Positions 1 to 64,000 of a stretch of DNA of 64,000 nt are shown one piece after another (the first letter of the stretch is position 1; every line of letters starts with the position of its first letter). Source of the DNA: Ciborinia camelliae (lineage: Eukaryota; Ascomycota; Leotiomycetes; Helotiales; Sclerotiniaceae); the NCBI GenBank assembly GCA_025890175.1, contig JANPYM010000003.1, positions 3,489,437-3,553,436 of the forward strand. Direction: 5' to 3'. The notes beneath the pieces were generated by a model. That model worked only from the letters and a program-made list of their open reading frames with translations, ran no database searches and was not told the origin of the DNA. The position numbers were made by a program, and so were the translations under genes.

Positions 1-1184
1 GGTTGAGGTTTGGTATTAATGAGGATTGGAGGGGGGGAGGGGAGGGGAGGTTTGGAGGGGAGGTTTGGAGAATGGAGGGGATAGATATTCTAACGGGTGC
101 ATAGGTAGGTAGGTATGCTAAAATTTCTCCTATGGGTTTTTATCTAGTTGCTTAAATTATATTGTTTATTGAATCACTGGATTATGTTACATAGGTTATG
201 TTAGGTAAGGTAGGTATGGTACCGGACTTTATTGATTGGATTGGGTTGGATTGGATTTGGTTGGATTGCATTGTTTATATCATTTGCCTGAATATTTGGA
301 TAATTCGTTGATTGAAAAGGGAGTGTAACAAGTTGGGTATTATTTGCCCTACTAATAATGACTCGCGATCCTGTCTTCTTGTGCGTGCCCATATCCAAAC
401 ATGAATCCAAATCCAAATCTCCCAAGTCACTACACGATGATGTGACATGACAATGATGACATAGGTAGGATGTATGCCAAGCCCCTCGTGGCAGTGCTTA
501 TTACTAGACATTCCATTGGTTCATTCGTGAGAAGACCGTACTTTGAACTATAGCCATTGGTTAGCTTACACAGCATGGGGCAGCATTCAAATCTCCAATT
601 CCCCCAACTTAGTTGAATTTTGGTTTAGTGAGTGGCTTAAATTGATGACTAGGTACCTAGAGTGAGGCGAATCATTAAGGCGATTTCTTCCAAGATTGGC
701 TGCGACTGTGCTTTTCGCAGTGTCAAAGCGAAGCGCACGGGGGAGAATATATAGATGCGTGATTCCCCTCGGTCCGGCCGAACTGTTTATATTCATTTCA
801 GCTTGTTTGAATTGATCTCAATGCTTCATCACATTAACACAACATTGAAACACCAACCCTTCAAGGGCAAGTACAACATACAACACAACATACAAACGTC
901 TAGCTGTGGTGAAACGAGCGAGACGCTGCTTATACATCATTCGGAAACCTTTTATCGTGAATCGCAAATCAAAAATCAAAATCAAATCAGATCAGATCGG
1001 ATCAGAAAATCTTGAAAAGGTCAAAGTTTAATTCAACGACATTTCATTTATGATACATTGGATCTTGTGGGGAAGATCATATTGATTAATTAACGTCATC
1101 ACATCACTTCCAAAAAAGGAAAATTACGATTACAATAGAATCTTTCTACCAAAATCGTCAAGACAACGATTGTTATTTTTAAAA
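1..1184. other. intergenic, no gene seen
   Basis: No credible coding region. It holds G-rich stretches (about 25-80), a short TTGGA-type repeat (about 230-275) and the 5' flank of the gene starting at 1185. Short ORFs here lack ATG starts or splice signals. Confidence 0.6.
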
Positions 1185-2387
1185 ATGAAATCACATCTTT
1201 GGACAATAGCATTCCTACTCCTCTCCTCCACCCCCTCCATCGCAAATCCGCAATTTAAACCCGAAGTTGAATTGGTTGCGCGCGACGCCAATGCCAATGC
1301 AAATGCGCACGCGGAAGTCAAAACCGATTTGACCTGCTGTCCGCGCCAAAAGGAAGAGCACGATTTATTTAAACGGAAGGGAGGAGGAGGTGGCGGTGGT
1401 AAAGGTGGAGGGGGTAGTAGTAGTGGAGGAAAGGGGGGAAAGGGTGGAAGTTCTAGTTCTTCAAGGTATGCAAATGGAGATTTTCATATTTCTGGAAGCT
1501 TGACGGATGGACAGAACGGGGTGGGGAAGAGAGATGTTGGACGAGAGGAGTCCGGGGAAGGGATCGCTCGGGATGAAGATGGAATTTCTTTGAGTCGTAG
1601 GAAATATGGGGGGTTTGGGGGTGGGAGAGGTGGTTACTGGGGTGGAAGTGGGAAAGCATCTAGTTCTAATTCGAAGAAAAGCAGCTCTTCTTCTGGCGGT
1701 AAAGGAGGAGTGACTTCCTCTTCTTCTTCGGCCGGTGGTCGAACAAAATCTGGGTCTGGTCCGGCTCCTGCTTATGGCGGTGGAAGATATGTACGTATAC
1801 CCATTTCCCAAGAACCTTCTGTTGAATTGAATATTTACCAAAAACAATAGTACGGCGGAGGAGCGGCAACACCCTACTCAGCAGGTGCCCGCTCACCTCT
1901 AGGAATCGCCCCGCTCTTCCTCGGTGTCGCACTCCTATCCATCTACCCAGGTCTCTGGCTCTACGGCGCCTACATCTACCCCTACCACAACCCATACACC
2001 TTCCGCAACCATTCCGCCACAGCAAACGGCACCAATACGACCACCAATGTCGTGGAAACCCGACAAGCATCCGACACCACAGGTGTCATCCAAACACTCC
2101 CCGTAACCTGTCTCTGCGCCGCCTATTCCGTATGCGGCTGCGATGATAATGGAAATAGCACCTTTCTCGACCAACTAATCGGCGATGGAAATTACGCGGC
2201 CCTTAATAAATCCGTCATCAATGTGGCGGATGTTAATGGCACGACGACGATTATCCTCAACGGTACATTGCCTAATGGAACAACAGCAAGTGGAGGCACC
2301 GATTCGGCGGCGGCTCGAACCATCGCTGAGGGTTTGGGTTTGTCCGTTTTGATTACAATTGTTTTTGCAACTTGCTTTGTCATCTAA
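1185..2387 (+). CDS. secreted glycine/serine-rich fungal protein with C-terminal hydrophobic tail (DUF7732-like)
   Basis: Two exons, 1185-1790 and 1851-2387, joined across a 60-nt GTACGT...ATAG intron in phase 0, giving 380 aa. The ATG at 1185 opens a clear signal peptide (MKSHLWTIAFLLLSSTPSIA). Residues about 65-195 are low complexity, with Gly/Ser/Lys runs. The C-terminal half has a hydrophobic segment (LGIAPLFLGVALLSIYPGLW), many N-x-T/S sites, a Cys cluster (CLCAAYSVCGCDDN) and a hydrophobic end (LGLSVLITIVFATCFVI) like a GPI signal or membrane anchor. The C-terminal block resembles the fungal family I recall as DUF7732; that name is from memory. Function unknown, probably cell surface. 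The intron length is a multiple of three, but it ends in an in-frame TAG, so retention would truncate the protein before the conserved domain. Confidence 0.8.
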
Positions 2388-3757
2388 TCGGATGAGGGAG
2401 GAGGATGCGCAAATATCAAGATTTTTCGGAATCTAACCTCTTCCCCCCTCCTTCTTCTTCTTCTCGCTATTCCTTCCTTCCTTCCTTCCTTCCTCGCCTC
2501 CTTCAATATCTACCTACCTACCTACCTACCTGGGAATAGGTACAAAGATCAACCCAACCCAACCAAACCCAACCCAACCCAACCAAACCCAACCCAACCC
2601 AACCAAACCCAACCCAACCCAACCAAACCCAACCCAACCAAAACCCAAACCTCGCAAAATTCACCCTTTTTTTCCCTGTAAGATAATATATTTATTTTTT
2701 TTGGATTCTCGTCAACGAACGCATACGGGAGGCAACATGTATCCATCTTTCCATTTTTTTCGTTTTTATTTCTCATCTTTCATCTTTCATTTTCCCTGGC
2801 GTTTGGACGGGATGCGCAATGGGATAGGATGGGATTGGATGGGATGGGATGGGATGGGATGGGATGGGAATCTCGTTCGATTTCATTCGGTTTATGACTC
2901 CCGACCGACTCAGTCGCTCCTAGACGAGGTCTTTGGGGTGGGATGGATGCATGGATGGATGGTGGTGGGATGGATGGGAATCTCGTTCGGTTTATGACTG
3001 CCGACCGACTGCTCCTAGACAAGGCCCTTGGGATGTGATGGATGCATATTTGCATATATGCATGGATGCATGGGTGGTGGGATGGATGGATGCATGTATT
3101 ATTACCTGGCATATGAAATACCTAATACCCAATACCCAATACCCCATGATGGATAGGATAGGATATTGGATAGGATATTGGATGGGATATTGGATGGGAT
3201 ATTGGATAGGATACAGGATATACCCGCGGATAGAATATGTTGAGGATGGGGATGGGGGTTGAGCAGCAATGCTCAGGAGGATGAGGGAGGATACAGATAC
3301 AGATACAGATACAATACTCAGAAGGATACCGTACAATCGTTGGATACCTTACCTAATCTATCTTCTCTTACCCTATCTTATCTTCCCTTGCCTTACCCTA
3401 TCGATAGGGTGATTTGGTAGTAATACAATACAATAAAATACAATATAAATAATATACGTTGGATTGGATTAAATTGGATTTGGGATTTTCCTTAACTAAT
3501 ATGAATGGATGGAATGGTTGGATGTAGTTGAAGTGCGGTGTTTGTGTTTGAAATACCTCACTCATCTCATCCCATCCCATCTCATCTCATAAAGATTTTC
3601 ATCATCTAGGTACGGAGGTACGTAGGAAGATAGGTAGATAGGTATTTAGGTATATACATCGACCCATCTATCAGTATCTACTACCATACCATACCATACA
3701 TACTATTTATTCTACCCATCCCACCCCACCCCACCCCATCAAAAACCAACTCAAGCG
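2388..3757. repeat. intergenic region of stacked simple repeats
   Basis: No gene. Contents in order: CCTT repeats (about 2470-2495), CTAC repeats (about 2510-2531), an AACCC/AACCA minisatellite (about 2549-2645), GGGAT repeats (about 2826-2870), a diverged tandem duplication of about 100 bp (copies near 2865-2960 and 2975-3060, sharing TCTCGTTCG, TTTATGACT and CCGACCGACT), a GGATATTGGATG 12-mer array (about 3150-3220), and GATACA repeats near 3293-3315. The region separates the convergent ends of two genes. Confidence 0.8.
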
Positions 3758-5274
3758 TCAAGCGTCAAAATTCCTCGCTTTGCGCCGCCGTAGCAGTTCT
3801 CCCAAGGGAATCTCATCCTCGAGATCGTCGAGATCGTCGACAATATCGACTTCGTCGTCCACGCCGTAGTCGCGCAGTCGCTCGCCTTCGGAATTCGTCC
3901 AGTCGCGTGCGCTGTCGCTCGTTTCGCTCACATATTCTTCATCTTCATCCTCGTTCTGATCCTCATTTTCCTTTTCGTAGAATCCATCTCCACCATCACT
4001 GATAGAATGACCATCTCCACCATTACTGATAGAATGACTATCACTTTTCTTCCACCGCTTTAAATCCGCTTCCTGTCTCTGTCTAAAAGCCTCTCTCTCT
4101 TCCTCGATACTCCCATAGATTTTCTGTGGCAATGGCTGCGTTTCCACAGCAGTACATCCCGCTCTCCGTCCCAATTTATCGGGATCAGGCGGCGGCCACA
4201 TGCCTTCCCGATCATTAAAACCATTTTCCGCCCACGCCCCCGCACTCTCGACCCCGGGGCCCCGCGCCCACGGCACAAACCACATCAAGACATTCGCGGT
4301 GCCCATGGCCTGCACCACATTCTCCCACACCCCGATATCGAACGGGAATTCCACCTTCTGCACCCGCACCTTCCGCCCGCCGTTCGCATACACGTAGCCG
4401 CGCATGTGCCGCGTCTGCGACCGCTCGATGATGCTTTCGTGCCGCTCGATCTCCCACGCTTCGATCATGTACGTGTTGGTCGCGAGCGAGTAGACGGTGC
4501 GCAGAAAGAGGATGGTCAGCGCGAAGAGCGAGAGCGTCACGCAACAGGTTATGGTGAAGAGCCCGGTTAGTGCCGTGGTGCTGGGCCCGAGATAGGAGGG
4601 CACCGTGCTGAATACCACGTAGGAGATTCGCGTGTAGAGGTGCCGGCTGAGGATTACCAGGGAGAGCACGCTGTAGAATAGGAAGCGCGTGAAATGCGGG
4701 ATGGTCGTGTGCGAGACGCAGTTGTTGGTCCAGGGACAATGATGGTCCATTTTGGGGATGCAACTGGGAGGATAGAGAGGTTAGTGTGGATTTCTTTCGG
4801 GTTTTGGTTTTGATAGAAGATGGAGATAGAGTGGGAGTGAGGGGAAATATAATCTTACCGTTTACATCTTTTACAATGATGGGCTCGCGGTGGCTTCACC
4901 GCATCGCATTTCTTACACCATCTCACATTCTTCCACACCATCTCTTCTCCCCCATCATCACCACCACCACCACCCCCTTCAACCTCGACCCGCGGCCCCT
5001 TCTCCCCATCAACCCCCACAATCTTCACCCTCTCCACCCATCCCTTCTCCCCCGGATCCACAAAACACGTACGATAATAACACCAGAGCATCGCCCACGA
5101 AGACGCATTAAAAATCACCATCTCCCTTCTCCCCAACGACCCCGGCTCCAGATGCTGGAATAATATCTGCGATCCGTAGATCAGATATATCATGTAGAGA
5201 AAACATAGTGGTTGTGCTAGATCCGTGATCGATTCGATTTTGAAGCGCGTTGGGAGCCCCCCCGCGTATGTCAT
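3758..5274 (-). CDS. DHHC-type palmitoyltransferase, Pfa4-like
   Basis: Two exons, 4859-5274 and 3758-4763, separated by a 95-nt intron (GTAAGA...CCCAG), encode 473 aa. The splice falls inside the zinc-binding cysteine-rich domain and rebuilds it exactly: WCKKCDAVKPPRAHHCKRCK runs on into RCIPKMDHHCPWTNNC. The catalytic DHHC Cys and the surrounding Cys/His ligands are all present. Hydrophobic segments lie at about residues 24-40 and 54-68 before the domain, and two follow it (FLFYSVLSLVIL, FTITCCVTLSLFALTILFL), giving the usual four-pass topology. The HLEPG and DPG motifs fit the Pfa4 branch of ER protein S-acyltransferases. The tail is long and acidic, with an SISNGGDGHSISDGGDG duplication. 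Start at 5274 is the first ATG in frame; an AG just upstream leaves room for a 5' leader intron. Confidence 0.9.
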
Positions 5275-6419
5275 CGTGTGCTGGAATGTGTTGGAAATTA
5301 CATGGATATTATATTATCATTGATCGGATATGATGTGATATCTGATATTGTGATTGAAGAAGAGAGGGAAATAACTTGGAGAATGCATAAGGCCCCCTAT
5401 TCAAATGAGCTTTCGCATGTCCGTTTATTCAGCATCAATGCATGTATGGAGTAAATATGTAAGGCTACCTACCTACCTCCAGCTAGGTATGAATAGTAGT
5501 AGCCTTACAGCCTCGTATCAAGCATCTATCTGCACGCTCGGACGAATTTTTATCCAAACATCGGTACCCATGTAGGTAAGCAGACGTGACATGACGGAGC
5601 GGAACTTTTCAATTTCTCGGCAGGCTCGCTAGCTGGTGCATCCCTGTTGCCGACAGGGGTTTCCACAACACCATACACGAAGCAGCGAACCGAACCGCAG
5701 CGGGGGAATGTTAGACCGTCGGGACGGATCGATATGGTTTCTCTCACGCTTCGCGTGTCGCATTTCGCACTTTAGCATGTAAGATGGACGTCGAAATGGA
5801 CATGGAAATGGAAATTATGGACCCCCCGTGCTGGGCTCGGCTTAATGATACTGGAGTTAACGGAATCACGTAAGGTATTAGCTCATTTCTCGCCTGATGA
5901 CTATGGCTTGAGAGGTCGTGGTTCGTGGGTTGAATGCGAGTGCATCGGCTTTTTGATGGATTGAATGGGTTGAATGAAGACAGGTTCTTGAGAGTGCGCT
6001 TCATGGCTTGATGGCTTGAGAGACGGAGGAATTCATGTCTTTTTTGCCATGCGAAAGTGGGTTTGGCGTCGTGAGATGGGCTTGATACGGATATACCTTT
6101 TCATACTGCGATTGCTTATCTCCAGATTTTCATGATGTGCTAGGTAGGCTCCAGAATATAATTTCCGTCCCATTGGATGGGTCGGCTGAGGTTTGTCTTT
6201 GATGTTTGTATAAGAATAGGATGTCCAGGTTTGTGGATTTTATATTTTGTTTTGTATCAAGCAAGTTGGTTTGATCTTCTGTTAAAAGATCAGTTCTTTT
6301 CTTACTCAGTTCCTCTTTTCTGTACAATCGAAGTTTTCGTACTCCTGAAATAGCATATTCATCATCCCATACACTCGAATCATCAAATCACACCACATTT
6401 CCTTCTTACTTTCTCCGCC
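5275..6419. promoter_or_regulatory. divergent promoter region between palmitoyltransferase and MFS genes
   Basis: 1.1 kb with no supported ORF. It must contain both promoters because the flanking genes point away from each other. CTACCTACCT repeats lie near 5467. No specific operator was recognised. Confidence 0.5.
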
Positions 6420-8457
6420 ATGGGGGAATCTATAGAAACTCCTGGTCTGGAGGTTCCTGCATCCACACATCAAACCTCTTCCGACAACAGCATCCCACAT
6501 ATTCCCGGCAGTATTCAAGAAAATTCCACCACAGACGTCGAGACGTCCGAACCAAAAATTGAATTTAAACCCACTACCGCATTTATCCTCGCCTTTTCTT
6601 CCATATGTCTCATCACGCTCGCCGCCGCACTCGATGCCACATCTCTCAGCATCGCTCTTCCCATCATCACCGCCAAGCTTGGAGGAACCGCCATCGAAGC
6701 CTTCTGGTCGGGAACTAGTTTCCTCCTCACCAGTGCGGTTTCGCAACCGGTGATTGCGGGGCTGAGCCATATTTTCGGCAGGAAAGAATTACTTCTCGGG
6801 TCGGCTTTGTTCTTTGGTATCGGCTCCATCTTGGCGGCTGTTGCGAATAATTTTACTTTGATGTTAGTACGAACATGCGTGGATCGTGGATCCTAGTGTC
6901 ATGTCATGTATGGTTGCTAATAGATTCGTAGGCTCGTGGGTCGAAGTATTCAGGGGATTGGTGGCGGTGGTATCTTATCTTTGGGCGAGATTCTGGTTAC
7001 GGATTTGGTTCCTCTCTCGGTGCGAGGAGCTTATTTTGGATATATGGGTATGCTTTATTTTATACGCAGCCAATATATCGGCTAATCATATACACAGGTA
7101 GTATTTGGGCTATCGGAAGTGTAGGAGGTCCATTGATGGGTGGTGGTGAGTGTTCACCCATGCTTGCTTCCAGAAGCGCTCGTCTAATTTCATTCTCTAG
7201 CTTTCGCCGAAGATGTCTCCTGGCGATGGATTTTCTGGATCAACATCCCCATCGTCGTATCCGGCGCAATCGCCATCATCCTATTCCTGAAAATCAAACG
7301 TACTCCAGGAAAGTTATCAGCAAAGATCAAGAGATTCGATTGGTTTGGCTCGGTCATTTTTATTTCCGCCACAATATCATTCCTGATTCCTATCACATGG
7401 GGTAAGATAATCAATCGATATTCCTAAAGACACCTCACTCATTCAAAATAGGTGGTGTGATGTATGCATGGGATTCATGGAGAGTGCTCTTTCCTCTCTT
7501 GATCGGAGTCGCAGGTCTCGTCGGCTTCGCCTTCTACGAAAAATATCTCTCGGATCGTGCATTCGATTCTGATGGAGAACTCCTACCAGGAGATCATGTG
7601 GAACCGATTATTCGTTTCAGTATTTTCGGTACTTGGTCCACGATATTCATATACTTTCAAACGATGGTTCATGGAATGCTCCTCTGGTCTCTCTTGTACT
7701 ATCTTCCTTTATACTATGAAGCGGTTCAAGGGTACACACCGATTATTTCCGGCGTGGCCGTCTTGCCCGAGACTAGTTTCGTTGCTGTAAGTTGATCCTC
7801 CTTCATGTCGCTTAACATCTACTAACAAACCACAAGCCCATGTCCATAATCGTCGGCGTCACCGTCGCCAAAACCGGTCGATACCGCTGGGCGCTCTGGA
7901 CCGGGTGGATCCTCGCCACCTTCGGCGCCGGTCTCCTCTACCTCCTCAAACCCCAAACATCCATCGTCCAATGGATCTTCCTCAACATTCCCATCTCCAT
8001 CGGCACCGGCATGTTATTCCCCGCCATGGCGCTCGGAAACCAAGCAGCCTCGCGCCCCCAAGATGCCGGCCACGCCGCGGCCTTCTTCGCGTTCGATCGC
8101 GTGCTCGGCCAATCGATCGGCGTGGCCATCGGCGGCGTCGTCTTCCAAAATCAAATCAGGCAGAAACTCCACGCGTATCCCTTGCTGGCGGATATGGCCA
8201 CCCAGTACAGTAAAGATGCCACGGCCCTGGTCACCCTGATCAAGAATATGGAGGAGGGAGCCCGGAAATCACAACTGAAGGAGGCCTATGCCGATTCGTT
8301 GAAGATGATTTGGATCGTTATGTGTGCGTTGTGTGGCGCGGCACTCGTGACGAGCTTTTTTGTCAAGGGCTATTCGTTGGATGTCGAACATAGGACGTTG
8401 CAGGGTTTGGAGGAGGAGAAGAGGAGGGGTGATGCGGAATCGGTGGGGGAGAAGTGA
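6420..8457 (+). CDS. MFS transporter, DHA2-like multidrug/toxin efflux type
   Basis: Six exons: 6420-6862, 6932-7047, 7098-7145, 7201-7401, 7452-7786 and 7837-8457. Introns are 69, 50, 55, 50 and 50 nt, all GT-AG, and the joined frame is open for 587 aa. After a polar N-terminus of about 50 residues, TM1 runs into LDATSLSIALP, the signature at the TM1/loop boundary of DHA2-type drug antiporters. The loop 2-3 motif A is present as a variant (SHIFGRKELL), a motif B-like stretch (GRSIQGIGGGG) comes from the exon 1/2 splice, and motif C appears as IGSVGGPLMGG. Later hydrophobic segments continue to about residue 550, suggesting 12-14 helices. Predicted plasma-membrane, proton-driven export of small molecules; the substrate cannot be read from sequence. 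No biosynthetic gene is adjacent. Confidence 0.9.
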
Positions 8458-9764
8458 GGAGGGGTGGGGGGGAGGTGAGGTGGAGGTGGAGGTGGATGTG
8501 GGTAGGGGGTCATGCTTGTATGTACGTTTTCTTCTTTTTTAAATTTTCTCTTAGAGCGTTTCTTGGTGTAATGTGGTAATATGCATATAAGTACAATTAT
8601 TAGAATCATAGAGTAGTATATATAATATTAGATACCTAGATAGATAGATATAGAACCATTTCGCCCCTTTTCCCTTTTCACTCAATAACATAACTCAATA
8701 TTAGCACAGCACGCTAGTAAATAATAATTAATAATCATCATCACACAACTCGTTGGAGAAAAACTAATATTCTACAACATTCCTACAACTGATCTTAACA
8801 ATCTTCATCCCCAAGAAAAATTTATCTCTCGGTAGGTACCTAGGTAATGACAAACTTACATTTTCTAGTGTATATAGTAGATCAATATTAATGTATGTAG
8901 AAGGATGTTAATTTTTCATACCTAGCTTCCCGAGTCTCATTCATTCATTCTAAAATCGTTGATTATAAAATCGTTGATTATAAATCCTATATATAGGGAT
9001 ACACAACCCTTCGAAAAGCCCTCTTCATCTCCCGATCCTATCCCATCCTATTATTCCATACCGGGAAATATAAATAAACCAGCAGTACGTTTTTTCAAAT
9101 TCAAATCCAAAATCGATATCATATCATGTCAATAATGGGAGAAGGAGAATAGGGTTCGGATACCTGTCTACCTAGTACTTATCTATATACCATATTCGAT
9201 TTTTGCTTTCCGCTAAACTTATATCATTATATAGGTAGGTATATATATATAAATTAATCAATAACATTCTCACACTCTCATATTATTCATTCACCGCATC
9301 ATCATCATTAAATCAAAATCAAATTTTCACTTCCATACCAGCACAATAACTACCTACTACTAATAAAAGAAAGAAGTATAATAAGTTTTCGCCATCAAAG
9401 CTAGTAGGGAGGAGAAATAATGTATTAAATTGATATATATGTTGAAGTAGATTGATAGTAACTATTTACTATAATATCGCTATTTCATTTTAGAGCACAG
9501 CAGATAGACACCAACCAGCATCAGAATCATCTTATTAAGATTGGTCACTGGGTCTCATTTATGAAGGTGAGCTGGATTATCGAATCCATTCGATTCGCAC
9601 AGACAAAAAATAAGGGTTTGTTTAATAAATGATAAAAGAACATGAGCAAAAAGATCAACGTTTTCATTCGTAAAAACCATGTCATCGTAAATCATTCTCC
9701 CGCTGGAGTACCGAATATTTGCTCCATCCATCCATCCCTATCCATCCATGGATCCCGTAACCTC
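8458..9764. other. AT-rich intergenic between convergent genes
   Basis: No gene seen. It is strongly AT-rich, with TAGGTACCTA-type palindromic tetranucleotides (near 8833 and 9231) and short TA runs. It presumably holds the 3' ends of the MFS gene and of the minus-strand gene ending at 9765. Confidence 0.6.
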
Positions 9765-10891
9765 TTACATAAATTTACTAGCCAAACCCATCAATCCACT
9801 CATCCCACCCGAACTTCCACCCTGGCTCTTCATGTACATCTTGAGAGCCATCTCACCGGCTTGTTGCACGGCGCTTTCCTTGGAGGAACCCGATGACACG
9901 TTTCCTTGGCTGCTTTGTTGGTCGAAGAGCTTGCTGGCTTGGGCCATGGCCATGCCGACAAATGCGTTTTGTGAGTTTCCGGATGAGGAATTGCCGGATG
10001 AGCCACCGGAGAACATCTTGAGGGCTTGCATTGCGGCAGCACTTCCCATGCTGGATGAAGATGCTGAAGAGTCGCCGGAAGAACCACCACCACCGTAGAA
10101 TTGTTTGTGGGAGTTTACGGCTTCTATTTTTATATTGTTAGTATGTTCTTTGGGGGTGGTGTCAGTCGAGACGAAATATCATACCTTGCTCATCAACTTC
10201 CTGAGAACCGATGTTGTGCTTGTTCTGGCCCAAATAACCCAAGACGTTCGAAAACATGCTCGAATCACCGGAGTCTCCAGAGTGTTGCTCAGCATGATGA
10301 GCTGCGCCCTTCAAATCCTCATCATCGGCACCATATCCACCACCACCACCGTATGGGTTGTTTCCGCTTCCTCCATGTCTCTCATCGCGGCCACCGTGTC
10401 GGATTTCATCTTGGCCTCCTTGGCCACCTCCATAGTAGCTTTGGGCCTCTCCGCCCCCTTGACGACGTTCCTCGTTGAAGTTTCCACCGCCAAATGCGGC
10501 GCCTGGTCCGCTTTGTCCACCGTGGTGACCTTCTCTTCTTTCTATGGAGATTTATGAGCTTTGTCTATAAAGGATATATGAACAACTGAATGGGGGTGTT
10601 AGGTACCTTCACCGCCATATCCACCACTTTGTCTTTCCTCACCACCATATCCACCACTTTGACGTCCCTCACCACCATATCCACCACTCTGTCTTCCCTC
10701 ATATCCCTGTTGTTGTCCACCATAGCTTTCCTCATCTCTGCGGCCGTGATGGCCTTCTCTTCTCTCTGCAAATTTGTTTTAGTATTTCCTGTCCTATCCA
10801 CGTTTCTCCAGACCAGAGGGGTCGAAATACCTTCTCCGCCATATCCGCCACCTTGCTGGCCACCGTAACTCTCGTTTCCGTATCCTGACAT
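9765..10891 (-). CDS. YGGE-repeat protein of the fungal 'beta-flanking' (DUF7721-like) family
   Basis: Four exons on the minus strand: 10831-10891, 10607-10765, 10185-10541 and 9765-10123. All introns are phase 1 (65, 65 and 61 nt), encoding 311 aa from MSGYGNESYGGQQ. Residues 1-130 are built from Gly/Tyr/Gln/Glu repeats, including three RQSGGYGGE units. The middle has DLKGAAHHAEQHSGDSGDSSMFSNVLGYL, and the C-terminal part is an Ala/Met/Ser helix region (FVGMAMAQASKLFDQQ; GEMALKMYMKSQ). This layout matches a small hydrophilic fungal family I know as beta-flanking proteins; no enzymatic role is established. No signal peptide or membrane segment, so probably soluble and intracellular. Exons 2 and 3 both begin with the codons for ERREGHHG, suggesting internal duplication. 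Confidence 0.85.
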
Positions 10892-11631
10892 GATTGCTAT
10901 TGTTTGATTTGAGTTGGTTGATGCTATGAAGGTAATACTGTTAGCCAAGAATAGAGGGGTATATTTGTTGAGATGGCTTGAGTGGGGTAGAGCTAAAGAG
11001 CTCCCACCAAAACACAACTCACTGCTCTGGAACTTTTAAAATCAACTCAACTTACTATTTGAAGATTCTGTAATATGATTTCGATGATTTCGATGAATTG
11101 TGAAGTGTGTCAAGTTGTTGAGGAAGAGATTGTTCTTGAAAAGTCGAGGAAAAGCTTTTGATATATTTTTAACCTAAGGTCAATAGAGCTGCGGTGGAAA
11201 AGGAGGGGAGTCATGCAGATGATGACGTTACGTGGTGGGGTAGCTGAAACACCTATTGGTGTGGAGCATATCCGATCATTTGATTGGTTGATTTTGAAAT
11301 GCTGTGCAACCCTTTCAGCTAACCTGTCTCGCCTGTTGAGAATAGACGACTAATTTTATGACCTAAGATAAATTAGATAAACTGCGTAGGTGGCTTGGAA
11401 TATCATCACAAAGTTGAAACTTGGTGATATTTGTAACATTTTTTCTTGGACATGCAATGAAATTCACCAAATAATAACCTTAACTCCTGGCTGATATTCG
11501 GTAAATTAGTCAAAAGAAGTGGCGGGCTAAATGAGATTACCTTGGACATTGAGACTACCTCATAGGGGATAAAGGTTGTTTAGGATAAAAACTATCATTA
11601 GGCAACTAAAAATTCCAGCAGTATGTAAATA
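10892..11631. promoter_or_regulatory. promoter flank of the YGGE-repeat gene and 3' spacer
   Basis: 740 bp without a gene. The stretch just upstream of 10891 is pyrimidine/adenine-rich and likely transcribed leader. A TTCTTGAA heat-shock-like pair occurs near 11131 and an AGGGG stress-like element near 11207; both are short and could be chance. Confidence 0.4.
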
Positions 11632-14600
11632 TCAAGTAGTTAGCAACGGCGCCGCAATATAAAGATCATCAAACTTCTTTCCCAACCTTTCAGGCATCTT
11701 CCACTTTGATATTTTATCCCCCCATGCAAAAGCCGATTTAAACATCGTCACAAAGTCCTCTTGCGCCGGTAATCCCATCACTGGCTTCTCCCAGTAGTCA
11801 TGTACATCTTTCCACTGCTTCTCCCCAGGAGCGGGTTTCGTGGGTATCCAATCAGGATGTGCGTCTTTGAAATCTGGGAACGGCTTTTCGGCTTGAAGAC
11901 TGACTAATGACGCATCTTCGATGTTGAAGGCGGGAAATGGATCAGCTGCGATAATGGGGGGAGGCGCGATGAAGAGTACTCCCATCATTTGGGGGGTCCC
12001 TTCGGAGTCGGCGTTGAGTAGGTCGGAGATGTGGTTATTGCCGCCGGTAGGATCGGTGGAGGACGAGTCTGGAGGTCGATTGTTAGATCAAGTCTACGGA
12101 AGGTTTGGTTTTGATTATACTTACATTTTTGCCAAAGGGCAGTTGGAACTTGCTTTATGTGTCTTTCCATACGCCATCCTTCCTCTTCCTCTTCCATGTC
12201 CAATGAGGTTGGATCTTGTTCAATTGTCACTGCGAGGTTAGATGTCAATGCCTGGGTTAGCTTCGTCGGTTTGCCGTAGACGTCGTATGGAGAATCTAGC
12301 GTCTTTTCGGTTACATCGGTCAAAGTTGCCGATTTTATCGCTATTTTGCATGCTACCACGAAGGAAAAGCTACCTCCACGAACAGTCCAGATCTCATTCT
12401 GTTCCCTCTCTGGTATTTCACTCTCGTTGAGCATCCCGGATTGGACAAGGAATAAATGACCTTGATTCTTGGGAGGCTTGAATGGTTCCTGAGACACCGA
12501 AGCGCTTTGTAGTTCGAGAGATGGTGTATCACCGAGTTGGAGCACCAAATCGTAGAAATCAATGAGCGAAAGAGGGTCTCCTTCATCCTCGCTATCGCCA
12601 AAACTGATGGTAAATGATACAACCCAGAGACTAACATGAACACTACCAGCAACCGGTGGTCCCCAAAGGGTGAGGTCCGCTCCAATTTCGACGGAGATGT
12701 GGGTATGGATGAACAAGATGTCAATATTGACTCTGACTCCGATGGAAATGCCCCCCGTGGCGATGAAGTGGAAGGGCTTATAGTTGATCAAGAAGTCAGC
12801 AAATGCATCAAACCAGGCTTCTATTGGTCCGGAAGAGAACGATGCATGGAGACGACCCCCAGCCATGCAGGCCTTGGGAGTTATTGCGAAATAGGCCTGC
12901 CCAGAAAAGCTAAGACTGCTCCCTAGAGACCAGCTGATACCTAGACGAGGCGGATTGGGATAGCCATCTGGGACCTTGAATGCTTGATGATAACCTCCCA
13001 GAGTGAAGACAAAATCCCCAGTCTTGCTCTTGTCGCAATGTGGAGCTTCAAACCAGTAATAAAGACCAAAGCCTCCAGTCAAGTGACAATCTGGGTGCAA
13101 GACATATGAGCTAGGCGAGAGTTGAGCTTCAGCCTTAAACACCCCGGTATCAAAGTCGACCATGACTAGAATACCCAACTCGATATGCGAAAACTTCGCT
13201 TTCGCTTTCAGCGATGGAATGTCCCCAGTCGCCACTGCGACAATGCTCAGCTTAATCGAAGTGCCAAACTGCACCATCGCCACTGCATCGAGTGAAATCA
13301 TCTCAAAAGCGCTGACTTTGAGCCCTACCGCAGCCCAATACGTATCATCCATAGGACTGAACCATCCCCCAGGCTTGGTCAGATCCTCCAGCGCCTTCAG
13401 TGCATCGTTGCCGGGAACACTTTTCGAAGCCACAAATGGAAATTCTACAACTTTGTCTATTGCTGGCATCTTGACATCTGATTTATATCCAAATCCCCCA
13501 GTAACTCCCGAAATCTCGGCAAATTCCAGAGTCAATAAAGGTCCATCTAGCTTCATGAAGATGAAGACCGAATTAAATTTATTTCCTGTCGGCCCGATAG
13601 CGTTACCATAGAATCCAGCCGCGGTGAATTGCCATGGGACAAATCCGATAATGAGACCACCTGCAAAGTATTCAAGGTCTTCTTGAACTCCATGCCTGAT
13701 TATGCCACCAATTATCAAAGGATCTTTGTCATATAGCGCCGATAATCCTTCTAGGCCTGGCCAAATCTCTGGGGGTTGGTCTATTCGTTTCAATGCAACG
13801 TTGATGCTGAAGCCGAGCAGCGAGAAATTTAGCGGCCCTAAATCCATTGTGGCATCAAATTTGATGACAAGTTTTCCAGACGCCCATTTGAGACCAACAT
13901 TACTAAACGTGAGTGGACCCGTTTTCTTTTTGAGTGGCGCCTCGGCGCCAGTTCCACTGTCCTCTTCTTCGTTCTCTCTAGCATCCAGAGACTTTTTAGC
14001 TGATTTCTTGAAGCAATAATCAAGAACGCATATTTTACCACCTGTTGGTTTGTTGGCAATGATGAAGAAATGAGAGCCTGCGGAAACGAGAACGTCCTCG
14101 GGCTTCTGTTCTTTGAATTTATCGTTGAAAACCAGGCTATCCGCCAGAGAAGCATTGATGTTGGTTATTTCTTTGCGACTGAGGCCTGGAGTCTTTTTGT
14201 CCAGCGCAGTCTCATCTTGTACCCATGTATAGGAGACTTCATCTAGAGGTTGATCGATATGTCCGATAAGAGGAATGTCCAAATCCAGTTTACCGATGGG
14301 ATTGATGGCCACTTTGAGTAATCTCTTCGATGGCAGTGTGTCCAACCAATCAGCGCCATGATATTGGACGAAAACAACTTCAATCGGGCCAACATTAACC
14401 TCTGCAGTGAACAGGAAGGATTCAGCCACAGCTGTGTTGGATTTAGCTTTAGCTTTCTCTTTAGCGACTTTGATGTTGAGTGTTCCACTTTTGCTGCTGA
14501 AGGGCATATCAGCCAGGAACGCAGGAATATCAAGCTGGTCGTCATTTAGAATGCTCTTTATTACATCTCCAATCGTAGCTTCAGCGTCAGTGGGATGCAG

Positions 14601-16596
14601 TTTAGCGCTAAACTTCCAGGTATCTTCATAAACGAAATCAAGTTCGAGTGTAAGACTAGCTATGAGAAGTGTGCCGTTAATCTTAAATGAACTTCCAACC
14701 GAAGTGACCGCGACGTTGCTCTTTTTGTAGCTGTACTCCAATTCCAGCTTATCAAGTGAGATAGACTCAATCAAGGGCATGACATGTTGTGCTGATGAAG
14801 TGTCAAAAAACTCAGCAAGAGTTGAAGCATACAGGCCGTTTATCGACCCCTTCAATCCCCAGGTTTTAGCTTTGGAGTCATAGTCTAATTGTCCCTGTAT
14901 AGTAGCAGGGTCTTTATGCTTGGATGCTACACTAGGGCGAAGACCGGCGAGAATTTTGAACTGTAGCGTGAAGCTCGAAGCAGGACTCCAAGTGTAACTG
15001 AAAGCCAATCGTAGAAGGCCAAGATAGGGCTGAGGAAGGTCACCGGGTTCCGCACCGCTAGAGGCTTTCACTGTTGCCCTGATGGCAAAATTCTTGTCCG
15101 AGACAGATATATAAGCCTCGGTTATATCCGTGGGAATGTAGTTGGGAAGATTGTCGACAGTCTCGCCACCAGGTATAATCTTCAACAACTTGATGCGATC
15201 TGCCGGGTCCTCCGTGATGGGTTTTAGTTCAGTCCATGGTTCATAAGTTGGACTAGTAGTCTTAGTAACGTCAAACCCTGTAAAAATAAGCACAATACTT
15301 GAACTTGTACGATATTTGTATCTTACCGGTCCAAAGTTGTCCTATTAAAGAACCTAAGCCGCCTATTGTTGCCGTCCAGGAATAAGTAATTAGAAATACC
15401 ACCGTCTGGACAGAGTCGTGATCCTGTCCAAAGGTCGCCGGTACTTCGATATCGACCCTAAAATCGGACACTTCGGTTGCAGGATATGCCGCATCGCCAA
15501 GTGCAAGACCGATGGTGATGCGTCGTAGCTTGATTGCATCCTTTTTGAATGCTCCGCTATCTTCGAGAATCTGATGAACGTCCAAACTTGCTCCTGTGAA
15601 TCCAGCAATCCATGACAACATAGATGCCAATGATTCAAGAGTAGGTTCCAGTATGATTTTGATTGATGTCTGAAGCCACAAAATCGCAGCTTTCATTTCA
15701 GACTTTTCAGAGCCCACTAGAACTGTGGTGTAGAAGATAATTTGTCCTGCATTGATGGGTACTTGAGCTGTGCTTGTATCCATTGCCCCTAGAACCCTCT
15801 TACAAACTATGTTTGCATCTTTGATAATGAGGTCTGGAATGATGTTCAATTCATTCTGCAGATTCTCCAGCGTAGTCAGTTCGAATTGCGTTCGAAACGT
15901 GGTCTCAAAATGGTTCGCAGGACGGAACCACAAGGCATTGCGATTATCTTTTGCTGTGGACGCGTCCAATGTGACCTCCGTATCCAAAATAATAGCAGGA
16001 ATATAGCTGAGCATACTGGCCAGACCCGAATACGTGATAACTGCCCTGATAGTCGGCTCGATCGGTTTGAGTAAAGATTCATCTAACCCACAGTAAAGGG
16101 TAGTTCCATCAAGGCTGATACCACTTTCGGGAATCTGCTTTGAATCATCGCCAAAAGAAAATTCCAGGTCTTTCGTAGCAGAGCCGAATGGTAAAGCCCA
16201 TGGATTGGAGAAAGAGAAGTGAAAACTTTCGATCTTTTGCTGATTGTCGAATTTCAACGAAAACTTGTACCCTTCCTTCTTGTTATCGTTGAGTAAAGAA
16301 AACCACTCCACCAATCCATCACTGCTGTCGATTTCAACAATCAGGTTTGATTCTGTCGGTTCGGAGACCAAAGCGATGAAGCCGTATTTCAGCGCGCACA
16401 CAAAGTTGTCATGACTAGTTCCTGACTCAAGGTCAATGCCGTTGGTTCCAGGAACTTTCTCTGCCTTAGTCGACCAGATGTAGAACTTTTCATTCGGATC
16501 TTCGATTTGTCCCCTTAGAGTTAGAGACTTTAGAGAGAGAAAATGGGAGGTCTGGGAGGTCTGTGAGGTATCTTTGGACAAAATAGCTCTAGACAT
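11632..16596 (-). CDS. giant DUF6603-like protein
   Basis: Three exons: 15327-16596, 12125-15277 and 11632-12068. The introns are GTAAGA...TTACAG (49 nt) and GTAAGT...CTCCAG (56 nt), both phase 1, giving 1619 aa. The ATG at 16596 (MSRAILSKD) is the first real ATG. No signal peptide or clear transmembrane helix. The protein is mostly alternating hydrophobic/polar beta-type sequence. Residues about 890-1330 (from DLGPLNFSLLGFSINVAL through IIGGIIRHG, GLIIGFVPWQFTAAGFYG, LGGYHQAF and LTLWGPPVAGSVHVSLW to DPLSLIDFYDLVLQL) match what I know as DUF6603, found in bacteria and some fungi with no assigned function. The C-terminus carries short Pro-rich motifs around APPPIIAADPFPAF. It sits head-to-head with the 1373-aa gene, 655 bp apart. 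Function unknown; a structural or binding role is more likely than catalysis. Confidence 0.85.
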
Positions 16597-17251
16597 TTTG
16601 ACCGGCAAGTTGAATTTTGTTGAAGTTAACGATAGGCTTCATTTGAAAATGCCAAATACATACTCATTGTTATTTCCATTATCTCCACTTACTTCTCATA
16701 CGCGTGAATGTTCCCTTTCCCCTCACTTTGGGGTTGCATTTTCGGAACAGAGTCATCGTCATACAATAACATGTACTTCGATGATACACTGTTCCACCGC
16801 CGAATTCGGCATATCTTGAACATACGATACTTACATAACTGAGGACCAACACCACCTTAACCCGGGCCACGTCCTCCACTAAGCAAGGAACACATTATTG
16901 CAGGTTGAGGCGAGCGGTTATGCTGCGTTCCCTTCACTTCTCGCTGCATATCGTCCTGTTGTGTTGGTGACAGGGTCTGGCGGTCATGTCACCCGTGTAC
17001 ATGTGTATGCTGGTGTCCATTTGTATGCTCGTGTGCATTTGTATGATGGTGTGTATGTGTATGCTGGCGTACATGTAGATGAAGATGCAGTACACTGTAT
17101 CAGAGTACTATAATGATAGCTGATTAAGTTCCTTTCAGTTATTTGTCAAACATTCTTCTCAGTAGGTAGCTTTGATCACCTTAAATGCCTTCGTCAAGCT
17201 GACTCGCTTGAAAAAGTAACAAAATTTTCTCCCAGGAAGTAAACCATCACA
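16597..17251. promoter_or_regulatory. bidirectional promoter with 18-bp tandem repeat
   Basis: Shared upstream region of the DUF6603-like gene (-) and the 1373-aa gene (+). It contains five head-to-tail imperfect 18-bp units at 16995-17084 (consensus GTGTnCATnTGTATGcTG). Frame +2 through the array reads as a six-residue VHVYAG-type repeat, but that ORF lacks a convincing start and I treat it as non-coding. Confidence 0.6.
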
Positions 17252-20200
17252 ATGGCGACTGAACCCCTTCTTATACCATTGCAACTAAATGCATTCGCGC
17301 TGAACCCACCAGTCTGTGGTGAACTAGATGATCATGGGGCTCGCATTATCCCCGTCACGCAACCCAACTACACCTTTCTTCGCCTGGACAATTTCCTCAT
17401 TCAGAGTGATGTTCAAAGCCATGCAGATATGCACAATACAGCACCAGCAGACTTCAACAGCCGCATGACAGATCTTGGTCCCAACCCATCAAAGCCGCGA
17501 CGTAATCGCCATGGAATCTACGTGCATTGGATGTTACCACGTGCGTATCGCGATGGGTCGACTTCTACGGATACTGTTCCCGAGAAACGTCGTCGTGAAG
17601 AGCGTCAACGACGAGGTATGCCCATAGACGACAAGCGTGACCCAAATACCATCGCAAATACTCCCGATTATATCCAACCACCTTCACGGTGGATGGTCAT
17701 CCGCAAATTGGATTTGAACAGCATTAAACCGGAAGATGCGAAGGGCAAATTCAAAGAATACGAAGCTTGGGTCATCGAAAGCGATTACCGCTGGGAACTT
17801 GACGAGATACCCGATGATTTGGACCTTCAGATTGACATGTCGCCTTTTGTTGCTGCGCAGGCTGGAGCAGATCCCAATATTGAGCAACAGGCAGAGGTTT
17901 TTATTGGGCGGAAAACGCCTCTGGATGACTGGCCGCCAGAGCCTATGACTCGTGATCCAGCAAACATCAGTCTCTTACAGAGTAGTAACCAGCTATTTGC
18001 CGACATTCAACTGCACAATGGCAACGTGTTTAGCATATTGGACAACTTCCAATACGAGGACACGTCAGGCCCAAAATACCTTGACAGTGCTGTAAGCAGT
18101 TACTATTTGTTGGGCTGGCATTGGAACGATGCATCGGATTTTATGCACAGCCCCTACGGCGACTTTAAACACAAAGATAGAATTTCAGATCGCTTCATGG
18201 AATTTAAAGGCAGTTTGAGCCCCGAAATCGATGATTGGCTGAACAGCGGTGACCCCGTTCGTATCATTTGCCACGGAGCCATGTATAACGTGAAGTGGGA
18301 TCATGGAGAGAAACCAGAAGATATACCCGCCGACAAGTTTTCCCAAAGACTACAGGATCAAACAATTTCATGCATTTCTGTTGGAACCACCCCAATGAAT
18401 GCATTGATATCTTATTGTCAGGCCCGAAAAGGTACTGGTGCGGATCCGGAAGTGGTTGAGAAACTCCAAGAGGACATTCTTGCCATAGAGTCCCTCCTTT
18501 ACGCGCGTGATGATGGCGTCGAACAACAGCGACAAGCAAAAGATTCTGTTTACAACTGGAATTTCACACGAGCTCAGGGAGGCACTCACTACTTTATAGG
18601 TGGCGAAAACGTCAAAGGACAACCAACGCAGCCAGATCCGGAATCGATCAAGGTGTTGAAAGAGTTGAATGAATACCAGGTGCTCCTTGATTCCTGCAAT
18701 CGAACATGTCAACAGTATCGTTGGGACATGTTCTCTCTGTGGTGGAAGTATGTCAGTGATGTGAGCAATCAAGACCGTCACAAACAAGATCCCACCTTCA
18801 AAAACAAAACCACAGCACTCTATGAGCACATTATAGCATTGGAGAAACACATCAAAGAACTGCAGAGTCATATTAACAGTCTACTCCCTTCCAAAACCTC
18901 ACCCAATGAACTGAAACCGCTTGCAAACGCCAAGTCGGGGACAATGCCTTTTTTCTACAGCGGTCGAGATCCCACTCTCCTGGTTGGTGGCATTGATTCT
19001 GGTTGGCCATCCGACTATTTGGACAATGTGGCTGTCCGCTTACAATCCGAAGTTATCACATCGGATTTCATCCCTGATACATTGGCTGCGATTGCCAGAA
19101 GACTAGGGGATGTACTTCCTGATATGCTAGTATCACCGGGAACAGCACTAACGTCTGAATTCTTTGCATTGGAAGACACAAAGGAACCCGACCCTCCAGC
19201 AGGGAAGAGGTATCCCCAGTTCCATGACGAGGTGGACGGAAGATGGAGAGACCAGTGGGCAAATAAGCAGCCATGGTTTCCTCTCTACACTGAATGGGAA
19301 GTAGAATATACCCACGTGCCGTTCGAATACTGGTCAATCGATGAGCATACATCCCGTCTATCTGAGGGATCCCTGGTTCAATATGGAATCCACGTCCCAG
19401 ATGGTAAACCGTTGTATGAGGAACTAGGAGATGAAAAGAACCATGATATACGGGTGCTTTCAGGCCGCGCTTTGATACTCCCCCAGCCTAGTTTTTCGCT
19501 TTCCGCCAAAGTGAAGCAATTATTTGACGACACACCACCACAGATTCTAGATCAGTATTTAGACAAAAATCGTCGCACTGAATTACTAGATGGTTTAAAG
19601 AAACTATCATATCTGTCATCGCCACTGTCTGGGTTACTTCAGGGACTCGTCACTCTGTCTCAAGGCAGTCACATCAAACCAGAGAACAAGAAAGTCGATG
19701 AAACAGGCGACCATTCCTTCCCCATAAAGGCAGCCTTATTCCCTGATGCCGGTTTCACTGAGGATACTGTTGGTGCGATTGCGAACAACTCTGCATTGAC
19801 CCCATTCGCAGCTCTAGCAAACTTCGTCGATCCTAACCATTGTCCATTTAAGCCCGTCGCACATGGTCAGTTCAGGTTCCGAAAACTCAATATTATTGAT
19901 CGATTTGGTCAGGCGCTGGTCTCGATCGACCCACAACCGCATGTAGAAGGCCCCCCACCTCTGTATCCAAACATTGGCCACTTCTATGAGCCACAGTTGA
20001 TCAAAGACACTGGGGATGCTGATACAGTGATCAAGAGCCCCCCAGCACATTGTGAGTTTATTCAGCTGCCGCCTCAGATCAATCAAGATGCCCGTCTCAA
20101 TGCTTCATTTGTGAAGCGTGCCGCCGATGATCCTGATCCACCAAAAATTGAGAGCCCAGCATATTGGAGGCCCGCTACAGAGTGGGAAAATCCAATCTGG

Positions 20201-21373
20201 GGATGGATAGTAGCTAACTATGCCGACTATGGAATCCAGCTATTTCTTCCCAACGGCACCTTTTACCGTGAGGTGCGCATTGGTGGGCCAAACGGGGCAC
20301 TTGCAGGACCTAAATGGATGCCATTTGGTCCTGATACCCTCGACCCCCCAGTAGACTCGCCGCAACTAGATGCTCTTGTCGATAAACTTGCTGATGCTCA
20401 ATATCTGGAAGGGTTTTGGAAGCTGATAACAGTTGCTTTGGATAAATTGCCCGCAGCGCCAAGCGTCTATGCGCAGTATTTAAACTCAATTGTCGGAAAG
20501 CCTCTGGCACTTGTCAACATGGGCTGGTCGTTAGAAGTGGCAGGTCCACAGTTGGTGAATCAATCGACAAATGCCGAGGTAAAGAATCCAGAACGATGGT
20601 TGTTACCAGATCCCGAAAAACCACAGCGTCCATTTTACACATTCCAGGTGAAGCTAGGAGATAAAGAGCGCGAATACGACGGATTGGTTGGTTATTTTGA
20701 CGTGGATGAAGCTCTACATCCAGGAACAGAGCTTGACCTCCGAGTGATTCATACATATTTTGCTCCGCCCGAACCAGAGACTCCCAACGATCCTAGGCAT
20801 CTTTTGACGACAGACAGCTATCCACAATTGACGCCATTCTGGGATCCTCCGTTCCCTCAAACTCCACCATATGACAAGCCCGTCTCTGCAGAGGAATATA
20901 TCAGTCAGCGCAACAATCATTTGCATGTCTATGGTGCCATTGTCGATCCTTTCACTGCTGTCAATGCCTATTCTTCGTTCTTGCCGACACAGTCTCTTGA
21001 ACTACCTTCATGGACATGGCAGGAAGCTATGAACACTATGACAGCATTCTTCTATTCGGGGCCACTCACTATCATCGATGATGTGAAGCTGTATGACCCC
21101 AGTCGTAAGCTGACTACTGCAAATATGAAGGACCGTCCCCCGGTAAATTTGCCTATTCCATCTCTCGGAACGGGGGAATGGAATTGGTTGCAGCCATATG
21201 TCGACCCGGAGGAGAAGAATCCGGATACCAGTGTACCAGTGTTCAATTCGTACGGAGTGGAAAAAAAGGGTGATAGTCTTAAACCGGGTTTTGAGAAAGG
21301 TCCGTACACTGCGATTGAAGGGTTCCTGCAGTTACGGCAGCCAATTATGGTGGAGAACCCTGATCAGCCATAA
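17252..21373 (+). CDS. 1373-aa intronless protein of unknown function, partner of the DUF6603-like gene
   Basis: One uninterrupted ORF from an ATG in strong context (CACAATGGC). No signal peptide or transmembrane helix. Recognisable blocks: N-terminal PVTQPNYTFLRLDNFLIQSDV followed by DMHNTAPADFNSRMTDLG and RRNRHGIYVHWMLPRAYR; a mid-protein helical region with heptads near residues 525-550 (ALEKHIKELQSHINSLL); HVPFEYWSIDEH; GALAGPKWMPFGP; and a C-terminal NYADYGIQLFLPNG region. I know no named domain for these. From memory, unnamed bacterial proteins share the N-terminal layout and lie beside DUF6603 proteins, but I cannot verify it. A 4.1-kb gene without introns is unusual here. It diverges from the DUF6603-like gene, so co-regulation is likely. 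Real gene: high confidence; function: none assigned. Confidence 0.85.
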   Translation: MATEPLLIPLQLNAFALNPPVCGELDDHGARIIPVTQPNYTFLRLDNFLIQSDVQSHADMHNTAPADFNSRMTDLGPNPSKPRRNRHGIYVHWMLPRAYRDGSTSTDTVPEKRRREERQRRGMPIDDKRDPNTIANTPDYIQPPSRWMVIRKLDLNSIKPEDAKGKFKEYEAWVIESDYRWELDEIPDDLDLQIDMSPFVAAQAGADPNIEQQAEVFIGRKTPLDDWPPEPMTRDPANISLLQSSNQLFADIQLHNGNVFSILDNFQYEDTSGPKYLDSAVSSYYLLGWHWNDASDFMHSPYGDFKHKDRISDRFMEFKGSLSPEIDDWLNSGDPVRIICHGAMYNVKWDHGEKPEDIPADKFSQRLQDQTISCISVGTTPMNALISYCQARKGTGADPEVVEKLQEDILAIESLLYARDDGVEQQRQAKDSVYNWNFTRAQGGTHYFIGGENVKGQPTQPDPESIKVLKELNEYQVLLDSCNRTCQQYRWDMFSLWWKYVSDVSNQDRHKQDPTFKNKTTALYEHIIALEKHIKELQSHINSLLPSKTSPNELKPLANAKSGTMPFFYSGRDPTLLVGGIDSGWPSDYLDNVAVRLQSEVITSDFIPDTLAAIARRLGDVLPDMLVSPGTALTSEFFALEDTKEPDPPAGKRYPQFHDEVDGRWRDQWANKQPWFPLYTEWEVEYTHVPFEYWSIDEHTSRLSEGSLVQYGIHVPDGKPLYEELGDEKNHDIRVLSGRALILPQPSFSLSAKVKQLFDDTPPQILDQYLDKNRRTELLDGLKKLSYLSSPLSGLLQGLVTLSQGSHIKPENKKVDETGDHSFPIKAALFPDAGFTEDTVGAIANNSALTPFAALANFVDPNHCPFKPVAHGQFRFRKLNIIDRFGQALVSIDPQPHVEGPPPLYPNIGHFYEPQLIKDTGDADTVIKSPPAHCEFIQLPPQINQDARLNASFVKRAADDPDPPKIESPAYWRPATEWENPIWGWIVANYADYGIQLFLPNGTFYREVRIGGPNGALAGPKWMPFGPDTLDPPVDSPQLDALVDKLADAQYLEGFWKLITVALDKLPAAPSVYAQYLNSIVGKPLALVNMGWSLEVAGPQLVNQSTNAEVKNPERWLLPDPEKPQRPFYTFQVKLGDKEREYDGLVGYFDVDEALHPGTELDLRVIHTYFAPPEPETPNDPRHLLTTDSYPQLTPFWDPPFPQTPPYDKPVSAEEYISQRNNHLHVYGAIVDPFTAVNAYSSFLPTQSLELPSWTWQEAMNTMTAFFYSGPLTIIDDVKLYDPSRKLTTANMKDRPPVNLPIPSLGTGEWNWLQPYVDPEEKNPDTSVPVFNSYGVEKKGDSLKPGFEKGPYTAIEGFLQLRQPIMVENPDQP

Positions 21374-22174
21374 AGCCACCTATATAGCCACAATAACCAT
21401 GGCCATGCTTCAACAGATTTAGCAGGTGGTATGACCATTCAGATCGGATTTTGGTGGAAATGCAAATTTTTTCAGGGTATGAATGGCCCAAACAAGATGT
21501 ATCTAAAGTTATATTCAAGCATATCATGGTGAAAATGGAAGTAATCCTTGACTGTTAACATGAGAATGTGATAGGCTGTCGTGTTGTCGCTGTAGAGGCC
21601 TTACGAGGTAGTCAGCGATGTTGTCTTAGATGATTACGTAAGAACCCCTCAATTTAAACTCATTGTGGCTGCCGTCTTCAGATCACACACATTCAATCAC
21701 AAAAGCACACCTGCGCATTTTTTCTTGCCTTGCAACTTGACGCGAATATATTCAAGCACAATTTGATGAACACATGTTTTGCCGAAGGAATAGTCATTCT
21801 TATCCAGGGGTTACAATGGTCCGGGCTGGAGACTACTGTCCAGTAATAAGAGATTCTTGATTGTTGACTCTATTCAATACATTGGATGTACTCTAGATAT
21901 TGACCTTTATTGATAGATTGAATCTATTTGGATCAATAGACCCCATACAAAGATACACACATTTTTGAACGTTAACAACTTTTAGATTTGGACTGGAGTC
22001 CGAAATATTAAATCTTTTGGTCCTATCGAATCAAAACGAAGTAGTTATCCATCAAGAAGCTCTGTTGAAGAGCATATTTCATTTTCAACTGGCTACTCAC
22101 AGTAGCGAGATACGGAGACATGATAAATCATCCACTCATCAAAAATTAAATTAAGAAACAAAGTCCTGTGCCTT
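21374..22174. other. intergenic between convergent cluster genes
   Basis: No coding region supported. AT-rich 3' flanks of the 1373-aa gene and of the minus-strand lectin-like gene. No repeat of note. Confidence 0.5.
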
Positions 22175-23168
22175 TCATTCGATACATGACATCCTGAGGG
22201 GAATCGGGTCTCGCAGATGCTTGAACTTCGGAGTTTGTTGAACTCCAATCAAAGACGTCTTATCCTCGACATAAAACACGTGGTTCACCTCGTTTGCAAT
22301 GGTTGCCGAAACCTTCGAACCCAATAAAACTTTCGTCGCTCCTGGAACTTCCAAACTAGGCCCCCACTTATTATCTTCCTTAACGATGCGGCGGATCTCG
22401 AGTGTATCCAAGACGAAATAGAGAAAAACCTTGTTGGTATCTTTCTCACACGTGACGGCAATGGGGGTTCCATCCTGGGCGCCGGTGGCGTTTTTGATCG
22501 GCGTGTCTGAAGGATATGAGTTTGATGGTGTGAAAGATGTTGGGAAGAACTTACCATATGTCGTGCTACAATTATACTCGTAAAGTTGTTTGTTCTTCAA
22601 GCCCTGGTAAAGAACGAATCTGTCACTGCCAATACAGTAGGCCGCCAAGCAAGATCCCGGAATAATATCACTGGTATCGGGAAGCTCAGAGCTGGTCCGG
22701 GTCGAATAGCTGTAGTCACGGACCTTGATTTTGGCGTCGTCGGAACCGCTGTAGATGGTTAACATTGGCTTGTCATGTTTATGATACTACCTACTTGAGA
22801 TAATAAACATGGAGGTCGTCTACTGTGGCAGTAGAGGCGATAGAAGTTCGATTGCTCTGAGTTGTTTCCAATGGCTCGTACGAAGGACTCAAAATCGACA
22901 CATCGTAAAGGACGTCAGTTTCTGGTTTCTCGGTGAGACCAAGAACAAGGTTTACACCTTCATAGTCACTACTGGTCAGATGGGACTGATCCACTATGAT
23001 TCCTTTGTTAGATTCTGGTCCGCCGGCAAAATCAAAATCAGGGTCTGGGCCCGATCTTTTTCCATTGCGTAGGAGAAGACCAAGGTTCATTAGGGTTGTA
23101 TTGTAATAGAGGTGGACACTGGCATGGTCTTCGACGGCTTTGTTCACGATTGAGGTAACGGCGGACAT
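22175..23168 (-). CDS. beta-propeller lectin-like protein (fucose-lectin type)
   Basis: Three exons: 22795-23168, 22555-22748 and 22175-22506. Introns are 46 nt (GTAGGT...CTACAG) and 48 nt (GTAAGT...TTCAG), giving 299 aa. Start MSAVTSIVNKAVED. There is no signal peptide, as in the cytosolic fungal fruit-body and spore lectins. Repeated blade-like units are visible: VHLYYNTTLMNLGLL, LHVYYLNGSDDAKIKVRDYSY, FVLYQGLKNKQLYEYN, VFLYFVLDTLEIRRIVKEDN followed by KWGPSLEVPG, and VNHVFYVEDKTSLIGV. This pattern (h-x-Y/F-Y-x...L-R-x-Y...W-G) and the length match six-bladed fungal fucose-specific lectins, though blades are diverged and the sugar-binding Arg/Glu/Trp set is not fully evident. It is head-to-head with the 1141-aa gene, inside the DUF6603 cluster. 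Carbohydrate binding is inference. Confidence 0.75.
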
Positions 23169-23882
23169 GATGGATTGATGCTCAATGAGATGGCTTTGGA
23201 GATAATTTTTGAAATGACTGCGGGTCCAATATTTATACTGCTGTGAAAGCAGTTCACAACAATTGAACAACCAATGCTTGATCCGACATTGGAGGCATAT
23301 TGGATTATCATGAATTCGGACAATGATATCCGCCAGGGAACGAAAATATCACACAATGCTCGTACAGGTCTGTAGTGTAAGTCTAGTATACTCATTGTAT
23401 TATGTAAAGCATAATACCCCACGTCTGTATCTCTATGAATCGGGAAGATGCCCTGATACGATTCCTTTTATTGCTGGCAAGGTAACCATAACTGTGCTGG
23501 CTCAGCATGTTCGTCTTTGTGTGATGATACATATCGATATAGAACGAAAATAAAGTAAATTGAACGCAAATATCACACAGTACCCGTACAGGTCTGTAGT
23601 GTAAATCTACTCGTTGTGTTATGTATAACATAATACCGTACATCTGTATCTCCATGAATTAGAAAGGTGTCATCATGTAATTCATTCAATTGCTTGAAAG
23701 TAACCACCCATGTCTTTGGCTCAGAATATTCGTCTTTGTGCGATATAAAATACTGACACGAAGCGGAAAAAGAGAAAATTGATTTCTTTTCATTTTTCAC
23801 ATAGTCTTCGGCTCACCACACCACTCTCTCCACCATCAAGCCACTTGACTCAAAATTTCGTTTCGAAGGATTCCAAGCAGTT
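23169..23882. promoter_or_regulatory. bidirectional promoter with a duplicated segment of about 190 bp
   Basis: Shared upstream region of the lectin-like (-) and 1141-aa (+) genes. Two diverged direct copies lie at about 23340-23530 and 23565-23750, offset 219-224 bp. Both contain AAATATCACACA, CGTACAGGTCTGTAGTGTAA, TCTGTATCTC, ATGAAT and TTCGTCTTTGTG in the same order. No ORF spans them. It looks like a duplicated promoter or regulatory element. Confidence 0.7.
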
Positions 23883-26800
23883 ATGGCAATCTTCACTGGA
23901 AGAAAGAGAAACGCTATCAACTCTCCCCGTTATCTCACCCTTCGCCACTCTCGAAGGGCAGTTCGGCTCAAGAAACGAGCCTTAGGAACTTTATCCGAAA
24001 TAGAAGATACCGAGGAACCAAATCTGTTGCCAGGACAGGAGAAAATAAACTCGTATTGGGTACCTGGTCTTCTAGCAGGTCCTGTTCATCGAATTAAGGT
24101 TCGTCAAGATATCGAGAGTTCGCGCTCGACCGACACACCAATCCAACTTGAGGCCGAACAACCTTTCTTCGTTGATGCTCCGCGGTTCTCCCTGCCAGAG
24201 GGATCAGTACACTCAGTATATCCACCCCCGGGGTATGTTGATGATCATCGCATTCTCCCCCATGTCGTACTCACCGATCCCCATCTACCTTGGGAGAGAC
24301 GTATGGAATCAGCTATCTCAAAACAGGAGATGGCTGAGCAACGGAATCAAATTCCATGGGTGGCCCTGATCACGTTTACCCAAGAAGAATTGAGGCTATC
24401 AACTGAAGAATTAGCCAGAATTTTCGCAGAAACGTCAGCTCAATTGCCAAAGCCCGTCAAACAGACCCCTACCCTGGCTGTGAATATGACTGTTGGCGAC
24501 ATTTGGAAAACTCTAGACATCACTACAGCAATTAAAGAAGATCCACTACAGCCCAAGATGGAAAAAGAGAGGGCTGATTTTATTTTCGCCCCAGCTGATC
24601 TCTTCACAAGTCTTTTCTCGCCATTTGACGAGAAAAACGAGCGACTAGACGTTGAAAATCCGGATCCAAAGCCGTATCAATATTTATCTCATGTCCGTGA
24701 AATCAACACGAGTGGAATGGCGGTGGCTGGTGTAGAAGAGATTGGAATTTTTTCCATCGTTGTTGGTAATCGATCGGGAATTCTGGATAATTTGGCCAAC
24801 ACTTCAGTCTCGGTCCATCTCGTCTCGATCGAAGCTATTCAGACCCTCGCCTTTCCGATTAACACAACGTATGTAGCCTTGCCCTCGCTATATAGCTGGA
24901 ACTATACCGTTCAGCCCCCAGGTATGCTCAATATCCACGAAGGGTTCACCAATCTTGGTAATACATTGAATGTACTTCGTCCCCCCGATTCTATTATCGA
25001 TCAGTTCAAACCAGATCCAGGTGTACCAGAGCGACTCGCCAAGCGACTCGAAGATGGATATTCTATGGTAAAATACCGCACACAAACTGGAGAGGAGACT
25101 GTTGCCCTTTACCATGGCCCTTTGACCCCAACAGTAGTCAAGCCGTGGGATGATGGGGATGAAGATAAATATTTTCGGATCTCTTCAAATTCAGGGGTTG
25201 ATCTTCAGATCCTCGATAAGCAACTTGGTATTATGGATATCACCTACTCATCTGCCTGGCAGTTGGGAAAGACGCTTGCATTGGGAGATCAAGCCTTTGC
25301 CGCAGCACTTAACCGGTTACGAACTGCCATTCACGTTGCCGCTATGAAAGAAGCCAAAGTCGCTACCGTTAAAGAAACCTGTTCTTACGCATTTCGTAGT
25401 CGTACAGATGTATTGGGCAGTCTTTCTGGCATGGCCAAACACTTGGATGATATACATCTTGCAGACTCTCAAGATACTGACAATTTTGCTGCTGGGGGAC
25501 CTCTTCGACGCTGGCATCGTCGCCAACTGCGTAAAGCTGAGATTCCATCTCTCAGCTTTAGTTCCCCAGCTATCGAAGAGAAATATTTGAATAACGCTAT
25601 TCACGCTGCTAAGTCTTTGGGGAGGGCTAAAAATGGCGAAATTTACGATGAGACAAACGATCCTGTGTCAGTAGATTGGATGGCCGTATTGGCCTGGGTA
25701 GTGGATAGAATGTTTCTTGTTGGCGTTCCTGCCCATTATTTTATTCCAGATCCTAGCCATCTTGAGCCAGAAAGCCTTCGGTTTTTCCACATCGATCCCA
25801 ACTGGATTGATGCTCTCATCGATGGAGCACTGAGTTTGGGCAACCACATGGGCGACGATAAGGATCGTGCCGCCATCAAACATGCTCTCAATGCCTACAT
25901 CACAGAGAAAGCCCCGCTCCAAAATAATCCCCCACAAATCCCCGCCTATGGATTCCTGCTTCGCTCTGATCTAGTATCTATGTTCCCTGATTTGAAAGTT
26001 ACAACTTTACCAGACGATCCCATTCATCCTCCAGAGCGTGCACCTCTTCTTCGTCATGAGATTATTGCAGATGGGGTGATGCTTGCATTTACGGACAATC
26101 AACCCGGGACTGACAGTTGGGACGGCCTCATGTTTACTCAACCTCCCCATCAGCAACGCTTTGCAGTTGCCTCGGAATTAGAGCCAACAACTTCTGAGAA
26201 AGAGTCAAATGTAGACATCCTCCGTCAGTATACAGTGGATCGAAACCTAGATCCAGATCGTCACAAGATTCTGGAGGTCATTGAAGTAAAGCCAGAGGAT
26301 TCAGACAACTTATTTATCTGGGGATCAAAGCCAGGTCTTGATGATCTTCACATTCTACGGCTTCCTCGATTTGCAGACCGCCAGCTTTCAGTACTACAGG
26401 AGAAAATGCCCCCGGAATATTTCAATGATGATACTGCTACATCTGCCCTTTTCGCCATGCAGCTCAACGATCCGACCTATCAACTGATTATCAGTTTGAA
26501 GACGTCTCATGCACAAGAGGTTCTTGCAGGTCTATCCAACCGCGGACAAAGTGCTCCTCGTACTTTGAAGCGATTGATACCCGTCAAAATTGACAAGTAC
26601 AGATTGCCAGATGAGCATGAGGATGACAATCGCGTAGAACCCAGTGAATCCCACGCCGGCATAGTGCCATTTTCGCGCGACCCATTGTATCAGCCCGCGC
26701 CGCATGTATTTCTCAGTCTGGCACCGCACGTGCGAGCCCTTCCTATCGAGACTGCACCACCGATACCACGTCCTCTAACATCTACCTCTGTCCCTAAACT

Positions 26801-27308
26801 TGAGGTCCCAGCGCATCCACCAATATGGAATTGTGCTCTTCATTCTCTAGGTCTCGGTTATGTACAACTCAATGATCCCAATCTGCCTCAAGATCTTATA
26901 TTCGCCGTTGCTGCAGACCGCGAAAATATATACAGCACCTACAAACTCAAAGAGTTCTCTATCAAAGTTCCCTTGGGGAATATTGACGATCGTGCCTTGA
27001 TGGAGACATACACCGGACCAGGAGCAAACATGCTTAGCAATCTACGCTTCAATGTTCTACCATCGTTTCTGAAAGATGGCACGAATTCCTTTTTAAAGCT
27101 GAGACTATTACCTCGAAGTAGTAAGGGTTGGTTTCCTGTCGACAGAATCAAGGAGATGGGTTTTTTGTTATGTCTGGCGCAGGTCAATTATTATGAAAAT
27201 AAAAACATGATTGATATCGAAACGTCAGCTGATTACCAGGATGATATTCATAATCCTTACACGAAGAAATTTACAGTTCTTTTCAGAAGGGCTGGAGATT
27301 CATCTTAG
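23883..27308 (+). CDS. 1141-aa intronless protein of unknown function, second large cluster partner
   Basis: Single ORF from AGTTATGGC. The N-terminus is basic (GRKRNAINSPRYLTLRHSRR) but not a clear targeting signal, and no membrane helix is seen. Conserved-looking blocks: SYWVPGLLAGPVHRIKV, FFVDAPRFSLPEGSVHSVYP, LPHVVLTDPHLPWERR, IPWVALITFTQEEL, GIMDITYSSAWQLGKTLALG with DQAFAAALNRLR, a central helical region, and a C-terminal IWNCALHSLGLGYVQLNDP. I do not recognise a catalytic motif. From memory, bacterial unnamed proteins with the same order (VDAPRF, LPHVVL...LPWER, AWQLG..LAL) sit near DUF6603 genes; this needs a search. Intronless over 3.4 kb. Diverges from the lectin-like gene. Real gene: high confidence; function unassigned. 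Confidence 0.85.
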   Translation: MAIFTGRKRNAINSPRYLTLRHSRRAVRLKKRALGTLSEIEDTEEPNLLPGQEKINSYWVPGLLAGPVHRIKVRQDIESSRSTDTPIQLEAEQPFFVDAPRFSLPEGSVHSVYPPPGYVDDHRILPHVVLTDPHLPWERRMESAISKQEMAEQRNQIPWVALITFTQEELRLSTEELARIFAETSAQLPKPVKQTPTLAVNMTVGDIWKTLDITTAIKEDPLQPKMEKERADFIFAPADLFTSLFSPFDEKNERLDVENPDPKPYQYLSHVREINTSGMAVAGVEEIGIFSIVVGNRSGILDNLANTSVSVHLVSIEAIQTLAFPINTTYVALPSLYSWNYTVQPPGMLNIHEGFTNLGNTLNVLRPPDSIIDQFKPDPGVPERLAKRLEDGYSMVKYRTQTGEETVALYHGPLTPTVVKPWDDGDEDKYFRISSNSGVDLQILDKQLGIMDITYSSAWQLGKTLALGDQAFAAALNRLRTAIHVAAMKEAKVATVKETCSYAFRSRTDVLGSLSGMAKHLDDIHLADSQDTDNFAAGGPLRRWHRRQLRKAEIPSLSFSSPAIEEKYLNNAIHAAKSLGRAKNGEIYDETNDPVSVDWMAVLAWVVDRMFLVGVPAHYFIPDPSHLEPESLRFFHIDPNWIDALIDGALSLGNHMGDDKDRAAIKHALNAYITEKAPLQNNPPQIPAYGFLLRSDLVSMFPDLKVTTLPDDPIHPPERAPLLRHEIIADGVMLAFTDNQPGTDSWDGLMFTQPPHQQRFAVASELEPTTSEKESNVDILRQYTVDRNLDPDRHKILEVIEVKPEDSDNLFIWGSKPGLDDLHILRLPRFADRQLSVLQEKMPPEYFNDDTATSALFAMQLNDPTYQLIISLKTSHAQEVLAGLSNRGQSAPRTLKRLIPVKIDKYRLPDEHEDDNRVEPSESHAGIVPFSRDPLYQPAPHVFLSLAPHVRALPIETAPPIPRPLTSTSVPKLEVPAHPPIWNCALHSLGLGYVQLNDPNLPQDLIFAVAADRENIYSTYKLKEFSIKVPLGNIDDRALMETYTGPGANMLSNLRFNVLPSFLKDGTNSFLKLRLLPRSSKGWFPVDRIKEMGFLLCLAQVNYYENKNMIDIETSADYQDDIHNPYTKKFTVLFRRAGDSS

Positions 27309-28547
27309 CTTCCTACCATCATTAATGCCAGTTTATCTCAGAAATCAAACTCCAAATCTTTACCGTTCTACCATGAGATCATTGTTTTCAATAGCATCGA
27401 GTAGTGATATCTTACTATAGACAATACACAGGTATTAAGACCAAATATCATCCATACTTTGAGAAGACCCAATCACAACCAGCCAGCTTTAACCCCATAT
27501 TTTCGTTCAACTGCGAGTTACACCTCAAGACGTCGTGCTCAGGGGAAACCAAGAAGTAGACACGCACAGATTTCCCCGCGATCTACCGATGTATGACACA
27601 ATCTAATAAGTCGTGATACTAGGTATGTTCTTTTGCAAGCATACTATTGCGCTACCACCACAAAAATGCAGGTCCAATCATGTTGCAGACCGAATTCTTA
27701 GTCAAATGCAGTACTGGCATAGTCGCACGACGCATCCAAATTCCGATGAAGATGCTGTGCTGATACCCCGCACTTCGGTGGTTCGTTTCGGCCTTTTGCT
27801 CCCGAGAAAGTAGGATCTTGTTTTCTTAAGTCTAGTGTATGGGCTCACTGCTTCTTGTGTTGTAGTTCAGCTTGCCTCTTGACAGATTGCGGCATTTAAT
27901 GTATTCTCAAAGGGAAACTTCTCCATAATTTGACCATCACCACATTGAATACACTGTGACTGTGTACGAAGTATCGTAATTTTCATTGCAACCTACTACC
28001 TGGGTACGATGTAACAAAACGTGGGAGCTTCAACAATCGATACATGCCAAGTGGTCGTCAAAAGGCTTAGAATATGTTACTCAAGAAAATGGGGAAGGTG
28101 GGGGTGCCCAAAGGTAACCTTGACACTTCTACATTCTTCTTGCGAGAATGTAGCAAATGTGTATCTCTAAGAGTCCGCAGGGCAGCTGAGCTCGGGAGTG
28201 AGAGGCATGCAGAAGATGCATGCCTGTAACATGAATAAATTAAGTCAACCAACAGCAGACTAGAAGCCAGGCGCTGTAATTCCCACTATTACCCCCACTT
28301 CCTGTAGTCTCACATGGTACCATACAAGACGTCTTCATACAGATTCTAACACAATATGTACGTACAAGACATCTGCAAAGCCAGTTTCTCATTTGAAGTG
28401 TCCCACTCCCTTCCGTATTCAATCTCGAACTGCGTCGGTCGTCGATCTGTCTTGACATGAATGCCCCAATCCTGTAGTTTCCATTGCCAACTCATAGGCA
28501 CACAAGAGGCAATGACACACAACAGAGTATCTCTGATCCGTCATCCA
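27309..28547. other. intergenic between convergent cluster genes
   Basis: 1.2 kb with no supported gene. Short ORFs (for example near 27613-27813) lack splice or domain support. No mobile-element ends recognised. Confidence 0.5.
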
Positions 28548-28985
28548 TTATGACACTGTGTTGTCCTGGGGTGGTGGCGGAACCTGCGGCACGACCGTGG
28601 TTTTCAATGCAAAAAGTCCACCCTCTTTGATCGCGCTGATAATTTCATCGAGATTGGTGGGCTCATCAATCCGAACAAGGTCCGATTCGATCATATTCCA
28701 AAGGTAGAACTTCCCATCATTCGATTTGATCATGTACAAGAACTGGCCAGTCTGTCTAACCCGGCACATGATGGCGGAGTCAGGCCCCAATTCGATGCCG
28801 TACATGTACTCCAGTCCCTTTGCTTCGCAATCGGGGTCGTCATTCCAGAAATAACTCCATTCTATTTCGGTTGGGTCGTAAGTCCAGCCTTTCGGTGGGA
28901 CCTCCTGTTATCTGGTCAGATTTTGCTTTGAAGACGCACAAGCTACCTAGGTACGTACAGCAGTGGTCTTAGATGCAGAATCCAT
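28548..28985 (-). CDS. 127-aa small acidic protein, orphan
   Basis: Two exons: 28959-28985 (MDSASKTTA, nine codons) and 28548-28904, joined across a 54-nt GTACGT...AACAG intron in phase 0. The sequence includes GWTYDPTEIEWSYFWNDD, LGPDSAIMCRVRQTGQFLYM, GKFYLWNMIESDLVRIDEP and LDEIISAIKEGG. It ends in a Pro-rich tail (VPQVPPPPQDNTVS). Single-domain, soluble and acidic. The alternating beta/alpha look and the YLWN...LDEIISAI end resemble small SUKH-type or cargo-binding folds only loosely, so I assign none. Its start lies 364 bp from the start of the divergent deaminase-like gene, suggesting a functional pair. Confidence 0.75.
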
Positions 28986-29349
28986 AGTTCTCGTCAGACT
29001 GAGCGACTTATTTTGTGACAATTTGCGAGTCGAAGATGTTGAAATTATTGAAGGGAATGGATGGGAAGTGAGCAAGACGATACGCAGACTAAATATGTGA
29101 GATTTGTGGTTGCCAATGCATGGTTACCTAAAATGCTGTCTGTAATGATCACGAGTGCAGAGAGTACAACCAACAAATTGTGACAATACACCCCCGTGTA
29201 ACCAAGAAAGAAAAATCAACACCAGTACAATATACAATAGTACAATATACAATATAGAATATAAATGATGAATTTTGATGTTTGCGGTTCGCGGCTTGCG
29301 GCTTATTGCGATATCAGTCACTTCGAATATTATTGTAGGACTTGACATC
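28986..29349. promoter_or_regulatory. bidirectional promoter of small-protein / deaminase pair
   Basis: Short region between opposed start codons. It holds an ACAATATACAAT-type AT repeat at about 29226-29265. An in-frame upstream ATG at 29278 could extend the deaminase-like protein by 24 residues; the ATG at 29350 (CATCATGGCG) has the better context. Confidence 0.5.
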
Positions 29350-30589
29350 ATGGCGGACGCAAAAGAAGGAATTAACACTGAGTTCTTGGAAGCCAAGGAA
29401 ATCTTCACTCGAAAAGAGGTAATTTTATCCTCAGTATCATGCAGGAATCTATTTGACCAAAACAGATTCAGGATTTTCTCGACACACAGAGCCATAGAGA
29501 AGATGCAGTTCTGGGGCCTATCTTAGACATGATTAAAAGACTATCGTAAGTCTATTTTCGAACAAATGGAAATTGTGTCTTACTTGTCTAGTCCGGGGCC
29601 GATAGACGAGGGTGAATGGCCAGAAGGAGATCTGTATTCAATTACTACGGATAAGGAAGAGAAAAGGGTTTGGTTATTTGACCAACCTCTCTATCGCAGA
29701 AGGGCGGACGAACTCAAATTCGGAAAATCACCGTGTTTGGTTGAAAAACTGGTTTGCCAGGGGGAAGGCTATTGGAATATATGGTCTTTTCTAGGACTAT
29801 TTCTCTCTATCAAGTACAAAGCACTTCCATTTTCAACCAAGAGAGACTTTTTTGCTCGATTGACGGCCTTATAGTAAGCATAATCGGTTCCTTGCTCTTT
29901 CTTTATGTTTCAGTTTCCGGTCCCCTTCGCTTTCTAATATACATTTTGGTCCTCGCGTTCCCTCCAAAAGCTTCCCTCGATAGACTATTGCTGACTTCCT
30001 GACGTTCCAGTGGCTGGTGGTGTTATGGATTATGCCCCAAGGAGGGCAAAAACGACACCTACCCCGGTGCATATCAATGTACTTGGCGACCACGCACTGA
30101 AGATGGCGGTTTCGACTTCTTTTTGGGGCATGCTTTTGGAGGTCCAAAAGGTCCACCAGAATGGAAGGAGCTTGTGAGAAGGACCAGATGTGATCTCTTG
30201 ATGGGCTTTCTAAAAGACGAAAACTGGGGGTGGGATAATTCACCCGATATCATCAACCGAAGGAAGACTCAGCCTAATAACGCTGGCACCAACTTTGGAA
30301 ACTGTGGTGAAACGTATCCATTCTTAGCACTGATGACGTAGGTCTCCCCTATCTAACCTTCTAACCTTTACTCATCGGTTATAGCGACAGGCCAGAAACA
30401 AGCTTTGGCTATGCTATGGCTAGAATGTACTGGAAGCCAAACACCCCTAAAACGTACAACCCTGCGACAGCCAAAAAAAACTACTTGGCCCCATGCGTCA
30501 ATTGTATAGAACTGCTTCGTATTCTTGGTGGCAATGCTGATAACTTCAAGATTGATATCGGGTGGGATGATGGAGTGTTGCCAGTGTGA
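29350..30589 (+). CDS. deaminase-superfamily protein with CGE and PCxxC zinc motifs
   Basis: Five exons: 29350-29418, 29466-29545, 29592-29873, 30011-30337 and 30385-30589. Introns are 47, 46, 137 and 47 nt, and the frame stays open for 320 aa. Near the C-terminus, FGNCGETYPFLAL (C242-G-E244) is followed about 45 residues later by YLAPCVNCIELL (P289-C290-x-x-C293). The pair C/H-x-E ... P-C-x-x-C is the zinc-binding and proton-shuttle signature of the cytidine-deaminase-like fold. Fungi have several such families, some related to bacterial polymorphic-toxin deaminases; the substrate (nucleoside, nucleic acid or other) cannot be inferred. Upstream, GWWCYGLCPKEG and WRPRTEDGGFDF give a Cys/Trp-rich region. 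No secretion signal. The fourth exon starts after a long intron whose alternative frame is partly open, so its exact boundary is the least secure part. Confidence 0.75.
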
Positions 30590-31651
30590 GCTGGGATCAA
30601 ATCTATGGGAAATATTGAAAGGTGTATGACTGGGAAATGGCTCGCCGGTTTGCAAGATGCCATGTACATTTGAGGCCAGGATCTGGGAGGAGCCAGAGAC
30701 AAGGTTGGCCATGTGCATGGAACGATCAACCATAAATGATTTAATCCCATAAAAATAAACATTTAACTCTCGTCTCAACTTATCATTCACTTCCGACTTC
30801 ACTTCCGACCCACAAAAAGGTCACCCCGAACCAAAAAAAGATACCTTCTTCCTCCAAAAAAAGCAAAAGAATAATGGAGAAGAAAATGGCAAAACCTCAA
30901 ACGAGCTATTAAGCCCAGAAAGTCCCAATCAACTCTGTACTATAAGATGACTGTACCAAACTGTCCCCTATTTGGCCCGATTGAGAGGGCCCCGATTACT
31001 ATGGCATAGGTGGAGGCGTAGACCACTGTACCACGGGGATATGTTTGGTGAGGGAAGAGAGCAAAACTGAAAATATATATGAGAGAATGATTCTCTTTTG
31101 GGTGCCAGGGCGGTGAGGACAAAGGACTACTTCTTGTCTCATTCACTTCACTTGGGGGTAACTGGGAAGAATGAAAGACCGCGGGCGTGTACAATATAAA
31201 ACAACAGAGCTTCATGTATTCTACTCGCGACAAAGTGCTACCTCCAGCGTATACTCAATGCATCAATTCCACCATTCTGCAAACGGAAACTGAGCATCTC
31301 CCATTGGACATATTCAACTCCTGAGTTGTTTTGGAATGGAATTGGTAAGTACTTATGTGATATGATGTGCACGTAATTAGAGATTATTCCCATGATAGTA
31401 TGCTGCGTTTGATATATATAACAATACCTACTTGCTGTTGCGTCACAAAAGAAATTTGGATAGGAGAGAACGATGCAGTGGCATGCATCCGGTGGAGCGC
31501 GCTAGTATCACGTGAACACTAACTTAACGCCCGGCGTCTAATTCTTAGCGACCTCGCAGCCTTTTGGAACAAGGAAACTAAGATAAGGCTTTAAAGTCAA
31601 ATATCTTCTGGATACTGACGGAAGTCCACCTCTACACTATTGCGAGAAAGG
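30590..31651. other. intergenic, cluster/housekeeping boundary
   Basis: No gene seen. It holds the 3' flank of the deaminase-like gene and the promoter of the mS38 gene, with an ATCACGTGAA E-box near 31507. Confidence 0.5.
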
Positions 31652-32759
31652 ATGTTTTCTTCCGCCATCCGAAGAGCTGCTTTAACAGCACCACCACTAC
31701 CAATAATACTTCCTATCCACAATGTCGCACCACGAGCGGCTACATCGCAAGCCATGGCATTTGGTTGCCATCAACGGCGATTATCCTCTTCTTCCTCTTC
31801 GAAGCCCTCAAGCCCGGCAGATGGATCGAAGGGAGTAGCGGAGGGGCAGACTGTTCCTGCATCTCCATCACAAACAAGACCTGATGGCGAGAAGAAGGCT
31901 TCGAAGGCAGGGAGAAGAAAGGCAAAGGATACTTCAGGGGGTTCTGCGAACAAAGACGATACCAAGCACAATTTACCCAGTGTGCCTAGTACCAGTCATA
32001 TTGCGCCAAACCGTGAGTTGGCAGACTTTATACATTCACTGGAAAGCCTCTAACATATACATTGCAGAAATTGCCGCATCCGCATTCTTCTCCCTTCATA
32101 GACCCATATCCCTCACGATGAACTTCCCTAAAGCCGTGACCGACGAAGCATTCGCCGCCATCTTCGCGCCAGGAAAACGATCAAATAAATCTCAAGAAGT
32201 GATAGCCACACTATCCAACACACTTAAATCTCTCGACTCCGCCACAGGGTCCCCCAAACAACCTAATACCCAAGACCAATGGAACGAAGAGACCGACGAG
32301 CTCCGCGCCGGCATCACCGCCGATTCCTACAGAGCTCAACATCTCGACAACGCGAACGAACCGCCTCGCTCAATACTCGCCCGCAAATATGCACCCTTTT
32401 CTCCTCCACCTGCGCCCGTTCCTATGAGCACAGAGGAATCGCTTGCAGCCGGCGCAGAAGCCGCTGCCGAACACGAGGAAGCGTATCTCCCCCAACAACG
32501 CACCTACCATACCATCCTCACGATCAACGAATCCACCGATGCAAACGGCGAGATTACATATACTGCGGAAAGTGGCCCAATAGTATCAGAAGACCCACCC
32601 AGAAGCTACCTCGAGCGCACGCGAATCCGTCGCAGGGAACGAGCGACCATGTGGGCTATTAGCGTGAAGAGACAGCGAAAACTCAAGATGAAGAAACACA
32701 AGTACAAGAAGCTGATGCGCCGGACCAGAAATTTGAGACGAAGATTAGACCGTAATTAG
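31652..32759 (+). CDS. mitochondrial small ribosomal subunit protein mS38 (Cox24/AURKAIP1 family)
   Basis: Two exons, 31652-32012 and 32068-32759, with a 55-nt intron (GTGAGT...TTGCAG), encode 350 aa. The N-terminus is basic and hydroxylated without acids (MFSSAIRRAALTAPPLP), a typical mitochondrial presequence, followed by a Ser/Lys-rich disordered region. The diagnostic part is the extreme C-terminus: MWAISVKRQRKLKMKKHKYK followed by KLMRRTRNLRRRLDRN, the highly basic mS38 helix that binds 18S-type mitochondrial rRNA. In yeast the homologue (Cox24/Qri5) is needed for translation of COX1. The middle of the protein is poorly conserved, as usual. Cox24/mS38 call is confident from the C-terminal motif. 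Confidence 0.92.
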
Positions 32760-33637
32760 TTGTTTTTTCTCCGTATCTGGAAAGGGAGATGATGATCAAT
32801 GGGAAATGTTTCTTAGGTTCTTTTGGGGCTTCACGGCTCAACGCTCACGGCTCACTTTGTGTATTTTGAGCACTACATATATATGCGTGCATATCAGGGT
32901 TATGGGGTTTCCTTGATCTCTTTAGGGGTGGGTGGGGTTTGGACTATGACATGAGATGAGTGAGTTGTTGCGCGTGGATCGGATCCACATCTCGCGGCAT
33001 GTGCAATAGATATAGTGTTCCGATGACCTCTCTATAAGAGGTTCCTTGACAAAGAAATTTCGTTTCTCACTCCTACCACGGCTCACTCACCCACGCTACT
33101 CTGTCCATTCACAATATACCCACCCGCTCACCTACCTACCTACCTGCATTGCATTGCATTGCGTAGCCAGTCCTCACCATAGAATAGAAAGCCTAAGAAA
33201 CAAATGTACTTGTACTATCAATCAATTTGAAATGAACTCTAGGTATTTAAACAGAACTGTATACAAACAAAGCATTTCCCTTTCTATTGAGAAACCCCCC
33301 GGCACCCTCCCATTCATTTCTTGCCACACTTTAGAACTCGCGCCCGCAGTTCCCTTCTATATCACAAATCGCTATCTAGTGAAATGCATGCATTCAATTC
33401 CATACCATTGCAAACCATGTCATGTCTCGAAACAAGGCTTTGTAGAAAATAAGGCCACCAACCCCAACCCCGCCAGATTGCATCTAAAAAACAATGGTGT
33501 CGCTTCGCTCATCATCTATCGCTTCATAGCATCATCATATATGCATTCCAGCCGCCTGCTTCGAACTCTCTTCTCTCTTCTAGCCTCGTTCGTCTGGCCT
33601 CGAAATTACCACCACCTGATGTCGCCTCTTTCACAAT
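32760..33637. other. intergenic between convergent mS38 and myosin genes
   Basis: 3' flanks of two convergent genes. A plus-strand open frame of about 200 codons crosses most of it (33046-33666) but begins with TTG, has an implausible composition and overlaps the myosin 3' end, so I do not call it. Confidence 0.5.
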
Positions 33638-36600
33638 CTACCAATCGTCTTCGTCTTCCTTTTTAGTGTTACCTTGCATTGCGTTTTGTCTCGCTCGTAA
33701 GGCTTCAGCTAGACCGCCGGCTAAACTTGGGTTTGGGGTGTTTCGGCCGCTGTTATTACCACTTCCATTGCTCGAAATACTCATTGCAGAATCACGGGGC
33801 GCGGGAGGAGGAGCTGGTTTACGACCGGCTACTGGTCGTTTGGCTGGGGGTGCGGGAGGAGTGGGTTTCGATCGGATAGCAGAACCGTTTGCGCCATTCA
33901 TCTTTGGAGGTCCAGGAGGTGGAGGTGGTGTTGGACGAGCTGCTACAGGAGGTGGAGGTGGAGGTGCCACTTCTTCGAGATACGCACTAGGTGCCCAACC
34001 TTGACCACGGACATTTTTGGTAAGCCACCACCCTACTCATTGTTAGTTGAACCATACTTAATACACAGCCATCAGAGTAACTTACCATTTGTCTCCTTTT
34101 TTAGAACAGTCACCATCTCACCCACCTTCAAGGAAAATTCATTTTCACTCTGTCCAGCGAACTCGTAAAGAACACGGTATTGAGGTTCTCTCAATGCTGG
34201 AGCTGGAGGAGGAGCCGGTGGAGCGGGTGGTGGAGGAGGTGGCACTGCTCGAGTAGATTGCGCCGATGGATTTCTCGTGTGTACTGGAATAGAGGCTGCA
34301 ACGGGGTTGGCGGCAGGTACAGGTCTAGCGGTAGGTACAGGTCTAGCGGCAGGTACAGGTCTGGCGGCAGCGGGCGCAGGAACTGGCTTGGGAGTTGGTC
34401 GATTTCCATTTGTTAATTTTGATGGTCGTCCTCCTGGTCCTCCAGGCTTGATAAGACGACCTGTGGTGAAAGGTTTCGGCGCGACAGGCTTGCCTTTTGG
34501 CATGGGCTTTGATCGAGAATTAGGTGGCTCGCCTGCTTGTGTGTGGATAGTAGCACTTTTGTAATGATCTTGATGTTGTTGAGAGTCTTTGACCACCTTG
34601 ATTAACTGCATCTTACCCGGTTTCTTGGCATACTCAATCGAGTCTCCTACTTTTAAGTTGAACCCGCTACCAGGCATTGCTCCTTGCATGTGTGTAAAAA
34701 GCTCCGTTTTAAATACACAGGTCAGAAGTGGATCAGCCTCCTGTGGTGAACCCACGCCCAAGGAAAACCAGTCATCGCGACACGTCGATACGCTAACAAA
34801 TTTAATAGCTCCAAGGGGAATAGCTTTCTCTACAGCAATTTGAACCTGCTTATTGACAAGCTGCTGACTGACGATGTAAAACTTCGCCCGCGTCACGATG
34901 AAGATACGAGGGCTTAGCTTACTTGATCGACCGAATTTTGTCTCAAGAATCTCGCCACGGCAGGAGAAAAGAGTAACTTCGCTAGCTGGCAAATTGATTG
35001 ATCCACGAATTTTTGATCCAGGGCCAGTGGTTGCTGCAATTCCAAGGTAATCGCCCATAAAACGTCTTGAACCAAGGATACTGTATCTTCTTCTCTCTTT
35101 CCGCCCTTGTAGAATTTGATGTCCCTTTTCCCTCAACTCCAAGAACTCCTTGCCCTCTCTCTTCTTTCTGAACATTCTCTGAATTCGAGTGGCAGCTTCG
35201 ATTCGGATTTGCAAGAATGCCCTCCAAACACGTTGGATTCTAGCGGCCATGTTGTGCCAGTAACGATCTCGCATATGCTCTAGGGCAAACAAGGTTTCGG
35301 GAGCTTTGATAAATGCCTTGGTCACACCCATTTGAAATTCCTCGGCAGGTATATTTGTATCTTTCAAGATTTGAATAGCTCCAGTTTTGGAATCTCCAGT
35401 CCAGATATAGTCGCCGGCGTAAGAAGTTTTAGGGGAAAGTAAGTAAAATCGTTCAACGAACTTGTCAAATGTTTGACGATATGCAAATCCGGCACGACGA
35501 ATTCGAACGTTCTCTTGAAGACCAAGGTACTTGACTTGATGCAGGACGTTCTTCTCATTGTACTCTGTCGGTGATTTGTTTTCATTGGGCTTGATTGTGC
35601 GAATATATGATGGTGTCGCCTTCATTAACGTTGCCACTAGGTCATTCGCGGAAGCTTTAATTTTATCACCAGCCGATGGCGGTTGCTTCCTATTATCCTG
35701 ATCGACTTGATGAGGGAAAAGTTCATGAATGAATCGATTTTTGCTCTGGCCGAATAGGTTTAGCAAGCCCTTAAGAAGTTGATCCTTGTTTTTATCCGTA
35801 ATTCCCTCAACGGTATAGCTCACGTCACCAGCATAATGCTTAATGATGAAGTTGCCTTGTCGAGGGGTAAGATGAGGATTTGACATTCCACTAATTGCTT
35901 GCATAAAAGTCCGGTCACATGCAGCTGGATCTGCATGAGCTGTCTTAGTTGCATCTTTCATGGCGGAAAATACACCTGGTGGTCTAACGGCCTCGATCAA
36001 ATCGCAAACAATCTTGTTGTCGAAGTATTTGATTGGCGTCCATTGGATTTGCTCCCTAGCATATTCCTCTTGCTCGGTCTTCAAAGTCAGTTGGATGAAG
36101 ATCTGTTGCAGTTTCTCGTTAACGTAGTTGATGCACAGCTGCTCGAAACTGTTCTTCTCGAAGATCTCGAAACCATAAATATCAAGAATACCTATGGAGT
36201 TTGACGTCTCTCCTCGAGCAGCAAGAGATTTGTTGACACGCTCAACAATCCAATCGAAGAGGTTGTTATATATTGATTTGGCGAGAGCATCTCTTGTGGC
36301 CATTGCTTGAGGCACATTCGCAGGTGACTCGATGACTTCGCCATTTCGAGGGGTCAAAATTCTAATGGTAATGGCTTGGATAACGTGGCCTGCATCAACG
36401 TCAAGAAGATAGGCTAAGAAATCAACAACTGATTGGTCAACAACTGCAGCATATCCATCATCACCTTCGCGGAATTGGATGTTTCCCGTCCACAAGATAG
36501 CAGCTAGCATCCGGAATATCTCGTCCTGTTCAGCTTGCGACAAACCGATAATTTTCATGGCGTTCAAAGTATCCTTATATTCCGCGAGATCATCGATTCC

Positions 36601-37662
36601 ATCAACGTCGAAGCACTCGGCTTTGCTTGTGTAGAGATACTGCGACGGCTGTTGGATGCCATAATTCTCTCTATATTCTTGCGAGGCCCCTTTTGTGAAT
36701 TGATAGAAAATGTGGAAATTTCGCTCGTTCTTGATTTGAGTGACGACTCTAGTCTTCTCGAGAAGATAATTTGTTATATCCGCGCCCACCGGCTCTCCCT
36801 GAGCGTTAAATTGTAATTGGAGGTATTTTCCAAAACGAGAGGAGTTATTGTTTCGTAATGTTTTCGCATTACCAAAAGACTCTAGCAACGGATTTGTCGC
36901 CAAAACCATATCCTTAATCTCCTGAATGGATGAGTTGCTGCCTGCGGAAACATTGGCTATATATTGCATGATTCGCTTTGCTGCCTCGGTCTTTCCCGCT
37001 CCAGATTCTCCTGAAATGATAACACATTGATTATCTTTGTATGCATTCATATTATAGTAGGCAGATTCGGCGACGGCGAAGACATGAGGTGGCATCTTTA
37101 ATAGGTGTTAGAAATGCAGATATTCATCATGCGATTTTGGTTTTAACTGACCTCCAGACGATTCTTGCCTTTGTAGCTATCCAAGACTGCATCCGTGTAA
37201 ATTCCCACTGTAAAGTATTAGATACCCGTAGCTCAAATCGATCGTCTTGCTGTACTTACAATCTCGAAAGGGATTGACAGAGACAAGCACATGCCCAATA
37301 TATGTCTACACAAAACTGTCAGCACTTGAGCTCCTCGGAACCCCTCGCATCAATGTGTTCGCCTGTCGCAAGGAAGTAGACCATACATAAATTTCCCTAT
37401 TCTCGAATCTCTTCTTAAGATTATCATTGATCGCTTCATTCGAGACCTTACTGATCAAAGTAAGATCTGATACACCAACTTCCTTCTTCTTGGTTGTGTC
37501 GAACTGGGCTTTTTGGATATTCGGCTTTCCCGACGGCGCACTCTCTGCCGCAGAGGCATTTTTATCCCCCTTCGGACGACGACTGATACCCTGGCCAAAC
37601 AATTATTGTCAGTGATATCAACTTCTGAAGGATGTAAGAAAGGGTTTGTTATCCCATACCAT
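33638..37662 (-). CDS. class I myosin (myosin-1, MyoA/Myo5 type)
   Basis: Six coding exons: 37660-37662 (ATG only), 37387-37590, 37260-37305, 37152-37207, 34086-37095 and 33638-34032, giving 1237 aa. Motor domain: VSDLTLISK..., [20 protein letters not shown]-loop [13 protein letters not shown], switch [11 protein letters not shown], switch [10 protein letters not shown]. Two IQ-like helices follow ([26 protein letters not shown]), then the TH1 membrane-binding domain, a Pro/Ala-rich TH2, an SH3 domain ([19 protein letters not shown] ... [22 protein letters not shown], split by an intron), polyproline and an acidic DEDDW Arp2/3-binding end. Drives endocytosis and actin polymerisation at cortical patches and hyphal tips. 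The start codon occupies its own coding exon; splicing gives MGISRRPKG, matching the conserved fungal N-terminus. Gene symbol varies (myoA, myo1, MYO5). Confidence 0.96.
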
Positions 37663-40600
37663 ATTGAAGTTGAGGCGGCCCTGTTTGTCAACCCCCCTTA
37701 CACTTACAGGCCCGAAGCTCTGTGCCGATAATAGTAGTTCTCAAGGTGTGAGATTTAATACAATGAATGTGAAAGAAAGCGCATGTAAGAATTTGTTAAC
37801 AAAAGACCAAATTCTCTCTCATCCAAATCACAAATTCTGTCAGTTGGTATATCTTCGAGTCTCAATAATTCCATAGAAATCGTCACTTGTAGATAATGTA
37901 GGTGGTACAGTATGTAGGTAGGTAGATCAACAGGATAATCGGCTTCGCTACGAAACGCCGCCCCAATCAACGGGCTACTGGTGGGCGCTAATTCGGAACA
38001 GGAAAATCCAAGACTTTAAAGTTCCTAATTTAGTGGACTCAGCCTTCCTTGACACGCATTCTTTCAATCATCACTCTTTCTCACTTATTATCATCCACGA
38101 GTACTTACGAAGCATTAACAAAGACGTGCAAACACTTGCATCACGAAGAAGCTTCATTATTAGACACCGCGGAGAGGATAACATCAGTATCCTGCTACGT
38201 ACGTATCATCATGGCGATCATGGTGTGATGGTGTGATGGTGTAAGATTACTTCTGGAGTCCATAGGGAACGTGGCATTTATTATGACATTCATTCAATCA
38301 ACTTGATCCACCGAGTGATGATTGATACTTCAACAACCTACCAAAAATAGCCTTCCATTCTTGAGGCCAATGTTTATCTTCATGGTAAATGGTAACCTTT
38401 CTTCCCGTCTTTACTGCGTGGCGAGTCCTAAAAGTCCTACTGTTGTGCAATGTTCCATGATCACAAACAATATTCACCAATTTGTCAAATCAAAGCTCCA
38501 GGCTTCTGCATTGCTATCACTAATTGCTCATTTGCTCCTATCCTTTCCAACCACAGAAGAATGATTCTAGCATTGGATATACAAGTGTCTTTGCTTTGAA
38601 GATGGGCTTTCTACTTCTCTGGGCTTTTACCAAATTCGTGGGGATGGAAATCGTACGACGAAAACTTGCATTTCAGATCCCGCAAGCGTTGCATAGATTT
38701 ACCTATAATCTATTATTCTCGTGTCAAATTCGGTACGAACGATGAATACTGATAAATAAGTGGCTCGAGGAGAATCGCGGGAGGAGTATCGTCTCAAAAT
38801 GAAGGAGTTCTGAAAGATCGGTTTTGAAAGTACTCTTGGATGTGTAGAGCATTTTTCTCCTCATTCCAAATATAACCTTATATTCCTTGAGCCACAAGTT
38901 CGTCGATACATAACGAGTTGTTGTCGAGGATGAGGTTCTTCAGACAACGATTGGATTATGCAATATTGTTTCCTCAGCGAATATGCACATCTGGCGATGC
39001 TCCGTCCCTTCTACCAACAATGATGTCATGCTTGGTAACGTCGGACTTTTGACCCGTCGAAAATCACAATAAACAACAATCATTCGTTGGATGATGCTCT
39101 CCGCCTATATGAAGATGTTGTCCGTGGTCATGGTGTGTCTATTAACTTCCGCCGATGCCGAAGGGTCGAGGAAAGAAGATTTTGATCCACCCAAGCTCTG
39201 AAAGTCGCATATATATACAGATTTCCCTGCTCCATCGTATGCAGTATCTCAAATGAAGCAAGATCTCCATCTATTCAATCATGGTTAACCAAGACACAGG
39301 GGGTCTCGACAAACTAGGGCCCAAATGGACGCGCACTGCCAACGAAAGACCCTTTCTAAACCAGTTATGAAACGACCCAACCTGCCATCTTCGACATCTA
39401 AAGTAGGGGCACGCTTATGTTGTCTGCACGAATTTACATGGAGTTAGAATTTCCTTGATTGGCTATTAGATTGGAGGATCGGATTTTCCGAATATTTGCT
39501 TGATTCCGGCATCGCCTTTGAGGCATATAACTAACATATATCTATATTTACGCCGCTAATAAGTTTGGGGAGCTTTCAACTGTTCGTCCTGTCCAGGGTA
39601 TGTCACGTGACGGTAAATTAGCCAAGGGATTTCGCATTTTTTTGGGACCTGCAGAAATCGCCCGCAGCCCAATGGCTAGAGACGTACCTAGCTGAACACC
39701 GAAGATCCGATAACAATCTTCCACTCAATCAGGTAAATCTCGATTTAGAAATCGAATCTTATTTCTTATTGCGAAAATATTATAATATAGACCAAGGTTT
39801 GCCATGGTATGCTCAACTTTTTTGTACAGCCCTAATTATGGATACATAATCGATCAAAACGCCAACCAGCCGGGACCCAACATTTAGCTCCAACTAGCCA
39901 GATATGACAGCTTCGTGCAACTCTTAGGTACCTAGGTATACTCTATTTGAACGCAGTTTCATTATGTTCCAGCCTTCAGGTGGTTGGGGCGATGATTACG
40001 AGGTCAATTAACAACACTGTGTCTCTCTACAGGTACATACAGGTCCAGCACGTTAAGAATTACGATGACACTATAGAAATCAAATTCTATGGTTCAGACG
40101 ACCGCTATACATACCTTACCTATCTACCTAGTATATATATTCTTATATGTACCAGATGGGTCTTACATAGGAGGTCTCCAGAATACCCAGAAACAACTAA
40201 TTACCATCTTATCTTCAAACAGGGGAGAAAAATCTTCAATACAACAAAACTAGACATCATTCAACAAGACTTCGCTGGCCACCTGCATAACCTGTATGGA
40301 ATCATGGGACGGTGGATCCATATGAGCTATTATAGTTAAAAACCCATCGAGAGGCCTTCTTCTGTCCTTCTGTGGAACGAGGTACCTGATGGATTGATGC
40401 AGAGGCGTGCATAAGTGCTACTTTTATCAATTAATCCGTCCAATTAGATATGATCTTCAAGCGCCCGGGGTAGTTTGACCCTTGTTGTTTATTCGACACG
40501 GGTTGCAGCCATACCTATTATAGAAAATCTCTACGCAGTATTCTACCATATCTCCCAAGTTTCAATCCCATCATTGATTTTCTATTTCTTTCTTGAATTT

Positions 40601-41578
40601 TATTTATTGCTCACTCATAATCTTTCGTTGATTTCTATGAAATTTATCTAGAAAACTGACAAAATTATTCAGTCACATTCAAAGACGGAGCTATTTCTTT
40701 TTTAGATCTGATAATTTATCCCCTGTTCAAACATCCGGATAAGATCGGGGCATTTTTGCAACAGATTTCATCGCTTCTCAATCCGTCTGGGGTACTTGCA
40801 ACGACGTTTGTCTCAACTCATGATCAGCAAAGTTTGACCAGATTAAGTGACCGTCTTCACCATCTTTTTAACCTTACGAAACCATAGCATGCTTCTTAAT
40901 ATCCAAATATTGGATCAATCTGACACCGCCCTTTCCTTTGCGAAACTCACTGTTACGTCTGATCTACCCCTACTTGATCGAAAAGTTCTGATGGCATTCC
41001 TCAAAGGCCGGTGATCTTCAAGTCTATCAACAAGATATCTCCTGGAATCTTACATCCAATAGGAAATTGAAAGGAAATCCAAATATTATCATACTCCTCT
41101 AGGAAAACCTGCCATCCGAACATTTAGCTTTGCCCCGCAACAGACCGGCTTGTACGGGTGTACGGCTTGCACGAGCGTTGGTTTCGAACTGAAGAATCTC
41201 CTCTCGACATAATCCGTCATCAAAAGGATCAACTGATTAGTGTGTCCGGCCTATCCAACGCCCTTTATTATTGAAGCTCATCCACATACCCTAGCTTTTC
41301 TTCTTCTTTACCTTTCTCGGCGTTGTAGAAGAACAACAGTTTCTCCCAAAAACTTTCCCTCGAGCTTTCCAAGCTGTTGGCTTCTGGCTCACATCGTTCT
41401 TTTCTTGTTATGAAGATTCATCCTTTTACACACTCTTTTTGAAATAATACAATCTTTAATACTTCTACGCGGGTCGAAAACTTTGGTCCTACAAAGAATC
41501 AACGGTCTCACTCAACTCTCTTCATCAATCTAGTCGCTGGACGACCTTTAATCTTTGGGATATTTGGATATAGAAGTA
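37663..41578. other. 3.9-kb gene-poor region upstream of myosin and noxA
   Basis: No convincing ORF, tRNA or repeat cluster. It contains both divergent promoters. A perfect palindrome GTCACGTGAC lies at 39602-39611 and pyrimidine-rich, leader-like sequence runs from about 41290 to 41470. Short ORFs (38033-38745; 39947-40339) lack supporting features. Confidence 0.5.
39602..39611. promoter_or_regulatory. palindromic CACGTG (bHLH/Cbf1-Pho4-like) site
   Basis: GTCACGTGAC is a perfect 10-bp palindrome containing the core CACGTG E-box. It lies about 2 kb upstream of noxA and is an isolated occurrence. Binding is inference from the consensus. Confidence 0.4.
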
Positions 41579-43756
41579 ATGGGGTTTTACCAAGTTCTGT
41601 CGGAGCAGCTCCGTGGAACTAAATTGATATTTAATTTCCTCTTTCATGGTTTCCACATTGGTCTATTTGCTTTGGGATGGTGAGCAGTCTCTTTATCTAT
41701 CATTCTTTCATCCGCTAATAAGTGATACAGGTGGAAGCAAGCTACTGACCCGAGGCTGTCAGGTCTGAATACTCTAACATTCTCAGTATGGATATCAAGA
41801 GGTGCTGGTCTGGTCCTATCCGTGGATGTTGCCTTGATCTTATTACCGATGTGTCGCAACATTTTAAAATATGTTCGGCCTAAGTTCAAGTTTCTACCAC
41901 TTGATGAGTCCCAATGGTTCCATCGACAAGTAGCATACTCATTGCTATTCTGGACTATATGTCACGTATCTGCTCACTATGTCAAGTAAGCATTACGTCA
42001 TTACACTTTTATCTTATTGCTCACATTAAATTAGTTTCTTCAATGTTGAAAAGACTCAAATCAGACCGGTGACCGCAATCCAGATTCACTATACCGAAGC
42101 TGGTGGTATCACTGGTCATATCATGTTGCTATGCATGATGTTAATGTATACGACTGCTCATGCTAAGATTAGACAACAATCTTTCGAGACATTTTGGTAC
42201 ACGCATCATTTGTTCATTCCATTCTTACTCGGAATGTATACCCACGCTACTGGATGTTTCGTCCGTGATACCCCCCAACCTTTCTCTCCATTTGACGGCA
42301 AGAACTTTTGGAGACACTGCTTGGGATATGAAGGATGGCGTTGGGAACTTTGGGGTGGTGGAATTTACTTCCTTGAGCGTGTATATCGCGAAATTCGAAG
42401 TAGAAGAGAAACTGAAATCGTTCGAGTCGTTCGTCATCCATATGGTATACTTCATTCTTACTCAAGATCAAGTCAGAACTAATACCTTACAGATGCAATG
42501 GAGATTCAATTCCGAAAACCATCTATGAGGTACAAGGCAGGTCAATGGCTCTTCCTCAACGTTCCCTCCGTTTCCCGCGGACAATGGCATCCATTCACTA
42601 TTACATCTTGCCCATTCGACCCCTACATATCTATCCACATCCGGCAAGTTGGAGACTTCACCCGCACGCTAGGAGACGCGCTCGGAGCGGGAGCCGCCCA
42701 AGCAAAACTCTACGACGGAGTTGATCCCAGCGGCATGTACGAAGTAGCACTCGACAACGGCCAAAAGATGCCCGACATACGAATTGATGGACCCTACGGC
42801 GCCCCCGCCGAAGACGTCTTTGAAAACGAAGTCGCCGTCCTCATCGGTACCGGTATCGGTGTCACACCATGGGCCTCGATCCTAAAAAACATCTGGCACC
42901 TCCGTCACGGAACCAATCCCCCCGAACGTCTCCGTCGTGTCGAATTCATCTGGGTATGCAAAGACACGACTTCCTTCGAATGGTTCCAAACCCTTCTCGC
43001 ATCCCTCGAAGCGCAATCCCAAGAAGCGGCCACGCAACCGGGTAACGATGGACAGGAATTCTTGCGCATTCATACGTACCTCACACAGAAACTCGACCTC
43101 GACACGGCGCAAAATATCGTGTTGAATAGTGTGGGTGCGGATGTAGATCCCTTGACGGAATTAAAATCGCGCACGAATTTCGGGCGACCGGATTTCACGA
43201 AATTGTTCGAGGGCATGAGGGATGGGATCATGGATAAGACTTATTTGTCGGGGTTGGAGGGTGATTTTAAAACTAATGTTGGGGTTTATTTTTGTGGTAT
43301 GTTTTTTTTGGTTCTTCTCTTCTTTTATATCCCCTCCTCTTCCTGCATTTTTCCCTCTTCCTTAGCACCACCCCCTTCACTCCCTTTCCACTCACCCCTT
43401 CCCTTCCACTCACCCCTTACCCCCCGCCCGTCTTCCCTCCCTTCCTCTCACTCTCTCCTCTTACCCTCCCCCCCTCTTCCTTCCCTTTCCCCCTCCCCCT
43501 CCCCCTCCCTCTCACTCACCCCCCTTCCACCAATCCTCCCACCAATCCTTACCCCCCCACCAATCCTCACCCCCCTTTTTACTCCTCACCCCCCCCACAA
43601 ACCCACAAACCCACAAACCCATCCCAACAACCTTTTCTAACCAACCCACCCATTCACCCACTAGGCCCCAACGTCGCCGCGCGCTCCATCAAAAAAGCTT
43701 GCAAGAAAGCTACGACTCGCGATGTGAATTTCTCGTTTTGGAAGGAACATTTTTAG
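41579..43756 (+). CDS. noxA: NADPH oxidase NoxA (Nox1), catalytic subunit
   Basis: Five exons: 41579-41679, 41731-41985, 42035-42444, 42493-43296 and 43665-43756, giving 553 aa, the usual length of fungal NoxA. Start MGFYQVLSEQLRGTK matches the family N-terminus. Ferric-reductase-like membrane domain with bis-haem histidines (ICHVSAHYV in TM3; YTHHLFIPFLLGMYTH in TM5), FAD-binding HPFTITSCP, NADPH-binding GTGIGVTPWASIL, substrate/adenine region VYFCGPNVAARSIKKAC and C-terminal FSFWKEHF. There is no N-terminal EF-hand extension, so this is A-type rather than NoxC. Produces superoxide and, with NoxR and Rac, drives differentiation, sclerotia or fruiting, and infection in pathogens. The last intron (368 nt) is far longer than the others (48-51 nt) and is nearly pure pyrimidine. 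Confidence 0.96.
43297..43664 (+). repeat. pyrimidine-expanded last intron of noxA
   Basis: Within this 368-nt intron the coding-strand sequence from about 43315 to 43640 is almost only C and T, in runs such as CCCCTCCCCCTCCCCCTCCC. Donor GTATGT and acceptor CACTAG are canonical. Confidence 0.85.
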
Positions 43757-45344
43757 GGGGTAATTTTTGGGGGGTTGGGGGTTGATGGGGGTGGGGTTGG
43801 GGAGAGGGAAGGAGGATGGGAGAGGAGAGGGGGAGGGAGGATGGGAGGGGAGAGGGGAGGAGGGAGGGGAGGGAGGGGGGGAAGGGGGGAGAGGGATTTT
43901 GAATAGATGGATGGATTTTTCTTTTTGTGGAAAAGGGAGAAAGAAGAGGGGGATTTTGAATAGATGGAATGCAATGCAATGAATAAAATAAAATGCAATG
44001 AATATCAATAGAAAATTATCTATCTACTTATTATTTACTATCTCACTACCTCACTCCTATCTCCCTCCTCCGCCCCTCCCTCCCTCTCTCCTCTCTTCTT
44101 CCTCCCTCCTCCCTCCGCCCTTCTCTCTCCATCCTCTCTCCCATCTCCCAACCCTAAAGTAAAGTAAATAAAATCCATTTTATTTCTTTCAAATTCCATC
44201 AATTTTCATCAATTTTCATCTTCTTCAAATAATTACACCTACCCACCTATCTACTTATCGACCTACCTACCTACCTATCTACTTATCAACCTACCCACCT
44301 ACCTCCCAATCCATCTACCAACCTACCAACCAATCTATTTATTTATCTACCTACCTACCTACCTACCTACCTACCTACCTACCTACCTACCTACCTACCT
44401 ACCTACCTACCTACCTACCTACCTACCTACCTACCTACCTACCTACCTAATCTATTTATCAATCCATTCACCTACCTAATTTTTCCATCTTTCTATTTTT
44501 TTCATTTTTTTATTTTTCCATTTTTTTTATCTCCCATCTCCCATCTTCCCATCTTCCCATCTTCCCATCTTCCCATCTCCCATCTTCCCATCTCCCATCT
44601 TCCCATCTCCCTCCTCCTCCCTCCTCCTCCCTCCTCCTCCCTCCTCCTCCCCCCCTCCTCCCTCCTCCTCCCTCCTCCTCCCTCCTCCTCCCTCCTCCCC
44701 CCCTCCTCCCCCCTCCTCCCCCCTCCTCCCTCCCATCTTCCCACCTCCCATTCCCCATACTTTCCTCTATACATACATCTAAACAATTCTTCCATTTTTC
44801 CATTTTTCCTTTTTTGCCTTTTCTATACTGAAAAGTTATCACATCACATCACATCACATTACGTTTGGATGTAGTTGTAGTTGTAGTTGTAGTTGTTGTT
44901 GTATGTATATACCTAGTAGTAATCTCAACGCTTTTAAGTAGGTAATCTCAACGCTTGTATACTTATTACTTTTATAGGTACTTTGATATTTAAGATGTAC
45001 AGTAGGATTCCAAAAAAAAAAAAAAGCCGTAGAGTATGGTGAATGTGTGTGGATATTATTATGGATATTATTATGGTATGGTTATAGTTTACTTGAGAGA
45101 GGGGAGAGGGGGGAGAGAGATGGTTGGTTGGTTGGTTTCTTTCTTTATAGTATGTATGGGTATGAGGATAAGATCCTATGGATACGATACGGTACGATAC
45201 CTATGATACCTATGATACCTATGATAGGCTTCCCCACCCCAAACATATACATAGATATCTAGATACCTCCCTCGACATCTACACAACACTCATCAAAAAC
45301 CCAGCAAACCATTCTCTCTCCCCCCCCTCCTCCCCCAAAAAAAA
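43757..45344. repeat. noxA 3' flank and dense simple repeats
   Basis: No gene. A purine-rich G tract (about 43767-43905, GGGAGGGGAGAGG-like) starts the noxA 3' flank. C/T tracts follow (44060-44150), then a (CTAC)n array (44347-44449, about 26 units), TCTTCCCATC/CCTCCT arrays (about 44525-44745) and a CTATGATAC array (about 45196-45227). The purine-rich readings in three frames of minus-strand ORFs here are repeat artefacts. Confidence 0.85.
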
Positions 45345-46650
45345 TCAAATCTTACTCCCCATCCTCGCCTTCCTATCGACCTTAACAACAACCTTCCCCC
45401 AAGTTTCCCTCCCGCCCAAACATCCCAACGCAACCCCCACATCCTCCAAGCCCACAAACTCGCGATCCGTAAACACCGTACCGCGAAACCTGCCCTCGCG
45501 AATCAGAGTAAAGATGCCGTCCCAAACCCTCGGGATCGCCTCCGGTTCATGCTGCGCGTACGCGCCCCAATGCAAGCCGACGATGCTGATATTTTTCAAC
45601 AACACCTTGTTCAAGGGCATCTTCTCGATCCTGCCGGCCGCGAAGCCGATCACGAGGAGTCGGCCATTCCAGCGCGTGCATTTGGTCGAGAGATCGATGA
45701 GGCCGACGGGATCGAAGACGATATCGACCCCGCGATCATGGGGCGTCAGTTTCTTGACCTGGTCCGGCCATGAAGAGTCTGTGTAGTCGATGACGTGATC
45801 GGCGCCGAATTCGCGCGCGACTTGGAGTTTGCGAGCGGTGCCTGCCGTCGCGATGACGATGGCGCCGAAGGCTTTGGCGATCTGGACGGCGGCCAGTCCG
45901 ACGCCGCCGGCTGCCGCGTGGATCAGCACGTAGTCGCCGGATTGGATCTGGGCGCGCGTGACGAGCGCGCTGTAGGATGTTGGCGCCGTGATGAAGAGAC
46001 CGGCGGCTTCGAAGAAGGACCAGGATTCTGGGACCGGGTAGAGCGAGGCTTCTTGGGCGCAGACCAGCGTCGCGTAGCCCCCTTGCGAGGCGCCGAAGAC
46101 TCGGTCGCCCGGTTTGTAGCGCGGGGAGAGGGAGGATTTGGGCGTGGAGATTATGGTTCCGCTGAATTCGGAGCCGGATATCCCTGGATGGGGGTTAGTG
46201 GACGGTTGGGATGTAGTTGAGGGATTGGATTGGATTGTAAATAGATAGATAGCGATGTATGGTTGAATTGTAAATAGATAGATAGCGATGTATGGTTGAA
46301 TTGGTTTGTAAAGAAATAGATATTGATGTATAGCTGAATTGGTTTGTGAGAATGACAGGAATAGGAAACCACTGCTCACAAGGTAATGGGGGTTGATGTT
46401 GATATTTCCCTCGAATCTGAAGGAGATCGTAGAAATTGGTAGCGGTGGCATGGATTTCAATTAAATATTGATCAGGATTTGGCACGGGATCTGGTAAATC
46501 CGTGACTTTGAGATCTTGAGGTCCCTAGATGACGAGAATTTGTTAGGATATTGGTACAGATCAGATATGAGAAGGTGAAGAGAAGCTTGGGAGTTCAGGT
46601 AGGCAGGTTAAGCTTACCTGGACATATTCTTTGATTTGAATTCCTCGCAT
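45345..46650 (-). CDS. quinone oxidoreductase, zeta-crystallin-type MDR family
   Basis: Three exons: 46618-46650, 46380-46524 and 45345-46183, giving 338 aa. Intron 1 is 93 nt; intron 2 is 196 nt and holds imperfect tandem repeats. N-terminal groES-like fold: VTDLPDPVPNPDQYLIEIHA and ATNFYDLLQIRGKY. Rossmann NADPH site LIHAAAGGVGLAAVQIAKAF. Then GADHVIDYTD and FDPVG, as in the QOR/MDR branch without catalytic zinc. Likely NADPH-dependent reduction of quinones or enones, in the cytosol or mitochondria. The exon 2/3 junction reads PLPWISGSEFSG, where family members usually have PLPFIPG; the acceptor is the only one in the right phase, so this may be natural variation. Confidence 0.9.
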
Positions 46651-47992
46651 ATTGTAGGATGACTTGGGGAGATTATGGTATGTGATGGATATTGAGAAGG
46701 GAGTAGGTTATCTATCGAATCGAATTCAATGGATATGATGGATGAATATATCAATGTGAGGAAAGGAAAGGTTGATATGGAAGGAGAGTACATAATGAGA
46801 CTTCATGTTGTTAGTTGTACTCGAGTAGAACCCCGGATTCTTTAAACGCGGGGGACCGAGCCGAGGTCCAACAATATGGCTCGGTCGGTTGGTCCTGCAT
46901 AGAAGTGTCAAAGGGTGAAGGCGAAGGTAAGGTACATCCATGAATACGTACTTCTACTTCTACTTCCAAAGATCGTTTGTAATATGGAAAGGTTGAAATG
47001 AAAGATTTGGAGAGTATATATATCGTACAATATATTATATTGAATATTAATTCGTACTAATCCTTCAGCTCCAGCTTCACATCCTGTCGCTCTCGGTACT
47101 GTATTTACCTACTTTATTACCTTAGGTTCCTGGGGAGAGAGTCAGAGGGAGGACCGTTTCACTAGGCCAAGATTCATCTGATGATGGTAGGTAGGTATCC
47201 AAAGGTCGACGGGACATGTAGTAAGGTTGTATTGATAGTATTGATATCATGGTACCATGCCCATGGTATCATCTTCAGACCAAAAAGAAGACTCGAGCAA
47301 ATAAGAAATTATAAATAGTTTAATAATATGTCATAATTATTAAAGGTTTGTGATGTACGTACCCGTATTTATGTTAACTGATATCTACGGTTTACCTTTT
47401 AAGAGTTTACCTACTAGCTTTACTAGCTTTGCATCAAGTGAAGGACTAGACCACCCCAATGGCCTGTCCGCCTCCCGCCTCCCGCCTTACGCCTTAAAGA
47501 GTAGAGTTGAGTAGGTAATCAGAAGGCAAAAGACTTCAATGGAAGAAAAGATTCACGGTAAAAGTGAGAGAGATTCTTTCCTGAGGAGGACATAGATAAA
47601 ACAATTTTACTATCACATAAAATAAAAGAATTATTATAATAACTCGTATTTATAGTCGATTTATAATCTATTTATAGCTTGATCATTTTCCAGCTTCCAT
47701 TGATTCATTCATTCATTCAAATCAATTTCCCTTTGAGAATTTGGCGGCACAGCAAACACAACCTTAACCCATTCTCGAATCATTGAACGTCATCTAAGTC
47801 CAAGCCTCACCCCTCAACATCCTCCTCAATATTTATTTGCGGCTTTGATAAATCCGATTTCGACCCAAGGTACCTACGGAAATCAAACAATATCAATACA
47901 ACAATCCAATCCAACAACCATAACCCTTTCATATAACAACCCCAACATAACATTTGAACTATTATCCTCGTCCATCTATCAAATCTATCAAG
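46651..47992. promoter_or_regulatory. divergent promoter region between quinone oxidoreductase and Dsk2 genes
   Basis: 1.3 kb without a gene. A 12-bp palindrome CATGGTACCATG sits at 47248-47259, followed by an inverted partial copy. The rest is AT-rich with AGGTA motifs. Confidence 0.45.
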
Positions 47993-49336
47993 ATGTCCGA
48001 CGATACAACTACGCCTGAAGCCAATACCTCTTCTCAGATCACCTTCAAGGTTAAGACATCCACTGATGGAAATCATACTATCACAATGCTAGAATCTGCT
48101 ACCGTTCTCGACTTAAAGACGAAGCTGGCAGGAGATGATTACGAAAAGGTTTCAGTCGATCGTCAACGATTAATTTACTCGGGTCGTGTCATGAAGAATG
48201 AGGAACCTTTGAGCACTTACAAGATTAAGGCTGGCAATACGATACATATGGTTAAGAGCGCACAAAGTAACGCCGCTCAGAATCCTGCCACCGCCACATC
48301 GGGCGCTGCAGCAGGTGTACCAACAAATATGGCTGCCGGAACTGCGAATAATCCTCTCGCGGGTTTGACCGGTGCTCGATATGCCGGTCATTTGGGTCTT
48401 CCAGGTGCTGAGATGTTTGGCGCAGATGGTGGAGTACGTATACCCTTCTCTAGGCACAATCTTTGGATGCTAACATTTTTCTAGATGGGTGCCCCTCCAA
48501 GTGAAGATGCGATCGCTCAAATGATGGACGATCCTAATATGCGTCAAACGATGAACGAAGCTCTCAACAACCCAGACCTTGTCAACATGATGATTCAAAA
48601 TAACCCCATGCTACGAGATGTACCAAATGCACGAGAGATATTACAATCACCAATGTTCAGAGAGATGCTCACAAACCCGAATGCTCTTCGACAAGCTGCG
48701 GCGATGAGAAGACACATGGCGGGCGCTGGGGCTGGTGGATTTCCCGCTCCGGGTGTTACTGATACTACACCGGCGGGAGCAGCTGGGAGTACCCCAGGCA
48801 ATGGCCAGGCAAATGCACAACCTTTCAACCCTTTTGCGATCCCCGGTGGAGCCGCTGGTAACCCATTCGCATCATTATTCGGTGGAGCAGGAGCCGCTGC
48901 CGCCGGCCAAAATCCATCTCAAACCCCTCCACCATCCACTGGTGCCCAATCTAATCCACAAAACCTTTTTGCTTCCATGTTTGGGGGTACCGGTGCCGGT
49001 GCGGGTGCTGATATGGGTGCAGGTGGTGCGGGGTTCAATCCTTTCGGACTCCCCCCACCCACGCCGGAACAAATGCAACAAGCCATGGAAATGATGCGCA
49101 ATGGATCTTTCGGCGATATGTTTGGCGGTGGGGGATTTGGAGGGATGGGCGGATTGGGCGGATTGGGCGGGGCGGGCGCGGGTGCCCCAGCAGACACCAG
49201 ACCGCCCGAAGAAAGATTCGCCGATCAGCTCAGACAGTTGAATGATATGGGTTTTTATGATTTCGATCGGAATATCGAGGCGCTGAGACGAAGTGGTGGT
49301 AGTGTTCAGGGTGCTATTGAGTATTTGTTACGCTAG
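47993..49336 (+). CDS. dsk2: ubiquitin-domain shuttle protein Dsk2 (ubiquilin)
   Basis: Two exons, 47993-48433 and 48485-49336, with a 51-nt intron (GTACGT...TTCTAG), encode 430 aa. N-terminal ubiquitin-like domain at about residues 16-88 (ITFKVKTSTDGNHTITM, RQRLIYSGRVM, KIKAGNTIHMV). Central STI1-like repeats (MMDDPNMRQTMNEALNNPDL, NNPMLRDVPNAREILQSPMF, MREMLTNP-type) follow. A long Gly/Ala/Pro-rich linker leads to a C-terminal UBA domain (FADQLRQLNDMGFYDFDRNI followed by EALRRSGGSVQGAIEYLL). Carries ubiquitinated clients to the proteasome. The second of two possible acceptors was chosen because it keeps the frame and yields GGMGAPPSEDAIAQMM. Confidence 0.95.
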
Positions 49337-49389
49337 ATGGGATCTTTTTCTGTGGATTTCTTTTTGGGGGGAGGGGACAGCGAGGGGAC

Positions 49390-49540
49390 AGCGAGGGGAG
49401 GGATGTGAGGGGAGGGATGTGAGGGGAGGGATGTGAGGGGAGGGATGTGAGGGGAGGGATGTGAGGGGAGGGATGTGAGGGGGAGGGATGTGAGGGGAGG
49501 GATGTGAGGGGAGGGATGTGAGGGGAGGGATGTGAGGGTT
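49390..49540. repeat. GGGATGTGAGGGGAG minisatellite
   Basis: About ten near-perfect 15-bp units in tandem, one with an extra G, immediately 3' of the Dsk2 stop codon. Likely within or next to its 3' UTR. Confidence 0.9.
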
Positions 49541-50884
49541 AAGGAATGGAATGGAAGCGAGTGCGGGCGGGCGGGCGGGCGGAACACATGTTTATATCAC
49601 GAAGTTATGGCAAGGTTCGCTTTTTCTTCTAGCGTAGCAATCACGCATCGGCGAGGTTTTAATGGCTTGATGGCTTGCTGGCGTGGATCTCTTTTTTTTT
49701 TAAATCAATGAATGAATGGATGAATTAATGGAATAATGGATGAATGAATTTTTTAAACTAAGCGTGAAGTGGTGAGGAGTAGGTAGGTGGGTAGTGAGGA
49801 TGTGTAGGTGGGTGGGTAGGTAGATGGGTAGATGGGTATTCAAATCAATTATGATGGATATATTTGGATTTGGATATGGATTTGGGGGGGGGTATTGGGC
49901 GGTATGAAGGATGGGAAGGATGGGATGTGTGGTGTGTGTGTGGGTAGGTAGGTTGTAAATAGGTAGGTTGTAAATAGGTAGGTTGTAAATAGGTAGGTAT
50001 TTATTTTTCTTCTTATCCAAAGAAAAAATTTAGGAAAATAAATTCAAGAAAAAAAAAAATCAATCAGTTAATTAATGAGGTTTAGTATAAGTCTAAATCT
50101 AAGTATAAGTCTAAGTCTAGGTTTTTTTGGAGATGGATATGGAGATGGAGAGGGGGATGAAGGAGAGGGATGAAGGGGAGGGATGAAGGGGAGGGATGAA
50201 GGGGGAGAGGGGGATGAGGGGGAGAGGGGGATGGAGAGGGGGATGGAGAAGGAGGGGGGGGGAGTATCTGGATATAAGTTTTGAAACTTCAATAGATATA
50301 TATATAGGTAGCAACTTGAAGATAGATAGATAGATAAATAGATAGATAGATCAATAATAGATTTGAAATCGAATGGATATAAACTACTGTACTAGTATCT
50401 ATCTAGATAGGTATCTAAATACCTAGTAATAGTAATCCTTCATTCATTCATTTATTCATTCATACATTCATTTATACATCTTTCCAAGCTGGAGGTTTCC
50501 GACTCCCATCGGTTACAGCAGTACCTAGCGAATACGCCCTAGAGGAGTGTCTAAAATATCGAGCAGCTCTCCTCCTCCTCGCTACCTACCTATTTAGGCC
50601 GTAGATATAGCGATATAGCCTTAAGGTTAGGAATATAAAGGGATAGATAGATAGATAGATAGATAGTAGTTAAATAGAAGCTTTAATTTGAAGAAATATA
50701 TGGAATGGATTATATTTCATCTAATGTATATATTAATCGTATATCCTGGGATGACCAGTAATACGGTAGGAAGGAAGTACTAGGGTAGAATTATGGTAGA
50801 TTGATTTGACTAAGGAGTATGTATTTGGTGGCAGCCCAGTTGCCCTTATATGCTACTCCCCCATACCCTATGCGGTATAGCTTA

Positions 50885-50965
50885 CCACGTGATCCCTGAT
50901 CATGTGACCGGAAACCATGTGACCTGATTCCTCAATAATAAGATTATATAAAAAAACTAGATATC
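50885..50965. promoter_or_regulatory. promoter-like cluster: three E-box variants, TATA-like box
   Basis: CCACGTGATC, GATCATGTGACC and ACCATGTGACCT occur within about 45 bp (50885-50930). ATTATATAAAAAAAC follows (near 50942), then TTACGTCAGT (near 50970), a CRE-like site. The order and spacing are promoter-like, but no gene starts within 2 kb downstream on the plus strand. Confidence 0.4.
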
Positions 50966-53393
50966 ACGCGTTACGTCAGTATAGTCAGTATACTCAGTAT
51001 ATCAAGATTCGAGAATTAGATAAAAGAACTGGAAAAGGATTCTCTTCTTCTTCTTCTAATAATGGTCGCGTGACTAACTAACTACATATAGTACAAGGCA
51101 GGGGCCTGGGCTTGACATTAGATGGGTATCACTCTGACATCATCATCATCATCATCATTATTCAGTAAAATAAGATCTCGGATCTCAAATTAGATCTTGG
51201 CTTAGGACCTATATAGGTATCTATGTAGGTGGATCTTCCCATTATCTATCTATGGAGTAAATGAATCAGTCATAAGGAATATGGAGTAAGGAATATAGGC
51301 TATAGTATAATATCAATGATTCAAGTATCTATAATATCGTTACATATAACTTGATGCTTGGTAGTAAGGTATCTAGGTAGTTGGTAAGTAAACTTTTCGG
51401 GGAAGGGGTTTCTTTTTTGAATTATGTTGAGTTATGTTGTTTTGTTTTGGAGGGATGGTTTACAGTATGAGTTTGAGGGGTTGGAATCTGTATAGGTTAC
51501 CTACCTATGTTTGATATACGGATGGATGTATAACGCAATTGTTTGTCTCTGCTCTGATAAATAATGAGTGTGGTTAATGGGGAAAGAAAAGACTGGAATG
51601 GAATGGGAAATCTAAGTTGGTGTATATTCTATTCTATTCATCTATTTTCTTCTGTTATATTAGTGACTCAATGTAGTGGTGGTGATTAATCAGCTTCTGG
51701 ACCTACTGTACTTTCTATCTAACCTATCTACCTAATCTATCTATCTACTCCATCCCCTTTCATATTTTTCTCCTCTTCTCTTGTAGTACCTATCTATCTT
51801 CATCTCTTAATATATCTCGATATTAATTTTCTCGCGTGCGTGTGTAACAGTGTGACATGACAGTGTGACAGTATGACTCTGTAAATTTACTTCAAGTCCA
51901 AGTTTCCTTCACATGTATATACCGGTTCGGTATCACCATATCACCATATCACCATATCACCATATCACCATATCACCATATCATCAATAAATGAATAAAT
52001 AAACGAACCTTCAAGATCCGATGCGATTCTCATGCATGCGGGAAATCTTAGTAAGATAAGAATAGAGTTATCTACAAGTCAAATCTCCATATGTAACATG
52101 TAACATGTATTAATCATTATATTATTGTGTATCGAGCTAGTGTATGTAGAACTACTCTATATCAACAACATGTAACTAACAATCATTAGAGTTCTCAAAC
52201 AACCTGTACTGGTATATCCCTAACCTTAACCTTGGGCTACCGAAATTATCCCATGGATTAGAGCTACTTATTGGTATATTATTGTTTATTGAGTATTTAT
52301 AAAGGGAAAAAATCTATCCTGTACATATATTCATTCGCTTAAAGCTTAATAGCGTTACAAAACCCCTTCATCTCGGTACCTACCTAGGTATAAGGATCTC
52401 CCCTATAGCCTATAGCCTATAGCCTATGGGTAAGTAGGTAAGCATAGGTAACCTCGGAACCTCTACCGATTTTAGAATAGATGTTTTGGTTCTGTAACTT
52501 CTGTTGGATGTTTCGAGTGATATTCTTAGTACATTGAAGAAGGGTTTTTTTTAGCTTTGAATACTAGGTAGGTAATAAATAAGCAGATGAGTAATAATTG
52601 AGACGAGTAATGATTAGATGAGTAATAATTTAGATGAATCATGAAAGATCAAATATACGGAGGTAGAGATGAATAAAAAGTTTATTGCTATTAATCCTAT
52701 TAATTGTTTGGTTTATATGAAATTTGATTTATTACCTAGAAGGAGTGGGATTGTTGATCAATAATTATCTAGGTAGGGTAGTTCAAAGTGATTGATTTTT
52801 GAATTTGAAGTACAGTGGTGATTTGAGGTTTGGTGACGATTGTTACTACAAACCCCCCAAACCTTACAAACCTACAAATCAGGATCATACAAATCGTATA
52901 CCATAGTACGAATCGCAATTTGGAGGCAAGAAATTAACTTCCACGCGCGCATTAAAAATTCCCATCCTCAAACGAAGCGACGGAAAAAGTTGAGATTTTC
53001 CCGAAAAGTCAGGGGTCCGGGGACTGCAGGTCCCGGCTCCCATGTTCCTAAACGTGGATGGAGATTTGGTATTTATATTTTACATGGCGCTGCCTGCGAC
53101 GCTTTCTCTTGGCTCTTGCCATGTGTTGGATTACCTCTTGGGTTCTTCCTTCTTTCTTCTTCATGCCTGCTCGTGTTTGCATGGCAAAATTTGCGGCTTG
53201 GTTTCTTGAACTTTCTTCAGGATCCGTCTGCTAGGTGCGTGGGGAATCGGCACGTCCGTTCATTCTTTTATACTTCATCCCACCCAGGGCGAAATGTCTC
53301 TCGTCATTTTTCTGAACTTGGCTTTGCGGTTGATGTTGAGTTAATATCCTTTGTCGTCTTCTCCTATTTCATTATTAGATCAAATTCGCGACA

Positions 53394-55663
53394 ATGATAT
53401 CCTCATTTCCAGTCGGTCTTCTGGGGGTTCTCACGACTTTCGTTAGTCTGGGGAATGCTCAAGGGACGTTCTCTCCGGCGAGACCACCCGCTGTCCCTCT
53501 TATGGTCAAATCACCTTACTTGAACAGTTGGCAATATTTTGGGACTAATGCGCCGGATCCTCAAAATGGTGATAGTCTTGCTTTGAGATGGAGTCGATTC
53601 TGGAGGTACGTTATATTACTTCTCGGGGTCTCAATTGGATGATTTTTTGAATATTCCTCGGTCATCTAAGCTAATACATCATTTTTAGTGATCAGATCGT
53701 GGCAATGACGGGAATGGTAATGGTAGATGGAGAAGGATCGACTTGGATGGGATACCCTGCCGCGGCCAATGGAACTTCTCTACTCCCAGCGGCAAATCAG
53801 ACTTCTTTTGAATATACTTCTACTAAGAGTATATTTACTTTTGATGTTCGAGGAAAGATCAAGTTGACAGCTACCTTTTTATCACCCCTCACTCCAAATG
53901 ATCTAAAAAGACAATCATTGACCATGTCTTATTTGCATGTGGATGTTGTATCTACAGATGGAGCCAGTCATGACGTGAAAGTCTATACAGATATCTCGGC
54001 TGGTAAGTGAACTTCTTTTAACTCATGGTATTGTGAACTAACACACTCAGAATGGGTTTCTGGAAATCGGTCCGCTACAGCTCAATGGGATTATGGCGTG
54101 ACGAGTGATAACGTGGCTTACCATAAAGTCTATCGACAAGAACAATTAGCTTTCACCGAGATCAGTGACCAAGCCGAGTGGGGAAATTGGTACTGGGCCA
54201 CCAAAGACACAGCTAACATCACATATCAATCTGGAGGTGACCGCGCTGTTCGTGATGCTTTTACAGCAAATGGAAAGTTACCAAACACGAAAGATACAAA
54301 CTTTCGAGCTATTAATGATGCGTGGCCAGTTTTTGGATTTGTTAGGGACTTTGGATCGGTCACAACAACGGCTCAGGAGGTAGTTTTTGTCTTGGGATTG
54401 GCTCAGGAAAATGCTATTCAATTTGATGGACGAGGTGGCAATACTATACTACCATCCTTATGGACATCATATTTCTCCAATGACACAGCAGCACTATCAT
54501 ACTTCTACAACGATTGGAATACATCATACAACTGCTCCAACACCTTCGATAATATGGTCAACGCAGACTCGATCGCATTTGGCGGCAAAGACTATTCAAC
54601 CCTCACCTCCCTTTCTGCTCGTCAAGCATTTGGCGCCACCCAACTAGTTGGCAACCAAAGCAACCCCTACCTCTTCATCAAAGAAATCTCCTCCAATGGA
54701 AACACCCAAACTGTCGATGTTCTATTCCCAATGCACCCCATCCTCCTCTACACCAACCCTCTCCTTTTGAAGCTCGCCCTCAAACCTCTTTTCGAAAACC
54801 AAGAATCAGGTCGCTACCCCAATAAATATAGCATGCACGATCTAGGAACCCATTATCCAAACGCCACGGGCCACGCAGATGGCAAGGATGAAGATATGCC
54901 ACTTGAGGAGTGCGGAAATATGCTCATCATGTCTCTTTCCTACTATCGCGCTACTAACGATACGCAATTCCTCAACGATCATTATGCGATTTTGGACCAG
55001 TGGACGCAGTATCTTATTGTCGAAGCACTCCTTCCAGCAGAGCAACTCAGCACGGATGATTTCGCCGGACGATTGGTGAACCAAACGAATCTCGCCCTGA
55101 AAGGTATCATCGGTATTGGCGCCATGGCCTCGATCGCCGAGATCACGGCCCACCCCACCGTCGCCGCAAACTACAGCAACATCGCCAAAGAATACGTCAC
55201 GAAATGGATGGATCTCGCCATCGTCAATTCCACGACGGCTCTCCCGCACACGTCGCTCAACTACGGCAACGCAACGTCGTACTCCCTCCTCTACAACCTC
55301 TACGCCGATACCCTCTGCTCCCTGCACCTCATCCCGGACTCCATCTACAACATGCAAAGCGCCTTCTACCCCTCGGTCGCCAATACCTATGGCGTCCCCC
55401 TCGATACCCGCAACGACTACACGAAGAGCGATTGGAATGTTTGGGCGGCGAGCGTCGCGGCTAATGGCACGAAAACCCAGATGCTGGCGAAGCTCGCGAG
55501 GTTCGTTGATGAAGGCCAGAGTGCGGTGCCCTTGACGGATCTTTTTGATACGAAGAATGCGGGGTTGCCGAGCTCCGGGACGAAGTTTAAGGCGAGACCG
55601 GTTGTCGGGGGACATTTTGCGGGGTTGGCGTTGGGGAGGTTGGGGGTTAGGGGGAGGGTTTAG
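53394..55663 (+). CDS. gtaA: secreted glutaminase A (GtaA family)
   Basis: Three exons: 53394-53605, 53689-54002 and 54051-55663, with introns of 83 and 48 nt, giving 712 aa. Signal peptide MISSFPVGLLGVLTTFVSLG ends near NA-QG. The mature start (FSPARPPAVPLMVKSPYLNS followed by WQYFG) is the characteristic N-terminus of fungal glutaminase A and related DUF4964/DUF5127/DUF4965 proteins. The C-terminal helical (alpha/alpha toroid-like) part has LPLEECGNM-like MPLEECGNMLIMSLSYY, DDFAGRLVNQTNLALKGIIG and TRNDYTKSDWNVWAA, all highly conserved in this family. Many N-x-S/T sites fit secretion. Releases ammonia and glutamate from glutamine outside the cell; known in Aspergillus koji strains. Symbol follows the Aspergillus gene. 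Confidence 0.93.
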
Positions 55664-57490
55664 GGTGATGGTGTAGGTTGATGGTTGATGGTGGTGAGAG
55701 ATTGAGAGATGGAAATGGAAAAGGAGAAAAAGATGGATGAACATGGAGTTGGTTGCATTGAGATTTCATTTCCTGTGTTGTTGTTGTTATTTGTATTCCT
55801 ATACCTATACTTATACCTATACCATTACATATACTTATTCTATTCTATTCTATTATTTAGAAGATATCCATTCTAGCTAATATTTTTCTTTTTTCTTTTT
55901 TCTTTTTCTTTTGGATTTTGAATTTTGGATTTTGGATTTTGGATTTTGGATTTTGGATTTTGGATTTTGGATTTTGAGTAGAAAGGAGGGAGTTGGGGTG
56001 TGGGGTGCGGGGTTAAGGTAAATGGATGAAGAGATGGAGGGAGGGAAGGGAGCAAGGAAGGATGGATGGAGGGAAGGAAGGAAAGTGGTGATTCTTTTCG
56101 TTGCTGGAATAGAGTAGATTTGATTATCGATATAGATGTAGATATAGATGTATATGTAGATGATAGATGATAGTGGAAGGAAAGGATGGAAGGAAAGGAA
56201 AGAAGGGAGTAGAGGGATGAATGGGGAAGTAGAGGGATATAGAAGGAGAATGAGATATACAATAAAAAGATTTTTTAAAAATTGAAAGTTTATTAAGAGT
56301 TGAGAGTTTAGAGTAGAGGGCTGGAAATCTAAGGAGATGGAATGCTATTGGATTGGAATAAATGGTAAAAGGGAAAGGGAATCAAATATAGAATATATAT
56401 ATAGAGAATTGGAGAATGAGAGAACCATAGAACTATCTATTAAATCATTAAATGGTTCTTGGCCTGGCCTTTTTCTGTGCTGTTTAGTATAGTATAATAT
56501 AGTATAATTAGTATACTGGTATTGTTATTGTTATTTAGTGTAGTGTAGTGTAGTGTAGTGTAGTGTAGTGTAGTGTAGTGTAGTGTAGTGTAGTGTAGTG
56601 TAGTGTAGTGTAGTGTAGTGTAGTGTAGTGTAGTGTAGTGTAGTGTAGTGTAGTGTAGTGTAGTGTAGTGTAGGGTAGATTAGATGCCCAATTTTGTTTC
56701 TTTCTTTGGGGGGAGGTGAGGGGAGGGGAGGGGAGGGGAGGTTATGAAGGGGAGGTAGGAGGAGATGATGGAGATGTGAGATTTTGCATTGTGGGTGAAT
56801 GAAATAGGGGATAACAAGTACAAGAATAAATAATTGGAAGAATTAAATCCAAGGGGATAAAAATGAAGAATGAAGAATGCAGTTCACTGTAGTTCAGTGT
56901 AGCAGTTTCTTGAAAATAAGAATAATAATAATAATAATGCCATTGCGTTAATAAGGTAAGGGAGGTGAGGTCAGGGAGGGAAAGATATGTGGATATGTGG
57001 ATTTGATATGTTTTCTAGATCTGAACTGATTGAATAAATAGAATGAAATAAATGGAATGGAATAATAGAATTTTCTTCCCCTCTCCTTCGCGGTCCACTT
57101 GATTTGATTTGATTTGATCGTTTCACAAAACAAAAGAATGCTATATTTGAAGGTTCTTGGAACTGGAATGAAAACTCGAATGATTGATGGTGTAGTGTAG
57201 TGTATACGATTCGGATAATTATCCCGCCAGATTCCATTGGATCTATGTGTGGGATGGATCGCGAATTGGGGATTGAGGATTGGTTTGCGTAGTAGGCTGT
57301 GTAAAGGAAAGGAAAGAAAACGCTTCGGCGGATTTTTGGAAATTATTCGAGTAGATAGATGAATGAGGATTTCCATCCATGGAAATTGTCGGTTGCTTGC
57401 ATGCCAATGATGAAGAGAAAGAAGCCGAATATAAACATAAACCTTCTATCCATCGTACATTATTTAGCGTCAAGAAGCTCCCTTGAAGTG
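55664..57490. repeat. intergenic with long microsatellites
   Basis: No gene. It holds TTCTTTT runs, a TTTTGGA heptamer array (about 55912-55977), GGAAGGA tracts (56030-56090), a (GTGTA)n array (56537-56672, about 27 units), a GGGGA tract (56709-56742), and AT-rich 3' flank of the metallopeptidase gene. Confidence 0.85.
56537..56672. repeat. (GTGTA)n pentanucleotide array
   Basis: About 27 uninterrupted pentamer units, reading TAGTGTAGTG throughout, ending in one variant unit (TAGGG). Near-perfect, so young or actively maintained. Confidence 0.95.
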
Positions 57491-58887
57491 TCACTTCTTA
57501 GAACTCTTAGCAGACTTTTTAGGCTGCAGACGCTGTGCATAAAGAGGAACCGATCCTCCATCTGTCTTCGGACTCTTTTCCTTCTGCTTAGCATCGTCCG
57601 ATAAGAGGGCACCGCGAGATACGTCGCGGAATAGAGTTACGCCCTTTGCCCGGCGCAGCATCTTTTGCTTCTGCTCCTGAGCATTTTCCCATTCTCTCTT
57701 TTCGGCTAGTAAGCGTTGCTTACGATCATATACCGCTAGTTGGTTTTCTTCCCACCATTGTTCGACTGAGGGCACGCTGTTACCCCGCCCAGGACTTTTG
57801 AGATGTTGGAGTCTTTCTTCCCACTGTATAGGTAGGTATAAGTATGGTTAGATGAGTGACTCACATGATTTGTTAAGTTGAGAATGGATGGAGAGAAAAG
57901 AAAAGAATTCTTACGGTGGGGTGGGTCATCAATTCGGGCCTATCCTCATTTTCGCATTTTAGCTTAGCCCTATCCCGTCGCTCGATCTTGTCTTTGAAGA
58001 ATTGGAAGCATGCTTTTTGGTTATACCTCGCCCTCATCATAATCACCATGCCTTCAACATCAGCCTCGAACTCGCAAGCTCGACTGAGCTTGTAATTTTC
58101 GAGAAGTTGTTTATATGCTGCCATGATCATTCCACGGGGAGGTTCGGATGCTAGATCGGTGAGGAAAGCTTCCATGGCGCGTAGTCTCATGTATCGTCTC
58201 CATCCACGGTCCTGGCGTTTCCCGTGTTGCAATAAATGATGTGCCATCTCGTGTCCTATGAGATAGGCTAGTAGATCGTCACTGTAGGTGAAATTGAGGA
58301 TTCCTTGGTCTAATATCACTACCCCATCCCATGTAGCACATGCATTGTCACCACCTATTTGACTATCATGTTAGATGTCACATGCAGGCTAATATTTTGA
58401 GAATGAGGAAGAACGAACCGGGATTCTTTACAACCTCTACACGTCGAAAGATATGACCATCCGGCAGTACAAGAAATAACCTCTCAGCTATTCTTCGGGC
58501 CCTCACCACTTCCGGTGTATGTGGTCCCAAGAATCCTCGTCCTTTATACTCTCTCTTTCCCGTTGGTTCCGGATCGGCCGTCCGGTCTTTATAATAGTCC
58601 CGGACCAGTCGAAACCTAGAAATTGCATGTTGGAAAGGAGATTTGGTCTTCCGACTTTTAGCTAAGGCATCTTGAAGTTCCCCGTAGTAGTTTGTTTTAT
58701 CCTTTTTCTCCGGTATCACTCTTCGCTTTTCATACAAGGCTTTGTATAACGGATAGGTACTTAAACGAAATGATTGTTGTTGATTGGTGGAGATGGAACT
58801 CAGTGTACATGGGTTGTGACACAACAAGAGAGTTGCCTGCCCGGGGCTCCTTAGTAGAACTATAGGGTATGAAGATACCGGTAACAT
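57491..58887 (-). CDS. M48 family metallopeptidase, Oma1-like
   Basis: Exons 58419-58887, 57915-58354, 57785-57824 and 57491-57735, giving 397 aa. Zinc site HEMAHH (H191-E-x-x-H195) in YLIGHEMAHHLLQHGK; the third ligand is in CEFEADVEGMVIM (E-x-x-A-D). DNACATWDGVVILDQGILNF precedes it, where M48/Oma1 enzymes have NAF...GG...V..GIL. The N-terminus from MLPVSSYPIVLLRSPGQ is basic/hydroxylated and may target mitochondria. No ATG exists upstream in the same frame, but an AG at the frame's edge allows another 5' exon. The last 49-nt intron (GTAAAC...AACTAG) is needed to keep the frame; the sequence inside it also reads as plausible protein in the downstream frame (VPSVEQWWEENQL), so a one-base frameshift is the alternative. 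The C-terminus is Lys-rich (QRLQPKKSAKSSKK). Confidence 0.8.
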
Positions 58888-60712
58888 GATGAAATCCCGA
58901 AAAGCTTGCGCAGAATCGTAGACTCGCAGACTTGAAACCAACTTCTTTCCAGTCTGTGTGTGCAATGCGCAATGTACAAATGCCAGAATGTATGTGAATG
59001 AACATCATTGATAAGAGCTGGCTGGGGATTGAGGGGTTTTGATTGTGTTACCGAGTTGTTACTCTTTTGGGTGTTCCACCGAAGCCACCAAAAGATTACA
59101 TGCATTTCAGCAAATCAAATGCGAGCAATACCTCCTAGTCCAATCAAATATGCAGATATATATGCAGCATCGATAACTTACATATTTTCCACACCGCCTT
59201 GATTATGGCTCTAATTATAGGGTTATATTCTGCCGTTTTGGAAAAATGGTGCGACATACCTATGCTGTAAGTGCCTAGTTAGGAAACTTATTTTCTCTAA
59301 CCTTCTTGATCCCTTATTAGAGGTACTTTTTCTTCCGGTGGCTTGATCATAGAAAACATTTTTAGTATATTTGTTTTTTTAAGTCGCATCGGCAAAAGAC
59401 CTTGAAGGGTGGAACTTGGTTGGAAGTTGGAAGGGATATTGTAATGTTGTATATGATTTGCTTCAATTATATATGGCGGGAAGAATGAGCATTTCTTTAG
59501 TAATAAAACGATGGAAATCTTATCTTCGGACTCAATCTTTTGCCTCAAGTCCCCCTGATGTCGGGTTCTTCCCTTCTGTTCAAAGCTTCTACCTCTTCCA
59601 GATGCCCAAGTACATATACACAAGACCAAGGATTGAATACTGCATTCTTCATGATTGATATGCCAGCCACAAGCTTTTGCGCTTCTTTGTTGTAGTCAAA
59701 TATCGACGTGAGACTTTCAAGTCGAAATATGGTGATGGGTATCGCAAGCAATAATTAAATCGCGTAAATTTGATTTATATTCGCCATATATTGCAAAATG
59801 ATTAAACTATCCATGAAGTACCTGCTCTTGACTTCCAAATTTCTCAATCTCGCAAGATGTCACTCTGATTTGAAACATAGCTCGAGCTATAGACTGGCTA
59901 GGTGATCCTCACTCCACTTGAGAAGACCACTATTTGAGATCAAGCGTCCGCCAATCGTAAGAGTGATTTATCCGAAAAATATATGCAAATTCTAGGTACT
60001 TCTCGAATATACTAACCCAGGTTCACTTTTTTTCTCTACAGAACTATCCGTAGGCGATATAAGAATAAGATATAAATAATATCTGTTTTTGCTTGCTCGA
60101 CTGCATATTCCGAAAGCCATCGCCCTCAATCTTGCAAGCAAATATGGAACTACCTGGTAGCTTTGACGGTTTATTACACATCGAAGGTGATGAAGGTCCA
60201 AGATAATAATGACTTCGAGTTTTCTCCTGATAATATCCGAAAGTTGAAGCAAATTTTTATTTAAAAGCTGCCTACCTGTTAGGTAGGTACCGTGCACGTG
60301 CAAATATAACTAATGCTTACTAATCAACTACTACAAACTGTGTGGTACGTTACCCAGTATTACGTCATCACCCATGTTCTCGTCTCATCTGATATCTACA
60401 GATTCATTCACCTCACCACATCATGAACGCGCGAACGCGCGAATGCGTGAACACCTTCACTGGGAATTTGACAATACCTACCTAGGTAGGTAGTAGGTAC
60501 GGTCAATATCTACCAATCAATACGTTCAATACAGCCAATACAGCCAATACAGCCAATACAGTCAATACAGTCAATACAGTCAATGCAGGGAGTTATCAAT
60601 CACCATTCGGATTTATCTATTTAAGAGACGATCTTCATCCACTCGAATTCAAACTCTCCATTAACACAACAACATCCAAGTCGCATCGCACAAAATCCTT
60701 CTTCGACTTCCC
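58888..60712. promoter_or_regulatory. divergent promoter region between metallopeptidase and APH-like genes
   Basis: 1.8 kb without a supported gene. Near the APH-like gene it holds a GCGCGAAC repeat (60426-60452), an AGGTAGGTAG palindrome (about 60482-60498) and a 10-bp-period CAATACAGCC/CAATACAGTC array (about 60526-60590). Confidence 0.55.
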
Positions 60713-62446
60713 ATGAACTCCTCTTCAATTTTCGACATCGGATTCACACTCGGTATCACGATGGTTGAAACAATCGATATCGTCGGGGGTGCAATTGCAA
60801 CGCTCGGTATCATGATAGGTACAAGTCTCTGTATCATCATGGGTGCCGATAACATCAAGGGCAGCGCAGACAATGATGAAGAATGCTCATCTTCTGACAA
60901 ACAACTTTTATCCTCCAGTATCTCAAGTTACTCGACCTTATCCAATCTATCTTCTACCTCACTCTGTCAACAAGATGCATTTGATAAGGAATGCTCACCT
61001 CCAAATGACCAGCTGCTGCCGGATACCGTTGAGGAATTCTTACCTTCAAACGATCATTTGCTGTCGGATACTGATGAAGAATTCTCGTCTCCAAACGATC
61101 AGCTTTTATCCTCCAGTATCACAAGCCACTCGACCTCGTCAAGTCTATCTTCTTCTTCAGACTATGAACAAGAAGCATTTGATACATATAAGCTAAAGGT
61201 TATTCAACTTTGTCACGAAATTGGTTTTGGTGAACCGTCAAATGTAGAGCGTATGGCGGGTGGAAGTTACAATCGAGTCATGGGTCTCAAATTCTCCGGT
61301 GAATCTGAAGATCAACATTACGTTCTTCGAATTCCACGAGTCGTACTTGAGGATGAGGAGGCTCGAAATATCTTGGACCAGGTCGCAGTCATTATGCATT
61401 TGCAACAGTACGACTTGATTCCCATCCCATCAATCGCAGCACTGGATACGACCACCGACAATGCCATCAAATCTCAATACGTTCTTCAGCGTCGCCTTCC
61501 AGGGCAACCCATCAGCAGCGTGTATCACGACGCTTCTTTATCCGAGAAGCTCCAAATAACAACTTTGGTGGCTGATCTCCTGGTAAAGATGGATTCATTG
61601 AACCCTAGTCATACTGGACGTTTGGCAAGCACTCGCTCTTTACCATGGGTCGCTCACGATGTCTCCCTGTCACATTCACATATTCAAATCAATGGTTTCC
61701 GACGCAATGACTTCTCCGATTTTCCCCTCTTAAAACCTCAAAACCTCTACAACACCCTTTTAGACATCTTTGAGGTTCGTAAAGAAGAAAATCTTGAATG
61801 GCCGGATATGACAAAGCGATGTGAAGATGCACAACGCATTGTCAGAGAGATGGAAAATCATGGTCTTTTCCGAAAGAATGACGATTCAAATGTAGTCTGG
61901 CATTGGGATATTTCCACCAACAACGTCTTACTCGACCAAGTAAATACACAGTCCCCACGCCTGCTCGAGAAGACTGAAGCTCAACTCGATGAATCAAAAA
62001 CTTCTCCAGACATTGTGATTGATGAGGGCTTGCCCGATATAGAGCAGCATTCGGAGTCATCAGATAGTGGGTTGGGGCAAGAATCAAACGAATGGGTTAT
62101 CAGCGGTGTCCTTGACTGGGATGATGCACTCTCTGTCCCACGTGTTATTGCTAGGGAACCTCCAAGCTGGCTTTGGGTAGACGATAATGAGCGAGGCTTG
62201 GGCTGGGATGGTGATCGCAGCGAGCCACTTCAGAGAAATCTCACCACGGAAGAGAATCTTATCAAGACTCATTTCGATCGGATCATGCAGGGTGCAGACC
62301 CGGAGTGGTACGATGATACATATGTTCGTGGACCTTGGGTTCGACGAATGTTCAAGTTTGCCTTGTATAGTTTTGAGGATGAGTATCCAGTACAGAAGTT
62401 TGATAAGTTCAAGGAGGATTGGGCTGCATATCTCCAGGAGTGTTAG
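60713..62446 (+). CDS. aminoglycoside-phosphotransferase-like (APH) kinase with hydrophobic N-terminus
   Basis: Single exon, 577 aa. Kinase-like elements: glycine-rich loop MAGGSYNRVMGL (about 181-192), HYVLRIPR strand, catalytic HWDISTNN (H397, D399, N404; family HxDxxxxN) and DWDD (468-471; family D-F/W-[DE]). Fungi have many APH-fold proteins of unknown substrate; small-molecule phosphorylation is the usual guess. Two oddities: residues about 8-44 are strongly hydrophobic (FTLGITMV...GGAIATLGIMIG), resembling membrane segments; and residues about 56-150 are Ser-rich with three EFxSPNDQLLS-type repeats. A further acidic/Ser-rich insert (about 405-458) separates the catalytic loop from the DWDD motif. 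Intronless. No drug-resistance role is implied. Confidence 0.85.
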   Translation: MNSSSIFDIGFTLGITMVETIDIVGGAIATLGIMIGTSLCIIMGADNIKGSADNDEECSSSDKQLLSSSISSYSTLSNLSSTSLCQQDAFDKECSPPNDQLLPDTVEEFLPSNDHLLSDTDEEFSSPNDQLLSSSITSHSTSSSLSSSSDYEQEAFDTYKLKVIQLCHEIGFGEPSNVERMAGGSYNRVMGLKFSGESEDQHYVLRIPRVVLEDEEARNILDQVAVIMHLQQYDLIPIPSIAALDTTTDNAIKSQYVLQRRLPGQPISSVYHDASLSEKLQITTLVADLLVKMDSLNPSHTGRLASTRSLPWVAHDVSLSHSHIQINGFRRNDFSDFPLLKPQNLYNTLLDIFEVRKEENLEWPDMTKRCEDAQRIVREMENHGLFRKNDDSNVVWHWDISTNNVLLDQVNTQSPRLLEKTEAQLDESKTSPDIVIDEGLPDIEQHSESSDSGLGQESNEWVISGVLDWDDALSVPRVIAREPPSWLWVDDNERGLGWDGDRSEPLQRNLTTEENLIKTHFDRIMQGADPEWYDDTYVRGPWVRRMFKFALYSFEDEYPVQKFDKFKEDWAAYLQEC

Positions 62447-64000
62447 TGGTCTAATTCTGATATTGACGACATGGATGTGATTGGGGTTCTTAGGGCATGA
62501 ACAGAAGAGTTGGTGTTCGCAATTAGGATTAGAGATTTGATGAAAAGGTCGATTGGCGAGGAAATAAACACTTATAGATAGTTTATGCACCCTCACTAGT
62601 TGAAAATTATAATAATGAATAAAAAAATCAATAAATATCTCCATATAAATCTTTTGGTATTTACAAATAGTCCACTATCAGAAGAGTGAATTATAATTAC
62701 AAATACAATAAATATGATTAATACTAGCCCTCTTAGAAATAGCCTTAATAATTTTAACTTGATCTCTCTTATGCTTCTACTGCGTACAACAACTTGTGAC
62801 ATTGGCTCTCCAAGGATCGGCCGCCTGGTTCTCCGTCGGGGAAAGTAAGTGTCCGTGTCTCCTTATGTTACGAGGTTACCTTATATCTGGCCTACTATAT
62901 CAGCTTCCTTAGGTACCTATCTGCTGTACCTAGCTTTTACATAACAAATGCCTTGGGAATTTAGGGGATTATAGGAAGGCTATCTTTTGTAAGGGGTTAG
63001 GCTCCTCAGGCAAGTCTATATACAGGTTGATGCCCTATCGCTAAGGCTTATTATCATAAGGCTAACAGTACCTACCTAGGTATCTACTTTTAGAATACCT
63101 AGTAGCCTCACTTTAGCCGAATTGGGCTCGTAGCATAAAATACTCCTTGCCCTTACGATCCTCTTCCAAAAATGATATTAGATTTTAGCATAATACGATT
63201 ATGAAGTCATCACTTCCTTTTCATCCCGTTAGCATATATTATATTCGGATTATAATGAAGAAGTATAATAAAAATACCGTTTAATTGTCTATGTAGCAGT
63301 ACGCGCCTTCGCCCGCGATTTATATTAAATAAAAAATTGAGTGTCTGTTGAAGATATGGTACGGTTACTATGTACAGTTACCAGGTAATGGGGTAGTGGG
63401 GCTAAGCCTAATGTAGACCACCATAGTGCTCTTGCGCAGAGTGCCTTCTCGTAGAGCTCTTCCCCTCTACCTTAATCTAATTAATCCAACCTATTGCTTC
63501 CCACCATCTCCTGAAGGGAGTCATTCTTTTGACAGCATCTATATAGTTATATAGCCGTATATAGAGGACTGTATGAACGAACTGACGTACGCACTAGTGC
63601 CTCATCGCTCTATATAAGATATCAACCTCAATATAGTTTATCGGAATGAAGTATTATGACATGTATAAGTAAGTACTTATACTTTCATATACATCAGTTT
63701 GATACCGACATCGGGGTCGCCGACCAGGCTTGATCACCACTACATCTTGAGCCTTACTCAAGAACATCTTACAAAACCACTTCTTGAGTTTGGCTCAAGA
63801 ACATCTAATACCACCATCTTCAATTCCATCAAACTTCTTGCAGAATCTGTTTCCTTGGCAATAAGTGAGTTGCTTTGCCGTATATGTGAATGCCGCCTCG
63901 GTGGCAGAACCCAGATCAAAACCAATCACCAAAGCGTTTTCGAGCTACAGCTCTATTGCTGCGTGATTTATCAATTCAGTTATTCTAATACGGTATGAAT
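62447..64000. other. AT-rich region, possible decayed transposon DNA
   Basis: AT-rich with many CTTA/TAAG and CCTAGG motifs and no long ATG-started gene. From about 63530 to 63720 there is an LTR-like stretch (CTCTATATAAGATATC TATA-like box). An open frame from about 63699 to the window end (starting GATACC, non-ATG) could be the beginning of an interrupted element, but no domain is recognisable. Confidence 0.35.

Follow-up and report, generated by a model that had tools for sequence, protein, structure and literature searches.

Tc toxin complexes, which are among the closest described systems, consist of three giant subunits and are marked by TcA, SpvB, or Rhs domains. Bridge-like lipid-transfer proteins of the VPS13/ATG2 type are recognised by a chorein or related Pfam domain and by a repeating beta-groove fold; in ApoB100 and the lipid-transfer proteins, LptD, and porins, the strands are long and antiparallel and one face of the sheet is hydrophobic. 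Ig-like domains are found in copper-binding YcnI, integrins, pilins, and adhesins, and fungal biosynthetic clusters are characterised by divergent promoters and accessory distribution.

The locus described here belongs to Ciborinia camelliae, the camellia flower-blight fungus, and comprises six genes (A-F) in a window, i.e. the whole stretch of DNA analysed, of 64,000 nucleotides. Gene A encodes a giant member of the DUF6603 family (PF20248), whose Pfam model spans one domain; its regular partners D and B have no Pfam family above the cut-off. The three genes form a conserved module common to fungi and bacteria. Like the Tc complexes, the module, in its A-D-B arrangement, has three giant co-encoded proteins; unlike them, no Tc, SpvB, or Rhs domain is found by Pfam in A, B, and D of the window and of a Streptomyces locus (L003), nor in A and D of a Paenibacillus locus (L002). 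As in ApoB100, LptD, and porins, the strands of A are predicted to be long and antiparallel and to form a hydrophobic face on one side, and the predicted structure model of D ends in a C-terminal Ig-like domain. No characterised relative of A, B, or D was found, and the open literature, with most subscription papers outside the scope of the search, contained no mention of DUF6603 (5.39 million open papers), PF20248, or six gene tags.

The Six Genes and Their Layout

The 46.2-Mb assembly of C. camelliae is composed of 27 contigs, and the features of the locus are collected in Table 1.

Table 1. Genes and common upstream regions of the C. camelliae locus, in positions of the window.
Feature	Position	Strand	Description
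Gene A, DUF6603 giant	16596..11632	-	3 exons 16596-15327, 15277-12125, 12068-11632; 1619 aa
Gene B	17252-21373	+	1373 aa, single open frame, without Pfam family
Gene C	23168..22175	-	315 aa, one intron, splice model; possible beta-propeller (sub-threshold)
Gene D	23883-27308	+	1141 aa, single open frame; model with Ig-like C-terminal domain
Gene E	28985..28548	-	127 aa, one intron, splice model; without family
Gene F	29350-30589	+	~308 aa, several introns
A/B common upstream region	16597..17251	.	655 bp
C/D common upstream region	23169..23882	.	714 bp
E/F common upstream region	28986..29349	.	364 bp

A sequence-only reading of this stretch had described a six-gene cluster built from three successive divergent pairs and had taken its symmetry to suggest a co-regulated, multi-component system. 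The six genes, their strands, their order, and the lengths of the three upstream regions are all confirmed in the sequence; A, B, and D lie close together in the window, with C alone between B and D. The 308-aa model of F was joined by hand, the open frames supporting its pieces only. A 219-bp duplication (23338-23744) lies inside the upstream region of C and D.

As evidence for a system, the symmetric layout proved weak: when strands are assigned at random, 9% of simulated windows with 12 genes and 22% of those with 24 genes contain a - + - + - + run. Co-regulation through divergent pairs found no support either: no 8-mer is common to all three upstream regions, the 7-mers common to the three number 8 against 11.1 +/- 5.6 in controls, and the bacterial loci are co-directional. 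The G+C content of the cluster is inside the range of the remaining window. The layout alone does not exceed chance; the gene content, in A, B, and D, does.

Gene A is identical over its full length to NHQ30_003464 of C. camelliae at NCBI. PF20248 matches a 1118-aa piece of it with 516.8 bits (cut-off 27) over profile positions 1-497 of 502. DUF6603 and B each have a single match in the C. camelliae genome, and D has its own locus and one extra remnant.

A, B, and D in Fungi

B has 431 relatives among 5.8 billion proteins, D has 317, and A has 209; for each, 120 are listed. Among the matches listed, identity to A, B, and D of the window is 38-72%, self excluded; the closest B reaches 72%, and the closest with an organism name is that of Talaromyces (69%). 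The organisms named among these listed relatives comprise Sordariomycetes, Eurotiomycetes, Pezizomycetes, Orbiliomycetes, Dothideomycetes, and one Peltigera lichen, and include plant-associated, insect-associated, and lichen fungi. None of the organism-labelled matches listed comes from Botrytis, Sclerotinia, or Monilinia, which are close, well-sequenced relatives of Ciborinia.

Where locus tags are numbered along the chromosome, as in many genomes, they reveal the neighbourhood. In the fungal genomes with ordered tags, as represented among the matches listed (79 tags for B, 73 for D, and 88 for A), the distance is one tag for A-B in 14/18, three tags for A-D in 11/19, and two tags for B-D in 7/16. 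With A and B adjacent and A and D three apart, one gene occupies the slot of C, which reproduces the order A, B, one gene, D seen in the window. Distances off the main value were kept in the counts, namely 5, 11, 13, and 1734 for A-B; 1, 3, 4, 6, 10, 203, 1113, 5709, and 11287 for B-D, in which the distance of 10 derives from a project that numbers in tens and probably means adjacency; and 2, 4, 4, 5, 5, 1112, 2401, and 3037 for A-D. Tags with 'DRAFT' prefixes, in which numbering does not necessarily reflect the order of the genes, were tallied separately; they concern 18 genomes for A-B, 19 for B-D, and 18 for A-D, and are mostly far apart in number.

A, D, and B in Bacteria

When A, B, and D were compared with plasmids by tblastn, side-by-side matches were obtained in Paenibacillus polymyxa, Streptomyces sp. 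NBC_01276, two Embleya, and pSCL4 of S. clavuligerus. In P. sonchi, D and B are present and A is missing; NZ_CP107864 of Streptomyces europaeiscabiei gave a weak DUF6603 match (24% identity, E 2e-8) with no match of B or D; the match of D on a Pantoea plasmid (E 0.3) was taken as chance. The fungal profiles match the bacterial frames with E 1e-38 to 1e-104, and one split piece with 4e-8. Against bacterial genomes, the fungal B profile returned 49 pattern matches and no relative; a bacterial-B profile, made from six of these plasmid-search B proteins of Streptomyces, Embleya, and Paenibacillus, was needed to find the bacterial relatives and identified 149 of them in genomes representing 84,980 species of prokaryotes.

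Of the best 80 of these 149, kept for the locus analysis, 74 are actinobacteria (mostly Streptomyces) and 2 are Paenibacillus; the other four are single MAGs from SAR324, Chlorobiaceae, Gammaproteobacteria, and Acidobacteria. In these best 80 of 149, D lies upstream of a B of the same strand in 80/80 genome loci and A is upstream of D in 79/80, the sole locus without A being a 4.5-kb contig whose end cuts D; the plasmid loci have D in 7/7 and A in 6/7. Genome and plasmid loci together thus contain D in 87/87 and the full A-D-B row on one strand in 85/87, with the genes co-directional and not divergent.

No A-D or D-B fusion is present in the loci examined; nine loci have A frames of 3,227-3,518 codons, yet D is a separate frame in all nine. 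An extra gene between A and D was considered for 19 loci with a gap >600 bp between the matches and rejected; in the 7 of these 19 whose frames were examined, the A frame reaches the start of D. The bacterial A, B, and D have no relative among solved structures below E 0.41. A phage or virus origin was likewise discarded: bacterial B has no match in phage records, and viral contigs returned 17 pattern matches and no relative. For contractile injection system and phage tail families, the PHROGs matches are of unknown function only, at E 0.01 or above. On one Paenibacillus plasmid, baseplate-type and nuclease genes are located 8-14 kb upstream.

The reverse search, starting from DUF6603 alone, covered five phylum samples (1,588 genomes), in which 12/396, 9/398, 1/299, 5/199, and 11/296 genomes are over the DUF6603 cut-off, in total 38/1,588 with five centre genomes included. 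The over-cut-off places outside the centre genomes number 34; all were examined, and a D or D-like gene is beside DUF6603 in 34/34. In the 19/34 loci of type I, defined by an A over 300 bits with the broad profile, D is beside A in 19/19 and B in 17/19; the two without an adjacent B belong to one genome, one of them with a B piece 6 kb off on the other side (L159) and the other with none in the stretch examined (L160). The other 15 loci (type II) are also arranged in a row and have a more distant DUF6603 (32-107 bits). All 15 include a D-like gene (single-linkage BLASTP), and 11/15 include a third giant; in the four lacking the latter, the contigs end before its place. The profile of the type II D-like protein, from 10 of the 15 loci, aligns with that of D over 78 columns (hhalign E 1.9e-5, probability 78%). 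The third giant of type II (B') was rejected as B (hhalign probability 1.6%) and is not D either.

The multi-component system of the sequence-only reading is supported in part, and well so for A, B, and D: these are clustered in fungi and in bacterial phyla, in both search directions, and their homologues proved co-localised and not scattered; C is tied to them by its position only, in a slot that is filled in other fungi too.

Joint Inheritance and Probable Transfer

Trees were calculated for 80 bacterial and 17 fungal A/B/D sets, with five loci left out for split frames (L026, L032, L038, L082, and L083) and two for lacking A (L006 and L009). The pairwise-distance correlations in bacteria are 0.92 for A-B, 0.91 for A-D, and 0.97 for B-D (permutation maximum 0.13), and in fungi 0.93, 0.85, and 0.89, respectively (permutation maximum 0.45); because species history contributes to these values, they support joint inheritance and not contact. 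In each of the A, B, and D trees, the fungi fall into one clade (support 1.0). Because the trees are unrooted, transfer of the module from bacteria to fungi stands only as likely.

The Gene after B and the Border Genes C, E, and F

In bacteria, related same-strand ORFs follow B in 56/87 loci, 11 of which have two to four; loci and not ORFs are counted here, because the 71 downstream ORFs include overlapping frames (e.g. in L068). The downstream gene is not constant, given that 31/87 loci are without it and only 8 of these 31 end within 1.2 kb of B. Besides this gene, no flanking same-strand ORF cluster is present in more than about 10 loci, so that no constant effector gene is seen. Eight members of the downstream cluster, of 376-707 aa, were put to Pfam: one is above the cut-off, with an F5/8 type C domain (L004), and below the cut-off one is bactofilin-like and one has an fn3 match, the other five being uninformative. 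A beta-propeller/hemopexin match at 14768-16393 of L034, considered as an end of the downstream protein, was not counted because its frame is outside the cluster.

Gene C was examined as a candidate counterpart of this bacterial protein and rejected, no similarity being found by BLAST or HMM; a targeting role for C is thus an analogy from its position and from a sub-threshold propeller match. A 203-aa piece of C matches the C. camelliae genome once, and the one NCBIfam match of C, to a beta-propeller lectin, scores 12.5 bits against a cut-off of 200 (E 0.057). Spliced C has no Pfam match, the fungal beta-propeller lectins included, and no relative among solved structures below E 0.07; the earlier 'lectin-like' label is consequently left without Pfam support. 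Gene F matches the C. camelliae genome at its own place only and carries C-G-E and P-C-V-N-C motifs, seen by eye, which make it deaminase-like by motif only. Pfam does not sustain the earlier 'deaminase-like' label: profile search of spliced F finds no deaminase family at E up to 10, and F has no relative among solved structures. Neither E nor F has any family above threshold. C belongs to the module by position only, E and F are left unassigned, their membership being not supported, and a six-gene system is not established.

Predicted Fold of A

The AlphaFold2 model of A covers 11988-15341 with a pLDDT of 79.5 and describes a large amphipathic beta-meander; residues 70-450 of the model are strands with helices in between. 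The core strands of this predicted model are amphipathic, with a face difference of 2.72 against 1.47 +/- 0.20 in shuffled sequences. The Foldseek neighbours of the model are porin, S-layer, LptD, usher, and ApoB100 chains, with TM-scores of only 0.04-0.30 and rmsd of ~18-45 Å (10.8-29 Å in 50 VIA rows), so that these matches establish no closed barrel and no lipid groove. VPS13, ATG2, and Rhs chains are absent from the listed fold matches, which excludes nothing.

A differs from ApoB100, LptD, and porins in these low TM-scores and in having no sequence similarity to solved structures. It further differs in its N terminus and in its distribution, as it occurs in fungi and in bacteria lacking an outer membrane. 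By hydropathy, with no dedicated predictor, a signal-like N terminus, the feature looked for as the signal peptide of an outer-membrane beta-barrel, is present in 1/119 fungal A, 0/119 B, and 0/120 D. Membrane-like hydrophobic windows are found in 63/119 A, 2/119 B, and 0/120 D of the fungal proteins. No chorein or related Pfam domain (VPS13/ATG2 type) matches either of two pieces of A.

Possible Roles of the Module

The proximity of A, B, and D in many filamentous fungi and their fixed order in very different bacteria indicate that they probably constitute one undescribed machine. It is probable, though contact is deduced, that A, B, and D make up one giant intracellular complex, in which the proteins would bind each other inside the cell, in line with the rarity of signal-like N termini. 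That the hydrophobic beta-surface of A serves lipid or membrane is less likely than not. The reading preferred here, in which the three proteins would be subunits of one ancient giant assembly with the sheet of A for lipid or membrane and with D and B as scaffold, carries slightly more doubt than confidence. In this assembly, D, with its Ig-like end, and B may act as the scaffold, and A would contribute a large, curved sheet of amphipathic strands, serving either as a cradle for lipid or a different hydrophobic cargo or as a membrane-inserted element. The bacterial protein after B, one example of which has a sugar-binding-type end, may aim the assembly, and in C. camelliae the aiming role may, by analogy, be taken by C. 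A conserved neighbourhood can also reflect a pathway and not a complex.

A bolder version, tentative and with the balance clearly against it, is that the A, B, D core crossed kingdoms as an intact cluster, that DUF6603 is a lipid-carrying or membrane-inserting sheet, and that interchangeable lectin-type subunits choose the target. Bacteria also have a sister type (type II), whose third giant is another protein.

An antagonism or toxin complex, in which giant shell proteins would carry cargo, lectin-like subunits would bind the target cell, and F would be the cargo in C. camelliae, is unlikely. The giant beta-rich proteins, the F5/8 type C end on one bacterial downstream protein, the Ig-like domain predicted in D, the patchy distribution in bacteria (38/1,588 genomes, as above), and the baseplate-type and nuclease genes of the Paenibacillus plasmid are consistent with it; the A, B, and D proteins of the window and of Streptomyces L003, however, show no above-threshold match to a toxin-complex, Rhs, secretion, or effector family, signal-like N termini are absent from B and D and almost so from A, and the flanks, the gene after B excepted, show no constant effector gene.

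Somewhat less probable still is a storage, coat, or developmental particle, that is a lipoprotein- or hydrophobic-sheet-like body of spores, sclerotia, or aerial hyphae, shared because resting stages are formed by many of its bacterial and fungal carriers. Actinobacteria such as Streptomyces, as well as Paenibacillus, sporulate, and these groups account for 74 and 2 of the best 80 loci; the amphipathic sheet modelled in A and the presence of ApoB100 among its Foldseek neighbours also agree with such a body. This bias is nevertheless favoured by a B query made from Streptomyces, Embleya, and Paenibacillus, and the module is present in the MAGs of Gammaproteobacteria, Acidobacteria, Chlorobiaceae, and SAR324 too.

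It is improbable that the locus is an enzyme pathway cluster of the secondary-metabolite type with A, B, and D as unusual enzymes: its divergent promoters and accessory distribution resemble those of fungal biosynthetic clusters, but no catalytic family is above threshold in A, B, and D of the window and of Streptomyces L003, and the bacterial proteins are without a solved relative (best E 0.41). Independent genes that drift or shared regulation has kept side by side, without a common product, as the ordinary strand layout would allow, are strongly disfavoured, since the same three families adjoin in fungi as well as in several phyla of bacteria, whichever way the search is run, and their trees are correlated.

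Conclusions

Three giant families without known function travel as one unit, which provides a first handle on all three. The bacterial operons are a tractable route to a system that is also present in fungi. If the fungal cluster came whole from bacteria, it would be one of the rare multi-subunit machines to have passed between kingdoms without being broken up.

Type II loci and long A frames in bacteria

Beside the type I loci, in which the DUF6603 giant A and the genes D and B lie in the row A-D-B, bacteria carry type II loci (L133, L135-L141, L143, L144, L147, L161-L163, L165), in which the row consists of a distant DUF6603 gene, a D-like gene and, as its third member, a different giant; within this analysis, type II was met solely in bacteria. 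The A frame spans 3,227-3,518 codons in nine loci (L134, L145, L146, L151-L155, L158), where about 2,000 additional residues precede the matched part of A, and in the two of these frames compared with Pfam (L151 and L158) no family besides DUF6603 was found. A weak DUF6603 match is also present on a Streptomyces europaeiscabiei plasmid, in whose record B and D have no match.

Odd database names were observed on six DUF6603 proteins among the listed relatives of A (P0282, P0288, P0301, P0312, P0313, P0357): P0282 is named 'histone H2A.Z', and the other name in this set is 'putative transcriptional activator srcap-like'.

Genes around the module

Ten related ORFs cluster at the position upstream of A where metallo-beta-lactamase-type genes sit in bacterial loci (see the table). 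The L034 ORF found downstream of B is not a member of the cluster of related same-strand ORFs that follow B and overlaps one frame of that cluster.

Features around the module in bacterial loci (L-numbers, own coordinates), in the window and elsewhere
Feature	Location	Coordinates	Remark
Metallo-beta-lactamase-type gene	L004	12541-13704	upstream of A
Metallo-beta-lactamase-type gene	L132	4367-6178	upstream of A; match below cut-off
Metallo-beta-lactamase-type gene	L157	12843-14513	upstream of A
DUF4135 protein gene	L075, Chlorobiaceae MAG	458-2452	directly upstream of A; 68.3 bits vs cut-off 29
ORF, beta-propeller and hemopexin-like matches	L034	14768-16393	downstream of B
Two baseplate-V genes; pentapeptide-repeat and GH-E nuclease genes	L002, Paenibacillus polymyxa plasmid	1430-7442	8-14 kb upstream of module
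Phospholipase-D-like gene	L002	26018-27091	close to module
Phospholipase-D-like gene	L006, Paenibacillus plasmid	16171-16410	close to module
Weak DUF6603 match	NZ_CP107864.1, Streptomyces europaeiscabiei plasmid	380883-382055	
DHHC transferase	window	3761-4750	Pfam
Duplicated 219-bp unit	window	23338-23744	between C and D, upstream region; 1.8 copies, 76% matches
COX24 C-terminal (mS38-type)	window	31884-32756	Pfam
Class I myosin	window	34075-37095	Pfam
Ferric reductase	window	42498-43637	Pfam
GtaA glutaminase	window	54098-55660	Pfam
APH-type kinase	window	60713-62443	Pfam
Simple-repeat tracts	window	43801-44750, 49393-50264, 56536-56678	long; many G-rich or C-rich
D remnant	outside window	G000:C22:1873702-1874091	minus strand

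In Ciborinia camelliae the six neighbours of the cluster given in the table for the window are ordinary fungal genes according to Pfam. GC skew reaches about 0.45 in either direction in the regions holding the simple-repeat tracts.

A remnant of D outside the window

A genome search revealed a remnant of D with 37% identity to residues 564-696 and three stops, which suggests that the Ciborinia camelliae genome once had D, or the module, in two copies and lost one of them.
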